NCBI GenBank assembly: GCA_947503935.1
Contig: CANNFR010000004.1
Coordinates: 186,001 to 250,000, forward strand
DNA length: 64,000 bases
DNA from: an uncultured Paracoccaceae bacterium
GTDB taxonomy: Bacteria > Pseudomonadota > Alphaproteobacteria > Rhodobacterales > Rhodobacteraceae
Direction: 5' to 3'
Shown: positions 1-64,000 of the stretch, in pieces
How positions within the stretch are numbered: position 1 is the stretch's first letter
How the letters are laid out: every line of letters begins with the position of its first letter
The notes under the pieces: model-generated
Told to the model about the DNA's origin: nothing
Seen by the model: the letters and a program-made list of their open reading frames with translations, nothing else
The model's database searches: none
Program-made: the position numbers and the translations under genes

Positions 1-161
1 CGGGCTTTCCCAAAAACGGGTTAAAAACCCTGTGTAATATCGCACTTCTGGCTCAGTCGTGAGCAGAATTGCTGACAATCCGGCTTCTGCCATAAGGCTT
101 TGTGCGGCCCTCGTGCGCTGCTCAAATTCCGCATCCAGAAAACCACGCGGCGGGGCGGGCG

Positions 162-1205
162 TCACGTTGATTCTTCGCTGAGGATGACGAGTACGCGGGA
201 CTCCTCAGACAGACCAAATGCCGCGCGATCAGCTTGCGCAGCCAACAAGCCGGCGAAACCAGCTGCGCCAGACGATGTTGATGCGTATCCGGCAGCAGCA
301 CAGGCTGCACTTCCTGCGGCCCCCTCAGCCTCTGTAATCAGGACGAAGTCATCAGCGTCATGTGCCAGTCCCTTCAAAGCGATCAACGATGGCTCTTTAC
401 AATCTAACCGTCCCATTTGTGAACTTGGGCCTGTCGTGATCTGCGGACTTCCGGCTCTAATCGAAGCGAAGATTGCCGGTGCCGCGTCAGGCTCGACCAC
501 GATGATCCGTGGCGCATCTCCCCATGCTTTGCGGGCATAAGCCGCACATGCCGCAGCAAGCCCACCAACCCCTGCTTGCAAAAAGATGTGAGTGGGTGCC
601 TCGGGGATCTGTGCACTAGCTTCATGCATCAAAACCAGATAGCCCTCCATCAACGTGTGAGGCTTGTCGCAATACCCTTCCCAAGAGCTGTCAGAGAGAA
701 GTATCCATCCGTTTTCTTCGGCTGCAGTGGCGGCACCCGACATGCTTTCTTCATAAATTGCACCATGCCTGCGTATGTTTGCACCTAATCCACGCAGCCG
801 ATCTGCGAAAACTTCTGGTACTGTATCAGCAAGAAAAATGACCGCCTGCGCGCCAAACGCCTGCGCGCCTGCAGCAACCGATAGGCCGTGATTGCCGGCA
901 CTTGCGGTCACATAGGTTTGGCGCGACACGTCACCATTATGGGCGTCAACCGCAATGACATACGCCGCCCCCAAAGCTTTGAAACTGCCCAGCCCCATCC
1001 GGGCGCGCTCGTCTTTCACGTAGACTTGACCCACGCCAGCCAGCTCGGCCAGTTCGGGAACTTCTTGTAACGGGGTTTCACCAGCAACAGGACAGCGCGA
1101 CAAAAGCGACAAAGGACGATCCGCGTCGACACTCGGCGATGGCATATGCGTGAGAGCCTGCATCAATGCAGCGGCCTGAGCGGTGGGTTTATGCAAGAAT
1201 TCCAT
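162..1205 (-). CDS. PLP-dependent lyase, diaminopropionate ammonia-lyase/threonine dehydratase-like
   Basis: Probable fold-type II PLP enzyme that deaminates an amino acid in the cytoplasm. The sequence shows the PLP-lysine motif SFKALGAAY, the substrate/phosphate loop SAGNHG and a glycine-rich QAGVGGLAA segment binding the cofactor phosphate. It looks closest to diaminopropionate ammonia-lyases, which usually run to about 400 residues; this protein has 347 and starts abruptly, so it may be a short relative. No clear ribosome site precedes the ATG. It stands alone, with the SDR gene more than 300 bases upstream on the same strand. Substrate is inferred from family only; a generic threonine dehydratase-like activity is the alternative. 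Confidence 0.75.
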   Translation of the reverse strand: MEFLHKPTAQAAALMQALTHMPSPSVDADRPLSLLSRCPVAGETPLQEVPELAELAGVGQVYVKDERARMGLGSFKALGAAYVIAVDAHNGDVSRQTYVTASAGNHGLSVAAGAQAFGAQAVIFLADTVPEVFADRLRGLGANIRRHGAIYEESMSGAATAAEENGWILLSDSSWEGYCDKPHTLMEGYLVLMHEASAQIPEAPTHIFLQAGVGGLAAACAAYARKAWGDAPRIIVVEPDAAPAIFASIRAGSPQITTGPSSQMGRLDCKEPSLIALKGLAHDADDFVLITEAEGAAGSAACAAAGYASTSSGAAGFAGLLAAQADRAAFGLSEESRVLVILSEEST

Positions 1206-1516
1206 TTCATATTGCTAACAGTTAGCTACAGATAGCCAAGACACGAATTTGGCGCTTGGGATAGTAGTTGCCATTGAACCAAGTTGGGTGCCCCAGGCTT
1301 CAGCGCAATCATATACCTATCGACCCAAACCTGCCGTTGCCGATGTCGTCAAGCGCTGCGATGCAGCTTCACCAGACCGGACTTTCGTTACGGCTGCATG
1401 ATCCAAGCACCCTCAAACTGACAGTCTGCGGGACGAAACGGACATTGGACCGCGCTGCGGTAATGACCGCTTCAGAAGATCTGACGAAATTGGCAGTACA
1501 AGTCATACGACCCAAT
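1206..1516. other. Intergenic stretch, no supported gene
   Basis: About 310 bases between the PLP lyase and the SDR gene. Short open frames exist on both strands, but none has a recognisable domain or a good start. Nothing else is seen here. Confidence 0.5.
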
Positions 1517-2278
1517 TCACATCGTAGCACCCCCGTTTGCGAGCGTATGCTGGCCGGTGATCCATGCGCCACCATTACTCGCAAGAAACGACACGACTTT
1601 AGCAGTGTCTTGCGGCGCACCGAGGCGTCCAAGGGGCGAAGCCGCGGCGGCTGCTGCGCGCAGATCCGGCCCAGCAAAGCTGAACATGCCCGGTATCGTT
1701 GGGCCGGGCGAGACGGCATTCACGGTGATCTGTCGCGGCCCCAGTTCCTCTGCCAGCACCTTTACCCAAGTGCGGACGATGACCTTGCTGCCGGCGTAAG
1801 CTGCCATGCCAGTGCTGGGGAAGTCGACAAGCGAGGATGAGATGGCAATGATCCTGCCGCGATCGGCAGCTGTTTTTGCTGCCTGCCGTAATACTCTGAG
1901 CGTCGCCTTGACGTTGGTGTCGACGACCGCGTCTAAATCCTGGTCGGTGATGTCCTGGAAGGCGGCGGGCCGCGCTCCTGCGCCAGCATTCGCCACAACA
2001 ACATCCAATTGACCAAAGCGGTTGAGCACGGTCTCCAACAGGGTCTGCACCTGTTTGGTCCGGCGCAGGTCAGCCTGAACGGAAATCGCTGTCCCCCCGC
2101 TCTTCTCAATGGTGGCAACACAGTCGTCGGCCCCGGCTCGGTTCGTACTCCAATGAACAGCCACAACCATGCCATCCGCTGCGAGTTTCTGAGCGATGGC
2201 GGTTCCGATGGCGCCACTGGCCCCGGTCACGAGGGCGACGCGCGCCACCCCCGTTTCTGCATTCCTCGACTGTTTCAT
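1517..2278 (-). CDS. Short-chain dehydrogenase/reductase (SDR)
   Basis: Classical SDR of 253 residues, an NAD(P)-dependent oxidoreductase of unknown substrate. The Rossmann nucleotide motif TGASGAIG lies near the N-terminus, the NAG motif (VVANAGAG) follows, and the catalytic serine with YxxxK (SSS...AAYAGSK) comes at mid-protein. The C-terminal ITGQHTLANGG is the usual SDR ending. I place the start at the ATG giving MKQSRN; an upstream TTG in the same frame is less likely because it lies inside the end of a remnant reading frame. The gene directly follows a SnoaL-like fragment, a pairing common in small degradative operons. Confidence 0.85.
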   Translation of the reverse strand: MKQSRNAETGVARVALVTGASGAIGTAIAQKLAADGMVVAVHWSTNRAGADDCVATIEKSGGTAISVQADLRRTKQVQTLLETVLNRFGQLDVVVANAGAGARPAAFQDITDQDLDAVVDTNVKATLRVLRQAAKTAADRGRIIAISSSLVDFPSTGMAAYAGSKVIVRTWVKVLAEELGPRQITVNAVSPGPTIPGMFSFAGPDLRAAAAAASPLGRLGAPQDTAKVVSFLASNGGAWITGQHTLANGGATM

Positions 2279-2279
2279 A

Positions 2280-2411
2280 TCAGGAACCAACCGGGATCGC
2301 GCCGACCTGTTGCATCAGGCCAAGAGCATCGACGAACACGTTGTCTTCGGCGATCTTGCCGTCGCGCAACCGGTAAGCGCACGGGAACAGGATCGAGGTT
2401 GAAAGGCAGCG
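2280..2411 (-). pseudogene. C-terminal remnant of a SnoaL/NTF2-like protein
   Basis: In the third minus frame, ending two bases before the SDR start, 43 codons encode the tail CAYRLRDGKIAEDN followed by FVDALGLMQQVGAIP. The RLRDGKI...D.LGLMQQ-GAIP pattern is typical of the C-terminus of SnoaL-like (NTF2-fold) cyclase-family proteins. An in-frame TAA lies just upstream and no start is available, so only a fragment survives. It reads in the same direction as the SDR and was probably its operon partner. Confidence 0.5.
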
Positions 2412-2544
2412 TTACTGTGGAAAGTCCGAACCGCGTAGCATGATACAGCGCAATGGGTTTGGGCATTGTAGCAATGGCTACGGTTCTCATAATCAAATCC
2501 GGGATTGATCCAAAACGTGGAGTCCATGCAATTACGCTGCGCTT

Positions 2545-3147
2545 ATGTCCCATAGCCAGCTACAAAGTGATATTTTCGACAGACTACGTAGGGGTGACGA
2601 TCGACTTGCATCACCGTTTTCAAAGGCTTTCGACTATCAGACATGGATCAATGCCGAGAAGGAATGCAGTGGCTCAGTACGAGACCAGGATCTCCTTGCA
2701 TGCGGTCTCTTTGTAGCTGGGCAGCTTAACGCACTCAGAGGGACTTTTTTTAGGAAGCTTTTTTCTGGCTTGTCAAAACGCACCGCCGTCCGGCTGGCAT
2801 TGGCCAGCGCAAATCTTGAGTACTTTGCCTTCCGGAAGCACTTTCGTCGATTGATAGAGAAGCAATTTGAGCGCGGAGAGCCGCTACACATTGAAGAGTT
2901 GCGAGAAATCGAGTTCCTTGGGCCAGGGAATGCTACATCCCCAGATGACTTTGTGACGGCAGTAGTCGACTCGGTGCCGCATTGGCTTTTCGAAGCTAAG
3001 GACTTGAACGATGCGCGCGAGGGATCTTACTTTAAGTTTCAAGATCTCCGGCGGCGATGCTCGTCAATCTTATCGGTTGAACATGCCCTGAGAATGTCTG
3101 GGATGCCGCAATGTGGGAGGGATGGTTTTTTTACCGAAACAGGTTAG
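2545..3147 (+). CDS. Hypothetical protein, unrecognised
   Basis: Open frame of 200 codons with no domain I recognise. The product is soluble, rich in Arg, Phe and Glu, with a helical-looking centre (residues about 50-115) and no signal peptide or membrane segment. Base composition is visibly less GC-biased than the sox genes nearby, which suggests acquired DNA. There is no obvious ribosome site before the ATG. The last residues (GRDGFFTETG) resemble a segment of the opposite-strand remnant that follows. It may be a real accessory gene or a decayed one. Confidence 0.35.
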   Translation: MSHSQLQSDIFDRLRRGDDRLASPFSKAFDYQTWINAEKECSGSVRDQDLLACGLFVAGQLNALRGTFFRKLFSGLSKRTAVRLALASANLEYFAFRKHFRRLIEKQFERGEPLHIEELREIEFLGPGNATSPDDFVTAVVDSVPHWLFEAKDLNDAREGSYFKFQDLRRRCSSILSVEHALRMSGMPQCGRDGFFTETG

Positions 3148-3563
3148 AGCCTGTGTTTGCGGCTAGGCGAGGACTTGCGAGCGCGGCAATCGAAGGCAAG
3201 GGCCAGCGCGTCGATCATCTTCGACACACTCGCTCGCACCGCATTGATCTCTTTCGCTGAAACTGGAACGAAACCCGTGTCCGGGTAAAAGAAACCGTCG
3301 CGCCCCTTATGATACATGATCTCGGCATCGTGCGGGGCATCGCGATTCAAACAAGGGAAAGACTGGACCACACCGGCCTGTTCAAGAAACCCACGCGCCA
3401 AGAGTTCCGAGAAGCACTCCGAATGCATCCGTGCCGGCATGCGGGTTGTATCTCCGTTCCAGACAAGAATGTCGCTTGGCAGGTCCTTTTTGCCCAGGAA
3501 GTAGCGTTTTACGGCGCGCGTGTAGATCAGGTCCTCGGCACGTATCGAGGCAAAAGCCCCGTT
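3144..3563 (-). pseudogene. Remnant of a PHA-synthase-like (PhaC/DUF3141-type) gene
   Basis: A stop-to-stop frame of about 139 codons that begins right after the soxT stop codon, in the same frame. Its first third carries RYFLGKKDLPSDILVWNGD and TRMPARMHSE, which match the conserved block of class I polyhydroxyalkanoate synthases and their DUF3141 relatives (YLLGK..PFDLLYWNSD.TRMPA). The catalytic lipase box, upstream of this block in the family, is absent. The remaining residues (with KGRDGFFYPDTG) do not follow the family and may be out of frame or from another gene. The ATG at 3440 inside it could give a 98-residue protein, but I read this as a fragment. Confidence 0.5.
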
Positions 3564-4619
3564 TCAAACGACCCGTGCGAAGCCTGTAATCAGCTGCCGC
3601 AAGCCGAAAGCCGCGCCGATGAGGATGGCGATGAAAGCGACGGGCGCGCTGTATGCCAATACCGAGAAGGCCGAAATGCCCTGGCCAATACTGCAGCCGA
3701 CGGCCAGCACCGCTCCGGGCCCCATGAGTGCAGCCCCGAAAATCTGGCGGCGCAATTCGCGCGGATCTTCACAGGCTTCCCATCGGAAATGACCTTTCGA
3801 CAAAGACCCCAAAGCTGCACCGATTAGGACGCCCATGACCGAGCCGACACTGAAGGAAAGCGCGGTTCCGGACGCGGTCATCCCGTAGAGAATTGTGTCT
3901 CCGATCGGGGCGGCGAAGGTGTGGGTCTGAACAGGTTCGGCCGCAAAGCCATGGGCGGCAATCCATGCCGTGCCGGCCCACCCGGAGACAATGGAAAGCC
4001 CGACGACGCTTCCCCAGAACATATGTTTGGGTGAGCGCAACATCTTTCGGCTTGCGAGCGCGAGCGCCAGGAACGCGCCGCCGATCAGGAGCCCTGATGC
4101 TATCGGGCTGATACCGTAATTCGCTTGCAGAAACTGACTTATCCCTTGTGGGTCAGTCGCATTGTCCTTGACCGGAAAGAGCCAGACGCGGGCCTCGGCA
4201 AGCGGGCCTGACATGACGAAATAGGCCGAAAGCCCCATCACCACCACAATGACGAAAGAGCGCAGATCGCCACCGCCCAGCCGGGCAAGCGCCCCGTATC
4301 CACAATTCCCGCTAAGCGCCATGCCGTAACCGAACATCAACCCACCGATGATCGTGGCCACGGGGTTCCAGACGCGGTCGAGATAGGCGGTGTCGGCGGC
4401 ATCAAGCCCGCCAAAACCCATCGCCAGATGCGCGCCGATGATCGCCGTGCCGATGGCCAAAGCCCACATGCGCATGCGCCTATCATCGGATGAATAAAGA
4501 AGGTCTTCGATCGCGCCAAGTGTACAGAATCTGCCGATGCGGGCGGCAAGACCAAGGGCGACCCCGCCAAACAGGCCGACCAGCGCAGCGGCGTTCGCTT
4601 CGCCGAGCATCTCTAGCAT
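3564..4619 (-). CDS. soxT: YeeE/YedE-family inner-membrane sulfur transporter (SoxT-like)
   Basis: Polytopic inner-membrane protein of 351 residues with the glycine-rich helices of the YeeE/YedE (sulphur transport) family, including RIGRFCTLGAIED near the N-terminus and GNCGYGALARLGGGDLRS and GCSIGQGISAF motifs. The cysteines in these loops are the sulfur-relay positions in the family. It probably moves thiosulfate or another reduced sulfur species, or helps sense it. I start at the ATG giving MLEMLGEAN, preceded by GGGAGATAGA; a longer upstream frame overlaps soxR and is unlikely. It lies directly downstream of soxR, as soxT does in other alphaproteobacterial sox loci. Confidence 0.88.
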   Translation of the reverse strand: MLEMLGEANAAALVGLFGGVALGLAARIGRFCTLGAIEDLLYSSDDRRMRMWALAIGTAIIGAHLAMGFGGLDAADTAYLDRVWNPVATIIGGLMFGYGMALSGNCGYGALARLGGGDLRSFVIVVVMGLSAYFVMSGPLAEARVWLFPVKDNATDPQGISQFLQANYGISPIASGLLIGGAFLALALASRKMLRSPKHMFWGSVVGLSIVSGWAGTAWIAAHGFAAEPVQTHTFAAPIGDTILYGMTASGTALSFSVGSVMGVLIGAALGSLSKGHFRWEACEDPRELRRQIFGAALMGPGAVLAVGCSIGQGISAFSVLAYSAPVAFIAILIGAAFGLRQLITGFARVV

Positions 4620-4656
4620 TCTATCTCCCCCCAACCGACGCCTGGCGAGGGCCCGG

Positions 4657-5028
4657 TCAGTCGTGCCTGCAGAACAGGTCGTAGACGACCTCCATGATTT
4701 GTTTGGGCCGGTCATCTGTCAAGCTGTAGTAGATCACCTTGCCCTCGCGGCGGGGGGTGACCAGGCCTTCAAGCCGCAAGCGGGACAGCTGCTGCGACAC
4801 CGCTGCCTGACGCGCCGAAAGCAGGTCCTCTAGCTCGGTCACCGACTTTTCGCCGGTGGCAAGGTGGCAGAGGATCATCAGACGGCCTTCATGGCTGATT
4901 GCCTTGAGAAAGTTGGATGCGGCTTGTGCATTCTTGACCATCTTCTCCATGTCGTCGGCGCAGACATCTGCGTCAAAGACGGGGAGCCGGGTTTGCCTGC
5001 TGGTATTGCCTGTTTCGAGTGCTGTCAT
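4657..5028 (-). CDS. soxR: ArsR-family repressor of sulfur oxidation, SoxR
   Basis: Winged-helix ArsR/SmtB regulator of 123 residues. The N-terminal part holds ISHEGRLMILCHL, the recognition-helix region reads LLSARQAAVSQQLSRLR, and the wing follows (REGKVIYYSL). Cysteines occur at CADD, LCHLA and FCRH; in known SoxR proteins conserved cysteines sense sulfane sulfur. It is known in Paracoccus and Pseudaminobacter to repress sox transcription by binding the soxS-soxV and soxW-soxX gaps, and palindromes are present in both gaps here. The gene sits between soxT and soxS, three bases after the soxS stop. Confidence 0.93.
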   Translation of the reverse strand: MTALETGNTSRQTRLPVFDADVCADDMEKMVKNAQAASNFLKAISHEGRLMILCHLATGEKSVTELEDLLSARQAAVSQQLSRLRLEGLVTPRREGKVIYYSLTDDRPKQIMEVVYDLFCRHD

Positions 5029-5031
5029 GTT

Positions 5032-5400
5032 CTAACCAGTCTCTTCGAACGGAATGTCGGCGTCTTTAAGCAACATCCCCAAAAGCCCCCAAAAGAAGTC
5101 CTCGCCCGGATATCCTTCTATTCGGCCCACTTCCACACCGTTTTGCACCAGAATGAACGTCGGTGTGAAACGGACCTTTTGGCGCAGCTCTGCCGGCGCC
5201 TCGTCAGTATGTAAATCGTAGCGGACCAGAGGGGCGGCTTTGCCTTCGGGTGTCTTGGGGTAAATCTCGGCAATCTCGGCATTCCAGCGGGCGCAATAGA
5301 TGCAGCCCACCTCCTCGGCCATCAGAAGGCGCACCTCGGCCGTGGCGGCAGTGGGCAGCCACAGAAGCAGAACGGCCAGAAGCGCCTTGATGCGAAACAG
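5032..5400 (-). CDS. soxS: Periplasmic thioredoxin SoxS
   Basis: Small thioredoxin-fold protein thought to keep the Sox carrier system reduced in the periplasm. It has a CxxC active site (GCIYCARW), the cis-proline segment RFTPTF and a C-terminal FFWGLLGMLL helix. An in-frame GTG at 5334 would leave no export signal. Reading upstream in frame gives a good signal peptide (RIKALLAVLLLWLPTAATAE) with a CTG codon at 5400, eight bases after a GGAG. I therefore extend the gene to 5400, giving 122 residues. The unusual start codon is the uncertain point; the protein identity is not. Confidence 0.85.
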   Translation of the reverse strand: MFRIKALLAVLLLWLPTAATAEVRLLMAEEVGCIYCARWNAEIAEIYPKTPEGKAAPLVRYDLHTDEAPAELRQKVRFTPTFILVQNGVEVGRIEGYPGEDFFWGLLGMLLKDADIPFEETG

Positions 5401-5434
5401 AGACTTTACTCCGATTGACGAAATGGTGCGATAA

Positions 5435-5458
5435 TCATAATTCTATTTATGAATATGA
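5435..5458. promoter_or_regulatory. Putative SoxR operator, soxS-soxV gap
   Basis: AT-rich imperfect palindrome TCATAATTC-N7-GAATATGA between the divergent soxS and soxV genes. It shares TGAATATG with a second palindrome before soxX. SoxR of related bacteria binds exactly these two gaps, so this is the likely site; the sequence match is by eye. Confidence 0.55.
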
Positions 5459-5480
5459 CAAGGGAAGGACAGGCGCGCCC

Positions 5481-6221
5481 ATGTTCGATGTGACTTTGAT
5501 CGGCGCGCTTGTGGCGGGGCTTTTGTCCTTCCTGTCGCCCTGTATTCTGCCGATGGTACCCTTTTACCTCAGCTATTTGGCCGGGGTCGGGATGAACCAG
5601 ATCTCAAGCGAGACAGAGGTAACACCGCAGGTGCGCCGCCGGGCGGTCATCTCGGCCACGTTCTTCGCTCTGGGAGTGATCACCGTGTTTATGGGGCTGG
5701 GCGCTACGGCGACTGTCTTCGGGCAGATGGTGCGCGAATACTTCGACATCCTGCGCTGGGTCGCGGCGGCGATCATCATCACGATGGGGCTGCATTTCCT
5801 CGGGCTGATCCGCATCGGCTTTCTCTACCGCCAGTTCTGCGCGGATGCGGGGTCGACACGCAATGTCACCTATCTGGGCGCCTTCGTCATCGGGCTTGCC
5901 TTCGCCTTCGGCTGGACGCCTTGCGTCGGGCCGGTGCTGGCCGCGATCCTGTTCACTGCCGCCGGGCAAGAGACCGCCGGACAGGGGGCGTGGCTTCTAT
6001 TCGTCTACGGCGTCGGGATGACCCTTCCTTTCATCGTGGCCGCCCTCTTTGTCGGGCCCTTCATGCGCTTCATGGCGCGGTTCCGAAAGCACCTGGGCCT
6101 GATCGAAAAGCTCATGGGGCTGCTGCTCATCCTCTTCGGTATCCTCATCGCAACCAATTCCATCAACATCATCGCGCAATGGATGCTGGAACATGTTCCA
6201 TGGTTCAGTGTCATCGGCTGA
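5481..6221 (+). CDS. soxV: CcdA/DsbD-like membrane thiol transporter SoxV
   Basis: Six-helix inner-membrane protein of 246 residues in the CcdA family. It carries electrons from cytoplasmic thioredoxin across the membrane to SoxW. The two redox cysteines sit in the first and fourth membrane segments (LSFLSPCILPMVP and FGWTPCVGPVL), each in the family's P-C-proline context. I start at the ATG giving MFDVTLIG, preceded by GGGAAGGAC; a longer upstream frame runs into the promoter gap. It is the first gene of the plus-strand sox operon, followed 14 bases later by soxW. Confidence 0.95.
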   Translation: MFDVTLIGALVAGLLSFLSPCILPMVPFYLSYLAGVGMNQISSETEVTPQVRRRAVISATFFALGVITVFMGLGATATVFGQMVREYFDILRWVAAAIIITMGLHFLGLIRIGFLYRQFCADAGSTRNVTYLGAFVIGLAFAFGWTPCVGPVLAAILFTAAGQETAGQGAWLLFVYGVGMTLPFIVAALFVGPFMRFMARFRKHLGLIEKLMGLLLILFGILIATNSINIIAQWMLEHVPWFSVIG

Positions 6222-6235
6222 CAAGGGAGAATGCC

Positions 6236-6787
6236 ATGCGATTTCTTCTGACGATCTTCACGGTTCTATGCATCGGGACTCAGACCCAGGCCGCCGATTT
6301 GGGGGATGATGGCCTCTACAAGACGGACTGGATGCGCGAGACTTTCAACGATCTTTCCGAAGACCTTGCCGAGGCAAATGCCGAGGGCAAGACATTGTTG
6401 ATCCTGGTCGAGCAGCGCGGCTGCATCTACTGCAAGAGGATGCACGAGGACGTGTTCGTACAGCCCGAGATCAACCAATTCATCACCGACAATTACTTCG
6501 TCGTTCAACTCAACCTGTTCGGAGATGTCGAAGTCACGGATTTCGACGGCACCACATTGCCCGAGAAAGACATGATGCGGCGCTGGGGCCAATCCTTCAC
6601 ACCGACGATGATGTTCTTTTCCGGCGAGGTGGAAGACGGGCAGACCGCAACCGAGGCGGCAATCACGATCGTCGCGGGCGCTTTGGAGGCGCCTCAGACC
6701 CTGAGCCTTCTCATGTGGGCGAACGATCCGCAAGCGCGGCAAACGTCGGGCCTCAGCGAATTTCACGACCAGCGCGTCGGTAATTGA
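6236..6787 (+). CDS. soxW: Periplasmic thioredoxin SoxW
   Basis: Exported thioredoxin of 183 residues that receives electrons from SoxV and reactivates the SoxYZ carrier. It has a signal peptide (MRFLLTIFTVLCIGTQTQA), a thioredoxin_7-like core with the active site RGCIYCKRMHEDVF and the cis-proline stretch QSFTPTMMFF. Start is the ATG after AAGGGAGAATGCC; a longer frame through the end of soxV is a shadow. A gap of about 110 bases with a second palindrome separates it from soxX, so soxVW and soxXYZA may have separate promoters. Confidence 0.93.
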   Translation: MRFLLTIFTVLCIGTQTQAADLGDDGLYKTDWMRETFNDLSEDLAEANAEGKTLLILVEQRGCIYCKRMHEDVFVQPEINQFITDNYFVVQLNLFGDVEVTDFDGTTLPEKDMMRRWGQSFTPTMMFFSGEVEDGQTATEAAITIVAGALEAPQTLSLLMWANDPQARQTSGLSEFHDQRVGN

Positions 6788-6814
6788 CGTATAGCCATTG
6801 TCCAAAACATCTGC

Positions 6815-6830
6815 ACATACCTGAATATGT
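6815..6830. promoter_or_regulatory. Putative SoxR operator, soxW-soxX gap
   Basis: Perfect 5-bp inverted repeat ACATA-N6-TATGT, 70 bases before the soxX start. It includes TGAATATG, also found in the soxS-soxV palindrome. Position matches the known second SoxR site of related sox loci. Confidence 0.5.
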
Positions 6831-6899
6831 TGTTGCATGAACCGTTTCCGGTGCGCTACGGTATACCTGATGGAGGATTCATCGGCGTTGGGAGGTGCC

Positions 6900-7397
6900 A
6901 TGAAATACGCGGTCAAACTCACGACAGGATGTATGGTGGGATGTGCGGCCCTGATCGCCACGGTCGCTTTTGCAGAGACAGTCGAACCCACACAGGTCGC
7001 CTACGGCGATTACGGTGAGGTCGAGACGTCTCTGACCGGTGTTCCGGGGGACCCAGAGAACGGCAAGCTGATCATGGTGGATCGCGGCAAGGGCAATTGC
7101 ATCGCCTGCCATCAGGTGACGAGCCTCGAAGAGTTTCCCTTCCACGGTGAGGTCGGCCCATCGCTTGATGGTGTGTCCGAGCGCTGGAGCGAGGCCGATC
7201 TGCGCGGGATCGTGGCAAACGCCAAGATGGCGTTCCCCGAGACGGTGATGCCGTCGTTCTACAAGACGCAAGGCTATTTCCGCCCCGGCGACGCCTATAC
7301 CGGCAAAGCAGGGGAAGAGCCGCTGCCGCCGCTGCTGGCGGCACAGGAAATCGAGGACGTCGTCGCGTACCTCATGACGATCAAGTACCCGGATTGA
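6900..7397 (+). CDS. soxX: Sulfur oxidation c-type cytochrome SoxX
   Basis: Monohaem subunit of the SoxXA cytochrome, which oxidatively couples thiosulfate to the SoxY cysteine. It has an export signal ending at VAFAE, one haem site CIACH at about residue 67, and the C-terminal AAQEIEDVVAYLMTIKYPD typical of SoxX. I start at the ATG after GGGAGGTGCC, giving 165 residues; upstream ATGs lie in the promoter region. It heads soxXYZA with close spacing, the usual order. Confidence 0.95.
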   Translation: MKYAVKLTTGCMVGCAALIATVAFAETVEPTQVAYGDYGEVETSLTGVPGDPENGKLIMVDRGKGNCIACHQVTSLEEFPFHGEVGPSLDGVSERWSEADLRGIVANAKMAFPETVMPSFYKTQGYFRPGDAYTGKAGEEPLPPLLAAQEIEDVVAYLMTIKYPD

Positions 7398-7434
7398 GGA
7401 TGCCCGCAAATCCGGGTTTGCAGGAGGTTAAGAT

Positions 7435-7851
7435 ATGAAACTGACCAGAAGACAGACCATGCTGGCTGCGATGGGGACTGCTGCAATTGCAGCTCTGCCG
7501 ATCAAGGCCTCAGCCGCAGCAGACGACGCGATCGCCGCGTTCACCGGCGGCGCAGAACTAGGTGAGGGAGGCATCACGCTGACCGCGCCCGAGATCGCCG
7601 AGAACGGCAACACGGTGCCGATCGAGGTCTCCGCACCGGGTGCGGAAGCGATTGCCATCTTTGCCGACGGCAATCCGACGCCTGCCGTGGCCACGGTCCT
7701 GTTCGGCCCGCTTGCTGCAGAGCAGATGGCCGCGACGCGGATCCGTCTGGCGGGCACACAGGATGTCGTCGCTGTCGCCAGAATGCCCGATGGCAGCTTC
7801 GTGCAGGCCCGTCAGGAAGTGAAAGTCACCATCGGCGGCTGCGGCGGCTGA
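7435..7851 (+). CDS. soxY: Thiosulfate oxidation carrier protein SoxY
   Basis: Carrier subunit that holds the pathway intermediates covalently in the periplasm. The C-terminal swinging arm ends in GGCGG, with the sulfur-bearing cysteine two residues from the end. A Tat-type signal is present (TRRQTMLAAMGTAAIAALP). The product has 138 residues, a normal length. An AGGAGG ribosome site precedes the ATG. SoxY is exported as a complex with SoxZ, which follows 23 bases later. Confidence 0.97.
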   Translation: MKLTRRQTMLAAMGTAAIAALPIKASAAADDAIAAFTGGAELGEGGITLTAPEIAENGNTVPIEVSAPGAEAIAIFADGNPTPAVATVLFGPLAAEQMAATRIRLAGTQDVVAVARMPDGSFVQARQEVKVTIGGCGG

Positions 7852-7874
7852 GGACAGGATAGAGGATCAGAGAA

Positions 7875-8204
7875 ATGGCAGAGAACGTCAAACCCCGCGT
7901 CCGGGTCCCAGGGACCGCCTCGGCTGGCGAGGTGATCACCATCAAGACCCTGATCAGTCACACCATGGAAAGCGGTCAGCGCAAAGACGATGACGGAAAC
8001 ACGATCCCGCGATCGATCATCAACCGCTTCGTGGTCGACTTCAACGGCGAGAACGTCATCGACGTTCAGCTTGAGCCGGCGATCTCGACGAACCCGTTCT
8101 TCGAGTTTCAGGCGACCGTGCCCGAAAGCGGCACGTTCAACTTCACTTGGTATGACGATGACGGGTCAGTCTACACGGAAGCAAAGGATATCACTGTTTC
8201 CTGA
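7875..8204 (+). CDS. soxZ: Thiosulfate oxidation carrier complex protein SoxZ
   Basis: Partner of SoxY in the SoxYZ carrier. The 109-residue product is an immunoglobulin-like beta sandwich with the typical opening KPRVRVPGTASAGEVITIKTLISH and the ending FNFTWYDDDGSVYTEAKDI. It has no signal peptide of its own, as expected for a protein exported by hitchhiking on the Tat signal of SoxY. Soluble; located between soxY and soxA. Confidence 0.97.
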   Translation: MAENVKPRVRVPGTASAGEVITIKTLISHTMESGQRKDDDGNTIPRSIINRFVVDFNGENVIDVQLEPAISTNPFFEFQATVPESGTFNFTWYDDDGSVYTEAKDITVS

Positions 8205-8245
8205 GCAGAGAACTTGGGGCGGTATGTCTAGGGAGGAACATCCGG

Positions 8246-9085
8246 ATGAAGAAACTAGCAGTTGCAGCGGTGTTGAGCGTCAGTGTTGCGGCGCCGTCTG
8301 TGGCCGATGAGACGGCCAACCTGGTGCTCAACGGCGAAACTCAGATCACGGTTCGCGCCGATGCGCCGGCCCATGTCGATGGCCTGTCCGAGATCATTTC
8401 GGGCTGGGTTTTCCGCTCGGACGAGACCCAGGCGCTTCAGATGGATGACTTCGACAATCCAGGCATGATCTTTGTCGACGAGGCCCGCGATACGTGGAAC
8501 GAAGCCAGCGGCGAGGCGGGCGAGTCCTGCGCATCCTGCCATGGCGAGCCCGAGAGTATGGCCGGTGTCCGCCCCGTTTACCCCAAGTGGAACGAAGAGG
8601 CCGGCGAGGTTCGCACGCTTGCGATGCAGATCAACGATTGCCGTGAAACCCGCATGGAAGCCGAACCCTGGGGCTACACCTCGGGTGCGATGGCCAATAT
8701 GGAAGCGCTGATCTCATCCGTCAGCCGCGGCATGACGATCAACGTGGCGATCGACGGTCCGGTGGCCGCAACCTACGCGGCCGGTGAAGAGCTTTACTAC
8801 ACCCGCACCGGTCAGCTGGAATTGTCCTGCGCCTCCTGCCACGAGCAGAACTACGGCAACTACATCCGTGCTGACCATCTGAGCCAGGGCCACATCAACG
8901 GCTTTCCGGTATACCGTCTTAAGAACGCCAAGCTGAATACGGTCCACGCCCGGTTCAAGGGGTGTGTGCGCGACACTCGTGCCGAGACCTTCAGCCCAGG
9001 AAGCCCGGAATTTGTCGCGCTTGAGCTTTATGTTGCCTCTCGCGGAAACGGACTGAGCGTCGAAGGCCCCTCGGTCCGCAACTGA
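8246..9085 (+). CDS. soxA: Dihaem sulfur oxidation cytochrome SoxA
   Basis: Dihaem subunit of SoxXA, carrying the active-site haem with a cysteine persulfide ligand. Two CASCH haem sites lie at about residues 95 and 195, and the axial active-site cysteine is in FKGCVRDTRAE at about residue 239. A signal peptide ends near VAD. The 279-residue length fits the dihaem form, as in Paracoccus. It closes the soxXYZA segment and is followed by a strong hairpin terminator, so transcription may drop before soxB. Confidence 0.96.
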   Translation: MKKLAVAAVLSVSVAAPSVADETANLVLNGETQITVRADAPAHVDGLSEIISGWVFRSDETQALQMDDFDNPGMIFVDEARDTWNEASGEAGESCASCHGEPESMAGVRPVYPKWNEEAGEVRTLAMQINDCRETRMEAEPWGYTSGAMANMEALISSVSRGMTINVAIDGPVAATYAAGEELYYTRTGQLELSCASCHEQNYGNYIRADHLSQGHINGFPVYRLKNAKLNTVHARFKGCVRDTRAETFSPGSPEFVALELYVASRGNGLSVEGPSVRN

Positions 9086-9091
9086 AGATCA

Positions 9092-9125
9092 GGCCCGCCT
9101 CGCGATCCGTGGGGCGGGCCTTTTT
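9092..9125 (+). terminator. Intrinsic terminator between soxA and soxB
   Basis: GC-rich stem GGCCCGCC paired with GGGCGGGCC around an 11-13 base loop, followed by TTTTT, seven bases after the soxA stop. It fits a Rho-independent terminator or attenuator inside the sox locus. Confidence 0.85.
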
Positions 9126-9166
9126 GTCTGAGAAGATATGCAAAAACACGAATATATGGGTTCGCT

Positions 9167-10861
9167 ATGATCGCCAGACGTCACTTTCTTCAGGCTTCGC
9201 TGTCCGCCGCCGCACTTGTCGGCGCAAGCGGCTTCGGCAATTGGGGTCGCCTTGCCGCGCAGCAGGCGCTGTCGCAGTCCGACCTTCTTGATCAGGAGAC
9301 GACCGGCAACGTTACGCTGATCCACATTACCGACATTCATGCCCAGACCCAGCCCGTCTGGTTCCGCGAGCCTGAGATCAACCTTGGCGTCGGCAATGCC
9401 GAGGGCAAACCACCGCATATCGTCGGTGCCGATTTCCGCGCGATGTTTGGCATCCCCAAAGGTGGGCCGCTTGATTATGCCCTGACATATGATGATTTCA
9501 CCGCATTGGCCCAGACTTACGGCCGGATGGGCGGGCTTGACCGGATCGCGACGGTCGTGAAGCATATCAAGGGCGACCGCGAAGATGCAATCGTGCTGGA
9601 TGGTGGCGATACCTGGCAGGGCTCGCTGCCTGCGCTGCGCACTCAAGGTGCCGATATGGTGCGGCTCTTCAACGCGCTTGGGACCGAGGCGATGACCGCG
9701 CATTGGGAATTCACCCTTGGCATCGACCGGGTCACCGAGATTGTCGAGAGTGAACTGAACTTTCCCTTCCTTGGCGCCAATATCTTCGACGCCGAATGGG
9801 ATGAGCCCGCCTTTGAGCCGACCCAGATGTTCGAGCGTGGCGGAACCAAGATTGCCGTCATCGGCCAGGCCTTCCCCTATCTGCCGATCGCCAACCCCAA
9901 GTGGATGTTCCCCGATCTCAGCTTCGGTGTCCGCCAGGAGCGGATGGCCGAGGTGGTCGAAGCGGCGCGCGCGGCCGGGGCGGAATGCGTCGTGGTCCTC
10001 AGCCACAATGGGTTTGACGTCGACCGCAAGATGGCTTCCGAAGTGCCGGGGATCGATGTGATCCTGACCGGACATACCCACGACGCCATCCCCGAGCCGG
10101 TGCAGGTCGGGAATACCTTTCTCATCGCCTCTGGGTCGCACGGTAAATTCGTCAGCCGCGTCGATCTGGATATCCGTGATGGTGCTCTGCAGGGGATCCA
10201 ACACCGGCTGATCCCGATCTTTTCAGATGTGATCGCCCCTGACGCCGAGATGACCGCGCTTGTGAACGAAACCCGCGCCCCGTTCACGGACGAGATGGCC
10301 GAGGTGCTCGGACGGACCGACAGCCTTCTCTACCGGCGCGGCAACTTCAACGGAACCTGGGACGATCTGATTTGCGAGGCGCTTCTCTCGCAGCGCGAGG
10401 CGGACATTGCCCTGTCACCCGGCTTCCGTTGGGGGGCATCGGTGATGCCTGGAGAGGAGATCACCCGAGAGGACGTCTTTAATGCCACCGCGATGAGTTA
10501 TCCGGCCGCCTACCGCACTGAAATGACGGGCGAGATGCTGCACATCATCCTTGAAGACGTGGCCGACAACCTCTTCAACCCCGATCCCTATTACCAGCAA
10601 GGCGGCGACATGGTGCGTGTCGGCGGTATGGGCTATCGCATCGACGTCAATCAGCCGCAGGGCAGCCGGATCACCGATATGACGGTGCTGAAAAGCGGCG
10701 CGGCCGTGGATCCCGCGAAAACCTATGTCGTCGCCGGTTGGGCCAGCGTCAACGAAGGCACCGAAGGCCCGCCGATCTGGGATGTGGTCGAAGCTCACAT
10801 CCGGGACCAGGGCACCGTCAGCGTCCCGCAGAACACATCCGTCGCCGTCGTCACAGATTAG
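9167..10861 (+). CDS. soxB: Thiosulfohydrolase SoxB
   Basis: Periplasmic dimanganese enzyme that hydrolyses the terminal sulfonate from SoxY-bound intermediates. It has a Tat signal (ARRHFLQASLSAAALVGASG) and the metallophosphoesterase/5'-nucleotidase core: HITDIHAQTQP, VLDGGDTWQGS, LSHNGFDVD and TGHTHD supply the metal ligands. The C-terminal 5'-nucleotidase-like domain follows. The 564-residue length is standard. It begins about 80 bases after soxA, beyond the terminator, and is tightly coupled to soxC. Confidence 0.97.
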   Translation: MIARRHFLQASLSAAALVGASGFGNWGRLAAQQALSQSDLLDQETTGNVTLIHITDIHAQTQPVWFREPEINLGVGNAEGKPPHIVGADFRAMFGIPKGGPLDYALTYDDFTALAQTYGRMGGLDRIATVVKHIKGDREDAIVLDGGDTWQGSLPALRTQGADMVRLFNALGTEAMTAHWEFTLGIDRVTEIVESELNFPFLGANIFDAEWDEPAFEPTQMFERGGTKIAVIGQAFPYLPIANPKWMFPDLSFGVRQERMAEVVEAARAAGAECVVVLSHNGFDVDRKMASEVPGIDVILTGHTHDAIPEPVQVGNTFLIASGSHGKFVSRVDLDIRDGALQGIQHRLIPIFSDVIAPDAEMTALVNETRAPFTDEMAEVLGRTDSLLYRRGNFNGTWDDLICEALLSQREADIALSPGFRWGASVMPGEEITREDVFNATAMSYPAAYRTEMTGEMLHIILEDVADNLFNPDPYYQQGGDMVRVGGMGYRIDVNQPQGSRITDMTVLKSGAAVDPAKTYVVAGWASVNEGTEGPPIWDVVEAHIRDQGTVSVPQNTSVAVVTD

Positions 10862-10870
10862 GAGGGCAGA

Positions 10871-12142
10871 ATGGTTATCAAGATCAAGGGCACCAAGCCC
10901 AGCCGCCGAAACTTTCTCAAAGCCGCCGCTGCCGCCCCTGTGGCGGCTATGGCGGGGGGGCAGGCCTTCGCTGAGGAGGCCGATCCGGCGATCATCGAAA
11001 AGCAGCCCTGGACCCAGTTTCTGGGCGATGGCGTCGATGCGCGGCCCTATGGGATGCCCTCGCAATACGAGGCTGATGTTGTGCGCCGCGACGTGCCCTG
11101 GCTGACCGCCGATCCCGTCTCATCCGTCAACTTCACGCCGCTGCATGAGTTGGACGGGATCATCACCCCGAACGGGCTGTGTTTTGAGCGCCATCACGCC
11201 GGCATCGCAGAGATCGATCCCGGACAGCACCGCCTGATGATCAACGGCTTGGTGGACACACCATTGGTGTTCACCATGGAAGACCTGATGCGCTTCCCGC
11301 GGGAGAACCACGTCTACTTTCTGGAGTGTGCGGCCAATTCCGGCATGGAATGGCGCGGCGCGCAGTTGAATGGCTGCCAGTTCACCCACGGTATGATCCA
11401 CAATGTGATGTATACCGGCGTGCCGCTGCGCCTGATCCTGGAAGAGGCCGGGGTCAAGACCTCTGGCAAGTGGATCCTGCCGGAAGGGGCCGATGCCTCT
11501 GCCATGACCCGTTCCATCCCGATGGAGAAAGCGATGGACGATTGCCTCGTCGCCTTCAAGATGAACGGCGAAGCGCTGCGGCCGGAACAGGGCTATCCGG
11601 TGCGCCTGGTGGTGCCCGGTTGGGAAGGCAATATGTGGGTCAAATGGCTGCGTCGGATCGAGGTCGGCGATCAGCCGTGGCACCACCGCGAAGAAACCAG
11701 CAAATACACCGACCTTCTGGAAAACGGGCAGGCGCGCCGCTTTACTTGGGAGATGGACGCAAAGTCCGTCATCACCAACCCAAGCCCGCAGGCTCCGATT
11801 ACCCACGGGCCGGGTCACATGGTGCTGACCGGCGTTGCGTGGTCCGGCCGGGGTACGATCCCGCGTGTGGACGTTACGATTGATGGTGGCGAGAACTGGG
11901 TGCAGGCGCGTATGTCCGGTCCTTCGCTGAACAAGTCGATGCACCGCTTCTACCATGAGTTCGACTGGGACGGCTCGCCCCTGCTGCTGCAAAGCCGGGC
12001 GCATGACAGCACCGGCTACGTGCAACCGACCAAGGATATGCTGCGCGAGGTGCGCGGCGAAAACTCAATCTACCACAATAACGGAATCCAGACTTGGTAC
12101 GTGAACGAAGAGGGGATCGCCGAGAATGTCGAAATTTCTTAA
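10871..12142 (+). CDS. soxC: Sulfane dehydrogenase molybdenum subunit SoxC
   Basis: Molybdenum-cofactor subunit of SoxCD, which oxidises the sulfane sulfur left on SoxY with release of six electrons. The Tat signal reads SRRNFLKAAAAAPVAAMAGG. A sulfite-oxidase-type domain follows, with the molybdenum-ligating cysteine in YFLECAANSG, the cofactor region GVPLRLILEEAG and a C-terminal dimerisation domain. Length is 423 residues. It overlaps soxD by 17 bases, implying translational coupling of the two subunits. Confidence 0.97.
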   Translation: MVIKIKGTKPSRRNFLKAAAAAPVAAMAGGQAFAEEADPAIIEKQPWTQFLGDGVDARPYGMPSQYEADVVRRDVPWLTADPVSSVNFTPLHELDGIITPNGLCFERHHAGIAEIDPGQHRLMINGLVDTPLVFTMEDLMRFPRENHVYFLECAANSGMEWRGAQLNGCQFTHGMIHNVMYTGVPLRLILEEAGVKTSGKWILPEGADASAMTRSIPMEKAMDDCLVAFKMNGEALRPEQGYPVRLVVPGWEGNMWVKWLRRIEVGDQPWHHREETSKYTDLLENGQARRFTWEMDAKSVITNPSPQAPITHGPGHMVLTGVAWSGRGTIPRVDVTIDGGENWVQARMSGPSLNKSMHRFYHEFDWDGSPLLLQSRAHDSTGYVQPTKDMLREVRGENSIYHNNGIQTWYVNEEGIAENVEIS

Positions 12143-13277
12143 GATACTAGCCCCCGCCGCAGGTGGAACGGCGTCGGTCCTGACCCTGGCTTACGTGCTT
12201 GTCGACCAGTTCGTGGTCGATATTCCGGCCCCCGCGCGTGGCATCGTGGCCATTTCGCCCGCCAGCGCGCAGACGGTTGAAACCCCCGCTGCCGCTTCGG
12301 CCGAGGACGGTTTCGGATTGGGCCGCCCGGCGCTGGATCCAGAAATTGTGGCCTGGGACATCGACATCCGCCCCGACGGGATGGGTTTGCCCGTGGGGTC
12401 GGGGGACGTGTTCACTGGCGAAGAAATCTTCATCGAAAAATGCGCCGTTTGCCACGGTGACTTCGGCGAGGGCGCAGGCCGCTGGCCTGTGCTTGCGGGG
12501 GGTGACGGAACATTGGCGGGCGAAGATCCCAACAAGACCATCGGGTCTTACTGGCCCTATCTATCGACCGTCTATGATTATGTGAACCGCGCCATGCCGT
12601 TTGGCGAGGCGCAATCGCTGAGCCCCGATGAGGTCTACGCGATCACAGCCTACCTGCTGAACCTGAATTATATCGTCGAAGATGATTTCGTGCTCAGCAA
12701 TGAGACCTTCGCCGATGTCGCCATGCCCAACGAAAGCAACTTCTTTCTTGACGATCGTGCTGAGGTGGAGCTGCCGAGATTTTCGGGCGAGGTCTGCATG
12801 TCGGATTGCAAGAACGAGGTTGAGATTGTCATGCGTGCGGCCGTCCTCGACGTGACGCCAGAAACCGACGAAGGGGACGCCCCGACCGAAGAAATGGCCG
12901 CATCTGCCCCCGACTCAGGCGATGCTGACGTCGAGATGGTGGCCGTCTCTACCGATCCGGCGATGATCGAGGCAGGCGAGGGTGTTTTCCGCGCCTGCAA
13001 GGCCTGCCACGCGGTCGGCGAGGGCGCGGCCAACAAGTCCGGCCCGCAGCTCAACGAACTTGTCGGGCGGCCGATTGGTGGGATCGAAGGCTTCCGTTAC
13101 TCGACCGTTTTCCAGGACGCGCATGAGGCGGGCGAGGTCTGGACGGTCGAGGCACTGACCGCGTTCCTCGCCAACCCGCGCGAGGCCATGCCAGGTACGA
13201 AGATGAGTTATCGCGGCCTGCGCGATGACGCCGATATCGAAGCGCTGCTGGCCTATCTGACAGCGACCGGTGGTTAA
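12126..13277 (+). CDS. soxD: Dihaem cytochrome subunit SoxD
   Basis: Electron-accepting subunit of SoxCD. Haem sites are CAVCH at about residue 105 and CKACH at about residue 290, separated by an Ala/Glu/Asp-rich linker of about 60 residues. The N-terminus has an uncleaved-looking or signal segment (APAAGGTASVLTLAYVLVDQ). The 383-residue dihaem form matches the Paracoccus type. The second cytochrome domain resembles the first of SoxE (PQLNELVGRPIGGIEGFRYS), which suggests an old duplication. The stop overlaps the soxE start. Confidence 0.95.
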   Translation: MSKFLKILAPAAGGTASVLTLAYVLVDQFVVDIPAPARGIVAISPASAQTVETPAAASAEDGFGLGRPALDPEIVAWDIDIRPDGMGLPVGSGDVFTGEEIFIEKCAVCHGDFGEGAGRWPVLAGGDGTLAGEDPNKTIGSYWPYLSTVYDYVNRAMPFGEAQSLSPDEVYAITAYLLNLNYIVEDDFVLSNETFADVAMPNESNFFLDDRAEVELPRFSGEVCMSDCKNEVEIVMRAAVLDVTPETDEGDAPTEEMAASAPDSGDADVEMVAVSTDPAMIEAGEGVFRACKACHAVGEGAANKSGPQLNELVGRPIGGIEGFRYSTVFQDAHEAGEVWTVEALTAFLANPREAMPGTKMSYRGLRDDADIEALLAYLTATGG

Positions 13278-13974
13278 GCGCGCTACCATATCCGTGTTCG
13301 CGGGGGTGGCCCTTTTCGCCGCTCCCGCTGTCGCGGATGTGGGCGGCGACGTCACGCGGGGCGAGCGGCTTTACGAGCAATGTTCGGGCTGCCACCAGAT
13401 CGGAGAAGGGGCGGTCAATCGGATCGGACCCAAGCTGAACCTGATCTTCGACCGACCCGCCGCCTCGATTGAGGGCTTCCGCTATTCCAATGGAATGGAA
13501 CGGGCCGCCAGGAATGGCCTTGTCTGGGATCATCCGACCCTGGACGCGTTTCTTGAAGACCCGCGCAGCCTGGTCAGCAATACGCGGATGAGCTTTCGGG
13601 GCATCAAGGATCAGACCGATCGCAATGATCTGATCGCCTATCTGCGCGTCTTCTCGGATGATCCGCAGAATATCCCTGAGGCCGCGCCGACCGCGGCACC
13701 TGTCGATCACGAGGTCGCGCCCGAAATCCTGGCGATTGTCGGTGACCCGGCTTACGGTGAATATCTTTCCGGTGAATGCACCTCATGCCATCAGGCCAGC
13801 GGCGCCGCCGATGGCATTCCGTCCATCACCAATTGGCCCGCGTCGGATTTCATCATCGCCATGCATGCCTATAAGGACGGCGTGCGCGCCCATCCTGTCA
13901 TGAAGATGATGGCAGGCCGTCTCTCGAACGAAGAGATCGCGGCCTTGGCGGCATATTTTGAAGACGCCAAGTAA
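13270..13974 (+). CDS. soxE: Dihaem c-type cytochrome SoxE
   Basis: Exported dihaem cytochrome, the presumed electron acceptor of SoxF or of the Sox system. Haem sites are CSGCH near residue 37 and CTSCH near residue 170. The first domain is a mitochondrial-type cytochrome c (GPKLNLIFDRPAASIEGFRYS) and the second is short, of the FccA type. It starts with GTG inside the end of soxD (8-base overlap), with no ATG available. SoxF follows after 23 bases, consistent with a SoxEF flavocytochrome c-like pair. Confidence 0.93.
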   Translation: MVKRATISVFAGVALFAAPAVADVGGDVTRGERLYEQCSGCHQIGEGAVNRIGPKLNLIFDRPAASIEGFRYSNGMERAARNGLVWDHPTLDAFLEDPRSLVSNTRMSFRGIKDQTDRNDLIAYLRVFSDDPQNIPEAAPTAAPVDHEVAPEILAIVGDPAYGEYLSGECTSCHQASGAADGIPSITNWPASDFIIAMHAYKDGVRAHPVMKMMAGRLSNEEIAALAAYFEDAK

Positions 13975-13997
13975 TTGGCGCAACAGGGAGAGAGACG

Positions 13998-15266
13998 ATG
14001 ACAATCAACAGACGAGTATTTCTGGGGTCCGTGGGCGTCACGGCCGGTATCCTCGCGGCCCCGATGGTCCGCGCCCAGGGCACACCACGGGTCGTGGTGA
14101 TCGGCGGCGGCGCGGGGGGTGCCACGGTCGCCCGCTACATCGCCAAGGACAGCGAAGGCGCCATCGACGTCACGCTGATCGAACCGACGAAGGCATATTA
14201 CACCTGCTTCTTCTCGAACCTCTATCTGGGCGAGTTCCGCGAGATGGACAGCCTTGGCCACAGCTATGGCACGCTGGCTGCGGATTACGGCATTAACGTC
14301 GTGCATGATTGGGCGGTGGGCGTGGATCGTGACGCCAAGACCGTCGCCCTTGCGGGGGGCGGAACGGTTCCCTACGATCGACTGATCATCAGCCCTGGCA
14401 TCGACTTCATCGACGGATCGGTTGAAGGTTGGAGCCTTGCGGCCCAGAATGCCATGCCGCATGCCTATAAGGGCGGCAGCCAGACCGAGCTTCTGAAGGC
14501 GCAGATCATGAACATGCCGCAAGGTGGAACCTTCGCGATGGTCGCCCCGCCGAACCCCTACCGCTGCCCGCCGGGCCCTTATGAGCGGGTCTCGATGGTT
14601 GCTCATCTGCTGACCCAGATGAACCCGACGGCGAAAATCCTGATCCTCGACCCGAAGGAAAAGTTCTCAAAGCAAGCCCTTTTTGAGGCAGGTTGGGCCG
14701 ACCACTACGCTGGAATGATCGAGCGCATTGACCCCGATTTCGGCGGTGCCGATGTGTCTGTCGACCCCGCAGCGATGACCGTGACGGTGGACGGTGAGGT
14801 CACGCCTGTCGATGTCTGCAATGTCATTCCCGCGATGAAGGCCGGCCATATTGCTGAAGTCGCGGGCATCACCGAGGGGAACTGGGCGCCGGTCAATGCG
14901 GCGGATATGTCCTCGAAGAGGGATGAAAATATCCATGTTCTCGGCGATGCCACTCAGCAAGGCGATATGCCAAAATCCGGCTTCTCGGCAAATTCGCAGG
15001 CCAAGGTCTGTGCCAACGCGGTGCGCGGTGCGCTGACTGGCTCTACAGTCTTCCCGGCCCGCTTTGCCAATACTTGTTGGTCGCTGATCGGTACGGATGA
15101 CGGCGTTAAAGTCGGCGCCACGTACGAGGCCACCGAAGAGAAGATCGCCAAGGTTGATGGCTTCATCAGCGAGGTCGGCGAGTCCCGTGAGGTGCGCGAA
15201 GCCACCTATCAGGAGTCGATCGGTTGGTACGAAGGCATCACCAGCGACATGTTCGGCAAGGCCTGA
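13998..15266 (+). CDS. soxF: Flavocytochrome c sulfide dehydrogenase flavoprotein SoxF
   Basis: FAD-binding subunit related to FccB, which oxidises sulfide in vitro and raises Sox activity. It has a Tat signal (NRRVFLGSVGVTAGILAAP), the FAD dinucleotide motif VVVIGGGAGGATVARY and the cysteine in AYYTCFFSNLYLGEFR that in FccB carries the covalent FAD. The active-site disulfide cysteines are in YRCPPGPYER and FANTCWSLI. Length is 422 residues, standard for the family. Preceded by a GGGAGAGAGACG ribosome site. Confidence 0.95.
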   Translation: MTINRRVFLGSVGVTAGILAAPMVRAQGTPRVVVIGGGAGGATVARYIAKDSEGAIDVTLIEPTKAYYTCFFSNLYLGEFREMDSLGHSYGTLAADYGINVVHDWAVGVDRDAKTVALAGGGTVPYDRLIISPGIDFIDGSVEGWSLAAQNAMPHAYKGGSQTELLKAQIMNMPQGGTFAMVAPPNPYRCPPGPYERVSMVAHLLTQMNPTAKILILDPKEKFSKQALFEAGWADHYAGMIERIDPDFGGADVSVDPAAMTVTVDGEVTPVDVCNVIPAMKAGHIAEVAGITEGNWAPVNAADMSSKRDENIHVLGDATQQGDMPKSGFSANSQAKVCANAVRGALTGSTVFPARFANTCWSLIGTDDGVKVGATYEATEEKIAKVDGFISEVGESREVREATYQESIGWYEGITSDMFGKA

Positions 15267-15340
15267 GGAACGCAACTTGCGATCGGTCAAGGTAAAAGGC
15301 CGGTCGCAGGTTTAGTGCCGACGCAAAGGAGGACTGAGAT

Positions 15341-15769
15341 ATGAAACACCTGATTGCCACGATGCTGATCTGTGTTGGAACCGCCGCAATGGCGCAGAAC
15401 GTTGTTACGTATCCGTTCGACGGTACGGTCGAGGATGCCGATTTTGTCATCACAAGCGCCATTCAGGATGAAGGTTTGGTCATCGACTATGTCAGCAATG
15501 TCGGCGCGATGATGGAGCGGACCGGCGCCGATCTGGGCCTTGGCCCGTCACCGGTGGGCAAGGGCGCGAAGTCCTATCTCTTCTGCTCAGCCACCGTGTC
15601 GCGCGAAGTGATGGAAGCCGATCCGATGAACCTGGCCCATTGCCCCTATGCCATCTTCGTGGCCGAAATTGACGGACAGGTCGTTGTCGGACATCGCATG
15701 TATGACGAAGCAAGCATGGACCCGGTAGAGGCCCTTCTGACCAGCATCGCCACGGCTGTAACAGAGTAA
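15341..15769 (+). CDS. Exported DUF302-domain protein
   Basis: 142-residue protein with a clean signal peptide (MKHLIATMLICVGTAAMAQ) followed by a single DUF302 domain, recognisable from the DADFVITSAIQDEGLVIDY opening and the later CPYAIFVAE segment. DUF302 proteins are small dimers often found beside sulfur or respiratory genes; their activity is not settled. Two cysteines (LFCSA and AHCPY) could form a pair. It ends the plus-strand sox operon, 74 bases after soxF, with an AGGAGGA ribosome site. A role in periplasmic sulfur handling is inferred from position only. Confidence 0.8.
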   Translation: MKHLIATMLICVGTAAMAQNVVTYPFDGTVEDADFVITSAIQDEGLVIDYVSNVGAMMERTGADLGLGPSPVGKGAKSYLFCSATVSREVMEADPMNLAHCPYAIFVAEIDGQVVVGHRMYDEASMDPVEALLTSIATAVTE

Positions 15770-15992
15770 GGAAGGCTTCTGCACCACAGTGATCGGACAA
15801 CGCATCTGACGAAAGAATGGTGCTTTTGGTCTGCGGTTTTGACACCGCTCAAACCAAAGGTGTTTTCAGTACAGAGCACCCGCAGCAGAAATCGATACAT
15901 CTGAATCAGAATTCTTTGGCTATTAGCCGGCATCTTATTGATTTAAAATGTGATTTCTGACGCAGTTTGTTGCAGACTAAATCGATTCCGCT

Positions 15993-16943
15993 CTAGAATT
16001 CCCACTCCATTTCCTCGTAAACCCGCCCTGCATTTTTCCGGGCCAGTTCGTCAAAGGTATCGAGGTGCGCGTAAGGCGACTGATCGACGTAGTATGAGCC
16101 CGCCAGATCGCCGCCAGCCTCAATATGCTCGCTGATCCGTTCTCGTAGATACACAAGATAGTCACGAGTATAGCGGCGCACCTGATCCATATTGGTCGGA
16201 TGGCCATGGCCGGGGATCACGTAGGTTGCGTTCAGCGGTTCGAACCCCGTCTCCCAGGTCTCGATCCAATTCTTGACATTGGTATCGGCAAAGATCGGCA
16301 GCATGCGCTCGTGAAACGCCATGTCACCCGCGATCACCAGGCTTTGCTGGGGCAGCCAGACCTGCGTGTCGCCGGGGCCGTGGGCTGGGCCCAGATGCAG
16401 GACTTCGATCGTGAAATCGCCCATTTCGATAATGCGCTTATCCTCAAAAGTCTCGGTCGGCATCGCGATCGTCGTGCCTGCGGCTTTGTCTCGATTATAG
16501 CGCTGCATCCCTTCCAGTATCGAACCGCCATGCGCCTCGACCTCGGCTGCGGCGTCCACGTGGGCAAGGATCGGTACACCCTGCTCGGCCCAGTATGAAT
16601 TGCCCAGCATCGCGTGGCCTTGGCCGTTCTCATTGATAACCAGTTTCACCGGCTGATCGGTGATCTGTTTGATCTCGCCATGCAGCGCCTCGGCCAGAAT
16701 ATAGGCCGCGCCGCCGTTGATGACGATCACCCCGTCGCCCGTCACGATGAAGCTGAGGTTATTGTTGTGCCCGCTATTCTCATAGGTGGGAGGGGCGGTG
16801 GCTCCGATGGCCGACCAGACATGGGGGATCACCTCGACCGGTTTGGAATAGAGCGGCGAGCCCGGATATTGATCGAGGATGTCCTCGTCCGCATGGGCTG
16901 GGTTGGCAAACAGAAGGCAGAAGGCAAGAAGCACGCGCATCAC
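15993..16943 (-). CDS. soxH: SoxH-like metallo-beta-lactamase-fold protein
   Basis: Exported MBL-fold protein of 316 residues, matching the SoxH / quinoprotein-relay zinc metallohydrolase group found beside sox and PQQ genes. It has a signal peptide ending at NPAHA. The usual HxHxDH metal motif reads NENGQGHAMLG, so two of the standard ligands are missing; later histidines remain in LGPAHGPGDT, GDMAFHERM and PGHGHP. This variant may be normal for the subfamily, but canonical two-zinc chemistry is not assured. Its ATG overlaps the end of the soxG-like gene by four bases. Confidence 0.82.
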   Translation of the reverse strand: MMRVLLAFCLLFANPAHADEDILDQYPGSPLYSKPVEVIPHVWSAIGATAPPTYENSGHNNNLSFIVTGDGVIVINGGAAYILAEALHGEIKQITDQPVKLVINENGQGHAMLGNSYWAEQGVPILAHVDAAAEVEAHGGSILEGMQRYNRDKAAGTTIAMPTETFEDKRIIEMGDFTIEVLHLGPAHGPGDTQVWLPQQSLVIAGDMAFHERMLPIFADTNVKNWIETWETGFEPLNATYVIPGHGHPTNMDQVRRYTRDYLVYLRERISEHIEAGGDLAGSYYVDQSPYAHLDTFDELARKNAGRVYEEMEWEF

Positions 16944-17854
16944 ATATCCTCCGATACGAAGCGATAGGCCTCGCCATTCGCTTCCACCCGGCCCATTCCG
17001 CCATCTGGTAGATGGAAGCCTGCAATCTGAAGAGTGTCCGCCATGATCCGGTCGAACAGCATCTTTCTTGTCGCGGCTGCCCGAGGCTGATCCTGATCCG
17101 AGCCGCTGTGCCAGTCAGGTCTCTCGAAGGCGACGTGGTGATTGCCGATGGCATCCCCGATGACGAGCGCTGCATCCGAGCCGCTGCGCACCTCAAAACT
17201 CATATGTCCCGGTGTATGACCGGGGGTTGAGATCGCAGCGATACCGGGCAGGATTTCTTGTCCACCGTCGAAAAGCTCGACCGCGTCTTCAATGACCTCC
17301 ATCCGGCGCTTGGCTCCGACAGCGAAGGCGGCCCTTGCTTCGCCGATTGTATCCACGGTCTCGGGGTTCCACCAGTAATCCCATTCCTCCCGACCCATCA
17401 TATAGGTCGCTCCGAAGAACATCGGGTCGCCAAAATCGTCCAACAGACCCCAGATGTGATCGGGGTGGGCATGGGTGAAGACGACATGGGTGATATCCTC
17501 GGGCGCGACACCGATGGCATCAAGCGAGTCCCGAAGCGCCCCCGCGCTCGGCATGAAGTCAGGTCCGGAGCCCGCATCGAATAGCACCGTGTTTGTCCCG
17601 TCGCGATAGAGCGCGAGGTTGCATTCAGGCTCAAGCTGGTCGGCGGAAAGGCCGTAGGCATCGATGATCGGTCCAAGGTCGTCCTGCGGCATCGGCCCGA
17701 AGATGAAGCTTCCCGGCAGAACGAGGTGCCCGTCACTGACTGTGGTCAACGTTCCGGGCCCGATCGGGATCTCGGCAATGGCGCGCTGGGGCAGGACGCT
17801 CAGAAAGGGCGTACTGGCAGACCAGGCCAGGAATGAGCGGCGGGAGAGGGGCAT
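16940..17854 (-). CDS. soxG: SoxG-like metallo-beta-lactamase-fold hydrolase
   Basis: Exported zinc hydrolase of 304 residues. A Tat-type signal is present (SRRSFLAWSASTPFLSVLP), followed by the MBL fold with the intact ligand motif THAHPDHIWG, then STPGHTPGHMSF, VIGDAIGNHH and GFHLPDGG. In Paracoccus pantotrophus soxG and soxH encode such proteins with thiol-ester or sulfur-compound hydrolase activity; the natural substrate is open. I start at the ATG giving MPLSRRS, after AGGAGATCCTG. A longer in-frame extension has no signal peptide logic. Confidence 0.82.
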   Translation of the reverse strand: MPLSRRSFLAWSASTPFLSVLPQRAIAEIPIGPGTLTTVSDGHLVLPGSFIFGPMPQDDLGPIIDAYGLSADQLEPECNLALYRDGTNTVLFDAGSGPDFMPSAGALRDSLDAIGVAPEDITHVVFTHAHPDHIWGLLDDFGDPMFFGATYMMGREEWDYWWNPETVDTIGEARAAFAVGAKRRMEVIEDAVELFDGGQEILPGIAAISTPGHTPGHMSFEVRSGSDAALVIGDAIGNHHVAFERPDWHSGSDQDQPRAAATRKMLFDRIMADTLQIAGFHLPDGGMGRVEANGEAYRFVSEDM

Positions 17855-17948
17855 CAGGATCTCCTTTGTATTCTCGAAATTGAATATGATAGGATTACCC
17901 TCAAATCGCAAGGAAATTGGAAGGTTGGCAAATGTTAGTGCAAGCCGT

Positions 17949-18185
17949 TCAATTTCCTGCTGTGGCGTTGATCCAGAGGTCCCCACCAGCCATGGCAGCA
18001 CCAGCCCAGCCTTGATAACAAAGCGTGCCGCGAAGGCCGACACGGATCGCACCCAGATACATGACCAGCAGGCCCGCGATCCCAATCCCGCAACCAACCA
18101 CCATCGCTCGCACCGCGCCAAGGCACCTGGTGACATTCGTCATGAACAGCAAGATCGTCAATGGAGCCATCGCGTCTGAGGGCAC
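17949..18185 (-). CDS. Small inner-membrane protein, possibly YgaP/DUF2892-like
   Basis: Open frame starting with GTG eight bases after AGGGAGG, 78 residues, with two hydrophobic stretches (VVGCGIGIAGLLVMYLGA and a shorter one near the end). MTNVTR..GAVRAM resembles the start of DUF2892 membrane proteins that often accompany sulfurtransferases, but the family's C-terminal cysteine-proline motif is not seen. It precedes the soxG/soxH-like pair on the same strand by about 95 bases. It may be a diverged relative or a decaying gene. Confidence 0.4.
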   Translation of the reverse strand: MPSDAMAPLTILLFMTNVTRCLGAVRAMVVGCGIGIAGLLVMYLGAIRVGLRGTLCYQGWAGAAMAGGDLWINATAGN

Positions 18186-18299
18186 ATGAGACACCTCCCT
18201 TTTGCGCCGAGGATGTCCCTCGATCTTAGGCACACCATGCCACACGATAAGGCATCTCTAGTATCCAGCCGAGATAGGCGCCTAACACTACTGCAGCAC

Positions 18300-18905
18300 T
18301 GATGGCAGTAGTTGCTCAGATATGGCGCTCTTGTCACTTATTTCTACGCGCTGTCACAGATTCCTTTTGCGACTGCTGTTGTTTTGCAATCCACGGACCC
18401 GGTGTTCGTGCCGATCCTAGCCTTTATCGTGTTTCGCCGGTTTTCAGACCGTTTTGTCTGGCTGGGTGTCATAATCAGTTTCGTCGGCGTCATCTTGATC
18501 GTCCGCCCTGATCGCATCGAAGTATCTTTGGGTGAAATCTCCGCCTTGCTCGCGGCGCTCGGGGGCGGCCGCCGCTGCCCTCGTCATCTGGTCCCTGTCG
18601 TCAACCGAATCTGTTGCAAGGCAGCTGCAGCGCGGACAGCAAGCACACGAAAAAGGAGAAGTAGAACATCTGCCTTGGTCCTAGCAAGTGCCAACGATTG
18701 CACAGTTTCCCCCGATTATTGCCGTGGCGGGTTTTACGACTGTTGGCCAATTGCTACTAAGCAAAAGCCTTCTCAACTGCCCCACGCGACAAGGTCATCG
18801 CGTGGAGCCAGATGGCAATCGTCTTTGCGGCAGTTTTCGGCTTTGTTTTCTGGGGAGAACGCAGGAGTTGGACTTTTTTGGAAGTTTGAGGACAGATTAC
18901 TTTCC
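18300..18905 (+). pseudogene. Frameshifted EamA/DMT-family transporter remnant
   Basis: Pieces of one EamA (drug/metabolite transporter) protein lie in successive frames. The first piece, ALVTYFYALSQIPFATAVVL through LIVRPDRIEVSLGEISALLAAL, is intact. Near 18560 the frame shifts to AALVIWSLSSTESVARQLQR, then a later piece reads FPPIIAVAGFTTVGQLLLSKSL and the last reads IAWSQMAIVFAAVFGFVFWG. Several frameshifts, an in-frame stop and a missing N-terminus make it nonfunctional. It marks a boundary between the sox locus and the signalling genes. Confidence 0.75.
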
Positions 18906-18935
18906 TCTCAATGAATAGACCCCATCTTCAAAAAG

Positions 18936-19298
18936 CTAACTTAAGAGTTCTACGGAGCTAACCTGTTTATCAAATTCGATATTCAGTAGTCGTGCTGTTA
19001 ATGAAGCTAACTTTGCGCGCCTGATCAGATTGGAAACATCAGCATGCGGATCATGGTGCATTGTGCTCGAAAACTCACTTAAAATTGCTGCTATACCGTT
19101 AACTGATTGCAAAATTAGATCAAATTTCTGCAATTCGCCTAACTCGCGGCTTCCTGGTGCAGCGATGCCTGTTTTGATGAGTTTGGGAAAAAGAACTTCT
19201 TCCAAACGTCGGAGATCTGAACAAATGCAGTACAATTCTTCAGAGATGCGACTGATGGCATCCGCTGCCATTAAGGGTTCATTCTTGATTTCAGACAT
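18936..19298 (-). CDS. Hypothetical helical protein at the end of the chemotaxis operon
   Basis: 120-residue soluble, mostly helical protein I do not recognise. It has repeated amphipathic segments (ISRISEELYCICSDLRRLEEVLF and FDLILQSVNGIAAILSEFSS) and no signal peptide. Its start overlaps the preceding CheY stop as TGATG, so it is translationally coupled to the response regulator. A role as a CheY partner or phosphatase (a functional CheZ/CheX analogue) is a guess from position; no phosphatase motif is visible. Confidence 0.7.
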   Translation of the reverse strand: MSEIKNEPLMAADAISRISEELYCICSDLRRLEEVLFPKLIKTGIAAPGSRELGELQKFDLILQSVNGIAAILSEFSSTMHHDPHADVSNLIRRAKLASLTARLLNIEFDKQVSSVELLS

Positions 19299-19684
19299 CA
19301 GAGTGGGCCTACAACTTGCTCAATGCACGTCTTCATTTGCTCTTTCGTAAAGGGTTTTAAGATCATGTTGTTCATCCCGAGGGACCGACCCTTCGCCATC
19401 ATCGTTTCGTCTGCGCGGCCCGTGACAAGAATGAAGCCTGTTCGCTCAATTCCCTTCGTCGTTCGTAGTCCGTGAAGTAATCCCAAGCCATCTAGACCCG
19501 GCATATAGTAATCCGAAATCACCAGGTGGACGGGGCTTTGCGAAATAGCCTGAAGCGCTTCTTTGCCGTCATTGCAAGTTTGATAGTTTTCTATTCGTAG
19601 CCAATCGAGCACTTGGGTAATCAGGCCGCGGCTGACTGCGGTATCATCGACCACCATTATTCTCAGTTGATCTTTGCGTGACAT
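19298..19684 (-). CDS. cheY: CheY-like single-domain response regulator
   Basis: Receiver domain of 128 residues with no output domain. The acidic pair is in MVVDDTAVSR, the phospho-acceptor aspartate in LVISDYYMPGLDG, the threonine switch in ILVTGRAD and the conserved lysine in ILKPFTKEQ. It follows cheR by 45 bases on the same strand. It is one of two stand-alone receivers in the operon; which one acts on a target such as a motor, GTPase or enzyme cannot be told. Confidence 0.93.
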   Translation of the reverse strand: MSRKDQLRIMVVDDTAVSRGLITQVLDWLRIENYQTCNDGKEALQAISQSPVHLVISDYYMPGLDGLGLLHGLRTTKGIERTGFILVTGRADETMMAKGRSLGMNNMILKPFTKEQMKTCIEQVVGPL

Positions 19685-19729
19685 AGGTTTTCCTTGCTCG
19701 CCTAGAAGCCGTCTGGGGCCTGTCGCTGC

Positions 19730-20584
19730 TTACTGTCTTACGTAGGTCGTGATGCCTGTGGCCGACATCTGGCTGGCCGCAGGGCCTGAAACACGCTCGG
19801 AATGCCCGATCATGATATGACTGCCCGGTGGCATCAGATCCACAAACCGGCGCCAGAGGATTTCTTGTGTCGGTCTGTCGAAGTAAATCACCACATTTCT
19901 GCAGAAAATCACATCGAAGGGTCCTTTCATTGGCCATTTTTCAAGCAGATTCAGCTGTTTGAATGTGATCAAGGCTTTTACCTCATCACTGATGCGGATG
20001 TGATCTTCGTCGTTCTCAACGGGATCGGTATACTTCTGCATAAGGCGCTTTGATATGGTCTGCTTTGTTGTTGCAGGGTAAACTCCTGTCTGCGCTCGGT
20101 TGACCATGTTTCTATCTATATCCGTCGCCAGAATTCGAATATCCAGCTTTGCGGCTTCGGGACATGTGCCGAGGATCGTTAGTGCCAAGCTGTAAGGCTC
20201 CTCCCCGGATGAGCATGCCGCAGACCAGATCCTGACACGGCCACCGGCCCGAGCCCTAGCTATAAGATCTGGGAGCAGATTTTCTTCCAGAAATTCGAAG
20301 TGATGACGCTCACGAAAAAATGCAGTTACGTTCGTTGTGATTGCCAGGATCAGTTCTTCCCGCTCATCTTTGCCATCGCTGCCCTCTACAAGCGTGCAGT
20401 AGCTATCGAAGTCCTTCAGCTTGAGAGACCTGAGCCGCTTTGCAAGGCGTGAATAAACAAGCGGGCGCTTGGTGTCGTGGAGAACGATTCCGGCAGTTTT
20501 GTGCACAACCGCGGCGATGCGGCGGAAGTCTTCCGCACTCATCTCAAATTCACGGACTGCCTCCGTCGGCGTTACGGCATTCAT
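19730..20584 (-). CDS. cheR: CheR-type protein-glutamate methyltransferase
   Basis: SAM-dependent methyltransferase of 284 residues that in chemotaxis methylates receptor glutamates. The helical CheR N-domain is followed by the Rossmann catalytic domain with the SAM motif IWSAACSSGEEPYSLAL and the FDVIFCRNVVIYFD signature. No TPR extension is present. Its start overlaps the cheW stop by four bases. No methyl-accepting receptor or CheB esterase is encoded in the window, so its substrate must lie elsewhere. Confidence 0.95.
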   Translation of the reverse strand: MNAVTPTEAVREFEMSAEDFRRIAAVVHKTAGIVLHDTKRPLVYSRLAKRLRSLKLKDFDSYCTLVEGSDGKDEREELILAITTNVTAFFRERHHFEFLEENLLPDLIARARAGGRVRIWSAACSSGEEPYSLALTILGTCPEAAKLDIRILATDIDRNMVNRAQTGVYPATTKQTISKRLMQKYTDPVENDEDHIRISDEVKALITFKQLNLLEKWPMKGPFDVIFCRNVVIYFDRPTQEILWRRFVDLMPPGSHIMIGHSERVSGPAASQMSATGITTYVRQ

Positions 20585-21048
20585 GCTGCCGCCCCGCCTG
20601 CTTTTGGCAGAAGCTGCGTGATATCTATTTGCCGAATAAGCCTTTTTTCCTTCGCTATAACGCCACGAATAAAAGTGCGCGCAGTATCGGATGCCACATC
20701 AGGGGTTGGTTGGATTTCGGATGCAGGAATGCTGAGAATATCGGTGACAGCTTCAATCAACAGACCCGCGATCTGTGTCCCAATCGTCGTGACGATTATG
20801 ACATTCCGGTCGTTTGCGGCGATTGGCGGCAGGCCCAGACGCGATGCTAGATCGATAATAGGGACAACAGAGCCGCGAAGATTGATCACGCCTTGTACGT
20901 AACTGGGTGCGTGAGGCAAACTCGCGGGCCGGGTCCAGCCACGGATTTCACGGACGGACAGGATATCAAGGCAAAAATCCTGATCTGCGGTTTTGAAGAC
21001 GACCAATTCTTGGGTGTCAGGGTCAGCTGTATCGTTTGGGTTTCGCAT
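20581..21048 (-). CDS. cheW: CheW scaffold protein
   Basis: 155-residue CheW-domain adaptor linking CheA to receptors. The family landmarks are FCLDILSVREIRGW near the N-terminus, APSYVQGVINLRGSVVPIIDL and VIIVTTIGTQIAGLLIEAVTDIL. It follows cheA by three bases and overlaps cheR by four. Cytoplasmic. Confidence 0.95.
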   Translation of the reverse strand: MRNPNDTADPDTQELVVFKTADQDFCLDILSVREIRGWTRPASLPHAPSYVQGVINLRGSVVPIIDLASRLGLPPIAANDRNVIIVTTIGTQIAGLLIEAVTDILSIPASEIQPTPDVASDTARTFIRGVIAKEKRLIRQIDITQLLPKAGGAAA

Positions 21049-21051
21049 TTT

Positions 21052-23145
21052 TTACTCCGCGGCTACCGGCTGCAGCGCCGAACGTTGAGAGGATGATGGA
21101 TTTGCCAAATCGCTTGGATCAAGGATCAGCGCGACACTGCCGTCACCCAAAACGGTTGCTGCGGCGATGCCCGGAATATGGCCGTAGTTTCCTTCCAATC
21201 CCTTAATGACGACCTGACGCTGATCGCGAATGCCATCGACCATCAGAGCCAGGCAATCATCGTCATCACGCTCGACCAGAACGACGATCGAGCCGCAATC
21301 GGATGCTGTAACCTCACGAAAACCAAGGCGCGTTCCAACGTCTATCAGCGGCACGAACGTACCGCGTACGTCAAGAACCGTGTCACCGGTTCCGATGCTG
21401 TGTTTCGCCTCGGCTTCAGGACGCAGTGTTTCAATGATCGAGCTTACGGGCAGCACCAAAAGCTGACCTGAAACCTCGACAACCATACCGTCCAAAACGG
21501 CGAGAGTGAGCGGGAGACTGATCGTCAAAGTCGTACCCTCCCCACGAACGGACGCGATGGAGACGCGGCCACCTAGACCAGCGATCTCGCTCTTTACGAC
21601 GTCCATGCCGACACCGCGCCCGGAGAGGTTGGAGACCTCAGAGGCAGTTGAGAAGCCAGGCAAGAAAAGGAGATTGTCGATTTCGGATGGTGTGAGATCG
21701 GCAGAAGCCGGAATTAGGCCCTTACTGATTGCCACTTGTTTGACACGGTCACGATCGATACCACCGCCGTCGTCGGACAACGTGATGAGAACGCGGCCTG
21801 AGCGATGTGCGGCCGACAACGTGACAACACCCTCCTCCGATTTGCCGGACTCCAGGCGCTTTTCCATCTTTTCCAAACCGTGATCGACCGCATTTCGGAT
21901 CATATGCGTTAAGGGGTCGGCAAGGCGTTCGATAATCGTCTTGTCGACTTCGGTCATTTCGCCTTCGGTGATCAGGCGCGCTGTTTTATTGGCAGCAGCG
22001 CTGGCTTCCCGCACGATCCGATGCATTCGGTCAAAAAGCGGTTTGACCGGTTGCGCGCGGATCGACATCACGCTTTCCTGAATTTGTCGCGAGAGCTGGC
22101 GGAGTTGGTCAAGACCCCGCTCGACCTCGGCTTCGATCCGCAGGCCGGATTGTTCAATGGCTTCGCTCAGCATTGCTTGGTGAATCACCAACTCGCCCAC
22201 GACATCCACGAGACGGTCGACACGCTCGATATCCACACGAATTGTCTGTCGTGGGGCGGCTGTACTTCCCGATTTGGACTTTGCCGCTTCCGCTTTCACG
22301 GGCTGCGGCGCGAGTTCGGACACCTCAGCAATCACGTTCTCTGCGGTGTCTTGCGGTTCTACGAGGTCGGGGAGGGGCGGCAGGTCGGGAACGGGCGCTT
22401 CGATTTCGCTGATATCGAGTTCGCAATCGTCCTTGGCAAAATCAAAAACCTCTTCAATTTCGGCCAGCGAATGTTCCGTCAGTAGGTCGGCGGTCCAACC
22501 GAGGTAGGACTTGTTGGGATCAAAGGCAGTGGCGTCCGGTAATGCGCTTGCGTCGATTGTCGTGCTCAATGTGCCCAATTCGGCCAATTGCTGCAGCAAT
22601 AGGGCAGCGTCATGGCCTGCATTTATCGCAGAGTCCTTTGGTTTGAGCGCAATGCGGAAATTACGCCCCTCTGGCCCAGTGACAGGCAGCGGAAGATCGA
22701 GGTCGAGCGCCAGCGGCGCGAAAACGGGTGCGCTTATCTCAACGCTGTCTGCAGGAGCGTCATCCTGACCGCCTGCCATGTTAAGCGCGGCGATTGCTTT
22801 TTCACTGGCCGAGGGATCAGTCTGAACGCCGTCGCGCGCTGCAGCCACCAGGTCCGCGAGATGGTCACCCGCAACGAGAAAAGCTCCGAAAAGGGTTGGA
22901 TTGGTCTCAATGCGCGATGCGCGTACATCATCAAGGACGGTTTCAAATTTGTGCGCGAAATTCACCAGATCGGCTAGCGCGAACGCTCCAGCGCCGCCTT
23001 TGATCGAGTGGACCGCGCGAAAGACGGCATTGACCGTTTCAGGGTCGGTCGAGCCAGCTTCCAGTTCCCTCAGGCCCTCGTCCATCGCGACCAGAAGGTC
23101 TTCGCACTCGACGAAAAAGACGTCTTTCAGGTCAATGCTTGACAT
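21052..23145 (-). CDS. cheA: Chemotaxis histidine kinase CheA
   Basis: 697-residue CheA. The N-terminal Hpt domain has the phosphorylated histidine at residue 46 (AVHSIKGGAGAF). A long acidic linker follows at about residues 130-320, without a clear P2 domain. Then come the dimerisation helices, the ATPase domain (HMIRNAVDHGLE, DDGGGIDRDRV, SGRGVGMDVVKS) and a C-terminal CheW-like domain. I start at the ATG giving MSSIDLKDVF; the longer frame overlaps cheY. It sits between cheY and cheW with gaps of seven and three bases. Confidence 0.96.
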   Translation of the reverse strand: MSSIDLKDVFFVECEDLLVAMDEGLRELEAGSTDPETVNAVFRAVHSIKGGAGAFALADLVNFAHKFETVLDDVRASRIETNPTLFGAFLVAGDHLADLVAAARDGVQTDPSASEKAIAALNMAGGQDDAPADSVEISAPVFAPLALDLDLPLPVTGPEGRNFRIALKPKDSAINAGHDAALLLQQLAELGTLSTTIDASALPDATAFDPNKSYLGWTADLLTEHSLAEIEEVFDFAKDDCELDISEIEAPVPDLPPLPDLVEPQDTAENVIAEVSELAPQPVKAEAAKSKSGSTAAPRQTIRVDIERVDRLVDVVGELVIHQAMLSEAIEQSGLRIEAEVERGLDQLRQLSRQIQESVMSIRAQPVKPLFDRMHRIVREASAAANKTARLITEGEMTEVDKTIIERLADPLTHMIRNAVDHGLEKMEKRLESGKSEEGVVTLSAAHRSGRVLITLSDDGGGIDRDRVKQVAISKGLIPASADLTPSEIDNLLFLPGFSTASEVSNLSGRGVGMDVVKSEIAGLGGRVSIASVRGEGTTLTISLPLTLAVLDGMVVEVSGQLLVLPVSSIIETLRPEAEAKHSIGTGDTVLDVRGTFVPLIDVGTRLGFREVTASDCGSIVVLVERDDDDCLALMVDGIRDQRQVVIKGLEGNYGHIPGIAAATVLGDGSVALILDPSDLANPSSSQRSALQPVAAE

Positions 23146-23152
23146 CGGTGCC

Positions 23153-23521
23153 TCACCAAGCCGCGACGCGCCGAATGGCGGCGACAAGCGACGTCTCGTT
23201 GAACGGTTTGACGATCCAACCTGTGGCGCCGGCAGCGCGCGCACGCTGCTTTAAAGGTTCGGCGCTTTCGGTGGTCAGAACGAGAATAGGCGCGCGGCTG
23301 GAATGTTCGCCGCCGCGGACAGCCTCAATGACGCCAAAGCCATCCATGCGCGGCATGTTCAGGTCGGTCACGATCACATCTGGCTTGGCGTCCGGCAAGC
23401 ATTCAATGGCGTGAACGCCGTCTTCGGCAATAGCCACTTCAAAGCCGGCTTCGGTCAGAACGTGACGAAGCAATTCCCGCATTGTAAAGGAATCGTCGAT
23501 AGCAAGAACACGCAAGGTCAT
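23153..23521 (-). CDS. cheY: CheY-like response regulator
   Basis: 122-residue single receiver domain. It has the acidic pair in LAIDDSFTMREL, the phospho-acceptor aspartate in VIVTDLNMPRMDGFG, the threonine in LVLTTES and the lysine in WIVKPFNE. The closest pattern is a CheY of the type encoded next to CheA. The ATG overlaps the STAS gene stop by four bases, so the two are coupled. Probable phosphorylation partner of the adjacent CheA. Confidence 0.94.
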   Translation of the reverse strand: MTLRVLAIDDSFTMRELLRHVLTEAGFEVAIAEDGVHAIECLPDAKPDVIVTDLNMPRMDGFGVIEAVRGGEHSSRAPILVLTTESAEPLKQRARAAGATGWIVKPFNETSLVAAIRRVAAW

Positions 23522-23790
23522 GCGGAGCCTCCTGAAAGCAGGTCTTCTGCGCCGAGGGTTCGCAGGCCTTCCAGAAAGGCGTCCGACGGCGACAGAAAGT
23601 TGAGTTGCTGTCCATTGGCCCGGCAGGCCTGATCGGCGACCAGAAGGACTTGCAAGGCCGTCGCACTGATATGACGCACATCGCTGCAATCCAGCTCAAT
23701 CGTGCTGCCGGTTTTGTCCGACAGATCGTTCCACAAGCTGACGGCCGCATCATGGGCCAAGCGGCGTTCAAGCCGGATCGTGGATGTCAT
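23518..23790 (-). CDS. STAS-domain protein (anti-sigma-factor-antagonist-like)
   Basis: 90-residue STAS domain. The hallmark segment TIELDCSDVRHISATALQVLL holds the serine or threonine that is phosphorylated in SpoIIAA-like antagonists (HISATAL here). It is the first gene of the chemotaxis-like operon and is coupled to cheY. Similar small STAS proteins open roseobacter and other che operons; whether it is switched by a kinase, possibly the Ser/Thr kinase 5 kb upstream, is inference. Confidence 0.88.
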   Translation of the reverse strand: MTSTIRLERRLAHDAAVSLWNDLSDKTGSTIELDCSDVRHISATALQVLLVADQACRANGQQLNFLSPSDAFLEGLRTLGAEDLLSGGSA

Positions 23791-23973
23791 TGTTCACCTC
23801 AAGACAGCAACGCGGATGTTGACGCAGGCCTGCCGGCCGCTTGATCCGCGCCGTCTATGTGGACGGTGAACTCTGAACATTGTCTTTACTCGACCAATAA
23901 TTCGGCCGGGCTTTCCAAGAAAAATCGATCAGGTTTTTCTCTTTTTGGGTCTCGACCCTTTCGGCAGGCGCCA

Positions 23974-24825
23974 TTAACCGCTGCGATTCGCGCCTTTCGA
24001 CCAGTTGGCGATGACGCCCGTCAGATCTGTGCGCGCAACTGACGCAGCCGCGATTCCTGCTTTGTCGGATGCAAAGCAGAGGGCCGGCGCGTCATTGGAT
24101 CTATTGGCCATCACGACCAGTCGGCGACCGGGCATCACACCATCCATAAATGGGGCGGTCATCGAAATCTGCGAAGCAAGACGCTTGGCCAGAGCTTCGG
24201 GTGGCAGTTTTCCGTCGCCTGGATTGTTGGATGTAACCTCACCCTCGTTATTGGCCATAAGATGACTTTGTGCCGACCCATCGGCCGCCGCAAACAGGGC
24301 ATCGGCCGCGTCGGCTATCGCAGCTATTTCAGCAGTTTTCGCCGGTGCGGGAGGCGGGCTGTCATCCGTCGCCGGGGCGGGACTGCCTGCCGCCTTGGCC
24401 AAATCATCCGCTTCAAAACCCTTATCGACGATACTGGGCGGCAGATTTGAGGGCAGCGATTGCACGTTCAACTGACCCTCGCTTTCGGAGAAGCCAAAGA
24501 TCACATGCGACATCGCCGCACACAGAGCTTCGCCGGTCGTACCGCCCTCTGCCAACCGTTTATAGGTTTCGGATTGCGGAACGTTGCCGCTGATGTCGCC
24601 AAACCGGACAGCCCGCCTCGCCCGAACCTCCACAACCAGCTGCGCGCCATCTTCACGTGTGAAATTCAGCGCCCGTGGCAACATCGTCTCATCGATTTCC
24701 GTGAGAATGGCGGTGAGCCGTCCCTTCGCATCCGAGCCTTTCAGCTTTCGCACCGCATTATGTTGAGGGGTTGCGGCGGTTTTCGCGCGCGACAGGATTT
24801 CGGCAAGTTTCTCCTGGTCAATCAC
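23974..24825 (-). CDS. Hypothetical protein coupled to the GTPase genes
   Basis: 283-residue cytoplasmic protein with no domain I can name. The N-terminal 130 residues look globular (including LTAILTEIDETMLPRALNF and LVVEVRARRAVRFGD). An Ala/Pro-rich linker follows, then a C-terminal part (KRLASQISMTAPFMDGVMPG, RRLVVMANRSNDAPALCFA). I choose the GTG at 24825, which overlaps the preceding stop in a GTGA arrangement; a longer frame inside the neighbour is unlikely. The coupling suggests it works with the roadblock-like protein and GTPase. Confidence 0.75.
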   Translation of the reverse strand: MIDQEKLAEILSRAKTAATPQHNAVRKLKGSDAKGRLTAILTEIDETMLPRALNFTREDGAQLVVEVRARRAVRFGDISGNVPQSETYKRLAEGGTTGEALCAAMSHVIFGFSESEGQLNVQSLPSNLPPSIVDKGFEADDLAKAAGSPAPATDDSPPPAPAKTAEIAAIADAADALFAAADGSAQSHLMANNEGEVTSNNPGDGKLPPEALAKRLASQISMTAPFMDGVMPGRRLVVMANRSNDAPALCFASDKAGIAAASVARTDLTGVIANWSKGANRSG

Positions 24826-25229
24826 GGTCTGGTCCCCGCATTCTCGGTGATAATCGTGCGCATCTGGGTCAGCAGGCCTGCCGGGTCGGACAGATCGCGC
24901 GAGATTACACAAATGACCTGGTTGGGATTTTCGTCCATTCGCAAAAAGACGTGAGCTTGGTCGTCAGTCAGAACAAGCATGTCTTCGAAATACGGTGCAA
25001 AGGCATCATCGACGCCGGCCGCATGCCGAAACATATCTTCAATCTGGACCATATGAGTGCTTTCAAAGGCGTTCATCACAGCCGAAGCGAGCGTTTCGGC
25101 ATCGTCACGCGAATAGTGATTTGCAGGCAAGGCACCGCGGAGCATCGCGACTTCCAGATCGATGTATCCCGTAAAGACACAATCCGAGATCTCGGCCTGA
25201 GCAGTTTTTAGAACATCCTCCAGAGCCAT
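24822..25229 (-). CDS. Roadblock/LC7-like small protein
   Basis: 135-residue cytoplasmic protein. Its layout resembles a roadblock/LC7 fold: an N-terminal helix (ALEDVLKTAQAEISDCVFTG), a strand-turn-strand (YIDLEVAMLRGAL), a central helix (DAETLASAVMNAFEST) and C-terminal strands and helix (DQAHVFLRMDENPNQVICVI, DPAGLLTQMRTIIT). Roadblock proteins such as MglB commonly regulate an adjacent small GTPase, and a GTPase gene directly precedes this one. I start at the ATG giving MALEDVL. The fold assignment is by pattern and is moderately sure. Confidence 0.6.
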   Translation of the reverse strand: MALEDVLKTAQAEISDCVFTGYIDLEVAMLRGALPANHYSRDDAETLASAVMNAFESTHMVQIEDMFRHAAGVDDAFAPYFEDMLVLTDDQAHVFLRMDENPNQVICVISRDLSDPAGLLTQMRTIITENAGTRP

Positions 25230-25230
25230 C

Positions 25231-26622
25231 CTAGACCGCCTCCGCCGAGGTCGACCAAGCGAAGTCACGCGATAATTGCAACATCAAGATGGCGGCATCC
25301 ATGCAGGGACGTTCGCCCGGCTCCATTTGCAGAAGTGACAGGGTGACAAAGGCCTCTTCGACCTGTGTGCGCATCCATGGCGCCTCCTGCCGAAAGGCAT
25401 TGCGGTCCGCCGTCAGAAGGGACAGTTCGTCGCCCAGCTCTGTGATTTTTGTCATGAACTCCCAATCCTTGAAGCCATCCTTCTTGGCGTAAGCGATCAG
25501 GTCGTCCAGTCCTTCGACAAGGCGCTCAAGCGATGGCGAGGCGGTCAGCGGAATGTCATTTTTGCTATCTGCGACTTCAGCCTTTGAAGCCTTGATCTTG
25601 GTTGCTGGCACCGGCTCAGGCGCGTCGGCCAGAGGTGTTTCGGGCTCTGATTTTGATGGTTGCGGCGTCTCGGCCTTGGGCGTCCGCGTGACCGGAATAC
25701 GCATTACACGCGGTTCGGGCACCTCTATCGGGCCGCTTGGCCCGTCAAATGCCGCAAGTGCATCGAAACCAGTCCTGGCCAGATCGCCCGCCGCCGCGAT
25801 GTCGGCTTGGCGCACGGCGCGGCCCACCGTCAGCAAGGCGCCGACTGTCGCGCGCCCGCCACTGGCATCCCATGCGGCGGCATCGGTCACGCGCCCCGAC
25901 GGGGCCGCGTCAAGCGCTTGAACGGTCGAAATACCCACGACCGAGTGGAAATTGCCCCGCGTGATCATCGCCAGACGTTCCGAGATCGTCTGTTCGGATT
26001 TGCCGGCAGGGGCCACATCCAGATGCGTCGCGACCAGAAGACTACGCTCCTGCAGGCGTTTGGGCACTAGGGACCAGAGCTGCCATTCGTCGTCCAGCCA
26101 GGGGTTCTTGGCATTGGTGCACCAGATCAATGCGTCGGCCCGGCTGGCCACCCACCGCATCTGCTCTTTCTGGGCCGTCCAGTCGTCAATGCCTGGCATG
26201 TCGAGAAAGCTGATATATTGCAGAACCGGATTGGGCAGCCTGATTTCGACGTAATCAGGCTTGTGAGAGACCGCCGCCTCGAAATCGATCTCCTTTTGCG
26301 AGATCTCGACGCCGGTCCACCACCCCGCGATGCTTTCCGCGCGATTTCCATGGCGCAGAATAACAGGAACATTTCTGCCATCGCCGGTTTTCAGCGGGCG
26401 ATAGCTCTGCCCGGCTAGGAAAGACGCAAGTGAAGATTTTCCCGATCCGGGAAGCCCGACAATAGCGATGCGCACCGGGTTTGCGATGCGCAGCGCCAAA
26501 CGCTGCACGCGCTGTCGCAACGCTTTCAGATTTGCATCGGCCGCGGCATCTTCGGGTAGATCGACTGCCAGAAACCGCTCTAACTCCGCAAGTTCCTTTT
26601 CGGCACTGGGGAAAGGCGTCAT
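25231..26622 (-). CDS. Dynamin-like/TRAFAC GTPase
   Basis: 463-residue GTPase. The P-loop GLPGSGKS is at residues 56-63, the G3 motif DMPG at 141-144 and a G4-like THLD at 199-202. Before the P-loop is a helical segment (residues 8-50). After the G domain comes a Pro/Glu-rich linker (about 300-355) and a helical C-terminal domain ending near the stop. No membrane segment is seen. The pattern is that of bacterial dynamin-family or Era-like GTPases with a variable tail. It leads the unit GTPase-roadblock-like-hypothetical, which runs into the che genes on the same strand. Confidence 0.85.
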   Translation of the reverse strand: MTPFPSAEKELAELERFLAVDLPEDAAADANLKALRQRVQRLALRIANPVRIAIVGLPGSGKSSLASFLAGQSYRPLKTGDGRNVPVILRHGNRAESIAGWWTGVEISQKEIDFEAAVSHKPDYVEIRLPNPVLQYISFLDMPGIDDWTAQKEQMRWVASRADALIWCTNAKNPWLDDEWQLWSLVPKRLQERSLLVATHLDVAPAGKSEQTISERLAMITRGNFHSVVGISTVQALDAAPSGRVTDAAAWDASGGRATVGALLTVGRAVRQADIAAAGDLARTGFDALAAFDGPSGPIEVPEPRVMRIPVTRTPKAETPQPSKSEPETPLADAPEPVPATKIKASKAEVADSKNDIPLTASPSLERLVEGLDDLIAYAKKDGFKDWEFMTKITELGDELSLLTADRNAFRQEAPWMRTQVEEAFVTLSLLQMEPGERPCMDAAILMLQLSRDFAWSTSAEAV

Positions 26623-26857
26623 TCAGGCAGGTCTCCAATGGTCAATGCTGCGCAGCAGCGCGCCACATTCTCATATTCGCAGACCTGTGGAAATACTCTA
26701 GGGGATTTCCTGCATCCGGTGCGATGAAGTTCGCGCAAATGACCGATGGCAGAATGCCGTGCCCTGAACAAGACGGTATCAGTTGGGTTGGCCGTGGCAG
26801 AATCCCGATACGGAGCGCGTATCACAAGAGGGTCACCAAACATGCGACATAGCCGCC

Positions 26858-27625
26858 TTACTTTATCTTGATCACCACCATCGAGATATTGTCCTGATCG
26901 GGGTGTTTCAGGCTGTGGACGGCCTTGATCAAGGCTTCAGCTATATCGGCACTGGTCTTTTTCTGGTGCTTCTTCAGGACAAGGGCGATTTCCTTGTCAG
27001 TCAGGAATTGCAGGCCGTCGCTGGCTACGACAACCAGGTCGTCTTTTTGCAGAATTGTGGGTTCTGTCGGGCAATCGATCAGCGGAATGCGGCGGCCCAT
27101 CACAACCGATGTCAGCGAGTTACGATCGGGATGGTTCATCGCTGTTTCTTCATCGAGCTGGCCGGTTTTCACCATCAGATCGATCTGGGGCGCGAGAGAA
27201 TGGTCGTCGTTCAGCTGCTTCAAGGTGCCTTTGCGGTAGTGGAACAGGGGCGAGTCGCCGATGGATATCCAGTGAAGGCGGCTTTCGAACAAAATGGGCG
27301 CCACCAATGTCGCGCCCATACCGCGCAAATCGGGGTTCTGCGAGACATGGGCGTCGATGCAATCATTTGCACCCTGGGCCGCGCTGCGGAGAACGTCATC
27401 AACGTCACGCTCAAGCGCTTCGACATCGCCCATTTGCAGTTTCAATTCGCTGAAAACCTCGGTCACCACGATCTTGCTGGCGACATCGCCCGCGGCATGA
27501 CCACCCATACCGTCCGCAAGGACGGCAAAGCCGAAAGGGTTTCCGATGTTGAAATCGGCGATCACCGCGTCTTCTTGGTAATCGCGCTGGCCAACGCTGA
27601 TGGCCGTCGCTACGTCATATTTCAT
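26858..27625 (-). CDS. PP2C-family Ser/Thr protein phosphatase
   Basis: 255-residue PP2C (PPM) phosphatase, metal-dependent and cytoplasmic. Motifs seen are GQRDYQEDAV, VLADGMGGHAAG with the metal aspartate at residue 38, DDHSLA, DLVVVASDGL and the terminal DQDNISMVVI. It follows the FHA gene by 25 bases and most likely reverses phosphorylation by the Ser/Thr kinase two genes upstream. This kinase/phosphatase/FHA trio is the one used in type VI secretion and TerY-type systems, but no secretion genes are in the window. Confidence 0.95.
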   Translation of the reverse strand: MKYDVATAISVGQRDYQEDAVIADFNIGNPFGFAVLADGMGGHAAGDVASKIVVTEVFSELKLQMGDVEALERDVDDVLRSAAQGANDCIDAHVSQNPDLRGMGATLVAPILFESRLHWISIGDSPLFHYRKGTLKQLNDDHSLAPQIDLMVKTGQLDEETAMNHPDRNSLTSVVMGRRIPLIDCPTEPTILQKDDLVVVASDGLQFLTDKEIALVLKKHQKKTSADIAEALIKAVHSLKHPDQDNISMVVIKIK

Positions 27626-27650
27626 GCTGTCCGTTTGCCGCGCCTAATTT

Positions 27651-28505
27651 TTATGCCTTCTTGTCCCACGAGAAACTCTCACCGCAGAGTGCCACCAAAC
27701 GCAAGGTCGTTTCCCCTATCTTGACCTCATCCCCATCTTTCAGCCGCTCAGTGCTCAAGAGTGGTTTCCCGTTCAGTCGAACAAGATTCGATTTCCCGCC
27801 ATGTCCTATGAAAAATGTGTTTTCTTCGGGGTCAAATGCGATCGCAGCGTGGTTTTCTCGTGAAATTGTTGTATCACCGAAGTCCAGTTGAATGGCTTGA
27901 TCCTCTCCGCGTCCAATCTGAGAGGCTCCGGCCTGGATCGGGATTGACGCACCTCGGCCCGGGCCGCCAATGACGACCATCCAGCCGACGGGGAACATGA
28001 TCTCTTCGGTCTTTACGCTTTGTGACGCTTTTTCAAAGACATCCGTTGCTTGCGGGTTGGCATGTTCAAAGCCTAGAAGACGTGTTTTGACGCGCCCCCC
28101 TCCGCTGCGGGCGGTGGGCTTTGGAGCGGGAGGCGGCGGTGCGGGCGTAACTGCTTGCGGCGCTGTTTCGACGGGCAGGGCCGGTTCGGGTGGTACTTCA
28201 ACAGATGGCCCCTTATCTACCGACGTGGCTGGGGCGGTGGGACTGTCCGGCGCGGGATCGGCGCGCGGTGGCTCACGATCGTTCTCAGCGGGCTCGGCCA
28301 CAAGATCCCACATGCTTACCGCTTCGGAGGCTTGTGAATCTCGAGGTTTTTCAATACTATCAAGGGGTTCTGCTTCAGGTCCGGCGTCACCCAAACGGGT
28401 ATCGGCCTGATCCTCTTGACCGGATTTGTCGGCCTCAGGCGGCGAGGAGCCCCGCCGCTTTAATGCTCTCAACTTGTGCAGTACCGACATATCCGGATTA
28501 TCCAT
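27651..28505 (-). CDS. FHA-domain phosphothreonine-binding protein
   Basis: 284-residue cytoplasmic protein. A long acidic and proline-rich N-terminal region (about residues 1-135) precedes a C-terminal FHA domain with the canonical SQIGRGEDQ, TTISRENHAAI and LNGKPLLST...LKDGDEVKIGE segments. The conserved Gly-Arg, Ser and His that contact phosphothreonine are present. It sits between the kinase and the phosphatase and is the likely reader of kinase output. No membrane segment. Confidence 0.92.
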   Translation of the reverse strand: MDNPDMSVLHKLRALKRRGSSPPEADKSGQEDQADTRLGDAGPEAEPLDSIEKPRDSQASEAVSMWDLVAEPAENDREPPRADPAPDSPTAPATSVDKGPSVEVPPEPALPVETAPQAVTPAPPPPAPKPTARSGGGRVKTRLLGFEHANPQATDVFEKASQSVKTEEIMFPVGWMVVIGGPGRGASIPIQAGASQIGRGEDQAIQLDFGDTTISRENHAAIAFDPEENTFFIGHGGKSNLVRLNGKPLLSTERLKDGDEVKIGETTLRLVALCGESFSWDKKA

Positions 28506-28595
28506 CTTGTGAGACCATTACTCGTACAAAATGCGGAGATACCAAGTATCACCGCGGAAACCCGTTACATAAACCACGCCCTCAGTATCAGAGGT

Positions 28596-30602
28596 CTAGT
28601 CGTTCTTCGCAAGAGACATGGTTGCAATCGTTTCTTCACCGTTGCGCAAAACGCTGAAAACGGCTTCAGGTGTCTGCTCGCGCGCCAGGGTTGCAAGGGT
28701 GGCTTCCAGATCACGCGCAGCATTCAGATCCTGTCCGGTGCTCTGTTCGCTCAGCAGAATATCCCCAACCTCAAGCCCTCCGTTCTCCGGCACGGGGACG
28801 TCGATCACGCTGGTTTGCCAAACACCATCGATCGATTGCGCGCTAAGGGTGATGCCGTCCGCCAAGCTGACATTCAGCCTGATGGGAACAGCCAGCGTCA
28901 CTTCCCGAAATGGGGCCGATCGGTCGGTTTTTATCCGTGCCCCGGCGTATAGATTGGGGCTGTCGCCCGTGATGGAGGCATCTGTCAGTACAGCTTCAAT
29001 TTCCGACTGATTTCTGACGAAGGTTCCGTTCACGGCATAGATGATCACCCCTTCACTTAGCCAAGCATTCTCTGGCGTCGATCGGGCCGCTTCACTGACT
29101 TGGGTGATCTGCGGAAACGACCCGGCAGCGTCTGTCGTGTCCGCTGTGAAGGGCAGGGCGATCTCCCAGTCAGACGCGATAATCTGACGTGGCGATATGT
29201 CTACATCCTGCGTCGCCGTCGGCTGTTCGCCAACGTCGCTGTCCGCGATGTTCTCAATGACTGGCTCATCTGCAGGTTGTTGGGTGGGGGCCTCTTCAAC
29301 GGCCGCTGTATCGGCCGTGGGCGCTTCGTCTTCTGCGGGACTGGTTTCCACCAATGCCAGATCTGGCGTCGCAACGGAGCTCTCGATCGCAGATACGGCC
29401 TGTTGAGTGGGCGTCTCTTCAACGGCACTTGTCGTGCTGGCTGCGTCGGCGGCGCTTGCGGCATCGTCAGAACCAATCTGCGTGACCGCAATGCCGACCC
29501 CTATCACGATGATTGCTGCGGTGCCTAGCAGCATCGCCATCCGGTTCCCGCCTGACTTTTCTTCTTGCGTGACTGAATCAGGCACCTGGGCTTCGTCCGC
29601 AATCTCGCTCGTTGCGGTCGCCGCTGCATCGGCCGCTGGGCTTGTATCATCGCCACGCATTGGAACGACCTTCAACTGAGGCTTGCTGCCGATCATGTCC
29701 AGCCATTCTTTTGCAGACTGAATGCGATCTTTCGGCAATACATTTGCGGCTTTGTCCAGCGCCTCCAGAAAACCGTCGGTGTATCCATCGACCTGACCCG
29801 CCAAATTGACGTACGGATCAGCGCCTTCCTGTGCGATACCGACAAGTCGGGCCTGACTATTTGGCGGCGGCGACCCGGTGATGAGATGATAGAATGTTGC
29901 GGCAATGGCGTAGAGATCACTCGCGCTGCTCTGCGGGCTGCCACTGACATAGAATTCCTGCGGCGAATAACCGTCTTTCACAACCCTGAGAGCCGACAGG
30001 GCTTTGCCGCCGATCACGGTTGCCTGCTGTCGCGCGGCCCCGAAATCGATCAGAATCGGATCACCTGACTTCGTCAGCAGAATATTGTCTGGTGAGATAT
30101 CGCGATGCAGCATGCCATTGTCGTGAACAAATGCGATGGCCCCCAGAACCTTCTTCAGCATCACGACGATAGCGTCTGGTGCCAGGCTTTTGGGGTCGTT
30201 CTCAATAACTTGTAAAAGATCCCGGCCATCAATGTAGTCGATTGCCATGTATGCGGTGTTATTGTCCTCAAAAACCTGGTGAACCCCCACTATGTTGGGG
30301 TGGATCAGGCGTGACAGGCTTTTCGCCTCCTGCACAAAGAGCTTTACGATCTGATTGAACTCTGCCTGGTGGGCGCGTGATCGTGCGGCAACAGACGTCA
30401 GGCTGCGACGACAAAAAGATCCTGGAAAACACTCCTTTATCACGACATCGCGTTCAAGACTATTTTTAGCCAAGTATGTGATACCAAACCCACCTGCGTT
30501 GATGAATTTGACAATCCTGTACTGACCCTGAAGTAGCTCTGTTCCCGGCTTTAATTCGTCAACAAAATCTTCAGCTTTCAGATTTTCCTGATTCTTCGCC
30601 AT
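28596..30602 (-). CDS. Membrane-anchored Ser/Thr protein kinase with PDZ-like periplasmic repeats
   Basis: 668-residue Hanks-type kinase. The glycine loop is at about residues 36-41, the catalytic lysine at 56 (VIKEC), the HRD aspartate at 168 (LHRDISPDN) and the DFG aspartate at 186 (IDFGAARQ). The kinase domain ends near 310. A single membrane helix lies at about 354-377, then a Thr/Ala/Glu-rich stretch to about 500, then an extracytoplasmic region. Two segments there (ending in TLAVPI and in FSVLRNGEETIATM, the latter with EVGDILL) resemble PDZ repeats. I start at the ATG giving MAKNQENLK. It heads the kinase-FHA-PP2C unit and probably senses something in the periplasm. Confidence 0.92.
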   Translation of the reverse strand: MAKNQENLKAEDFVDELKPGTELLQGQYRIVKFINAGGFGITYLAKNSLERDVVIKECFPGSFCRRSLTSVAARSRAHQAEFNQIVKLFVQEAKSLSRLIHPNIVGVHQVFEDNNTAYMAIDYIDGRDLLQVIENDPKSLAPDAIVVMLKKVLGAIAFVHDNGMLHRDISPDNILLTKSGDPILIDFGAARQQATVIGGKALSALRVVKDGYSPQEFYVSGSPQSSASDLYAIAATFYHLITGSPPPNSQARLVGIAQEGADPYVNLAGQVDGYTDGFLEALDKAANVLPKDRIQSAKEWLDMIGSKPQLKVVPMRGDDTSPAADAAATATSEIADEAQVPDSVTQEEKSGGNRMAMLLGTAAIIVIGVGIAVTQIGSDDAASAADAASTTSAVEETPTQQAVSAIESSVATPDLALVETSPAEDEAPTADTAAVEEAPTQQPADEPVIENIADSDVGEQPTATQDVDISPRQIIASDWEIALPFTADTTDAAGSFPQITQVSEAARSTPENAWLSEGVIIYAVNGTFVRNQSEIEAVLTDASITGDSPNLYAGARIKTDRSAPFREVTLAVPIRLNVSLADGITLSAQSIDGVWQTSVIDVPVPENGGLEVGDILLSEQSTGQDLNAARDLEATLATLAREQTPEAVFSVLRNGEETIATMSLAKND

Positions 30603-30955
30603 CACAAGGCACCCTTTTTTACCATTACATAGACGATGGTAACCACTTAGAATTGCACATTTCACTTCTTGAACAAGATTATTATAGCATCCTGAAGCTG
30701 GCGACAATATGGCATATTAGTAAATAAACAAACTACAACCAGAAATTGAAAATATCTTTATAATTCAAGCTATAATTGTTTTTTAAACGATATTTTAAAT
30801 GACGAAATATAAGATCTTCATTGAGCGGAGAAATACAGGTTTTTCAATCTAAAAGTACGAAATTGACGCCACGAAACCTTGCGGCGCAGCCTCAATAAGG
30901 TCATCATTGGCAGATATACATATTAGGCTTACGAGTATCGGTGGCAGGAAGAGCT
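30603..30955. other. AT-rich divergent promoter region
   Basis: About 350 bases between the divergent kinase and PilJ-like genes, far richer in A and T than the flanks, with runs such as TTGTTTTTTAAACG near 30775. No gene or clear palindrome is seen. It should hold both promoters. Confidence 0.5.
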
Positions 30956-31861
30956 ATGTTTTCGACATCTTTTGTGAGATCACGCAGATCATTCCTCTTG
31001 GGGGGAGTTGCTATTTGTTTTTTGTCCAGAGCTGACATGGCGTCTGCTCAGAAGATTTCGGTGGAAGCGACAAAGCTGAAGATCAGACTGGCGAATGATC
31101 TCTATGTCTTGAATGAACGGCTTGTGGCTGAGGCCGCTGCCATGAAAATGGGCCATAACGTTCAAGAGGCGCGGACATTGATGCTTTCAGCTTTTGAGAG
31201 TGTTAATCAGAAGCTGGCGTCGCTAAGCGATGGTGATACATCCGCTGGTTTGGACAAGGAATATAGCGTTGCAGTTCAGTTCATTTTGACTGATCTGCAA
31301 GACGTTTGGAATATTTATGGTGCGGACGTTCAAGCTCTTGCTGGGAAAGATGCGATCACTGTCGAGGACATTGAGAAAGTCCTGGTGGACAATGATGCCT
31401 TTGGTCAGAAGGTGAAGGAGTTGGTCGATATCATTTATGATGTCTACGGTTCCGTAATTTTCAGTACAGAGGATTTGCGAGCATTGACTTTGCTGTCGCA
31501 CGAGAGACGGCATATCGAAAAGATAAAGGAAAATATGGTTCTTGCGGCAGTTCTGCCTGATCGCGAGAAATACGTTGGCGAAATGGTGAGACTGGGCAAT
31601 GTTTTCACGCAAACCATAGATGTGTTGATTAGGAACGGGGCCATGTTCGGAGTGGCATCTCCACCCTCACCCGAAGCGGTGGCAGCGCTGGAGCGTGTCG
31701 AAGCGGATTGGTTGCCAAAAAGCGAGATGATAGTCAAGATCGCCGAAAATGGTGCTATCACGTTGGAAGAAGTCACAAGCTTCTTTGGGAAGGCAGATAC
31801 TGTCGCAGATGGGCTGGATGCTGTCATCGAAGCCTACAATGCGGCCTTGCCACGCAGTTGA
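30956..31861 (+). CDS. Tat-exported PilJ-like (type IV pilus MCP N-terminal) domain protein
   Basis: 301-residue soluble periplasmic protein. A twin-arginine signal (RSRRSFLLGGVAICFLSRA) is followed by two all-helical units. The first (about residues 35-130; RLANDLYVLNERLVAEAAAM) resembles the PilJ/NarX-type helical sensor domain, and the second (about 175-270; LTLLSHERRHIEKIKENMVL) has the same spacing. There is no membrane helix, HAMP or signalling domain, so it may be a free ligand-binding partner. I choose the ATG at 30956, seven bases after AGGA, over the GTG at 30941. It diverges from the kinase gene. The domain call is by pattern. Confidence 0.65.
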   Translation: MFSTSFVRSRRSFLLGGVAICFLSRADMASAQKISVEATKLKIRLANDLYVLNERLVAEAAAMKMGHNVQEARTLMLSAFESVNQKLASLSDGDTSAGLDKEYSVAVQFILTDLQDVWNIYGADVQALAGKDAITVEDIEKVLVDNDAFGQKVKELVDIIYDVYGSVIFSTEDLRALTLLSHERRHIEKIKENMVLAAVLPDREKYVGEMVRLGNVFTQTIDVLIRNGAMFGVASPPSPEAVAALERVEADWLPKSEMIVKIAENGAITLEEVTSFFGKADTVADGLDAVIEAYNAALPRS

Positions 31862-32002
31862 TCCACCCTGGCATTGTGGATTAACTTAGACTTTCTCATG
31901 CAGAATTCAGAAAGATTTGAAGCCAAATTCCAAGATCTGATGTAAATTGATTTCTCCTACGTAGGAAATTCTGAGCCCGACAAGGTAATTGAGGATTTCG
32001 CT

Positions 32003-33613
32003 CTACCGCTGCCAAATCTCGACCCTGCGGTTGATAGCGCGGCCTTCGAACGTGGTGTTGCAGGCAACAGGGGCCAGCTCACTATAGCCTCGGACCTCGA
32101 TACGGGTATTTTCCAACTCACCATTTCTGGCAGCTTCGGATAGCAAATCGGCAACCTGACGGGCACGCTCTTCCGACAACCGCTGGTTTTCGCTAAAAGG
32201 TCCAGCCGAGTCGGCAAAGCCGGCTATATAGAGTGTTTCAGGCTGATTGCGTGCGACATAGTCAACCATACGCGCGATATCGCGGCGCGCCCGATTATCC
32301 AAAAGACTTGACCCCGGCGCGAAGCGAAACGTCGTAGACAAGCGTTGTGTACCGGCTAATTCAGAAATTATAGCCTCTGAAGCGACGCGTTCAGTAGCAA
32401 ATGCAGGCGCCAAGCGAATTGCCCTCATCCTCTCTTCTGTTCTTGAGAGATCCTCTTCAACAATTGACAAGTCGATGAAGCCTGCCTTGGAAACCAGACC
32501 GTCCAGATCTGCATCATCAAGATGATCTAGAAAACCCCGAGCCGTGTCTTGAATATTCGTCCTACTGTAAGCAACGATACGTTTCTCAAGTGGATATTCC
32601 TCATTCTTGATCGTAAAAGGTGAGGCCTCGATGATCATACCACATTCATTCGATAAAGGTATTGCTCGAGTGTCGCGCTTATTGTGATAACCGATCGCAG
32701 CAATACCAAATCGGTCCTCACTTACGGCTGCGGTAAGTTCGCGGTTTGAATTTACTATATTGGCGAAAGACGTCAGATTATAATTGAATGGGCGCAGCAG
32801 AAAATCTTGAATATCGTCTATGTTGCCAGATGTGGGCGAAAACGAGTAAACGTTAATTCTTCCATTTGGGCCGCCCACCTGTGACCAATTGGTGATCTGG
32901 CCGGCAAAAATCGCAGCGACATCTTGAACTGAGATCTCTTCAATCGGATTGTCAGGATGTGCAATCACAGCCAAGCCTTCAACCGCAACAACATGTTCCT
33001 GTTCAAAGCTGGCGAGGTTCCCGCCGCCGGACTGCGCAACCGCTTCTATGTCAGCGGCGCTTGCCGGCCGATCGGTGAAGACGACCGCTGCTTCTTCCGT
33101 TGCCAGAAGGTTGAGGCCGGACCCTTCAGAGGTCTGCAGTAAGCCAAAATTGGCGACCTCTTCACCGTCATAATCCACCATTTGCAACGGGATGCGTGTG
33201 CCTTGACCAAGAGCTGATGACATCTCGTCTTCCTCTATCGGGAAGCCAGTCGCATCCAGGGCAACGATCTCAGCGTCATTTTCCGATGCGAAGCCGTCAA
33301 ACAGGATCGGAATCAGAACTTCAGCGACATCACCGGGCCCGGCGAGGGTGAAGGCATAGTCAAACTCTTTCGGGCGAGGACACGCGGCGCCCTCACAAAC
33401 GACGGCAGACTGACTAACCGTAATCTCTCCGATCGGCGTGCGAAGACGCAGCTGTCCGGCATCGGATGACAAAAGCTGACCCTGAAGATCAAGGCTGCCA
33501 TCTTTCGCGATGATGCGAACCTCTTGAGCGGACACCTGGTTCGCCAAAAGAAAAACCGCTGCGCAGAAGGCTGCAGAATTGCGAAATGCCGATAGGACCA
33601 TCATTTTACCCAT
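32003..33613 (-). CDS. PstS-like substrate-binding/OmpA fusion protein (copy 1)
   Basis: 536-residue exported protein. A signal peptide ends at NQVSAQ. A short beta-rich N-domain with a CEGAACP cysteine pair comes first (about residues 27-75). A PstS/PBP-like domain follows (about 90-340; VAVEGLAVIAHPDNPIEEIS and ITNWSQVGGPNGRINVY), then a C-terminal OmpA peptidoglycan-binding domain (about 415-536; YIAGFADSAG, RAINRRVEIWQR). The layout implies a periplasmic receptor tethered to the cell wall. It is paralogous over its whole length to the next gene. No transporter genes are adjacent, so phosphate import is unlikely. Confidence 0.88.
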   Translation of the reverse strand: MGKMMVLSAFRNSAAFCAAVFLLANQVSAQEVRIIAKDGSLDLQGQLLSSDAGQLRLRTPIGEITVSQSAVVCEGAACPRPKEFDYAFTLAGPGDVAEVLIPILFDGFASENDAEIVALDATGFPIEEDEMSSALGQGTRIPLQMVDYDGEEVANFGLLQTSEGSGLNLLATEEAAVVFTDRPASAADIEAVAQSGGGNLASFEQEHVVAVEGLAVIAHPDNPIEEISVQDVAAIFAGQITNWSQVGGPNGRINVYSFSPTSGNIDDIQDFLLRPFNYNLTSFANIVNSNRELTAAVSEDRFGIAAIGYHNKRDTRAIPLSNECGMIIEASPFTIKNEEYPLEKRIVAYSRTNIQDTARGFLDHLDDADLDGLVSKAGFIDLSIVEEDLSRTEERMRAIRLAPAFATERVASEAIISELAGTQRLSTTFRFAPGSSLLDNRARRDIARMVDYVARNQPETLYIAGFADSAGPFSENQRLSEERARQVADLLSEAARNGELENTRIEVRGYSELAPVACNTTFEGRAINRRVEIWQR

Positions 33614-33760
33614 CCCATTTTCTACGCTTCAGGCAGCTGTATCGTTGTTTGACCAAACGCCAACTAGCTGAGGAAAAGCGGTGACAATTGTTGTGTGCAG
33701 TACCTGAAAAACCCGAAAGTCGCGCGCTGAGTTGAGATCGCGACGCGCGGCTTCCCGCCC

Positions 33761-35371
33761 TTACTTCACCCACATCTCAACGCGTCGATTGGTGCGCCGG
33801 CCTTGTGGCGTGCTATTACAGGCTGCAGGTGACAATTCGCCAAACCCCATTGCGGTGAAGGTGATGTTGTCCAGCTCGTTTTCTTCAGAGGCATTCTGGA
33901 TCTGCCGGATCACCTCTTCCGCGCGCTGCTCGGACACCAGAATGTTGGCATCAAAGGTTCCTTTGTTGTCAGTGAAACCAACCGCAAGAACTTCTTCCGG
34001 CTGACGCTCGTTCAGGTAACGCAGCATGCGGGCCAGATCCCTGCGTGATTTTGCATCAAGTTCGTTTGAACCAGGCGCGAAGCGGAATGTCGTCGAGAGA
34101 CGCTCATACTCGCTCTGACTCTGCATCAATGTCTCCATGTAGCCGCGCTCATAGGGATCTGCCGACTCACTGGCAGCCAAGGCCACACGCTCGGCGGCAT
34201 CCACTTGGATCTCGGAGACAACCGACAGATCAACGAAGCCCGCTTTCGACACCAAGCCATCCAGATCCGGGCCGTCTATATATGCCAGAAAATCGCGGGC
34301 ATACCCTTCTACATCCGGACGGTTATAGGCGTGCACGCGGTGACCCAGGGGATACTCCTCGGTCTTGATGTTGAAGGGCGACACGTAGAATGTCATGCCA
34401 CATTCATTGGTCAGCGGAAGCGCACGGGTCCCACGACGGCTGTGATAGCTGATAACACCGAAACCGGACTCATCGCGGGTGATCGCGGCGGACAGCTCGC
34501 CTGAGTTTCGCACGATATTGGCTTCGGGCGAGAGAGCGTAGTCAAACGGCTCGAGCAAAAGTTCACTGATCGTGTTGAAAGTCTCGGAGTCGCTATCGAA
34601 GCTGTAGAGATTGATCGGTCCTGCTTCGCCACCCAATTGTGCCCAGTCGGTGATAATGCCCGAGAAAACACCCGCAACCTGTTCAATCGTAACGCCGTTG
34701 ATGGCGTTTTTCGGGTTCACGACGACGGCAAAGCCTTCCACCGCGATAACATGATCCTGCTCGTAGCTCCGCAGATCGCCTAGGCCCGCCTCTTCGATCA
34801 AATCGCGTTCGCGCCGGGTTGCCCTGGTATCGCTGAACAGGATGGGTCCTTCACCGCTGACCATCAACTCATAAGCCGGTATACCTTCGGCGCGAATGAT
34901 CCCAAGATTGGCGACCTCTTCGCCCTCATAATCGATGATCTCGATATCCAGTTGGTCTGCTTCGGTGAATTCGTCCATGATGCGATCTGCATCGATCGGC
35001 GCGCCGTTGGTATCGACCAGAACGGTTTCGGCATCCAGAGTGGCTGCAAATCCCTCCGCGATGATGGGCAGCAGCACGCCGGCCACCTCGCCCTCGCCGA
35101 CCAATCTGAGATCATATTCCACATTGCGTTCTTGCGGGCAGGCCGCGCCTTCGCATGTCACAAGCGATTGTTCGATTTCAAACTCGCCGATTGCAGTGCG
35201 GACCAGGAACCGACCGCCTGATGTCGACAACAAGGTGCCCGTGATGTTCAGTGGGCTGTCTTTGCCTTTCAAAACAACTTCTTGTGCGACCGCAGGTTGC
35301 GAAACGCTGAGAAAAGACGCGGCAGCTGTCAATGCCAATGCAAATTGCGACAGACGTAATGAAAGCACCAT
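33761..35371 (-). CDS. PstS-like substrate-binding/OmpA fusion protein (copy 2)
   Basis: 536-residue paralogue of the preceding protein with the same order: signal peptide (ends PAVAQ), cysteine-bearing N-domain (CEGAACPQ), PstS-like domain (HVIAVEGFAVVVNPKNAINGV; IITDWAQLGGEAGPINLYS) and OmpA domain (LAVGFTDNKGTFD; TNRRVEMWVK). I start at the ATG giving MVLSLRL, six bases after GAGGT. The two copies are 147 bases apart on the same strand. Tandem duplication with divergence of the binding domain suggests two ligands or a heterodimer; no ligand can be assigned from sequence. Confidence 0.88.
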   Translation of the reverse strand: MVLSLRLSQFALALTAAASFLSVSQPAVAQEVVLKGKDSPLNITGTLLSTSGGRFLVRTAIGEFEIEQSLVTCEGAACPQERNVEYDLRLVGEGEVAGVLLPIIAEGFAATLDAETVLVDTNGAPIDADRIMDEFTEADQLDIEIIDYEGEEVANLGIIRAEGIPAYELMVSGEGPILFSDTRATRRERDLIEEAGLGDLRSYEQDHVIAVEGFAVVVNPKNAINGVTIEQVAGVFSGIITDWAQLGGEAGPINLYSFDSDSETFNTISELLLEPFDYALSPEANIVRNSGELSAAITRDESGFGVISYHSRRGTRALPLTNECGMTFYVSPFNIKTEEYPLGHRVHAYNRPDVEGYARDFLAYIDGPDLDGLVSKAGFVDLSVVSEIQVDAAERVALAASESADPYERGYMETLMQSQSEYERLSTTFRFAPGSNELDAKSRRDLARMLRYLNERQPEEVLAVGFTDNKGTFDANILVSEQRAEEVIRQIQNASEENELDNITFTAMGFGELSPAACNSTPQGRRTNRRVEMWVK

Positions 35372-35386
35372 TTCTACCTCGACCAC

Positions 35387-35773
35387 TCACCAAACCGGTA
35401 TCGTTCAGACAGTGATTCTCTGAACCAATACCGTTACGTCACCTGATTTCCATTGAATCTCGGCAACAATATGACCAAGCCTCACCAGAAGGTTCGGCCC
35501 GTCGGTATGAACACTCGACAAGGTCATGGGATACAATGGTTAATTTTCACTGAACTGACATGTAAGTCTGAAGGATTTTGTCAGAAAATTGAGGGGGTGA
35601 CGCCGCGGGCTCAGATTTGGCGATGTGCGTCAATTGTTCGCATACGCGTTGAAGGTCATTTTAGTCTCCGGGAATTCTGACATCCAGAGACTGCGCCTCT
35701 CCATGAAAAGCTGGTCTTCCGGCAGATCTTAATGGCACAATTGTGCAGATGGCATCCCAGATCCGAGGCCGAT
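35387..35773. other. Intergenic region, no gene seen
   Basis: About 390 bases between the OmpA-fusion gene and the FAD oxidase, which diverge. Both promoters should be here. The short frames show no domain or good start, and no clear repeat or palindrome was found. Confidence 0.5.
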
Positions 35774-37180
35774 ATGGCGCTGATTACAAGTCTACCACGC
35801 AATGAGGCCGGTCTTACCACCGCGCTTGGCATCCTCAAGCAGCGGCTGGGCGACCGGTTGCAGACGGGTGAGGCGATCTGTGCGCAGCATGGTCACACCA
35901 CCACCTGGATCGCGAACCAGGCCCCCGATGCCGTGGCTTTCGCTGGATCGACCGAGGATGTCGCCGACATCGTGCGCATCTGCGCAGACCATCGCGTGCC
36001 GGTTATTCCGTTCGGCACCGGCACGTCGCTTGAGGGCCACGTGAATGCGCCGGCCGGCGGGATCAGCGTGGATCTCAGCCAGATGAACCAGGTGCTTGCG
36101 GTGCATCCAGAAGACCTCGATTGCGTCGTGCAGCCCGGTGTGACGCGCAGCCAGCTCAACACCCATCTGCGCGATCAGGGGTTGTTCTTTCCCATTGATC
36201 CCGGCGCCGATGCCTCGCTGGGCGGTATGGCTTCAACCCGCGCCTCGGGCACGAATGCGGTGCGCTATGGCACGATGAAGGACAATGTGCTGGCGCTGAA
36301 GGCGGTCATGCCCAATGGCCGCATCATCAAGACCGCCGCGCGGGCGCGCAAAACATCCGCAGGCTATGACCTGACTCGCCTTCTGGTCGGTGCCGAGGGG
36401 ACGCTGGGCATCATCACCGAGATCACGCTGAAGCTGCATGGCATCCCCGAGGCGATGTCGTCGGCCACCTGTTCCTTCGCGTCGGTCGAGGAGGCGTGCA
36501 ATGCCGTCATCGCGACGATCCAGATGGGCATTCCCGTGGCCCGCATCGAGCTGCTCGACGCGCTGACGGTGCAGGCGGTGAACGCCTATTCCAACCTTAC
36601 TTTGCCAGAGACGCCGCTTTTGCTGCTGGAATTTCACGGCTCCGAAGCCTCGGTGGCCCAACAAGCCACCACTTTTGGCGAGATCGCCGACGATATGGGC
36701 GGCACCGGGTTCGTCTGGACCGCCAGCCCGGAAGAGCGCACCAAGCTCTGGCAGGCGCGCCACGATGCCTATTGGGCCACGCTGGGGCTGCGCCCCGGGG
36801 CCAAGGGGATTTCCACCGATGTCTGCGTGCCGATCTCGCGGCTGGCCGACTGCGTGACCGCCGCGCAGGAAAAGACCGCCGAGCTTGGGCTGATCGCGCC
36901 TGTTGTCGGCCATGCGGGCGACGGCAATTTCCACACGCTTCTGCTGATCGACATGGAGAACCCTGAGGAAATCGCCAAGGCCGAGGGGTTTGTGGGCTGG
37001 CTGAACGATCTGGCCATTTCGATGGAGGGCACCTGCACCGGCGAACACGGGATCGGACAGGGCAAGATGCCCTATCTGGTGAAGGAGCTTGGGCCTGCGA
37101 CCGATTATATGGTCGCGATCAAACAGGCGCTTGATCCACAGAACATCATGAACCCGGGCAAGATCGTGGCGCGTGGCTAA
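35774..37180 (+). CDS. FAD-linked oxidase, D-lactate dehydrogenase/GlcD type
   Basis: 468-residue flavoprotein of the vanillyl-alcohol-oxidase family. The PCMH FAD-binding domain shows VIPFGTGTSLEGHV and PIDPGADASLGGMASTRASG; the C-terminal cap has VVGHAGDGNFHTLLL and the terminal GEHGIGQGKMPYLVKELG and IMNPGKIV. These fit D-lactate or 2-hydroxy-acid dehydrogenases (LDHD) and the glycolate oxidase subunit GlcD. GlcE and GlcF are not next to it, so a stand-alone D-2-hydroxyacid dehydrogenase is more likely. Start is the ATG giving MALITSL. Confidence 0.9.
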   Translation: MALITSLPRNEAGLTTALGILKQRLGDRLQTGEAICAQHGHTTTWIANQAPDAVAFAGSTEDVADIVRICADHRVPVIPFGTGTSLEGHVNAPAGGISVDLSQMNQVLAVHPEDLDCVVQPGVTRSQLNTHLRDQGLFFPIDPGADASLGGMASTRASGTNAVRYGTMKDNVLALKAVMPNGRIIKTAARARKTSAGYDLTRLLVGAEGTLGIITEITLKLHGIPEAMSSATCSFASVEEACNAVIATIQMGIPVARIELLDALTVQAVNAYSNLTLPETPLLLLEFHGSEASVAQQATTFGEIADDMGGTGFVWTASPEERTKLWQARHDAYWATLGLRPGAKGISTDVCVPISRLADCVTAAQEKTAELGLIAPVVGHAGDGNFHTLLLIDMENPEEIAKAEGFVGWLNDLAISMEGTCTGEHGIGQGKMPYLVKELGPATDYMVAIKQALDPQNIMNPGKIVARG

Positions 37181-37253
37181 GGCTTTGTGCCGGTCGCCTC
37201 AACAGTTTTGTCCAGCCTACAGAGGGCTGACCCCGACCGAGGGTGGGGGTGAA

Positions 37254-37302
37254 GCCCCCGCCCGTGGGGGCGGTCGGGGGCTGCCCGGCGGTGCCGCCGG
37301 GC
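37254..37302. repeat. GC-rich hairpin pair between convergent genes
   Basis: Two near-perfect stem-loops between the FAD oxidase and the convergent ABC permease. One is GCCCCCG-CCCGT-GGGGGC at 37254-37271. The other is GCCCGGCGG-TG-CCGCCGGGC at 37283-37302. They look like REP-type or bidirectional terminator elements common in roseobacters; copies elsewhere in the genome cannot be checked here. Confidence 0.55.
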
Positions 37303-37338
37303 ATGGCGCTCGTCTTACTATGCTTTAGATTTCAAACC

Positions 37339-38097
37339 CTAATCCGCCTTCCAGCGGTTCGCCCGCGCCTCGATCCGCTGCACCAGGCCGTATTCGATCA
37401 CCAGCATCAACGCCACAAAGCTCAGCGCATAGGCCAGCACATGGGCCACATCGAACAGCTGAAAGTAAAAGTGGATCTGAAAGCCCACGCCATCGGGCCG
37501 CCCCAGAAACTCAACCACCAGAACCAGCTTCCAGATGATCGCCAGTCCGTTGCGTGCGCTCGCCGCCAGAAATGGCGCCAGTTGTGGCAACACGACATGG
37601 CGCAACCGCGCCGCAGGCGACATCGCGAAAACCTGTGCCATCTCGCCGACGCGGGTATCGAGGGCCCTCGCGCCCTCGCGCATGATCACCAGCACCATCG
37701 CGGTCTTGTTGAAGGCCACCGCCACGATCGCGGCCACCTCATTCAGCCCGATCCAGATAAAGCACAATACGATCACCACCAGGGCCGGCAAGTTCAGCGC
37801 CACTACCACCCAAGGGTCGGCCCAGGTGTTGACCCGCGGCGACGTGCCCAGCCAAAGCCCCAGCACACACCCCGCCAGCATGGCCAGCGTGAACGCATAG
37901 AACACCCGTACCAGCGTGGCCCACATATGCCCCCAAAGCGTGCCTGACGCAGCTTCGCCCGCCAGCACGTTGCCAACCTGCCAGGGCGTGGGCATCGTCA
38001 CCGGATCATCCGCCGCCCATGCCACCACGGCCCACAAGGCCAGCATCGCCAGCATCGAGGCCGCGAAGATCGCAGCGGGGCCGAACGCGCGTCTCAT
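37339..38097 (-). CDS. ABC transporter permease, TauC/SsuC/ThiX type
   Basis: 252-residue integral membrane permease of the binding-protein-dependent family used for taurine, sulfonates, nitrate and thiamine precursors. Six hydrophobic segments are visible; the EAA-type loop reads MSPAARLRHVVLPQLAPFL. No ATPase or binding protein is adjacent. A matching ATPase and periplasmic binding protein without permease lie near 52-53.6 kb, and the putative operator motif of that region is in this gene's promoter gap. I infer they form one transporter. Substrate unknown. Confidence 0.88.
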   Translation of the reverse strand: MRRAFGPAAIFAASMLAMLALWAVVAWAADDPVTMPTPWQVGNVLAGEAASGTLWGHMWATLVRVFYAFTLAMLAGCVLGLWLGTSPRVNTWADPWVVVALNLPALVVIVLCFIWIGLNEVAAIVAVAFNKTAMVLVIMREGARALDTRVGEMAQVFAMSPAARLRHVVLPQLAPFLAASARNGLAIIWKLVLVVEFLGRPDGVGFQIHFYFQLFDVAHVLAYALSFVALMLVIEYGLVQRIEARANRWKAD

Positions 38098-38173
38098 CTA
38101 CAGGCCAAACCTCCCCCGGGACCACCCCAGCATTGCGCCCCCGTGCTGCCTGTCAACGCCCCATGACGCGGGC

Positions 38174-38190
38174 TTAGACTTAGGTCGTAT
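38174..38190. promoter_or_regulatory. Putative regulon operator, permease/NosR-like gap
   Basis: GACTTAGGTC (38177-38186) followed by GTAT, in the reverse direction ATACGACCTAAGTC. It lies 41 bases before the NosR-like start and 80 before the divergent permease start. It matches the motif found in eight other places between here and 56 kb. Confidence 0.5.
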
Positions 38191-38226
38191 GGGTGGCGCC
38201 CACGCGGGCGGACTAGGCTTCGCCTC

Positions 38227-40299
38227 ATGTCAGTGCTGCGTCTGTGCCTTGCCCTTTTTGCCGCGATCTTCCCGGGCGGTCCGCTGGCGGCGGAACCGCT
38301 TAGCCGCGAGGAACTGGCCAGTTACGTCTTCCCGCCCTTTTCGCTGGGCGAGAAGGTCAATGACCAAAATGTGTGGACGCTTCTGAATTCAGGCGGCGCC
38401 GAGGCGGGGTTTGTCTTCGAGACCGAGCCTATGGCGCCGCTCCCCGGTTTTTCCGGCGCGCCGATCAACCTTTTCGTCATGCTCGACCTCGAAGGCCGGT
38501 TCTTGGACGTCAAGCTGATCTCGCATAACGAGCCCATCTTCGTCTCAGGCTTGGGTGAGGCACCCTTTCGCCAGTTCTTCGAACAGTATCCGGGCTTGTC
38601 GATCTCGCAATCGCTTGTCGTGGGCACGCCCTATGGCGCGGCAGATTCAGGGTCGGCGCTTGTCTATCTCGACGGCGTCACCAAGGCCACGGCCAGCGTG
38701 CGTATCGCCCATGAAAGCCTTCTGGCCGCCACGCGTGAGGTGGCCCGCGCCAAGATGCAGGGCGTCGCCACAGGCCCGCCGGCGCATCCCGACCCTGATT
38801 ATGCCGAAGATCTCACCTGGGCCGATCTGGTCGATCAGGGCCTTGCTACCCGCAAGCTGGTCACCAATGCCGAGATTGACACGGCTTTCGCCGGCACCCT
38901 CTGGGCCAGTGATGATCCGCTGGCCAAGGCTGAACCCGAGGCGCCTTATCTCGACCTCTGGGTTGTTGACCTCGGGCCGCCGTCCATCGCCCGCGCGGCG
39001 CTGTCCGAGGGCACCTATGCCGAGCTTCAGCGCTTCATGCAGATCTCAGACACCGATGAGCCGATCCTGGTCATCGATGCCGGGCGGCATGGTCTGGTGT
39101 CTGAAGAGTTCATCCGCAACACCTCGCCCGACTGGCTGTCGGCCGAGCAGGATGGCCTGCCCATCGCGCTGCGTGACGCCGACCTCTTTGTGACGCTGAC
39201 CGAAGACGCGCCGGAGGGCACCGCGATGATCCTTCGGACCGATCGACGGTTGGGCTTCGATCCGACCCGCGACTGGACCCTGAATGTGCAGGCCATCCGC
39301 AAACATGGCTCGTTCCAGCCCGAAATCGGATCGGTGGTCCTCAGCGCACAGCACAGCACCGATGAGCGGTTCTATATCCGCCCTGGCGCGGTTGAACAAA
39401 GCGCCCCCTGGCGCGATGCGCTGCGCAATCGTCAGGCCGACATCATCCTCGGCGCGGGCCTCCTCGTGGCCATTCTGGCCCTCGTCGGGCCGCTGATGCA
39501 CCGGATCGCCGGGAAGGTGCTGTTGACGCCGGTTCGCCTGACTGTGTTGGCAATAGTGACCGGCTTCATCGGCTGGTGGGGCCAGGGGCAGCTTTCCATC
39601 GTCACAGTTTTGGGCGTGATCCGCACGGCCTGGGAGGGGGCCAGCTTTGCCTTCCTCCTGTATGACCCGTTTTCGCTGATGATCTGGGCGGTTGCGATAT
39701 TGGGTTTCGTTCTTTGGGGCAGGGGACTTTTCTGCGGCTGGCTTTGCCCTTTCGGCGCCTTGCAGGAATTCGCAAGCCATCTGGGCCGCCTGTTGTGCAT
39801 CCCGCAATGGGAGCCGTCGGGGCGGGTGGATTCCACGTTGAAATGGGTCAAATACGTAGTCCTCGCAGGCCTCGTCGCCACCGTGTTCATCGCGCCGCAG
39901 CATGTCGATACGGCGGCCGAAATCGAACCCTTCAAAACCGCCATCACCGTCTTCTTCGTGCGTGAGTGGTACTATGTTCTCTACGCCGCTTTCTGGCTGG
40001 TGCTGTCGATGGTGCTCTTCAAGGGTTTTTGCCGCTACGTCTGCCCGCTTGGCGCGGTCATGGCGATCGGCGGGCTGATCCGGGGCCGCGACTGGATCGA
40101 AAGGCGCGAGGGTTGCGGATCGCCCTGCCAGCTTTGTCGTGTGCGCTGCCGCTATGGCGCCATCGAAAAGACCGGTAAGATCGACTATTCCGAATGCTTC
40201 CAATGCCTCGACTGCGTGCAGATCTACGATGACCCCCAGCAATGCGTGCCGTTGATCCTGGACGGCCGCCGCGAGACCCGCGGGATCGCCGCCAGATGA
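38227..40299 (+). CDS. NosR/NirI-family FMN-binding polyferredoxin membrane protein
   Basis: 690-residue membrane flavoprotein of the NosR/NirI type. A signal peptide is followed by an FMN-binding-type periplasmic domain (about residues 60-190, ending near VYLDGVTKATASV), a second periplasmic region, five or so membrane helices (about 415-625) with the CPFGA and CPLGA cysteine motifs on the cytoplasmic loops (FCGWLCPFGALQEF; CRYVCPLGAVMAI), and a C-terminal ferredoxin-like Cys cluster (CQLCRVRCRYGAI, CFQCLDC). The flavinylation site reads SGSALVYLDGVTKATAS. No nosZ or nirS is present. With ApbE next to it and the operator upstream, it is likely an electron conduit for alcohol or C1 oxidation. 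Confidence 0.88.
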   Translation: MSVLRLCLALFAAIFPGGPLAAEPLSREELASYVFPPFSLGEKVNDQNVWTLLNSGGAEAGFVFETEPMAPLPGFSGAPINLFVMLDLEGRFLDVKLISHNEPIFVSGLGEAPFRQFFEQYPGLSISQSLVVGTPYGAADSGSALVYLDGVTKATASVRIAHESLLAATREVARAKMQGVATGPPAHPDPDYAEDLTWADLVDQGLATRKLVTNAEIDTAFAGTLWASDDPLAKAEPEAPYLDLWVVDLGPPSIARAALSEGTYAELQRFMQISDTDEPILVIDAGRHGLVSEEFIRNTSPDWLSAEQDGLPIALRDADLFVTLTEDAPEGTAMILRTDRRLGFDPTRDWTLNVQAIRKHGSFQPEIGSVVLSAQHSTDERFYIRPGAVEQSAPWRDALRNRQADIILGAGLLVAILALVGPLMHRIAGKVLLTPVRLTVLAIVTGFIGWWGQGQLSIVTVLGVIRTAWEGASFAFLLYDPFSLMIWAVAILGFVLWGRGLFCGWLCPFGALQEFASHLGRLLCIPQWEPSGRVDSTLKWVKYVVLAGLVATVFIAPQHVDTAAEIEPFKTAITVFFVREWYYVLYAAFWLVLSMVLFKGFCRYVCPLGAVMAIGGLIRGRDWIERREGCGSPCQLCRVRCRYGAIEKTGKIDYSECFQCLDCVQIYDDPQQCVPLILDGRRETRGIAAR

Positions 40300-41177
40300 A
40301 GCGTCGCCGGTTCCTCCAGATCGCGGCCGCTGCGGCGCTGACCCCCAGAGGGGCGGTTGCAGAAACGCGGAGCCGCATCGCGCTGGGCGCCGAGACCCGG
40401 ATCACCCTTTATGGCCCGCGGGAGATGACCGGTCCGGCCCTGGCCGAGGTTGAGGCGTTGCTGGATCATGTTGAGGCGCTGTTCAGCCTCTACCGCCCCA
40501 CCTCTGCCTTGTCGCAATTGAACCAATCCGGCGCGCTTGACGCGCCTTCGCCGACATTTCTTGACCTTCTGCAACTTTCCAGGCGCTTGCACGATCAGAC
40601 AGCCGGGCGGTTCGATCCCACCATCCAACCGCTCTGGCGGGCACTGGCCGAGGGGCGTGACCCAAGCGCTGCACGCAGGTTAATCGGTTTCGACAGGGTT
40701 CAGATCGGTGCCGATCGCATCACCCTCGGCCCCGGCCAGCAACTAACTCTCAACGGCATCGCCCAGGGCTATGCCACCGATCTGGTGACCGCGGCACTGG
40801 CTCGCCATGGCCTGACCCGCGCGCTGGTCAATATCGGAGAGCATCGCGGGCTGGGTGGGCCGTGGCGTGTAGGCCTGTCCGACCCTGCCCACGGCGCGCT
40901 GGGCCAGATCACCCTGACCGACCGCGCCGTGGCGACGTCCAGCCCGGGGGCTCTGCACTTGTCGGGCAGTGAGGCGCATATCCTCAACCCGCTGGGTGGC
41001 AGCGCCGCGCAATGGTCAACCGTCAGTGTCACCGCCGACAGGGCCGCCCTGGCCGATGGTCTGTCCACCGCGCTCTGCTTTGCAGACCTGGCCGAGATCA
41101 GATCGATCGCGGCACGTATGGAAGAGAATGTTACGATCCGTCTGATCGACCATAGCGGTGATCTGAGAACGCTCTGA
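40296..41177 (+). CDS. apbE: FAD:protein FMN transferase ApbE
   Basis: 293-residue exported flavin transferase that attaches FMN to threonine in targets such as the NosR-like protein just upstream. A Tat-like signal is present (MKRRRFLQIAAAAALTPRGA). The ApbE core includes YRPTSALSQLNQSG, TAGRFDPTIQPLW, LNGIAQGYATDLV and the ALVNIGEHRGLGG segment where DGG-type residues bind FAD. The C-terminal ATSSPGALH and ILNPLGG follow. It starts inside the preceding stop (ATGA), a strong sign that the two act together. Confidence 0.93.
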   Translation: MKRRRFLQIAAAAALTPRGAVAETRSRIALGAETRITLYGPREMTGPALAEVEALLDHVEALFSLYRPTSALSQLNQSGALDAPSPTFLDLLQLSRRLHDQTAGRFDPTIQPLWRALAEGRDPSAARRLIGFDRVQIGADRITLGPGQQLTLNGIAQGYATDLVTAALARHGLTRALVNIGEHRGLGGPWRVGLSDPAHGALGQITLTDRAVATSSPGALHLSGSEAHILNPLGGSAAQWSTVSVTADRAALADGLSTALCFADLAEIRSIAARMEENVTIRLIDHSGDLRTL

Positions 41178-41279
41178 GCCGCCGATAAGTATAGGTAAGA
41201 CTCTAGCCGATAACTCTATAATATTATTCTATATTAGATGTTTAGACGGGCGCCGCACTCTGCAACACCCGCCTGATCT

Positions 41280-42068
41280 TTAGCTTGCAGCGGCCACGGC
41301 CCGTTTGGTCATGACTTTGACCAGGTTCGCCCGATAGGCCGGGGTTCCGTGGAGGTCTCCGATCATCCCATCTGGCGAGACGCTGAGGCCATCCACCGCT
41401 TCGGGCGCGAAGTTGCCCGACAGCGCCGTTTCGGCCTCGGTCCAGCGGAACACCCCCTCTTCTGAAGCGCCGGTCACCGCCACGCGGACCCCCTCGCTGA
41501 AGCGGGCCACGAAAACGCCTGTCAGGGCAAAACGCGACGCGGGTTGGACGAACTTGGCGTAAGCCCCCGCCTGCGGCACGGGGAACCGGACCTCAGTGAT
41601 GATCTCGCCCTCGTCCAGCACGGTGGTAAACATGCCATCGAAGAAGGCATCCGCCGCGATCTGACGTCGGTCGGTGACGATCGTGGCGCCCGAGGCCAGC
41701 ACGGCGGCCGGATAGCAGGCCGAGGGGTCGTTATTGGCCAAGCTGCCGCCGATCGTGCCCCGGTTGCGCACGGCCGGATCGCCGATATGGCTGGCAAGAT
41801 CGGCCAGACCCGGATAGGTCAAGGCCGCCTCGGCTGCGACAATGGCATGGGTCGTGGCGCCGCCGATGACCAGCTGATCACCCTCGGCCTTCACGCCCGA
41901 CATCCCCTCAACCGCGGCAAGGCTGACGAGCTTGGCGGGCGAGGCCAGCCGCGCCTTCAGCGTCGGGATCAGCGTTTGCCCACCGCCAAGCGCCTGTGCC
42001 TCATCGCCCGCAAGGGCCGCCTTGGCCGCATCGAGTGTCTTGGGCCGTTCCAGTTCGAATGCATACAT
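41280..42068 (-). CDS. coxM: CO-dehydrogenase-like FAD-binding medium subunit CoxM
   Basis: 262-residue FAD subunit of a xanthine-oxidase-family molybdenum hydroxylase. It shows the FAD-binding LGGGQTLIPTLKARLASP near residues 30-50, RNRGTIGGSLANNDPSACYP in the second half of the FAD domain and a C-terminal CO_deh_flav domain (FVARFSEGVRVAVTGASEEGVF). I start at the ATG giving MYAFELERP after GGAGGGCC. It is the last gene of coxG-S-L-M, 13 bases after coxL. Confidence 0.93.
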   Translation of the reverse strand: MYAFELERPKTLDAAKAALAGDEAQALGGGQTLIPTLKARLASPAKLVSLAAVEGMSGVKAEGDQLVIGGATTHAIVAAEAALTYPGLADLASHIGDPAVRNRGTIGGSLANNDPSACYPAAVLASGATIVTDRRQIAADAFFDGMFTTVLDEGEIITEVRFPVPQAGAYAKFVQPASRFALTGVFVARFSEGVRVAVTGASEEGVFRWTEAETALSGNFAPEAVDGLSVSPDGMIGDLHGTPAYRANLVKVMTKRAVAAAS

Positions 42069-42081
42069 GTTCCGGCCCTCC

Positions 42082-44445
42082 TCAGCCTTGCATCGCGGCC
42101 CAGACCCGGGCGGGGCTGAGCGGCATGTCGATATGGGTGACGTTCGTGTGGCCCGCGCGTTGCAGCGCATCGACCACGGCATTGACCACCGAAGGTGGCG
42201 AGCCTATGGCGCCCGCCTCGCCGCAGCCCTTTACCCCCAGGGGGTTGTGGGTACACGGCGTCTGGCAGGAATGATCGACCGTATAGAACGGCAGATCATC
42301 AGCCCGCGGCATCGTGTAATCCATGTAGCTGCCCGAAACCAACTGACCGGCTTCGTCGTACGAAGCGCCCTCCATCAGCGCCTGGCCAATGCCTTGCGCG
42401 ATCCCGCCATGGACCTGGCCATCGACGATCATCGGATTGACGATGTTGCCGAAATCGTCGGCTGCGGCGAAGCGCTCAATAGTGACCTTGCCGGTCTCGG
42501 GGTCAACCTCGACCTCGCAGGCATAAGCGCCCGAGGGGTAGGTGAAGTTGGCGGGGTCGTAGAATGCCGTCTCCTCCAGCCCCGGCTCCAGATCGGCCAG
42601 CGGATAGTTGTGCGGCACGTAAGCGGCGAGACACACATCACCCCAGGCGAGCGACTTGTCGGTGCCCGCCACGGTGAAGCTGCCGTCCTTCAGCTCGATA
42701 TCCGCGTCAGAAGCCTCAAGGATATGGGCCGCGATCTTCTTGGCTTTGGCGATGATCTTTTCGGTCGCCCGCACCATGGCCGAGCCCCCGACAGCCAGCG
42801 AGCGTGAGCCATAGGTGCCCATGCCCATCGGCGTATTGGCGGTGTCGCCATGCACGATCTCGACCATGTTCTCGTCGATGCCGATCATCTCGGCAATCAC
42901 CTGCGGGAACGAGGTTTCATGCCCCTGACCATGGCTATGGCTGCCGGTCATCACGACCAGACCGCCAGTGGCATTGACCCGCACGGTGGCGCTTTCATAC
43001 AAGCCCGCGCGCGCACCAAGCTGACCCACAAGGTTCGAGGGCGCAATGCCGCAGGCCTCGATATAGCAGTTCATCCCAAGGCCGCGCAGCTTGCCGTTGG
43101 CCTTCGACTTGGCCAGACGCGCATCGAAGCCCGCCACATCGGCGATCTCGAGAAGCTTGTCCATCGTGGCATGGTAATCGCCGGTATCGTATTCCACGGC
43201 TACGGGTGTGGCATAGGGAAACTCGGTGATGAAGTTCTTCCGGCGAAGCTCGATCGGGTCCACCCCCATCTCGCGCGCGGCCTTGTCGATCACACGTTCC
43301 AGCTGAAACGTCGCCTCGGGCCGGCCCGCGCCGCGATAGGCATCGACCGGAACGGTGTTGGTGAAGACGGCCTTCACGTTCACATAGATCAGCGGCGTCT
43401 TGTAATTGCCCGCCATCAGCGTGCCATGCAGCCAGGTTGGCACGCTTGGCGCGAAGGTAGAAAGATACGCGCCCATATTGGCGTAGGTGTCGGTGCGCAG
43501 GGCCAGGAAGTGGCCATCGGCATCCAGGGCCAGTTCGATCTTGGTGACGTGATCGCGGCCATGGGCGTCGCTGATGAACGCCTCGGACCGGGTCGCGGTC
43601 CATTTGACGGCGCGCTTCAACTCTTTCGCGGCGAAGGTCACGAAGGCTTCTTCGGCGTAATGGAAGATCTTGGTGCCGAACCCGCCGCCCACATCGGGGG
43701 CAACAACCCGCAGCTTGTGCTCGGGGATACCCAGCACGAAAGCCCCCATCAAAAGACGGATCACATGGGGGTTCTGGCTGGTCGTGTAGAGCGTGGAGGA
43801 ATCGTCATGCTGGGCGTAATCGCCCACCGCCACGCGCGGCTCCATCGGGTTGGCGATGAGGCGGTTGTTGACCAGTTCCAGCGTGGTGACGTGATGCGCG
43901 CCCTTGATGGCGGCATCCACGGCCTCTTTGTTTTCTTCGACAAAGCCCCAATCATAGCAGAGGTTCGATCCGATCTCGTCATGCACCAAAGGCCCGCCCT
44001 GAACGGCGGCCTTCATGTCGAGCACCGGCTCAAGCTCGGTGATGTCGGGCACCACAGCCTCGGCGGCATCGCGGGCCTGCTCCAGCGTCTCGGCCACGAC
44101 CACGGCGATCGGGTCGCCCACATGGCGCACCTTGCCATGGGCCAGAACCGGGTGGCGGGGTTCCAGCATGACCTCGCCCTTGCGGTCGGTCACCTGCCAG
44201 CCGCAGGGAATGCCGCCCACCGCCTCGAAATCGGCGCCGGTGAAAATGCGCAATACCCCGGGCATCGCGGCCGCGTCAGCGGTGTCGACGCCGTTCAGCG
44301 TGCCGTGGGCCACGTCGCTGCGCACGAACCAGGCATAGGCCTGGCCATTGATGTTGATGTCGTCGGTATAGCGGCCCTTGCCGGTCAGAAACCGCACATC
44401 CTCGCGCCGCTTTGTGCTGGCGCCGATGCCATGATCTTTGGGCAT
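42082..44445 (-). CDS. coxL: Form II CO-dehydrogenase-like molybdenum subunit CoxL
   Basis: 787-residue molybdopterin-binding large subunit of a xanthine-oxidase-family hydroxylase. The active-site loop reads AYRGAGR (about residue 367), the form II signature; true form I CO dehydrogenase has AYRCSFR with the catalytic cysteine. The glutamate base is in GCGEAGAIG near the C-terminus. Cofactor-binding segments [10 protein letters not shown] and [12 protein letters not shown] are present. Form II enzymes are often not proven CO oxidisers and may act on other small carbonyl compounds. Operon partners are coxS before and coxM after. Confidence 0.92.
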
Positions 44446-44496
44446 ATCTCTCTCCTCCCTTGGGTCGTACGGGCAAGCGCCCTCGACCGTTATTCG

Positions 44497-44982
44497 TTAC
44501 TCGGCGGCGATGGCGGGCACGTCCTGCCCGGACGCCGCAAGGATCGCCTTTACGATGTTGTGGTAGCCCGTGCAGCGGCAGATATTGCCCTCAAGATACT
44601 CCCGGATCTCGGCCTCGCTGGGCTTGGGGTTGTCCTTCAGAAGGGCCGCGGCCGACATCACCATGCCCGGCGTGCAAAACCCGCATTGCAACCCGTGATG
44701 TTCCTGAAACGCGGCCTGAATGGTGCCGAGCGACCCGTCCGCCTCGGCCATCCCCTCGATCGTGCGCACCTCGGCGCCTTCGGCCTCAAGCGCGAACATC
44801 GCGCAGGCCTTCACGGCCTCGCCATTCACATGGACCACGCAGGCCCCGCATTGTGACGTGTCGCAGCCCACATGGGTGCCCGTCAGCCCCAGCGGGCCCC
44901 GCAGAAAATCAACCAGCAATGTCCGGCCTTCGACATCGCCCGAAACCGGCTTGCCGTTCACCTTCATGGTCACGTTAGACAT
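44497..44982 (-). CDS. coxS: CO-dehydrogenase-like [2Fe-2S] small subunit CoxS
   Basis: 161-residue iron-sulfur subunit. Plant-type cluster cysteines are at residues 40, 45, 48 and 60 ([10 protein letters not shown]...AC); the second cluster uses 100, 103, 135 and 137 ([20 protein letters not shown]). It passes electrons from the molybdenum site of CoxL to the flavin of CoxM. Located between coxG and coxL with a normal length and start. Confidence 0.95.
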
Positions 44983-45012
44983 GAAATACCTCCCTAGATC
45001 CCTGTCTTGGCG

Positions 45013-45525
45013 TCAGCTTGAGACCAAGCGCTTCAGCCAGCTTTTCTTGACCTCGGCCACCTCGGGCGGGGCCTCGGTATCGTCTTCGCCTTCTACCACG
45101 TTCTGAAAACGCTCAAAGAACTGATCGGCCATCTTGCGGGCGAACCCGTCAATCAGGCGGCTGCCCAGCTGCGCCAGCTTGCCGCCGACATGGGCCTCAA
45201 CCTCATAGGACAATTGCGTGCCCTCGGCCGTCGGCGCAAGCGCCACCTTGGCGCCGCCTTTGGCAAAGCCCGCGGCGCCACCTTTCCCCTCGCCCGAGAT
45301 CGTGCAGCTTTCGCCGGGCACGATATCACTGACGCTGACAGCCCCTTTGAAAGTGGCCTTCACCGGGCCCACCTTCTGCACCACGACCGCCTCGAACCCC
45401 TCTTCTGGGGAGCCTGTCATCTCCTGGCAGCCGGGAATGCAGGCTTTCAGCACTTCGGGGTCGAGAAGGGCCGCCCAGACGATTGCCGGATCGGCCTTGA
45501 TGTCGCGTGTGTCATTCATCTGCAT
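45013..45525 (-). CDS. coxG: CoxG-like SRPBCC-domain protein
   Basis: 170-residue protein of the CoxG family (SRPBCC/START fold) linked to membrane recruitment or maturation of CO-dehydrogenase-type enzymes. Landmarks are DIKADPAIVWAALLDPEVLKACIPG at the start and YEVEAHVGGKLAQLGSRLI later, followed by a polar C-terminal tail. It is first in the operon coxG-S-L-M on the minus strand, with a GGGGGAC site before the ATG. Two copies of the regional operator motif lie in its promoter. Confidence 0.88.
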   Translation of the reverse strand: MQMNDTRDIKADPAIVWAALLDPEVLKACIPGCQEMTGSPEEGFEAVVVQKVGPVKATFKGAVSVSDIVPGESCTISGEGKGGAAGFAKGGAKVALAPTAEGTQLSYEVEAHVGGKLAQLGSRLIDGFARKMADQFFERFQNVVEGEDDTEAPPEVAEVKKSWLKRLVSS

Positions 45526-45550
45526 GGGTCGTCGTCCCCCCGGGGCTTTT

Positions 45551-45600
45551 GGACCAAGCTTATGTGGCCCGCATAGCCGACACTATTCGACCAAGGGTGT
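45551..45600. promoter_or_regulatory. Two putative regulon operators upstream of coxG
   Basis: TTGGACCAAGCTTATG (around 45550) and TTCGACCAAGGGTGTA (45587-45602) match the regional motif in reverse orientation. The second lies about 65 bases before the coxG start, and the first about 30 before it. Confidence 0.45.
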
Positions 45601-45606
45601 AGATGG

Positions 45607-46503
45607 CTACCGTTCTGGCGGATGAAAGCTGAGGCCATGGGTCGCGAAGATCTGCGCAATGCGGCCATCGGCGAGGCCGGCATAGATCGCGTCGTCAACC
45701 GCATAGGCCAGCGGGCGATAGGCCTGGTGCACCGCCACGCCAAGCGTCCAGCGACCCACGGCAAAGCCGGGCAGGGGCGGCTGGTGCAGGGCGGTCGTCT
45801 CACTCAGCCCATGTTCCAGCTGTGCCCGTGGCCCCATCGCGGCCATCACCTCGCCAGCGTTCAGCGCGGCCATCGCCTCGGCCATCGTCGGAAAGCGCCT
45901 GATATTCGCGCGAAGCTGGCCACCGGCCAGGCCTGACAGATAGAAGTCCGAGATCGAATCGTTTTCGACCGCGACGGTATCGAACCTGAAATAGGCGGGC
46001 ACCGGCGGATCGTCCGGGTAGTCCGCCTTGCTGTAGGCGATGGCGATGCTTTCGGAATAGTACTGCCCGGTAAAGACCACCTGTTCGATGCGGCAGGCAA
46101 AATTCGTGTCATAGGGCACATGCAGCATCACGTTCGACACCCGGCCAGCGATCAACGGGCCTTTCCAGACGTAGTTGCGTAGGTCGGCTTCTACAGTCTC
46201 GGCCGCGGCGATGAACTGAAAGCGGGCCTCGACCCCAAGCTCATCAGCGATGAGGCGGCCGACATCGATGTCGAGGCCAGCGGGTTTGCCGGCCTCCTGA
46301 TACGAATAGGGCGGGAAATCTTCATAAACCGCGAATTCGATGAAACCACGCTCGGTGATCGTATCGAGGTCGTGGCCCACGATGTCGCGGGCGGTGTTCT
46401 GTGGTCGGGCCTGCGGGATAACGTCTTCGCACCGTGCCCATGTTGCCCCTGGGCCGGCTGCCACGACCAGCCCAAGGGCAAATGAGCCGATCAGCCGCCA
46501 CAT
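45607..46503 (-). CDS. XoxJ/MxaJ-like periplasmic binding protein of the quinoprotein system
   Basis: 298-residue exported protein of the solute-binding type (family 3) that accompanies PQQ dehydrogenases as XoxJ/MxaJ. A signal peptide ends at ATWARC. The core shows DFPPYSYQEAGKPAGLDIDV and GLADGRIAQIFATHGL near the C-terminus. XoxJ is thought to help activate or supply electrons from the dehydrogenase rather than import a solute. The start is the ATG giving MWRLIGS, overlapping the cytochrome stop. It forms one unit with the cytochrome. Confidence 0.85.
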   Translation of the reverse strand: MWRLIGSFALGLVVAAGPGATWARCEDVIPQARPQNTARDIVGHDLDTITERGFIEFAVYEDFPPYSYQEAGKPAGLDIDVGRLIADELGVEARFQFIAAAETVEADLRNYVWKGPLIAGRVSNVMLHVPYDTNFACRIEQVVFTGQYYSESIAIAYSKADYPDDPPVPAYFRFDTVAVENDSISDFYLSGLAGGQLRANIRRFPTMAEAMAALNAGEVMAAMGPRAQLEHGLSETTALHQPPLPGFAVGRWTLGVAVHQAYRPLAYAVDDAIYAGLADGRIAQIFATHGLSFHPPER

Positions 46504-46505
46504 CG

Positions 46506-47201
46506 TCAATGTGCGGCCGACAGGCCCACGGTCAGCGTCTCGGCCGCCAGCTTGAACGAGGCGGGCGAGCCATCGATCTGCCGTGCGGCGCGGAAGGCCA
46601 CGCTATCGGCCAGGGGCGCGCCCGACAGCGTCTCGATCTCGGCGGCAAGTGCTGCCAGTTCGGCCTGGGCGACATCGGGGGCCGGATTGCCCTCGCCATC
46701 GGCCCAGCTGGCCAGATCGTCACGGATTGCCTTCAGCTGATCGGTGCGTTCGGTGACGGCCAGGTCATCGGGCCGCGTCTCGATATAGGTGCGGATCGCC
46801 CAGGCGGCTTTCTGGCCCAGAAGCTCGCCAAAGGCGGGCATCTTGGTGATGCCGTTCTGGGTGTAGCCGGTCCGGAACCGTTCGGCATACCAGCTGTCGC
46901 CATATTCCTCGGCCTCAAGATAGCGCAGATCGGGCGCCAGCCCGCCCGAGACAGCCCCCAGGCCGTGGCAGCGCGCGCAATTCTGGTTGTAGCCCGACGC
47001 GCCGATATCGATAGCGGCCTGCCAGACATCCTCGCCCGCATCGCGGTAGGGGTTCTCCTCAAGCCATTCCTCGCCGATATCTGGCAGGGCTTCGGTATTG
47101 ACCGGCTGCGGCGCCACGTCGCCGTGGCCGAAAGCCAGGGTGGCGGCGGCCATCAGCGGGGCGGCCAGCAGGGCCATTCTTGGAAGATCGCGCATCATCA
47201 T
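46506..47201 (-). CDS. XoxG-like c-type cytochrome of the PQQ dehydrogenase
   Basis: 231-residue periplasmic cytochrome c with one haem site CARCH at residues 75-79 and the methionine ligand in TKMPAF. It fits the cytochrome c-550/XoxG role of taking electrons from the quinoprotein. A signal peptide ends at LAFGH. A C-terminal extension of about 100 residues beyond the haem domain is longer than in small cytochromes. Start is one of three consecutive ATGs, the first five bases after AGGA. It heads the two-gene unit with XoxJ and lies divergent from the ABC set. Confidence 0.85.
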   Translation of the reverse strand: MMMRDLPRMALLAAPLMAAATLAFGHGDVAPQPVNTEALPDIGEEWLEENPYRDAGEDVWQAAIDIGASGYNQNCARCHGLGAVSGGLAPDLRYLEAEEYGDSWYAERFRTGYTQNGITKMPAFGELLGQKAAWAIRTYIETRPDDLAVTERTDQLKAIRDDLASWADGEGNPAPDVAQAELAALAAEIETLSGAPLADSVAFRAARQIDGSPASFKLAAETLTVGLSAAH

Positions 47202-47253
47202 CGCTCCTGTCAGCGGTGTTTCGGCCTTTGTAGCGGGGCAGGGCGGGGGCATC

Positions 47254-47305
47254 TATGCGACCTTGGTTTGAGGCAGTGATGTTGACCTACGACCTTGGTC
47301 TAATG
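47254..47305. promoter_or_regulatory. Two putative regulon operators, cytochrome/ABC gap
   Basis: TGCGACCTTGGTTTGAG (about 47256-47272) and TACGACCTTGGTCTAATG (47288-47305), the latter holding the perfect palindrome GACCTTGGTC at 47291-47300. They lie 58 bases before the cytochrome start and 53 before the ABC binding-protein start, so each promoter has one. Confidence 0.6.
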
Positions 47306-47352
47306 GGTGCGGCCGATCGCCGCTTGTTAGCCTGTGACGGACGGGAGGGGTG

Positions 47353-48525
47353 ATGCGGAAACTGGCAGCATTTTGCATAGCGACGATCTGGGCATGTGCG
47401 GCGCAGGCTGAGATTGCTGTTGAGGTCGGATACCTGCGGATCGAGCAGCCAACACCGGCCACATTGTCGGACCTTTACCTGCCGCCCGAGGATGACGGGG
47501 TGGCGGGCGCGCAATTGGGTCTGGCCGACAACCAGACGACCGGCCAGTTTCTGGGTCATGTCTACACACTGACCACCGTCGATGTGCCCGCCGACGGCGA
47601 TGCGTTGGGCGCGGCGCGCGAGATGCTTGCGGCAAGCGGACTGCTGATCGTCGACGCGGCAGCACCCATTCTGACCCAGATCGCCGATCTGCCCGAGGCT
47701 GCGGATGCGGTGATCTTCAACGTCTCCGCCTCCGAGATGGCGCTCAGGGATGCGGAGTGTCGGGCAAACCTGCTGCACACGCTGCCGTCTTACGCGATGC
47801 GAACCGATGCGCTGATGCAGTTCCTGGTGCAGAAACGCTGGACCGATCTGGCGCTGATCGCGGGGACGCATCCAGGCGATCTGGCCTATGCCGACGCCTT
47901 GCGCGCCTCGGCCGCCAAGTTCCAGCTGCGGCTGAGGGGCGAGAAAACCTGGGAATATGACGCCGATATGCGCCGCAATGCCGCGCAGGAGGTGCCGCTG
48001 TTTACCCAGGATTTGCCCAGCCATGACGTGCTGCTGGTGGCCGACGAATTGGGCGACTTCGCGCGCTATGTGATGTACAATACTTGGGAGCCGCGCCCCC
48101 TGGCGGGGTCCGAGGGGGTCAGCCCGGTGACGTGGTCTCCCGCAGTCGAACAATGGGGGGCAGCACAATTGCAGAACCGCTTTGCGGACCTCGCGGGCCG
48201 TGGCATGGCCCCCAAGGATTATGCCGCCTGGGCCGCAATCCGCAGCATTGGCGAGGCGGTCACCCGCACCGGCGCCGCCGACCCGCAGGCGCTGCGATCC
48301 TACATGCTGTCGGACGCGTTCGAGTTGGCCGGGTTCAAGGGCCGCCCGATGAGCTTTCGCACCTGGAACGGCCAGCTGCGCCAGCCGATCCCGATCGTCC
48401 ATCCGCGCGCTGTTGTCGCCACTGCCCCGCTCGAGGGGTTTTTGCACCAGCGGTCCGAACTCGACACGCTGGGCCTCGACATGGCCGAGAGCGCCTGCAC
48501 CGCTTTTTCCGGAGGAACACCATGA
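47353..48525 (+). CDS. PQQ-associated ABC transporter substrate-binding protein
   Basis: 390-residue exported protein resembling branched-chain-amino-acid-type binding proteins, of the kind found only with PQQ-dependent alcohol oxidation (TIGR03863 type). A signal peptide ends at CAAQA. The lobe motifs DVLLVADELGDFARYVMYNTW and YAAWAAIRSIGEA fit the family. I start at the ATG four bases after GGAGG rather than the in-frame GTG just before. The stop overlaps the beta-propeller start (ATGA). First gene of a seven-step unit to 51.4 kb. Confidence 0.85.
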   Translation: MRKLAAFCIATIWACAAQAEIAVEVGYLRIEQPTPATLSDLYLPPEDDGVAGAQLGLADNQTTGQFLGHVYTLTTVDVPADGDALGAAREMLAASGLLIVDAAAPILTQIADLPEAADAVIFNVSASEMALRDAECRANLLHTLPSYAMRTDALMQFLVQKRWTDLALIAGTHPGDLAYADALRASAAKFQLRLRGEKTWEYDADMRRNAAQEVPLFTQDLPSHDVLLVADELGDFARYVMYNTWEPRPLAGSEGVSPVTWSPAVEQWGAAQLQNRFADLAGRGMAPKDYAAWAAIRSIGEAVTRTGAADPQALRSYMLSDAFELAGFKGRPMSFRTWNGQLRQPIPIVHPRAVVATAPLEGFLHQRSELDTLGLDMAESACTAFSGGTP

Positions 48526-49472
48526 GATGCCTTCTGGCCCTTGCCCTTCTGGCCGCCCCCGCGCAGGCGGGCGAGATCTGGGTGACGAATGAGCGTGACG
48601 ATACGATCAGCGTCATCGATGTCGAAACGCTTGAGGTGGTGCGCACCATCCCCACCGGCGAACGTCCGCGCGGCATTACGTTTTCCAAGGATTTCACCCG
48701 CGTCTACATTTGCGCCTCCGACAGTGACACGGTGCAGGTGATGGACGCGGAAACCGGCGATATCCTGCACGAATTGCCCTCGGGCGAGGACCCCGAGCAA
48801 TTCGTGCTGCACCCCGATGACCGTCACCTCTGGATCGCCAATGAGGACGACGCGGTCACCACGGTGGTTGATGTGCAAACCCGCACTGTCGTCGCCCAGA
48901 TCAATGTGGGGATTGAGCCTGAGGGGATGGCCGTGTCGCCCGATGGCAAGACGGTAATCACCACCTCCGAAACCACCAATATGGCCCATTGGATCGATAC
49001 CGAAAGCAACAGCATCTTTGCCAACACGCTGGTCGATAGCCGCCCGCGCCATGCGGAATTCACCGAAGACGGCACGCAGCTTTGGGTCAGCTCGGAAATC
49101 GGCGGGACGGTGACAGTGTTCAGCACCGACGACCAGAGCGAGATCGCCAAGATCGATTTTGAGGTGACGGGCGTTCATCCCGATCGGGTACAGCCCGTGG
49201 GGTTTGAGTTTACCGAGGATCAGAAATCGGTTTTCGTGGCCCTCGGCCCGTCGAACCACGTGGCCGTCGTGAATGCCGAAACCTTCGAGGTTGAGGATTA
49301 TATCCTCGTCGGTCGCCGTGTCTGGCATATGGCGTTTTCACCCGACAAGACGCTTTTGTTCACGACGAACGGCGTGTCGGGGGATGTGACAGTGATTGAT
49401 GTTGCGGCCCGTGCGGCCACCAAAACCATCAAGGTCGGTCGCTTCCCCTGGGGCGCGGCAATGCGGCCGTGA
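48522..49472 (+). CDS. PQQ-associated YVTN beta-propeller protein
   Basis: 316-residue periplasmic beta-propeller, seven YVTN-type repeats such as EIWVTNERDDTISVIDVETL, HLWIANEDDAVTTVVDVQTR and TLLFTTNGVSGDVTVIDVA. It matches the TIGR03866 family tied to PQQ-dependent catabolism. The signal peptide ends at PAQAG. GGAGG precedes the ATG, which overlaps the binding-protein stop. A scaffold or ligand-capture role is likely; activity unknown. Confidence 0.88.
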   Translation: MRCLLALALLAAPAQAGEIWVTNERDDTISVIDVETLEVVRTIPTGERPRGITFSKDFTRVYICASDSDTVQVMDAETGDILHELPSGEDPEQFVLHPDDRHLWIANEDDAVTTVVDVQTRTVVAQINVGIEPEGMAVSPDGKTVITTSETTNMAHWIDTESNSIFANTLVDSRPRHAEFTEDGTQLWVSSEIGGTVTVFSTDDQSEIAKIDFEVTGVHPDRVQPVGFEFTEDQKSVFVALGPSNHVAVVNAETFEVEDYILVGRRVWHMAFSPDKTLLFTTNGVSGDVTVIDVAARAATKTIKVGRFPWGAAMRP

Positions 49473-49483
49473 AAGGAGCTTTC

Positions 49484-49915
49484 ATGAGATATCTGGCCTT
49501 CGCTTTTCTGCTGGCCCCGGCCATGGCTTTCGCCGACACCCCGGCGACGTTCGGTCTGGCCGGCCTTCTGTCTGGCAGCAACAAAGAGGATTTGCCGCCG
49601 ATCATGTTGTCGTCCGGCATGCCATTGGCCGATGCACCGCTGTCGCTGAAATCGGGCACGTATTACGAGATTGAGATCGAGGCCGATGGTAGCCAGGAAT
49701 TGGCTCTGGTGGGGGCGGAGTTCTTTCGCGCCATCTGGATCGATGAGATCGTGATCGAGGGGCTGGAGATCCGGCCGCTCGGCCTCGATAGTGTCGAATT
49801 CGATCAGGCGGGCGTGATGGAGATCGGCTTCGTCGCCATCAAGCCCGGACGCTACGCATTGCGTGTGCCTGGGTCGACGGGCGACACCCAGCGGCTGGAG
49901 ATTGTCATCGAGTGA
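49484..49915 (+). CDS. Conserved-context exported protein of the PQQ cluster
   Basis: 143-residue exported protein with signal peptide (MRYLAFAFLLAPAMAFA) and a beta-rich body (YYEIEIEADGSQELALVGAEF; FVAIKPGRYALRVPG) that looks like a cupredoxin-type or small sandwich fold without copper ligands. I do not recognise a family. I choose the ATG after AGGAG rather than an earlier GTG in frame. It is embedded between the propeller and the ABC ATPase in the same operon. Confidence 0.75.
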   Translation: MRYLAFAFLLAPAMAFADTPATFGLAGLLSGSNKEDLPPIMLSSGMPLADAPLSLKSGTYYEIEIEADGSQELALVGAEFFRAIWIDEIVIEGLEIRPLGLDSVEFDQAGVMEIGFVAIKPGRYALRVPGSTGDTQRLEIVIE

Positions 49916-50631
49916 GCGGCCTTGCGCTGAACGGCCTGAGCTACCGCTACGGCGCGAAAAAGGCGCTGCGGGACGTGTCGTTCAGCGTGGCGCCCGGCAC
50001 ATTCTGCGCGCTTCTGGGGCCGAACGGGGCCGGCAAGTCGACGCTGTTTGCGCTGCTGACCCGGCTTCTGGTCAGCGCCGAGGGGCGCATCGAGATTGCC
50101 GGGCACGATCTGGCCCGGCATCCCACACGGGCGCTGGGGCAGATGGGTGTGGTGTTTCAGCAGCCCACGCTGGATCTGGATCTGACCGTCCGCCAGAACC
50201 TGCGCTATTTCGCGGGGCTGCAAGGCCTTGGTGGGCGTGAGACGGACGCGCGCATCGCCGAGGTGCTGGGCCGCCTCGACATGGCCGAACGGGCCGGTGA
50301 GAGGGCGCGCGACTTGAATGGCGGCCACCGGCGGCGGGTTGAGATTGCGCGCGCTCTGCTGCATCGCCCGACGGTGATGCTGCTGGACGAGCCAACCGTC
50401 GGTCTGGATGCCGCCTCGCGCGCGGCGATCACTGCGCATGTCCATGCGCTCTGCCGGGATGAGGGGCTGACGGTGCTCTGGGCCACGCATCTGACCGATG
50501 AGGTAAAGGCGACGGACCAACTGGTGATCCTGCATCAGGGCCAGGTGCTGCGCGACGGACGTGCGGGCGACATCCAGGGCGGCCGATCCCTGACCGAGTT
50601 GTTTCTGGACCTGACCGGAGAGACGGCGTGA
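49912..50631 (+). CDS. PQQ-associated ABC transporter ATP-binding protein
   Basis: 239-residue ABC ATPase. Walker A is GPNGAGKS, the signature LNGGHRRRVEIARALL is a variant of LSGGQ, Walker B is VMLLDEPTVGLD, and ATHLTDE provides the switch histidine. It matches the TIGR03864 family from alcohol-oxidation clusters. GTG start overlaps the preceding stop; the permease starts inside its stop. It probably powers export together with the next gene. Confidence 0.92.
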   Translation: MSGLALNGLSYRYGAKKALRDVSFSVAPGTFCALLGPNGAGKSTLFALLTRLLVSAEGRIEIAGHDLARHPTRALGQMGVVFQQPTLDLDLTVRQNLRYFAGLQGLGGRETDARIAEVLGRLDMAERAGERARDLNGGHRRRVEIARALLHRPTVMLLDEPTVGLDAASRAAITAHVHALCRDEGLTVLWATHLTDEVKATDQLVILHQGQVLRDGRAGDIQGGRSLTELFLDLTGETA

Positions 50632-51419
50632 GGCGCGGACTGACCGCGCTTCGCGCCATCGTTCTGCGCGAGGCTCTGCGGTTTCTGGGCCAGCGTGGCC
50701 GGCTGGTCGCGGCGCTGGTGCGCCCCCTGGTCTGGCTCTTGGTCTTCGCCGCCGGGTTCCGCGCGGCGCTCGGCCTGTCGATCATCCCGCCCTACCAGAC
50801 CTACATCGCCTACGAGACCTACATCGTGCCGGGCCTCTGCGGCATGATCCTTTTGTTCAACGGCATGCAATCCTCGCTCAGCCTGACCTATGACCGCGAG
50901 ATGGGGTCGATGAAGCTCTTGCTGACCAGCCCCTTGCCGCGCTGGTGGCTTCTGGTCTGCAAGCTGATGGCGGGATCGGTGATCTCAATCCTGCAGGCCT
51001 ATGCGTTCCTGGCGATTGCCGCGCTCTACGGCATTCAGATGCCATGGCAGGGCTATCTGCTGGCCTTGCCGGCGCTTTTCATCGCGGCGCTGATGCTGGG
51101 GGCGCTGGGCCTGGCGCTGTCTTCCTTCATCAAGCAGCTTGAGAATTTCGCGGGCGTGATGAACTTTGTCATCTTCCCGATGTTCTTCCTGTCCTCCGCG
51201 CTCTACCCCTTGTGGAAAATGGCCGAGGCCGGGCGCGTGTTACACTCAATCTGTGCGGCCAATCCCTTTACCCACGCGGTCGAATTGATCCGTTTCGCAC
51301 TTTACGCGACGCCCAACCTGCCCGCGCTGGGCTGGACCCTGTTGGCGCTGGCGGCCTTCATGGCGCTGGCGCTTTGGGGCTATGACCCGGCGCGCGGGAT
51401 GATGCGGCGCAAGGGGTAA
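50628..51419 (+). CDS. PQQ-associated ABC-2-type transporter permease
   Basis: 263-residue ABC-2 family membrane protein with six hydrophobic segments (for example VRPLVWLLVFAAGFRAAL, FVIFPMFFLSSALYPLW and LALAAFMALALWGY) and the conserved YDREMGSMKLLLTSPLPRW loop. It pairs with the upstream ATPase. GTG start, overlapping it by four bases. ABC-2 permeases of this family occur only beside quinoprotein alcohol dehydrogenases; cargo is unknown (cofactor or a modification product are options). Confidence 0.9.
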   Translation: MRRGLTALRAIVLREALRFLGQRGRLVAALVRPLVWLLVFAAGFRAALGLSIIPPYQTYIAYETYIVPGLCGMILLFNGMQSSLSLTYDREMGSMKLLLTSPLPRWWLLVCKLMAGSVISILQAYAFLAIAALYGIQMPWQGYLLALPALFIAALMLGALGLALSSFIKQLENFAGVMNFVIFPMFFLSSALYPLWKMAEAGRVLHSICAANPFTHAVELIRFALYATPNLPALGWTLLALAAFMALALWGYDPARGMMRRKG

Positions 51420-51426
51420 CAGGCGG

Positions 51427-51444
51427 CCTACGACCATCGTTTCG
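51427..51444 (+). promoter_or_regulatory. Putative regulon operator before the Sel1-like gene
   Basis: CCTACGACCATCGTTTCG, matching the regional motif, 63 bases before the ATG of the Sel1-type gene. It differs in the right half-site (CGTT in place of GGTC). Confidence 0.45.
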
Positions 51445-51494
51445 ATGACTTTCGGGCATATTCGGGCTATATTTGGCGCTGAAGGAGTGTCGCC

Positions 51495-52031
51495 ATGAAC
51501 CTACGCGCTGTGGCTTTTGCCAGCCTGTTCGCCCTGCCAGCCTGGGCGGAAGGCGAGGAATTCGGCACGCTCAACCCCGAAGAGCTGACCATGAACAAGG
51601 TCTTGGAGAATGTCGATCGTGGCGAGGTCGACATGACCACCTGCGCGGCCGGCTACCTGATGACGAAGGGGGGCCGCCATGGGGCCGCGCGACGTACGTT
51701 CGAGGCCTGCGCCGCCGCCGGCTATACCGGTGCCATGACGTGGATGAGTTACATGGACGACAACGGGTTCGGCGCCGAATACAACCCCGATGCCGCCAGC
51801 GATTGGGACCGGCGGGCGGCTGAGGCAGGCGATCCGGTGGGGATGTATAATTACGGCGTCGATCTGATGCGCGGCCATGGCGTGGCGGAAGATGACGAGG
51901 CCGGGCGCCTGTTAGTCGACCGCGCGGTCGAGGCGGGCCTGCCGATCGCGCGCCGCCTGCAAGGTGCGGGCTATGACCTCGACGAGGTCACGCCCGACGC
52001 CGATAATTGGAAATACGCCCCCTCATTCTGA
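51495..52031 (+). CDS. Exported Sel1-repeat-like protein
   Basis: 178-residue exported protein with a signal peptide ending at LPAWAE. The body has Sel1-like alpha-helical repeats (AARRTFEACAAAGYTGAMTW; WDRRAAEAGDPVGMYNYGVD; RLLVDRAVEAGLPIARRLQG). Such repeats mediate protein contacts. Its own promoter carries the regional operator. The 3' end overlaps the convergent ABC ATPase by about 60 bases, which is unusual but both frames are good. Role unknown. Confidence 0.8.
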   Translation: MNLRAVAFASLFALPAWAEGEEFGTLNPEELTMNKVLENVDRGEVDMTTCAAGYLMTKGGRHGAARRTFEACAAAGYTGAMTWMSYMDDNGFGAEYNPDAASDWDRRAAEAGDPVGMYNYGVDLMRGHGVAEDDEAGRLLVDRAVEAGLPIARRLQGAGYDLDEVTPDADNWKYAPSF

Positions 52032-52639
52032 CGTTCTTCGGCAATCGTGGCCGGGCGTCCGTCCAGCCGTAGAATGCGTGTGGCCAGTTTTTCGGCCTCA
52101 TCCATCGCGTGGGTCACCAGCAATGTCGCGGTGTCGCGCCGGGCACGGAGCGTGGCAAAAAGCGCCATCATCTCATCGGCCAGCGCGGCGTCGAGCGAGA
52201 CAAAGGGCTCATCCATCAAGAGAAGATCGGGATCGGCAGCGAAGGCGCGCGCCAGCGAGAGGCGCCGCTGCTGACCGAGGGAGAGTTGATCGGGATAGCG
52301 CGCGGCCATATCAGCGAGGCCGACTTCGGCAAGGGCCTGCCGAGCGATATCGGGTGAGACGCGCGTGGCCAGCGTGATGTTCTCAAGCGCTGTACGCCAG
52401 CGCAGAAGCGTGGGTTCCTGAAAGACGAATGCGAGCTTGCCGCCCATCTGGCGTGCACCATCAAAACGGGTCTCGAGTCCGGCGACAATCCGTAGAAGGG
52501 TGGTTTTTCCGATCCCCGACGGGCCGGTGATCGCCACCGTCTGGCCATGATCTATTGCGATATCGATCGGCCCGAGGCATGGCGTATCGCCGTAGCGCAT
52601 CGAGGTCAGTTGCAGATGCAGAACCGGCGGGGCGGTCAT
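51971..52639 (-). CDS. ABC transporter ATP-binding protein, TauB/SsuB type
   Basis: 222-residue ATPase of the nitrate/taurine/sulfonate importer type. Walker A is GPSGIGKT, the signature is LSLGQQRRLSLARAF, Walker B is LLLMDEPFVSLD, and the switch histidine is in LVTHAMDEAEKLA. I start at the ATG giving MTAPPVL. It follows its binding protein by 22 bases. No permease is adjacent; the permease at 37.3 kb is the likely partner. Confidence 0.92.
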   Translation of the reverse strand: MTAPPVLHLQLTSMRYGDTPCLGPIDIAIDHGQTVAITGPSGIGKTTLLRIVAGLETRFDGARQMGGKLAFVFQEPTLLRWRTALENITLATRVSPDIARQALAEVGLADMAARYPDQLSLGQQRRLSLARAFAADPDLLLMDEPFVSLDAALADEMMALFATLRARRDTATLLVTHAMDEAEKLATRILRLDGRPATIAEERQNEGAYFQLSASGVTSSRS

Positions 52640-52661
52640 GGATGGCCTGACCTCACGGGCC

Positions 52662-53636
52662 TTAGGTCCCCGGGCGGAAGAAGATATCATCGGGCAGGGT
52701 GGTCACATCGCCCAAAAGCTCGGGCCCGCCAAGCTCGGCCATCAACCGCAACATCCGGTCGGCGGCGGCCTCATCGACGGGGCCGGGTGCGGGGATGCCC
52801 GCCAGAAAGCCCGCCTTCAGCGCCTCGAACTGCGCCTCATTATCGACGCGCATCCGGTCGCGCAGACGCTCCCAAGCGGCAGGGTCGGAGGCCAGAAGGT
52901 CCTTGGCGGCCCGCGAGGCCTTGGCGAAACCTTCGATCAGGTCGGGGTTTTCGCGCAATGTCTCACCGCGCACCACGTAGCCCAGAAGCGGCGTCTCGGG
53001 GTCGAGACCCAGGGCCTGGGCAGCCTCCGACACGCTGATCACCTGACGCATGCCGGCGGCCTCCATCTTGGCCATGAAGTGCCAGAAATTGATTGCGCCA
53101 TCGACCTCGCCCGAGAGAGCGGATTGAAAGATAAGCGGCGGGGCGCCAAAGACCTGCTCGGTCTCGGCGGCCAGATCCAAGCCATATTCCTGCTGCGCGT
53201 AGGCTCGCAGGATCAGCCAGCTTTTGTCGACCGGTCCACCGGCAATGCCGATCTTGCCGCCGGCGAGGTCAGCGAGGCTTTGCACGTCGGACCCGTTCGG
53301 CACCATCACGCCGCCCACGGCCTTGGAATAGGGGATGAAGACGAAATCCTGCCCCGCCGCGCGCTGCCGCGCGACCCAAAGCCAGTCCGAGACGATGACA
53401 TCCACCTCGCCGCCCTGAAAGGCCACCTGCGTGGCCGGGCCGCCGGCCAGATCGCTGACCTCAAGGGCAAAGCCGTTCTGGGTGTCGAGGCCATAATGGC
53501 GGATCGTGTCCAGCTCCCAATTCACGGTGCCCGAGGCGCGGACACCGGCCTTCAGCACCGGCATGTCAGCCGCGGCGGACAGGGCCGTAAGGGCAAGGGC
53601 GGCAAGCCCCGTTGCAAGGGTGCGAAAGATGGTCAT
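52662..53636 (-). CDS. ABC transporter periplasmic binding protein, NMT1/TauA type
   Basis: 324-residue exported binding protein. A signal peptide ends at LSAAAD. The NMT1/SsuA-like fold shows LKAGVRASGTVNWELDTIRHYG, FQGGEVDVIVSDWLWVARQR and SLADLAGGKIGIAGG. Start ATG has AGGACG before it. The promoter has the regional operator 60 bases upstream. The tie to alcohol oxidation makes a cofactor-related or lanthanide-chelate ligand possible, but that is inference; taurine or sulfonate uptake fits the fold equally. Confidence 0.9.
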   Translation of the reverse strand: MTIFRTLATGLAALALTALSAAADMPVLKAGVRASGTVNWELDTIRHYGLDTQNGFALEVSDLAGGPATQVAFQGGEVDVIVSDWLWVARQRAAGQDFVFIPYSKAVGGVMVPNGSDVQSLADLAGGKIGIAGGPVDKSWLILRAYAQQEYGLDLAAETEQVFGAPPLIFQSALSGEVDGAINFWHFMAKMEAAGMRQVISVSEAAQALGLDPETPLLGYVVRGETLRENPDLIEGFAKASRAAKDLLASDPAAWERLRDRMRVDNEAQFEALKAGFLAGIPAPGPVDEAAADRMLRLMAELGGPELLGDVTTLPDDIFFRPGT

Positions 53637-53688
53637 GAGCGTCCTCCCAGATTTGACGCTCAGACTAGCATCAGTGGCGCCGGGCGAA

Positions 53689-53705
53689 ATACGACCAAAG
53701 GCGGT
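53689..53705. promoter_or_regulatory. Putative regulon operator before the NMT1-type binding protein
   Basis: ATACGACCAAAGGCGGTG at 53689-53706 matches the motif, about 60 bases before the minus-strand binding-protein start and just past the end of the next gene. Confidence 0.45.
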
Positions 53706-53706
53706 G

Positions 53707-54255
53707 CTATTCGATCAAAACGCGCGGCAGCCAGTGCCCACCGGGGTCGACCTGGTGCAGATCACCGGCTTTCACCGGGCGTAAGCTACCGTCGGGCGGT
53801 GGCGCCGAGAGGACATCCATGTTGATCTCATGCAGATCCCCCACCAGCCCGGTTTCGGTGGCCTCAAGCAGGTAGTAGACGCCGTTCCACATGTTGATGC
53901 CGTAATCGGCGGCACCCTTCCAGACGAACAGCAGATCGTATTCCAAATCGGTCAGATCGTCGCCCGAGATTGTGCGGTTGATTGGGTAGGGGTAGGGCAC
54001 ATGGCACCAAAGCTTTGCCGGCCCTTCCATGCAGCGAAACGGTCGCATCGACAGGAAATGATCTTCGAAGGCCGAAGGGGTCCACGTGATGGAATAGCTG
54101 GTCTGGTCCCCTTGGGGCGTGAATGTCACGCGCCCTGCCGCGTGGCGTATGCCCTCGCCGTCGACAAAGATGATCTGCCGCTCTCCCGACAGCGGTTCGG
54201 CGAAAGTCGGCATGGCCAGCAACGCGGCCAAAGCGGATATTATCAGCCCCTTCAT
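53707..54255 (-). CDS. Exported protein of unknown function in the PQQ region
   Basis: 182-residue exported protein with signal peptide (MKGLIISALAALLAMPTFAE) and a beta-rich body. Notable segments are IRHAAGRVTFTPQGDQTSY, FRCMEGPAKLWCHVPYPYP with a cysteine pair, and YGINMWNGVYYLLEAT. I recognise no family. It is divergent from the quinoprotein gene and the shared gap carries the regional operator 41 bases from its start, so it is probably co-expressed with the dehydrogenase. Confidence 0.8.
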   Translation of the reverse strand: MKGLIISALAALLAMPTFAEPLSGERQIIFVDGEGIRHAAGRVTFTPQGDQTSYSITWTPSAFEDHFLSMRPFRCMEGPAKLWCHVPYPYPINRTISGDDLTDLEYDLLFVWKGAADYGINMWNGVYYLLEATETGLVGDLHEINMDVLSAPPPDGSLRPVKAGDLHQVDPGGHWLPRVLIE

Positions 54256-54290
54256 CGGTTGTGAGCATAGGCGGATTTTCGGTCGTCACC

Positions 54291-54310
54291 CCTACGACCA
54301 TGGTGCAATT
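54291..54310. promoter_or_regulatory. Putative regulon operator, quinoprotein promoter
   Basis: CCTACGACCATGGTGCAATT, with the near-palindrome GACCATGGTG at 54296-54305. It lies in the divergent gap, 41 bases from the unknown gene start and about 104 bases before the dehydrogenase ATG. Confidence 0.6.
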
Positions 54311-54408
54311 TCGCTGCACGCCCTTGCGCCAAATAATGCAGGCCAAGGCCGGGGTCTGTCTGTACCTGTCGGTCAGGGCTGTTTTGAAACGGCAGAGGGA
54401 GGATAGTG

Positions 54409-56172
54409 ATGAACCGGTTCGTGATTGCCGCTATGGCGGGAGTTCTGGCCTGTGGGGGCGCCAATGCGCAGGTCACCGAAGAGGATCTGGCCAACGATCA
54501 GGCCAACACAGCGCAGGTTGTGACCAATGGGATGGGCCGCGGGCTGCAGCGTTACAGCCCGCTTGAGACGCTGAACAAAGAAAACGTGCAGAACCTTGTT
54601 CCGGCTTGGGCCTTCTCGCTGGGTGGCGAAAAGCAGCGCGGGCAGGAAACGCAGCCCCTGGTCTATGACGGGATGATGTACATCACCGGCTCGTATTCGC
54701 GGCTTTATGCCATCGATATCGAGACGGGCCGCGAGGTCTGGCAATACGATGCCCGCCTGCCCGAAGGCATCTTGCCCTGCTGTGACGTCGTCAACCGCGG
54801 CGCGGCCATTTATGGCGACAAGATTTTCTTCGGCACGCTGGACGCACGCCTGGTGGCGCTGGATCTGAAAACCGGCGATGTGGTCTGGAACAAGAAGATC
54901 GCCGATTACAAGGCGGGCTACAGCTATACCGCGGCACCGCTGATCGTGGACGGGCTGATCATCACCGGCAATTCCGGCGGCGAGTTTGGTATCGTCGGCG
55001 AGGTCCAGGCCCGCAACACCGACACGGGCGAGATTGTCTGGACGCGGCCCGTGATCGAAGGCCATATGGGCACGCTGAACGGCGAAGAAAGCACCATGAC
55101 CGGCACGCTGAATGCCACTTGGCCGGGTGACATGTGGAAGACCGGCGGCGGGGCGACCTGGCTTGGCGGGTCCTACGATATCGACACCGATACGATCGTC
55201 TTCGGCACCGGCAATCCGGCGCCCTGGAACAGCTGGCTGCGCGATGCCGGTAACCCCGAGGGCAATGAGGGCGACAACCTCTATGCCGCCTCGCGCCTGG
55301 GGCTCGATCCCGCGACGGGCGAGATCAAGTGGCACTTCCAGACCACCCCGCGTGAGGGCTGGGATTATGACGGCGTAAACGAAGTGGTCTCGTACACAGA
55401 TCGCGCCGGAAATGCGCGCTACGCCACGGCGGATCGCAACGGCTACTTCTACGTTCTGAACCGTGAGGATGGCAGCTTCGTCAGCGCCGTGCCTTTCGTG
55501 CAGGAGATCAGCTGGGCCAGCGGCATCGATGAGAATGGGCGCCCGATCTTCGTTGAAGACAACCGTCCCGGTGACCCGGCCGCTGCCGCCGATGGCGCCA
55601 AGGGCGAGACGGTCTTTGCCGTGCCGGGCTTCCTCGGCGGCAAGAACTGGATGCCGATGGCGTTCAGCCAACGGACCGGGAACTTCTATATCCCGTCCAA
55701 CGAATGGGGCATGGATATCTGGAACGAGCCCGTGACCTACAAGCAGGGCGCCGCCTATCTGGGGTCGGGCTTTACCATCAAGCCGCTTTTCGAGGATTAC
55801 ATCGGCAGCCTCAAGGCGATCGATCCCGATACCGGCGAGACCCGGTGGGAATACAAGAACGAGGCCCCGCTTTGGGCCGGCGTCATGACCACGGCCGGTG
55901 GTCTGGTCTTTACCGGCACGCCCGAAGGCCAGTTTCTGGCGCTGGATGATGAGACGGGCGAGACCTTGTGGAGCTTTCAAACAGGGTCGGGCATCGTCGG
56001 TCAGCCCATCACATGGGAGCAGGACGGCGAGCAATACGTCTCGGTCATCTCGGGCTGGGGCGGGGCCGTGCCGCTCTGGGGGGGTGAGGTGGCCAGCAAG
56101 GTCAACTACCTCAATCAGGGCGGTATGCTCTGGACCTTCAAGCTGCCGCGCCAGTTCGCCCAGGCCAACTGA
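54409..56172 (+). CDS. PQQ-dependent alcohol dehydrogenase, lanthanide-type signature (XoxF/ExaF-like)
   Basis: 587-residue periplasmic quinoprotein, an eight-bladed propeller of the methanol/ethanol dehydrogenase family. The vicinal disulfide is at residues 124-125 ([10 protein letters not shown]). The metal region reads GWDYDGVNE (about residues 318-326): Asp-Tyr-Asp, where calcium enzymes have Ala or Ser at the third place, so a lanthanide cofactor is expected. [10 protein letters not shown] and [10 protein letters not shown] are other family segments. A signal peptide ends at ANAQ. ATG follows GGAGG. XoxF, ExaF/PedH or a broader alcohol range cannot be separated by eye. No mxa subunits are nearby. 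Confidence 0.92.
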
Positions 56173-56194
56173 GCCTACCGATCCCGGTCACTCA

Positions 56195-56222
56195 AAAGCG
56201 CGCCCTTTGCGGCGCGCTTTTT
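56195..56222 (+). terminator. Intrinsic terminator after the quinoprotein gene
   Basis: Stem AAAGCGCGCC / GGCGCGCTTT with a six-base loop, followed by TTT, 22 bases after the stop codon. It separates the dehydrogenase from the regulator gene, which then has its own promoter. Confidence 0.88.
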
Positions 56223-56232
56223 CCATTTGCGG

Positions 56233-56252
56233 CCATAAGACCATGGTGCAGT
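56233..56252. promoter_or_regulatory. Putative regulon operator before the LuxR-type regulator
   Basis: CATAAGACCATGGTGCAGTA, sharing GACCATGGTGCA with the quinoprotein promoter, 52 bases before the regulator start. It suggests autoregulation. Confidence 0.6.
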
Positions 56253-56299
56253 ATGGACCCAAGCCTCACTTTGCTAAGGTCGGGGTCAGGAGAAAGCCG

Positions 56300-57007
56300 T
56301 TGAACCACATGTCGGATCATGACCCTGACAAAATGGCCCGCGCGCTGCGTTCGGCGCTGATCGTCGATGATCATCCGCTGTTTTGCGACGCTTTGTCGAT
56401 GACGCTGAAGGCCATCGTCGGTATTCAGGAGATCACGACGGCCGACCACCTGGAAAAGGCGATGATCTATTTGGCGCAATCCGGCCCGCCGGATGTGATC
56501 GTGCTGGACCTGAACCTGCCCGATGTCAGTGGGCTGGACGGGCTGATCCGGCTTCGCAAATCCGTGGGCGACACGCCGATCGTGGTGGTCTCCTCGCTGG
56601 CCGATCATCGTATGATCGGCTCGGCCATCCGGGCGGGCGCCACGGGCTTTGTGCCCAAACACAGCCCGCGCGAGGTGTTTCGCACCGCCTTCGATCAGAT
56701 CGCGGCGGGGCAGACCTTCGTGCCTGACGGCGTCAAGTTGGACGCCGATCCGCAGGCGCCGGTCACCGATCGCGAGGATGCAATCCAGCGCCTGTCGCTG
56801 TTGACCAAGCAGCAGGCAACGATCCTGCAATTGATCTGCGAGGGCAAGCTGAACAAGCAGATCGCCTTTGATCTGTCGATCGCCGAGACGACGGTGAAAG
56901 CCCATGTCACGGCAATCATGCGCAAGCTGGGCGTGCAAAGCCGCACCCAAGCGGTGCTGATCGCGCAGGAAGCCAGCTTCTCAAATGTCTTGCACGACAC
57001 CTTCTGA
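56300..57007 (+). CDS. LuxR/NarL-family response regulator of the quinoprotein genes
   Basis: 235-residue response regulator. The receiver has ALIVDDHPLFCDAL with the acidic pair, the phospho-acceptor at about residue 70 (VIVLDLNLPDVSGLDG) and the lysine in FVPKHSPRE. A LuxR-type DNA-binding domain follows (LTKQQATILQLICEGKLNKQ, ETTVKAHVTAIMRKLGV). It resembles ExaE/AgmR/PedR regulators of alcohol oxidation. I prefer TTG at 56300, seven bases after AGGAG; ATG at 56309 is the alternative. It is followed by FIST and hybrid kinase genes and is the best candidate to bind the regional motif. Confidence 0.9.
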   Translation: MNHMSDHDPDKMARALRSALIVDDHPLFCDALSMTLKAIVGIQEITTADHLEKAMIYLAQSGPPDVIVLDLNLPDVSGLDGLIRLRKSVGDTPIVVVSSLADHRMIGSAIRAGATGFVPKHSPREVFRTAFDQIAAGQTFVPDGVKLDADPQAPVTDREDAIQRLSLLTKQQATILQLICEGKLNKQIAFDLSIAETTVKAHVTAIMRKLGVQSRTQAVLIAQEASFSNVLHDTF

Positions 57008-57058
57008 CGCGATTACCCTTCCCCCCAAAGAATAAGAAGAACCGAATGGGAGGATGCT

Positions 57059-58231
57059 ATGGGGGGGCTTGCCGAGCCGCCGCCGAAAGTGGCTGTTGGT
57101 CACACGACGATAAGAACAGCCCAGGTGCGCCATGACCGGCCGGACGCCGTTCGCCATCTGGCGGGCCTGGTCGGGGGCGAGCCTATGGCGATGGTCGCCC
57201 TTTTCGTGACGCCCGACGCTGATTTCGCCGCCGTGATGGCCGAGGCGAATGCACGCTTTGACGGGGCGGTTGTCCTTGGCTGCACAACCGCCGGCGAGAT
57301 CGGCGAGGCGGGCTATACGGAAGGCGAGATCCTCGCTTTGGGCTTGCCCGCCACCACGTTTGCCGCAGCGCCGATCCTGATTGAGGATCTGTCGCGGATC
57401 GACAGCCAATCCCTTGTTGATCAGATGATCCGCACGCGCCGCCAGCTGATCGGGCCGCATCCCGATTGGCGCCACGAATTCGCGTTTCTCGCGGTTGACG
57501 GCCTGTCGGTGCGCGAAGATGAACTGGTCGCCGCGATCGTGGGTGGCCTGGGGCCTGTGCCCTTGTTCGGAGGCTCGGCCGGGGACGGCCCGCGGTTTCA
57601 GCGGACATATGTCTCGTTGGATGGGCGGGCCATGCAGAACGCTGCTGTCTTGTGCTTTGTGCGCACGAAATGCCCGGTCGAGGTCTTCAGCCTTGATCAT
57701 CTGCAGCCGACAGAGACCCGCATGGTCGTGACCGAGGCCGACCCTGTGCGCCGCATCGTGCGTCAGATCAACGCCGAACCGGCCGCCCGGGAATATGCGC
57801 GCCTTCTGGGCAAGGATCCCGAACAGCTGTCCACCTTCACTTTCGCCGCGCATCCCGTCGTTGTCCGGTTCGGCGGGCAGCACCATGTCCGGGCCATCCA
57901 GAGGGTGCTGGACAACGGTGATCTGCTTTTCTTCTCGGCCATCGACGAAGGGTTGGTGCTCACTCTTGCGGAGCCCGAGAACATGGCGCCACACCTCGAC
58001 CGCGCACTTGCTAAACTGGCAAGAGGCGGCCCGCCCGAAGCGATCTTGGCTTGCGATTGTGTGTTGCGCCGGGTCGAGGCGCAACAGAACCAGCAAACCC
58101 GGACCATGTCGGATATCCTGTCGCGCAACCGCGTTCTGGGCTTCAGTACCTACGGTGAGCAGATCAACGGGATGCACGTCAATCACACGATGACCGGCGT
58201 CGCGATCTACCCGCCCGAGGCTGAGAGCTAG
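57059..58231 (+). CDS. FIST-domain sensory protein
   Basis: 390-residue cytoplasmic protein made of FIST_N and FIST_C domains, thought to bind small ligands such as amino acids. Landmarks are VVLGCTTAGEIGEAGYTEGE, PLFGGSAGDGPRFQRTYV and the C-terminal GFSTYGEQINGMHVNHTMTG. It has no output domain and lies four bases before a hybrid kinase gene, so it is probably the kinase's sensor partner. The same pairing occurs in ethanol-oxidation regulons of Pseudomonas. ATG after AGGATGCT. Confidence 0.9.
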   Translation: MGGLAEPPPKVAVGHTTIRTAQVRHDRPDAVRHLAGLVGGEPMAMVALFVTPDADFAAVMAEANARFDGAVVLGCTTAGEIGEAGYTEGEILALGLPATTFAAAPILIEDLSRIDSQSLVDQMIRTRRQLIGPHPDWRHEFAFLAVDGLSVREDELVAAIVGGLGPVPLFGGSAGDGPRFQRTYVSLDGRAMQNAAVLCFVRTKCPVEVFSLDHLQPTETRMVVTEADPVRRIVRQINAEPAAREYARLLGKDPEQLSTFTFAAHPVVVRFGGQHHVRAIQRVLDNGDLLFFSAIDEGLVLTLAEPENMAPHLDRALAKLARGGPPEAILACDCVLRRVEAQQNQQTRTMSDILSRNRVLGFSTYGEQINGMHVNHTMTGVAIYPPEAES

Positions 58232-58234
58232 GCC

Positions 58235-60487
58235 ATGCCCGGGCACATGCTGACCGACCCGTCCGACTCGCTTGAGCGCCAGAACGAAAAGCTGCGTCAG
58301 ATCAGCGAAGTTCTGATGCGGCGGGTTGAGCAGAACAACGACGATGGCGGGGCGGCTTACGCGCTGTTTCAGCGGGCGGTGATGCTGGAGGATCAGGTGC
58401 GCGAACGCACCGGCGATCTGGAACACGCGCTGGATTTGCTGAACGAATCCAACGCCCGCTTGGCCGAAGCCAGCCGCGAGACGGAAAAGGCCCGCGCCGA
58501 TCTGGCCAATGCGATCGAGACGATCCAGGAAGGTTTTGCGCTGTTCGACGATCAGGACCGTCTGGTCCTTTGCAACAGCCGGTTCGGGATGCACATGCCC
58601 GATATCGTGCCCGGCCTGAAACCCGGCCTGACCTTCCACGACTATGTCGACGCCGTCAGCCAAAGCGATTTCCTGCATCTGCCCGACGAACAGACACCCA
58701 AAGGGTGGGCAGAGCAGCGCATCAAGCGGCATCGCGAAGATCATGTGATGTTCAACGTCGCGATGACGGGCGACCGCTGGGTGCAGGTCAGCGAACATCG
58801 CATGGCCGGTGGCCAGACGGTGATCATGCAGACCGATGTGTCCGACATCATCCGGATGGAGCGGATCGAGCGCAGCAAGATCCTCGACGACCAAGCCCGC
58901 CTGATCCGCGCGACGTTGGAGCATATCAATCAGGGCGTCTGCATTTTCGATGCCGGGCGGCGGTTGGTGGGGTTCAACCAGCGTCTGGCGACGCTTCTGT
59001 CCTTGCCGCTGACGCAAATCAGGACCGGGCTCGATTTCGATCTGATCTTCCTGCGGATGGAGCGCGAGCTGACATTCTCGGACGGCACGACGCCGCAGAC
59101 GATCCTCGATTGGGTCAACCGCACCCAGCCGCGCCCGCCGCTCAGGTTCGAAATCCGCCGGGGCGAGACGCAGACGCTGGACGTCTTTGCGCAGGAGATG
59201 CCGGACAAAGGCTTCGTGATCAGTTTCAGCGATGTCAGCGTCGAACGTCAGGCCGCCCGCGCGCTGCATGATGCGAATGAACGTCTTGAGCACCGTGTGG
59301 CCGAGCGCACGCTGGAGCTGGAAGACGCTCTGGCAGCCGCCGAACGCGCCAATGCAGCCCGGTCGCGCTTCATCGCCGCTGCGAGCCACGACCTCTTGCA
59401 ACCTTTGTCAGCGGCCAAGCTGTTTCTGGCCGCGATCGAGGAAGAGGTGTCGAGCGATCGACAGCGTGACACGGTCGGCAAGGCGCAGAATGCCCTGGCT
59501 AGTGTCGAAGACATCATCGAGGCGCTTCTGGACATCTCCAAGCTGGAATCGGGGCATGTTTCGGTCGAGCTGTCGCAGGTCAGTCTGGATGTTGTTCTGC
59601 GCCAACTGCACGATGAATTCGCGCCCATCGCCGCGCTGAAAGGCGTGACGCTGCGTTTCGTTCCGACCTCGCTGCAGGTCGAAACCGACGCGCGCTATCT
59701 GCGCCGCATTCTGCAGAACCTTATTGCCAATGCGGTGCGCTATACCATAAAGGGCCGGGTTCTGGTGGGGGTACGCCGCCGCCGCCGCAATGTGCGCGTC
59801 GAAGTGTGGGATACCGGGCCGGGCATCCCTGAAAGCGAGCACGAGAATATCTTCCGTGAATTTCACCGTGTGGATACCCGGGCAAGTGCCAGCGAAGGGC
59901 TGGGCCTGGGCCTGGCGATTGTTGAGCGCGCCTGTGCGTTGCTGAACCACCCGCTGTCCTTCTCGTCGCAGGTGGGTCTCGGCACGACGTTCGGGGTCAG
60001 TGTGCCTGCGGCGCGGACGCAGGTGGCGCAGTTCCGCCGCGCCGAGCGTGTCGGCAGCGATGCGGGCTGGTCATCCGAGGGACTGGTCGTGTTGCTGGTT
60101 GAGAATGACCAGGACATACGCCGGGCGCTTGGGCTGGTGCTGGAGGCTTGGGATGTTCAGGTCCTCGATGTCGGATCGGGCAACGAGGCCGCCGCGCTGA
60201 TCGCCGAGACGCAGCTGATGCCGGATGCCTTGCTTGTCGATTTCCAACTTGACCACGGCGAGGTCGGAACCGACGTCGTGCGCCGCCTGCATGCGCTCAC
60301 GGGCCCGATCCCGACGCGGATCATCAGTGCGGGCCGGACCGACACGATGAATGCCGCCTGCGCGGCGATCGGTGTGGACGTTCTGTTCAAGCCGCTCGAC
60401 CCGGGCGATCTGCGCCACTTCCTCGAGCCGATTGCGAGAGGGGGTTCAGACCACGCGCCTCTCTTGGCTGATGTGAAATCTGTTTGA
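58235..60487 (+). CDS. Cytoplasmic hybrid histidine kinase with PAS domains and receiver
   Basis: 750-residue hybrid kinase without membrane segments. A coiled-coil N-terminus (about 10-90) is followed by two PAS-type (PAS_7) domains (about 95-210 and 225-335), a second coiled coil, HisKA with the phospho-histidine near residue 386 (AASHDLLQPLSAAKLFL), the ATPase domain (NLIANAVRYT, WDTGPGIPESE, GLGLGLAIVERACALL) and a C-terminal receiver with its aspartate near 668 (DALLVDFQL). It matches the NahK/ErcS-type kinases. With the FIST protein and LuxR regulator it forms a likely phosphorelay for the regulon. Confidence 0.9.
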   Translation: MPGHMLTDPSDSLERQNEKLRQISEVLMRRVEQNNDDGGAAYALFQRAVMLEDQVRERTGDLEHALDLLNESNARLAEASRETEKARADLANAIETIQEGFALFDDQDRLVLCNSRFGMHMPDIVPGLKPGLTFHDYVDAVSQSDFLHLPDEQTPKGWAEQRIKRHREDHVMFNVAMTGDRWVQVSEHRMAGGQTVIMQTDVSDIIRMERIERSKILDDQARLIRATLEHINQGVCIFDAGRRLVGFNQRLATLLSLPLTQIRTGLDFDLIFLRMERELTFSDGTTPQTILDWVNRTQPRPPLRFEIRRGETQTLDVFAQEMPDKGFVISFSDVSVERQAARALHDANERLEHRVAERTLELEDALAAAERANAARSRFIAAASHDLLQPLSAAKLFLAAIEEEVSSDRQRDTVGKAQNALASVEDIIEALLDISKLESGHVSVELSQVSLDVVLRQLHDEFAPIAALKGVTLRFVPTSLQVETDARYLRRILQNLIANAVRYTIKGRVLVGVRRRRRNVRVEVWDTGPGIPESEHENIFREFHRVDTRASASEGLGLGLAIVERACALLNHPLSFSSQVGLGTTFGVSVPAARTQVAQFRRAERVGSDAGWSSEGLVVLLVENDQDIRRALGLVLEAWDVQVLDVGSGNEAAALIAETQLMPDALLVDFQLDHGEVGTDVVRRLHALTGPIPTRIISAGRTDTMNAACAAIGVDVLFKPLDPGDLRHFLEPIARGGSDHAPLLADVKSV

Positions 60488-60518
60488 TCTATAACAGGTT
60501 ACAGTCCCGGCCACCAAA

Positions 60519-60546
60519 CCCGCCGCCCTTGGCATAAGGCGGCGGG
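60519..60546. terminator. GC hairpin between convergent genes
   Basis: Perfect stem CCCGCCGCC / GGCGGCGGG around a 10-base loop, between the convergent hybrid kinase and MBL-fold genes. There is no long T-run, so it may be a weak bidirectional terminator or an mRNA-stabilising hairpin. Confidence 0.5.
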
Positions 60547-60565
60547 CTGTCTTGAGAGGGGCGCT

Positions 60566-61477
60566 TTACAGCATCATCTGGTAGGAAACGGGCACATAGC
60601 GGAAGCCGCCCTCGCCGCGGGTTTCCACATAACCCATCGCCGGGAAGGGCATGTGATAGCCGATGAACGGCACACGGTCGGCGGCGAGCATGCCGTAGAC
60701 ATCCTTCCGTGTCTGGGCGGCCGCGGCCTTGTCCATATCGAACCGTACCTCCCAATCGGGATAGGCCAGCGACCAGACATAATGATTGGCCGTGTCGGCG
60801 GTGATCGCAAGGCTCGCACCGTCGCTTTCCAACATATAGACCATATGGCCCGGCGTGTGGCCGAAAGCGGCCATGGCAGTGATGCCTGAGGCGACCGAGC
60901 CACCGTCCGCAATGAAGGTCATGTTGTCGGCAAGGGGGCGCACATTGGCGTCGAAGCCCTCGTTACCGGCGCCCGCCCAGTGATCGTATTCAACCTGGCC
61001 CGTCACATAACGGGCATTGGGGAACGTGGCGCCGCCGCCGAGGCCACCGATATGATCGCCATGCATATGGGTCAGCACCACCACATCGACCTGATCGGGC
61101 GTGTAGCCCGCCGCCGCCAGCGCGCCGGTGATGCCGTCGGGGTTCAGGCCGGTGTCGAACAGGATCAGCTCGGCGCCTGTATTCACCACCGTGGGCGTGA
61201 AGAAGAACTGCGCCGCATCGGTCGGGATGAAATTGGCTTGCGAGACTTCAGCGAATTCCTCTTCCGACACATTCATGCCAAAGATGCCTTGCGGGTTGTC
61301 GGTGACCGTGCGGGTCCCGGCGAGAAGCGCTGTCACCTCGAACCCGCCCAGCGTAAACCGGTTGGCTTGCGCGAACATCGGGCCTTTCATCTCGGCTTCA
61401 GCCGAAGCGGTTGTGGCAAGGCCGGCGGCCAGCGGCAGGGCGGCCGCGGATGTCAGGGTTTGGCGGCGGGTCAGCAT
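60566..61477 (-). CDS. Exported metallo-beta-lactamase-fold hydrolase
   Basis: 303-residue zinc hydrolase with a Tat-type signal (TRRQTLTSAAALPLAAGLAT). The ligand motif THMHGDHIGG is intact, followed by FGHTPGHMVY, ITADTANHYVW and GYHMPFPAMGYVETR. It belongs to the same broad group as the SoxG-like protein. Start is the ATG after GGGAGGATTTTCC. Role in the alcohol-oxidation region unknown; quinoprotein-linked MBL proteins are common in such loci. Confidence 0.85.
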   Translation of the reverse strand: MLTRRQTLTSAAALPLAAGLATTASAEAEMKGPMFAQANRFTLGGFEVTALLAGTRTVTDNPQGIFGMNVSEEEFAEVSQANFIPTDAAQFFFTPTVVNTGAELILFDTGLNPDGITGALAAAGYTPDQVDVVVLTHMHGDHIGGLGGGATFPNARYVTGQVEYDHWAGAGNEGFDANVRPLADNMTFIADGGSVASGITAMAAFGHTPGHMVYMLESDGASLAITADTANHYVWSLAYPDWEVRFDMDKAAAAQTRKDVYGMLAADRVPFIGYHMPFPAMGYVETRGEGGFRYVPVSYQMML

Positions 61478-61585
61478 GGAAAATCCTCCCTCAGGGGTTA
61501 CGCTTGATATCTCGAAATAGCGTCGGCGGCGTTGGGGTCCAGTGCGCGGCGCCGCACGGGGCCTTGTGCATCCTTGCAAGATCTA

Positions 61586-61996
61586 TCATTCCCACCAGCG
61601 ATCAATATGGGCGATATCGTCATCCGACCAGCCAAAATGATGGGCCAGTTCATGCACCAGCACATGGGCCACCAGATGCCCCAACGCCTCAGTCCCGCGC
61701 TCGGCCCATTCGTCCAGGATCGGGCGGCGGAACAGCCAGATCGTGTCGGGGCCATGGGGTTGATCCATCACTGATTTCTCGGTCAGCGGAATGCCGTCGT
61801 AAAGGCCCGTTAACTCGAACGGGTTATCCAGCTCGACCTCGGCCAGAAGGTGATCGGGCGCGAAATCTTCGACCCGAAGCGCGATGGCCAGCGCGGCGGC
61901 GCGATAGGGTTCGGGCAGGCTGTCGCGCGCGGCCTCGGCCAGCGCTTCGAACGCGGCGAGGTCGGGCGGCATCATCTGGGTCCAGTCGCGGGTCAT
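61586..61996 (-). CDS. Zincin-like metallopeptidase family protein
   Basis: 136-residue cytoplasmic protein of the small metallopeptidase family (zincin fold, PF06262 type), with HVLVHELAHHFG carrying HExxH and GLYDGIPLTE as the substrate-side segment. The function of this family is not known. It diverges from gltX by about 60 bases. I use the ATG giving MTRDWTQ; an earlier ATG nine bases upstream in the same frame is possible. Confidence 0.85.
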   Translation of the reverse strand: MTRDWTQMMPPDLAAFEALAEAARDSLPEPYRAAALAIALRVEDFAPDHLLAEVELDNPFELTGLYDGIPLTEKSVMDQPHGPDTIWLFRRPILDEWAERGTEALGHLVAHVLVHELAHHFGWSDDDIAHIDRWWE

Positions 61997-62057
61997 GGCG
62001 TTCATATGGACAAAACCGGGGCTTTGTGAAAGAGCAGCCCGATCAGGAGAGCTACCC

Positions 62058-63377
62058 ATGACCGTCACCCGTTTCGCCCCGTCCCCGACCGGATACCTGC
62101 ATATCGGCAATCTGCGCACCGCGCTCTTCAACTGGCTGATCGCACGGAAGGCGGGCGGCACGTTCATCCTGCGGCTGGACGATACTGATCCTGAGCGGTC
62201 AAAGCCGGAATTCGCCGAGGCCATTCAGGAGGACCTGACCTGGCTGGGCCTGACCTGGGACCGGATCGAGACGCAATCCGCGCGTCTTGACCGCTACGCC
62301 GAGGTGGCCGATCAGCTGCGCGAGAAGGGCCGCTTCTATGAGGTGTTCGAGACCCCGACCGAGCTGGACCTCAAGCGCAAGAAGCAGCTGAACATGGGCC
62401 AGCCGCCGGTCTACGACCGCACGGGGCTGCGCCTGTCGGAAGATGAAAAGGCCAAGCTGCGGGCTGAACGGCCGGGCTATTGGCGGTTCTTGCTCGAGCA
62501 TCAGCGGATCGAGTGGGAGGACGGCATTCTTGGCCTGATCTCGATCGATGCGGCCAGCGTGTCGGACCCGGTGCTGATCCGCGCCGATGGCCAGGTGCTT
62601 TATACCATTGCCTCGGTCGCCGACGATGTCGATATGGGGGTCACCCATGTCGTGCGCGGATCGGACCATGTGACGAATACCGCAACCCAGATCCAGATCA
62701 TCGAGGCGCTGGGCGCCACCCCGCCGCAATTTGCGCATCATTCGCTTTTGACAGGGCCGCAGGGTGAGGCTCTGTCGAAGCGCCTTGGAACGCTGTCCCT
62801 CCGAGACTTGCGCGCCAAGGGCGTGCAGCCTATGGCGCTCTTGTCGCTGATGGCGCGGTTGGGCTCGTCCGACCCGGTCGAGCTGCGCACCAGCCATGAT
62901 GAGCTGATCGACGGCTTCGATCTGTCGCATTTCGGCGCAGCGCCCACAAAGTTCGATGAGGGTGACCTGAGGCCGCTGACACAGCGCTATCTGGCCGCAC
63001 TTCCGTTCGAAAAGGTCAAGGATCGGATTTTGGCGGCGGGTGTTCCCCCGGAATTGGCCGAGCGGTTCTGGACCGTGGTACACGACAATATCGCCACGCT
63101 GGATGAGCTGGACGATTGGTGGACGTTCTTCGCCAACGGCGCCGCGCCCCTGGTTGACGCCGAGGATAAGGAGTTCGTGGCCGAGGCCTTTGCTTTGCTG
63201 CCCGACCTGCCGTTCGACGACCAGACCTGGGCCAATTGGACCTCGGCCGTCAAAGAGGCGACCGGCCGCAAGGGCAAGGGCCTGTTCATGCCGCTCAGAA
63301 AGGCCATGACGGGCCGCGAGCGGGGGCCCGAGATGGCAGATGTGATGGCGCTTTTGCAAAAGCACCCCACGCGCTGA
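62058..63377 (+). CDS. gltX: Glutamyl-tRNA synthetase
   Basis: 439-residue class I aminoacyl-tRNA synthetase for glutamate, or a relative that also charges other tRNAs. The HIGH-like motif is in FAPSPTGYLHIGNLRTAL and the KMSKS-like loop reads ALSKRLG. Alphaproteobacteria often carry two gltX genes; this one is shorter than the usual 470 residues. The start ATG has AGGAG before it; longer upstream frames overlap the divergent peptidase. The stop overlaps the MATE gene start. Confidence 0.95.
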   Translation: MTVTRFAPSPTGYLHIGNLRTALFNWLIARKAGGTFILRLDDTDPERSKPEFAEAIQEDLTWLGLTWDRIETQSARLDRYAEVADQLREKGRFYEVFETPTELDLKRKKQLNMGQPPVYDRTGLRLSEDEKAKLRAERPGYWRFLLEHQRIEWEDGILGLISIDAASVSDPVLIRADGQVLYTIASVADDVDMGVTHVVRGSDHVTNTATQIQIIEALGATPPQFAHHSLLTGPQGEALSKRLGTLSLRDLRAKGVQPMALLSLMARLGSSDPVELRTSHDELIDGFDLSHFGAAPTKFDEGDLRPLTQRYLAALPFEKVKDRILAAGVPPELAERFWTVVHDNIATLDELDDWWTFFANGAAPLVDAEDKEFVAEAFALLPDLPFDDQTWANWTSAVKEATGRKGKGLFMPLRKAMTGRERGPEMADVMALLQKHPTR

Positions 63378-64000
63378 TGGCCGGCCCCTCCGCCAGATTT
63401 CTGGAGGGGAACCTGTTTCGGCACATCACCGTGATGTCGCTGACCTCTTCGGTCGGGCTGATGGCGGTGTTTCTGGTCGATTTCGTCGACATGATCTTCA
63501 TCTCGATGCTGGGTAAGGCCGAGTTGGCGGCGGCGGTGGGCTATGCCGGGGCGATCTTGTTCTTCACCACGTCCTTCGGGATCGGCATGGCGATCACCGC
63601 AGGTGCCCTGGTGGCCCGTGCCATCGGGGCGGGCGACGATGATCTGGCGCAGAAGCGGCAGACCACCACGCTGATCTGGGGCGCGTTTTTCGGCGCGGTC
63701 TTCGCCGCGTTGGTCTGGCTGTCGCTGGATCCGCTGGTCACCTTGATGGGGGCCACGGGCGAGACGCACAGGCTGACGGTGGAATATCTGGCGATCGTCG
63801 TGCCCTCGCTGCCGCTTTTGCTGATCGGCATGGTGGGCGGCGCGATCCTGCGGGCCCATGGCGATGCGCGGCGCGCGATGATGGCGACGATCTGGGGCGG
63901 GCTGGTCAATGCGGTGCTGGACCCGATCCTGATCTTCGGCCTCGATCTTGAATTAACCGGCGCGGCCTTGGCCAGTGTCGCGGCGCGGGTGACAATCGCG
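63377..64000 (+). CDS. MATE-family efflux transporter (partial, runs off the end)
   Basis: The first 208 residues of a multidrug and toxin extrusion (MATE) transporter that continues past the window edge. Several long hydrophobic helices are visible, with the family-typical LVDFVDMIFISMLGKAELAA and GMAITAGALVARAIGAGD segments. It starts one base into the gltX stop (TGATG), so it is translated in coupling with gltX. Substrate cannot be told. Confidence 0.88.
   Translation, partial: MAGPSARFLEGNLFRHITVMSLTSSVGLMAVFLVDFVDMIFISMLGKAELAAAVGYAGAILFFTTSFGIGMAITAGALVARAIGAGDDDLAQKRQTTTLIWGAFFGAVFAALVWLSLDPLVTLMGATGETHRLTVEYLAIVVPSLPLLLIGMVGGAILRAHGDARRAMMATIWGGLVNAVLDPILIFGLDLELTGAALASVAARVTIA

Follow-up and report, generated by a model that had tools for sequence, protein, structure and literature searches.

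Do the chemotaxis genes and the kinase-GTPase genes that lie side by side in an uncultured Paracoccaceae bacterium form a single signalling system, or are they two systems that have become neighbours? The question is raised by positions 18936-35371 of the window, that is, the whole stretch of 64,000 nucleotides that was analysed. In a preliminary description of this locus, it was proposed that the genes encode a new signalling system in which Ser/Thr and His/Asp branches meet at a GTPase or at a STAS protein. An ORF and translation check of the window found all the named open reading frames at their place and strand, and the following domains scored over the curated Pfam cut-offs: Response_reg (twice), CheR, CheW, the CheA domains, STAS_2, Dynamin_N, PP2C_2, FHA, Pkinase, and PBP_like_2 with OmpA. 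The gene list is thus real, and nearly all its labels were upheld by these scans or, for the roadblock protein, by a structure match. The proposal of a single system is unsupported. With a probability of about 70%, the locus consists of two signalling modules which are neighbours in this genome alone: an ordinary chemotaxis (che) operon and a conserved Rhodobacteraceae kinase-GTPase-roadblock cluster with a putative envelope-sensing wiring. The flanking genes (13998-18136 and 35732-40299), to judge from inspection of their translations alone, bear no relation to signalling: one reads as a flavocytochrome/FAD protein, two as metallo-beta-lactamase-fold proteins, and the others as an FAD-linked oxidase and a NosR-like protein.

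The first module spans positions 18936-23790 and is followed by a short gap:

18936..19298, minus strand, CheT-like protein (CheZ-like CheY phosphatase), last che gene; weak NCBIfam CheT match and QxxDxxxQ motif
19298..19684, minus strand, CheY2; Response_reg 75.7 bits, 48-72% identity to CheY2 of the che operons of other genera
19730..20584, minus strand, CheR methyltransferase; PF01739 224.6 bits
20581..21048, minus strand, CheW; PF01584
21052..23145, minus strand, CheA; Hpt, H-kinase_dim, HATPase_c and CheW domains
23153..23521, minus strand, CheY1; Response_reg 95.8 bits, 55-70% identity to relatives
23518..23790, minus strand, CheS (STAS-only), first che gene; STAS_2 43.9 bits, precedes CheY1 in relatives too
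23791..23973, no strand, gap of 183 bp between the modules (from coordinates and sequence); likely che promoter region

This is a standard alphaproteobacterial chemotaxis operon of the CheS/CheT type. Relatives of its CheA, counted above E 1e-60 across 296 genera of the family, occur in 141 genera, the closest with 65% identity. The order CheS-CheY1-CheA-CheW-CheR-CheY2-CheT has the same core genes in the 15 che loci examined, extends through CheT in most of them, and its core is present in about a dozen other genera. The STAS-only protein CheS and the CheZ-like CheY phosphatase CheT, which carries a DxxxQ motif, are known in Sinorhizobium (S. meliloti) and have been recognised in Agrobacterium (PMC12654446). 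The window operon has in common with this type a CheS gene ahead of CheY1, CheA, CheR and CheY2 and a terminal CheT with DxxxQ, but differs in that CheW is inside the operon and that MCP, CheB and CheD are encoded at another locus. The terminal protein matches the NCBIfam CheT model at E 4e-4 and 20.4 bits, below the cut-off of 200. The QxxDxxxQ pattern is common to all 14 aligned sequences (the window protein and 13 homologues ending che operons), and the window protein carries DxxxQ as FDLILQ within it. By analogy with such systems, CheA and CheW would relay receptor signals to the two CheY proteins, CheY2 acting on the motor and CheY1 as a phosphate sink; CheS would aid CheA in telling these two apart, and CheT would dephosphorylate CheY.

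The absence of flagellar and receptor genes, pointed out in the preliminary description, is true within the window, but the genome encodes two MCP-domain proteins, one of them next to the CheB and CheD genes (C1:198.7-203.5 kb), and a flagellar cluster (FliF, FlhA, FliR) on C2. An orphan or incomplete chemotaxis set is thereby ruled out. Since MCP, CheB or CheD flank the operon in most of the relatives' che loci checked and occupy a separate locus here, the che operon has been split in the window genome. The only CheW matches in the genome are the CheW protein itself and the CheW domain of CheA. Injectisome-type type III secretion genes (G000:C12:101585-107149, in locus L102 starting at C12:93000) are also present, separate from the flagellar genes on C2; among them are a YscJ/SctJ-like gene, an ATPase with a T3SS_ATPase_C domain and a second FHIPEP protein.

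The second module, with the genes that adjoin it, is composed as follows:

23974..24825, minus strand, UNK, module-specific protein; C-terminal half of roadblock-like structure, no Pfam match
24822..25229, minus strand, Roadblock/LC7-fold protein; AlphaFold pLDDT 91.7, Foldseek E 5e-6
25231..26622, minus strand, dynamin-like GTPase, A-type; Dynamin_N 34.7 bits (cut-off 27) and tree placement
26858..27625, minus strand, PP2C phosphatase; PP2C_2, 50-73% identity to module PP2Cs
27651..28505, minus strand, FHA-domain protein; PF00498 36.7 bits
28596..30602, minus strand, Ser/Thr kinase; Pkinase 99.3 bits, PDZ 21.8 bits (below cut-off)
30956..31861, plus strand, PilJ-like exported protein, divergent from the kinase; PF13675 24.2 bits, just below cut-off
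32003..33613, minus strand, PstS-OmpA fusion 1; PBP_like_2 and OmpA
33761..35371, minus strand, PstS-OmpA fusion 2; PBP_like_2 and OmpA, 44% identical to fusion 1

That the kinase-GTPase set forms one system with the chemotaxis genes, joined at the STAS protein or the GTPase, is very improbable. All these genes lie on one strand with only 183 bp between the two sets, a gap in which a search for a consensus terminator found none, and CheA co-occurs with the module marker (UNK) slightly above expectation: CheA is present in 39 of the 65 sampled genera with the marker and in 102 of the 231 others (Fisher p 0.025, kinship among genera ignored). A weak functional association of the module with CheA may therefore exist. 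In four of the 39 genera with both, marker and CheA share a contig; the distance between them is 2.9 kb in the window genome, against 375 kb, 741 kb and 1.47 Mb in the other three. No match to CheA, CheR, CheT or CheS was found in 80 named PP2C loci, each taken with flanks of up to 10 kb. Likewise, module loci inspected in about 45 genomes held no che genes outside the window genome, and none stood beside the short-form module of L037, L038 and L039/L040. Joint conservation of the neighbours, on whose absence the preliminary description itself had staked the fused system, is not seen elsewhere. Moreover, the STAS protein, proposed as a convergence point, is CheS, a member of the che operon, and the chemotaxis system is completed by the MCP, CheB and CheD genes elsewhere in the genome. 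Since marker and CheA are close in the window genome alone among the 39 genera, and since no che gene accompanies the 80 PP2C loci, the adjacency, observed in one genome whose genus is sampled by that genome alone, is best read as a local rearrangement. A fused kinase-chemotaxis system is rejected on this ground.

What remains of interest once the fused system is set aside is the kinase-GTPase-roadblock cluster. This cluster is real, conserved and largely confined to one bacterial family. HMM scans of 20-kb neighbourhoods revealed its full form in dozens of genera, with the genes arranged as STK-FHA-PP2C-A-B-C-RBL-UNK. In this form, GTPase A has about 430 aa, the dynamin-like B about 690 aa, C about 330 aa, the roadblock protein about 130 aa and UNK about 270 aa. 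UNK is the most specific marker of the module: it occurs in 65 of the 296 family genera and, among 398 genomes of the phylum, in seven genomes of the family, with two borderline matches outside it (E about 1e-3). Named carriers include Yoonia, Roseovarius, Leisingera, Ruegeria, Shimia and Tropicimonas. The module is also found on Leisingera and Ruegeria plasmids, where it is annotated just as kinase, FHA, PP2C, dynamin family and hypothetical proteins, the A-type GTPase, roadblock protein and UNK being among those called hypothetical or dynamin family. A search of open-licence full text for the combination of kinase, FHA, PP2C, dynamin and roadblock found no published description of such a cluster, which is apparently undescribed. 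The claim of a new signalling system thus holds for this conserved unit and fails for its fusion with the chemotaxis genes.

Positions 23974-30602 are a short-form copy of this cluster, in which kinase, FHA protein, PP2C, A-type GTPase, roadblock protein and UNK are present in the conserved order. GTPases B and C are missing from the copy, and homologues of both are found at C3 of the same genome. The short form is shared with the closest relatives, L037 and L038, and is present in fragments in L039/L040. In the kinase, a single membrane helix near residue 355 separates the cytoplasmic kinase domain, whose VIK, HRD and DFG motifs are intact, from a C-terminal PDZ-like part. In the PP2C, the metal-site residues are intact, and DGMGGH, SDG and DN are invariant among the module PP2Cs. 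A second kinase-FHA set, which has no PP2C, is located in the window genome at G000:C6:242.8-252.2 kb (L052), with a PstS-OmpA fusion and a DctP-type solute-binding protein between FHA and GTPase.

The window GTPase (463 aa) qualifies as a bacterial dynamin-like protein, with Dynamin_N over its cut-off and the motifs GLPGSGKS (P-loop, G1), DMPG (G3) and THLD (G4), and it groups in the tree with the A-type GTPases beside L037 and L038. It keeps the DxxG of G3, which is not recognisable in most A-type GTPases of relatives (e.g., L043:9583-11025) and is retained in B and most C proteins. In those relatives, A may thus be a degenerate GTPase, hinting, as far as motifs can tell, at a regulatory rather than an enzymatic role.

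The roadblock protein has no significant Pfam match. Its AlphaFold model, which follows the order helix-strand-strand-helix-strand-strand-strand-helix, has its best PDB matches in Roadblock/LC7, MglB and Ragulator subunits, which confirms the label originally guessed from sequence. For UNK, the model is less certain (pLDDT 84.1, pTM 0.61). Its residues 166-283 weakly match MglB-type folds, with Foldseek E-values from 1.8e-3, and a second structural comparison with MglB gave Z 8.3 and 3.6 A over 102 residues. These predicted structures are suggestive, not conclusive, of a roadblock-like topology in the C-terminal half of UNK. Profile comparison did not support sequence homology between UNK and the roadblock protein; the likeness is one of fold, weak and limited to that half.

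The PilJ-like and PstS-OmpA genes (30956-35371) probably belong with the kinase module, and genes of both kinds adjoin it in L043, L110, L126 and L145. The PilJ-like label is borderline for the window gene (Pfam cut-off 26.6) but family relatives pass, such as that of L043 with 97 bits. In both PstS-OmpA proteins, the two domains score over cut-off, as the preliminary description had labelled them. This family is present in 180 of the 296 genera, mostly unlinked to the module, which weakens the case for PstS-OmpA as a module-specific sensor. In two module copies (L050:15507-17920 and L249:13787-16203), PstS-OmpA is replaced by solute-binding proteins, one of which weakly matches SBP_bac_3 and starts with a LysM-like part, suggesting that the periplasmic inputs of the module are interchangeable.

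Several known systems share parts of this gene set. The PpkA/PppA/Fha proteins of type VI secretion also comprise a membrane Ser/Thr kinase, a PP2C and an FHA protein encoded together, and the cluster could be such a threonine phosphorylation switch, serving type VI or another kind of secretion. The FHA protein gives a TagH match, but at 19.3 bits against a cut-off of 120.25. The window contains no T6SS gene, no secretion gene was recognised among the annotated neighbours of the module on two plasmids, and the triad is coupled instead to dynamin-like GTPases and roadblock proteins, so that a secretion switch is highly unlikely. Nor did Pfam scans of the window genes reveal a vWA-domain (TerY-type) protein among the named genes. 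Alternatively, kinase-gated dynamin-like GTPases could serve in defence or stress. The kinase scores against the PD-T4-6 and MAD6 kinases, B and C of relatives weakly match LeoA and LeoBC, and the module occurs in several copies in one genome and on plasmids. However, the kinase-domain matches are unspecific and no other cluster protein of the window has a specific defence match, the PstS-OmpA matches to ZorB reflecting the shared OmpA domain; gene order kept in dozens of genera is more like core physiology. We consider this explanation unlikely. Related PP2C genes, many of them accompanied by FHA and kinase genes but not by the GTPase and roadblock genes, were also detected in Hyphomicrobium, Gammaproteobacteria and Verrucomicrobia (L202-L237), suggesting that kinase, FHA and PP2C are an older triad to which GTPases were added in the Rhodobacteraceae cluster.

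Roadblock proteins set or scaffold the state of GTPases in MglA/MglB and Rag/Ragulator. As in MglA/MglB and the actinobacterial conservons (CvnA-D), a protein of Roadblock/LC7 fold is encoded here beside a GTPase, but the latter is a Dynamin_N protein and not small and Ras-like, the kinase is of the Ser/Thr and not the histidine type, and two roadblock-type proteins are present. Tandem dynamin-like GTPases such as B and C of the relatives' clusters are also found in Cj-DLP1/2 and LeoABC, whereas the window copy keeps the A-type alone and combines it with a kinase-FHA-phosphatase set and with roadblock proteins. Bacterial dynamins usually work in pairs (PMC6104087), which B and C of the relatives fit.

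Gene content, folds, intact catalytic motifs and conserved order are the ground from which we infer the wiring and function of the kinase-GTPase-roadblock cluster. Envelope-side proteins (PstS-OmpA anchored to peptidoglycan, the PilJ-like protein and the PDZ-like part of the kinase) would inform the membrane kinase of the state of the envelope or of a ligand; with one membrane helix and a PDZ-like C-terminal part, the kinase could sense the periplasm directly or via PstS-OmpA and PilJ-like partners. It would then phosphorylate its partners, the FHA protein docking on phospho-threonine and PP2C resetting the phosphorylation. As output, the A-type dynamin-like GTPase would change its nucleotide state, for which the two roadblock-type proteins may form a platform, either as GAP or as scaffold. 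The switch would, in most relatives, control the dynamin-like pair B/C acting on the membrane; the output of the window copy, whose cluster lacks both, may differ. We tentatively propose, at somewhat less than even odds, that the cluster is an undescribed system in which a membrane Ser/Thr kinase, an FHA reader and a PP2C control dynamin-like GTPases via a two-protein roadblock platform, the window carrying its short form. Such control would, as part of the same tentative reading, be a bacterial counterpart of Rag-Ragulator or MglA-MglB in which the same logic operates on dynamins.

To our knowledge, the signals and regulators controlling bacterial dynamins are largely open. The chemotaxis half of the locus is ordinary and should not be counted in the kinase-GTPase pathway. 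If the proposal is true, a conserved pathway that has no name yet leads from Ser/Thr phosphorylation to dynamin-like membrane GTPases in about a fifth of the sampled Rhodobacteraceae genera, and the cluster, which encodes kinase, reader, phosphatase and roadblock regulators together, would be a compact and testable answer to how bacterial dynamins are controlled.
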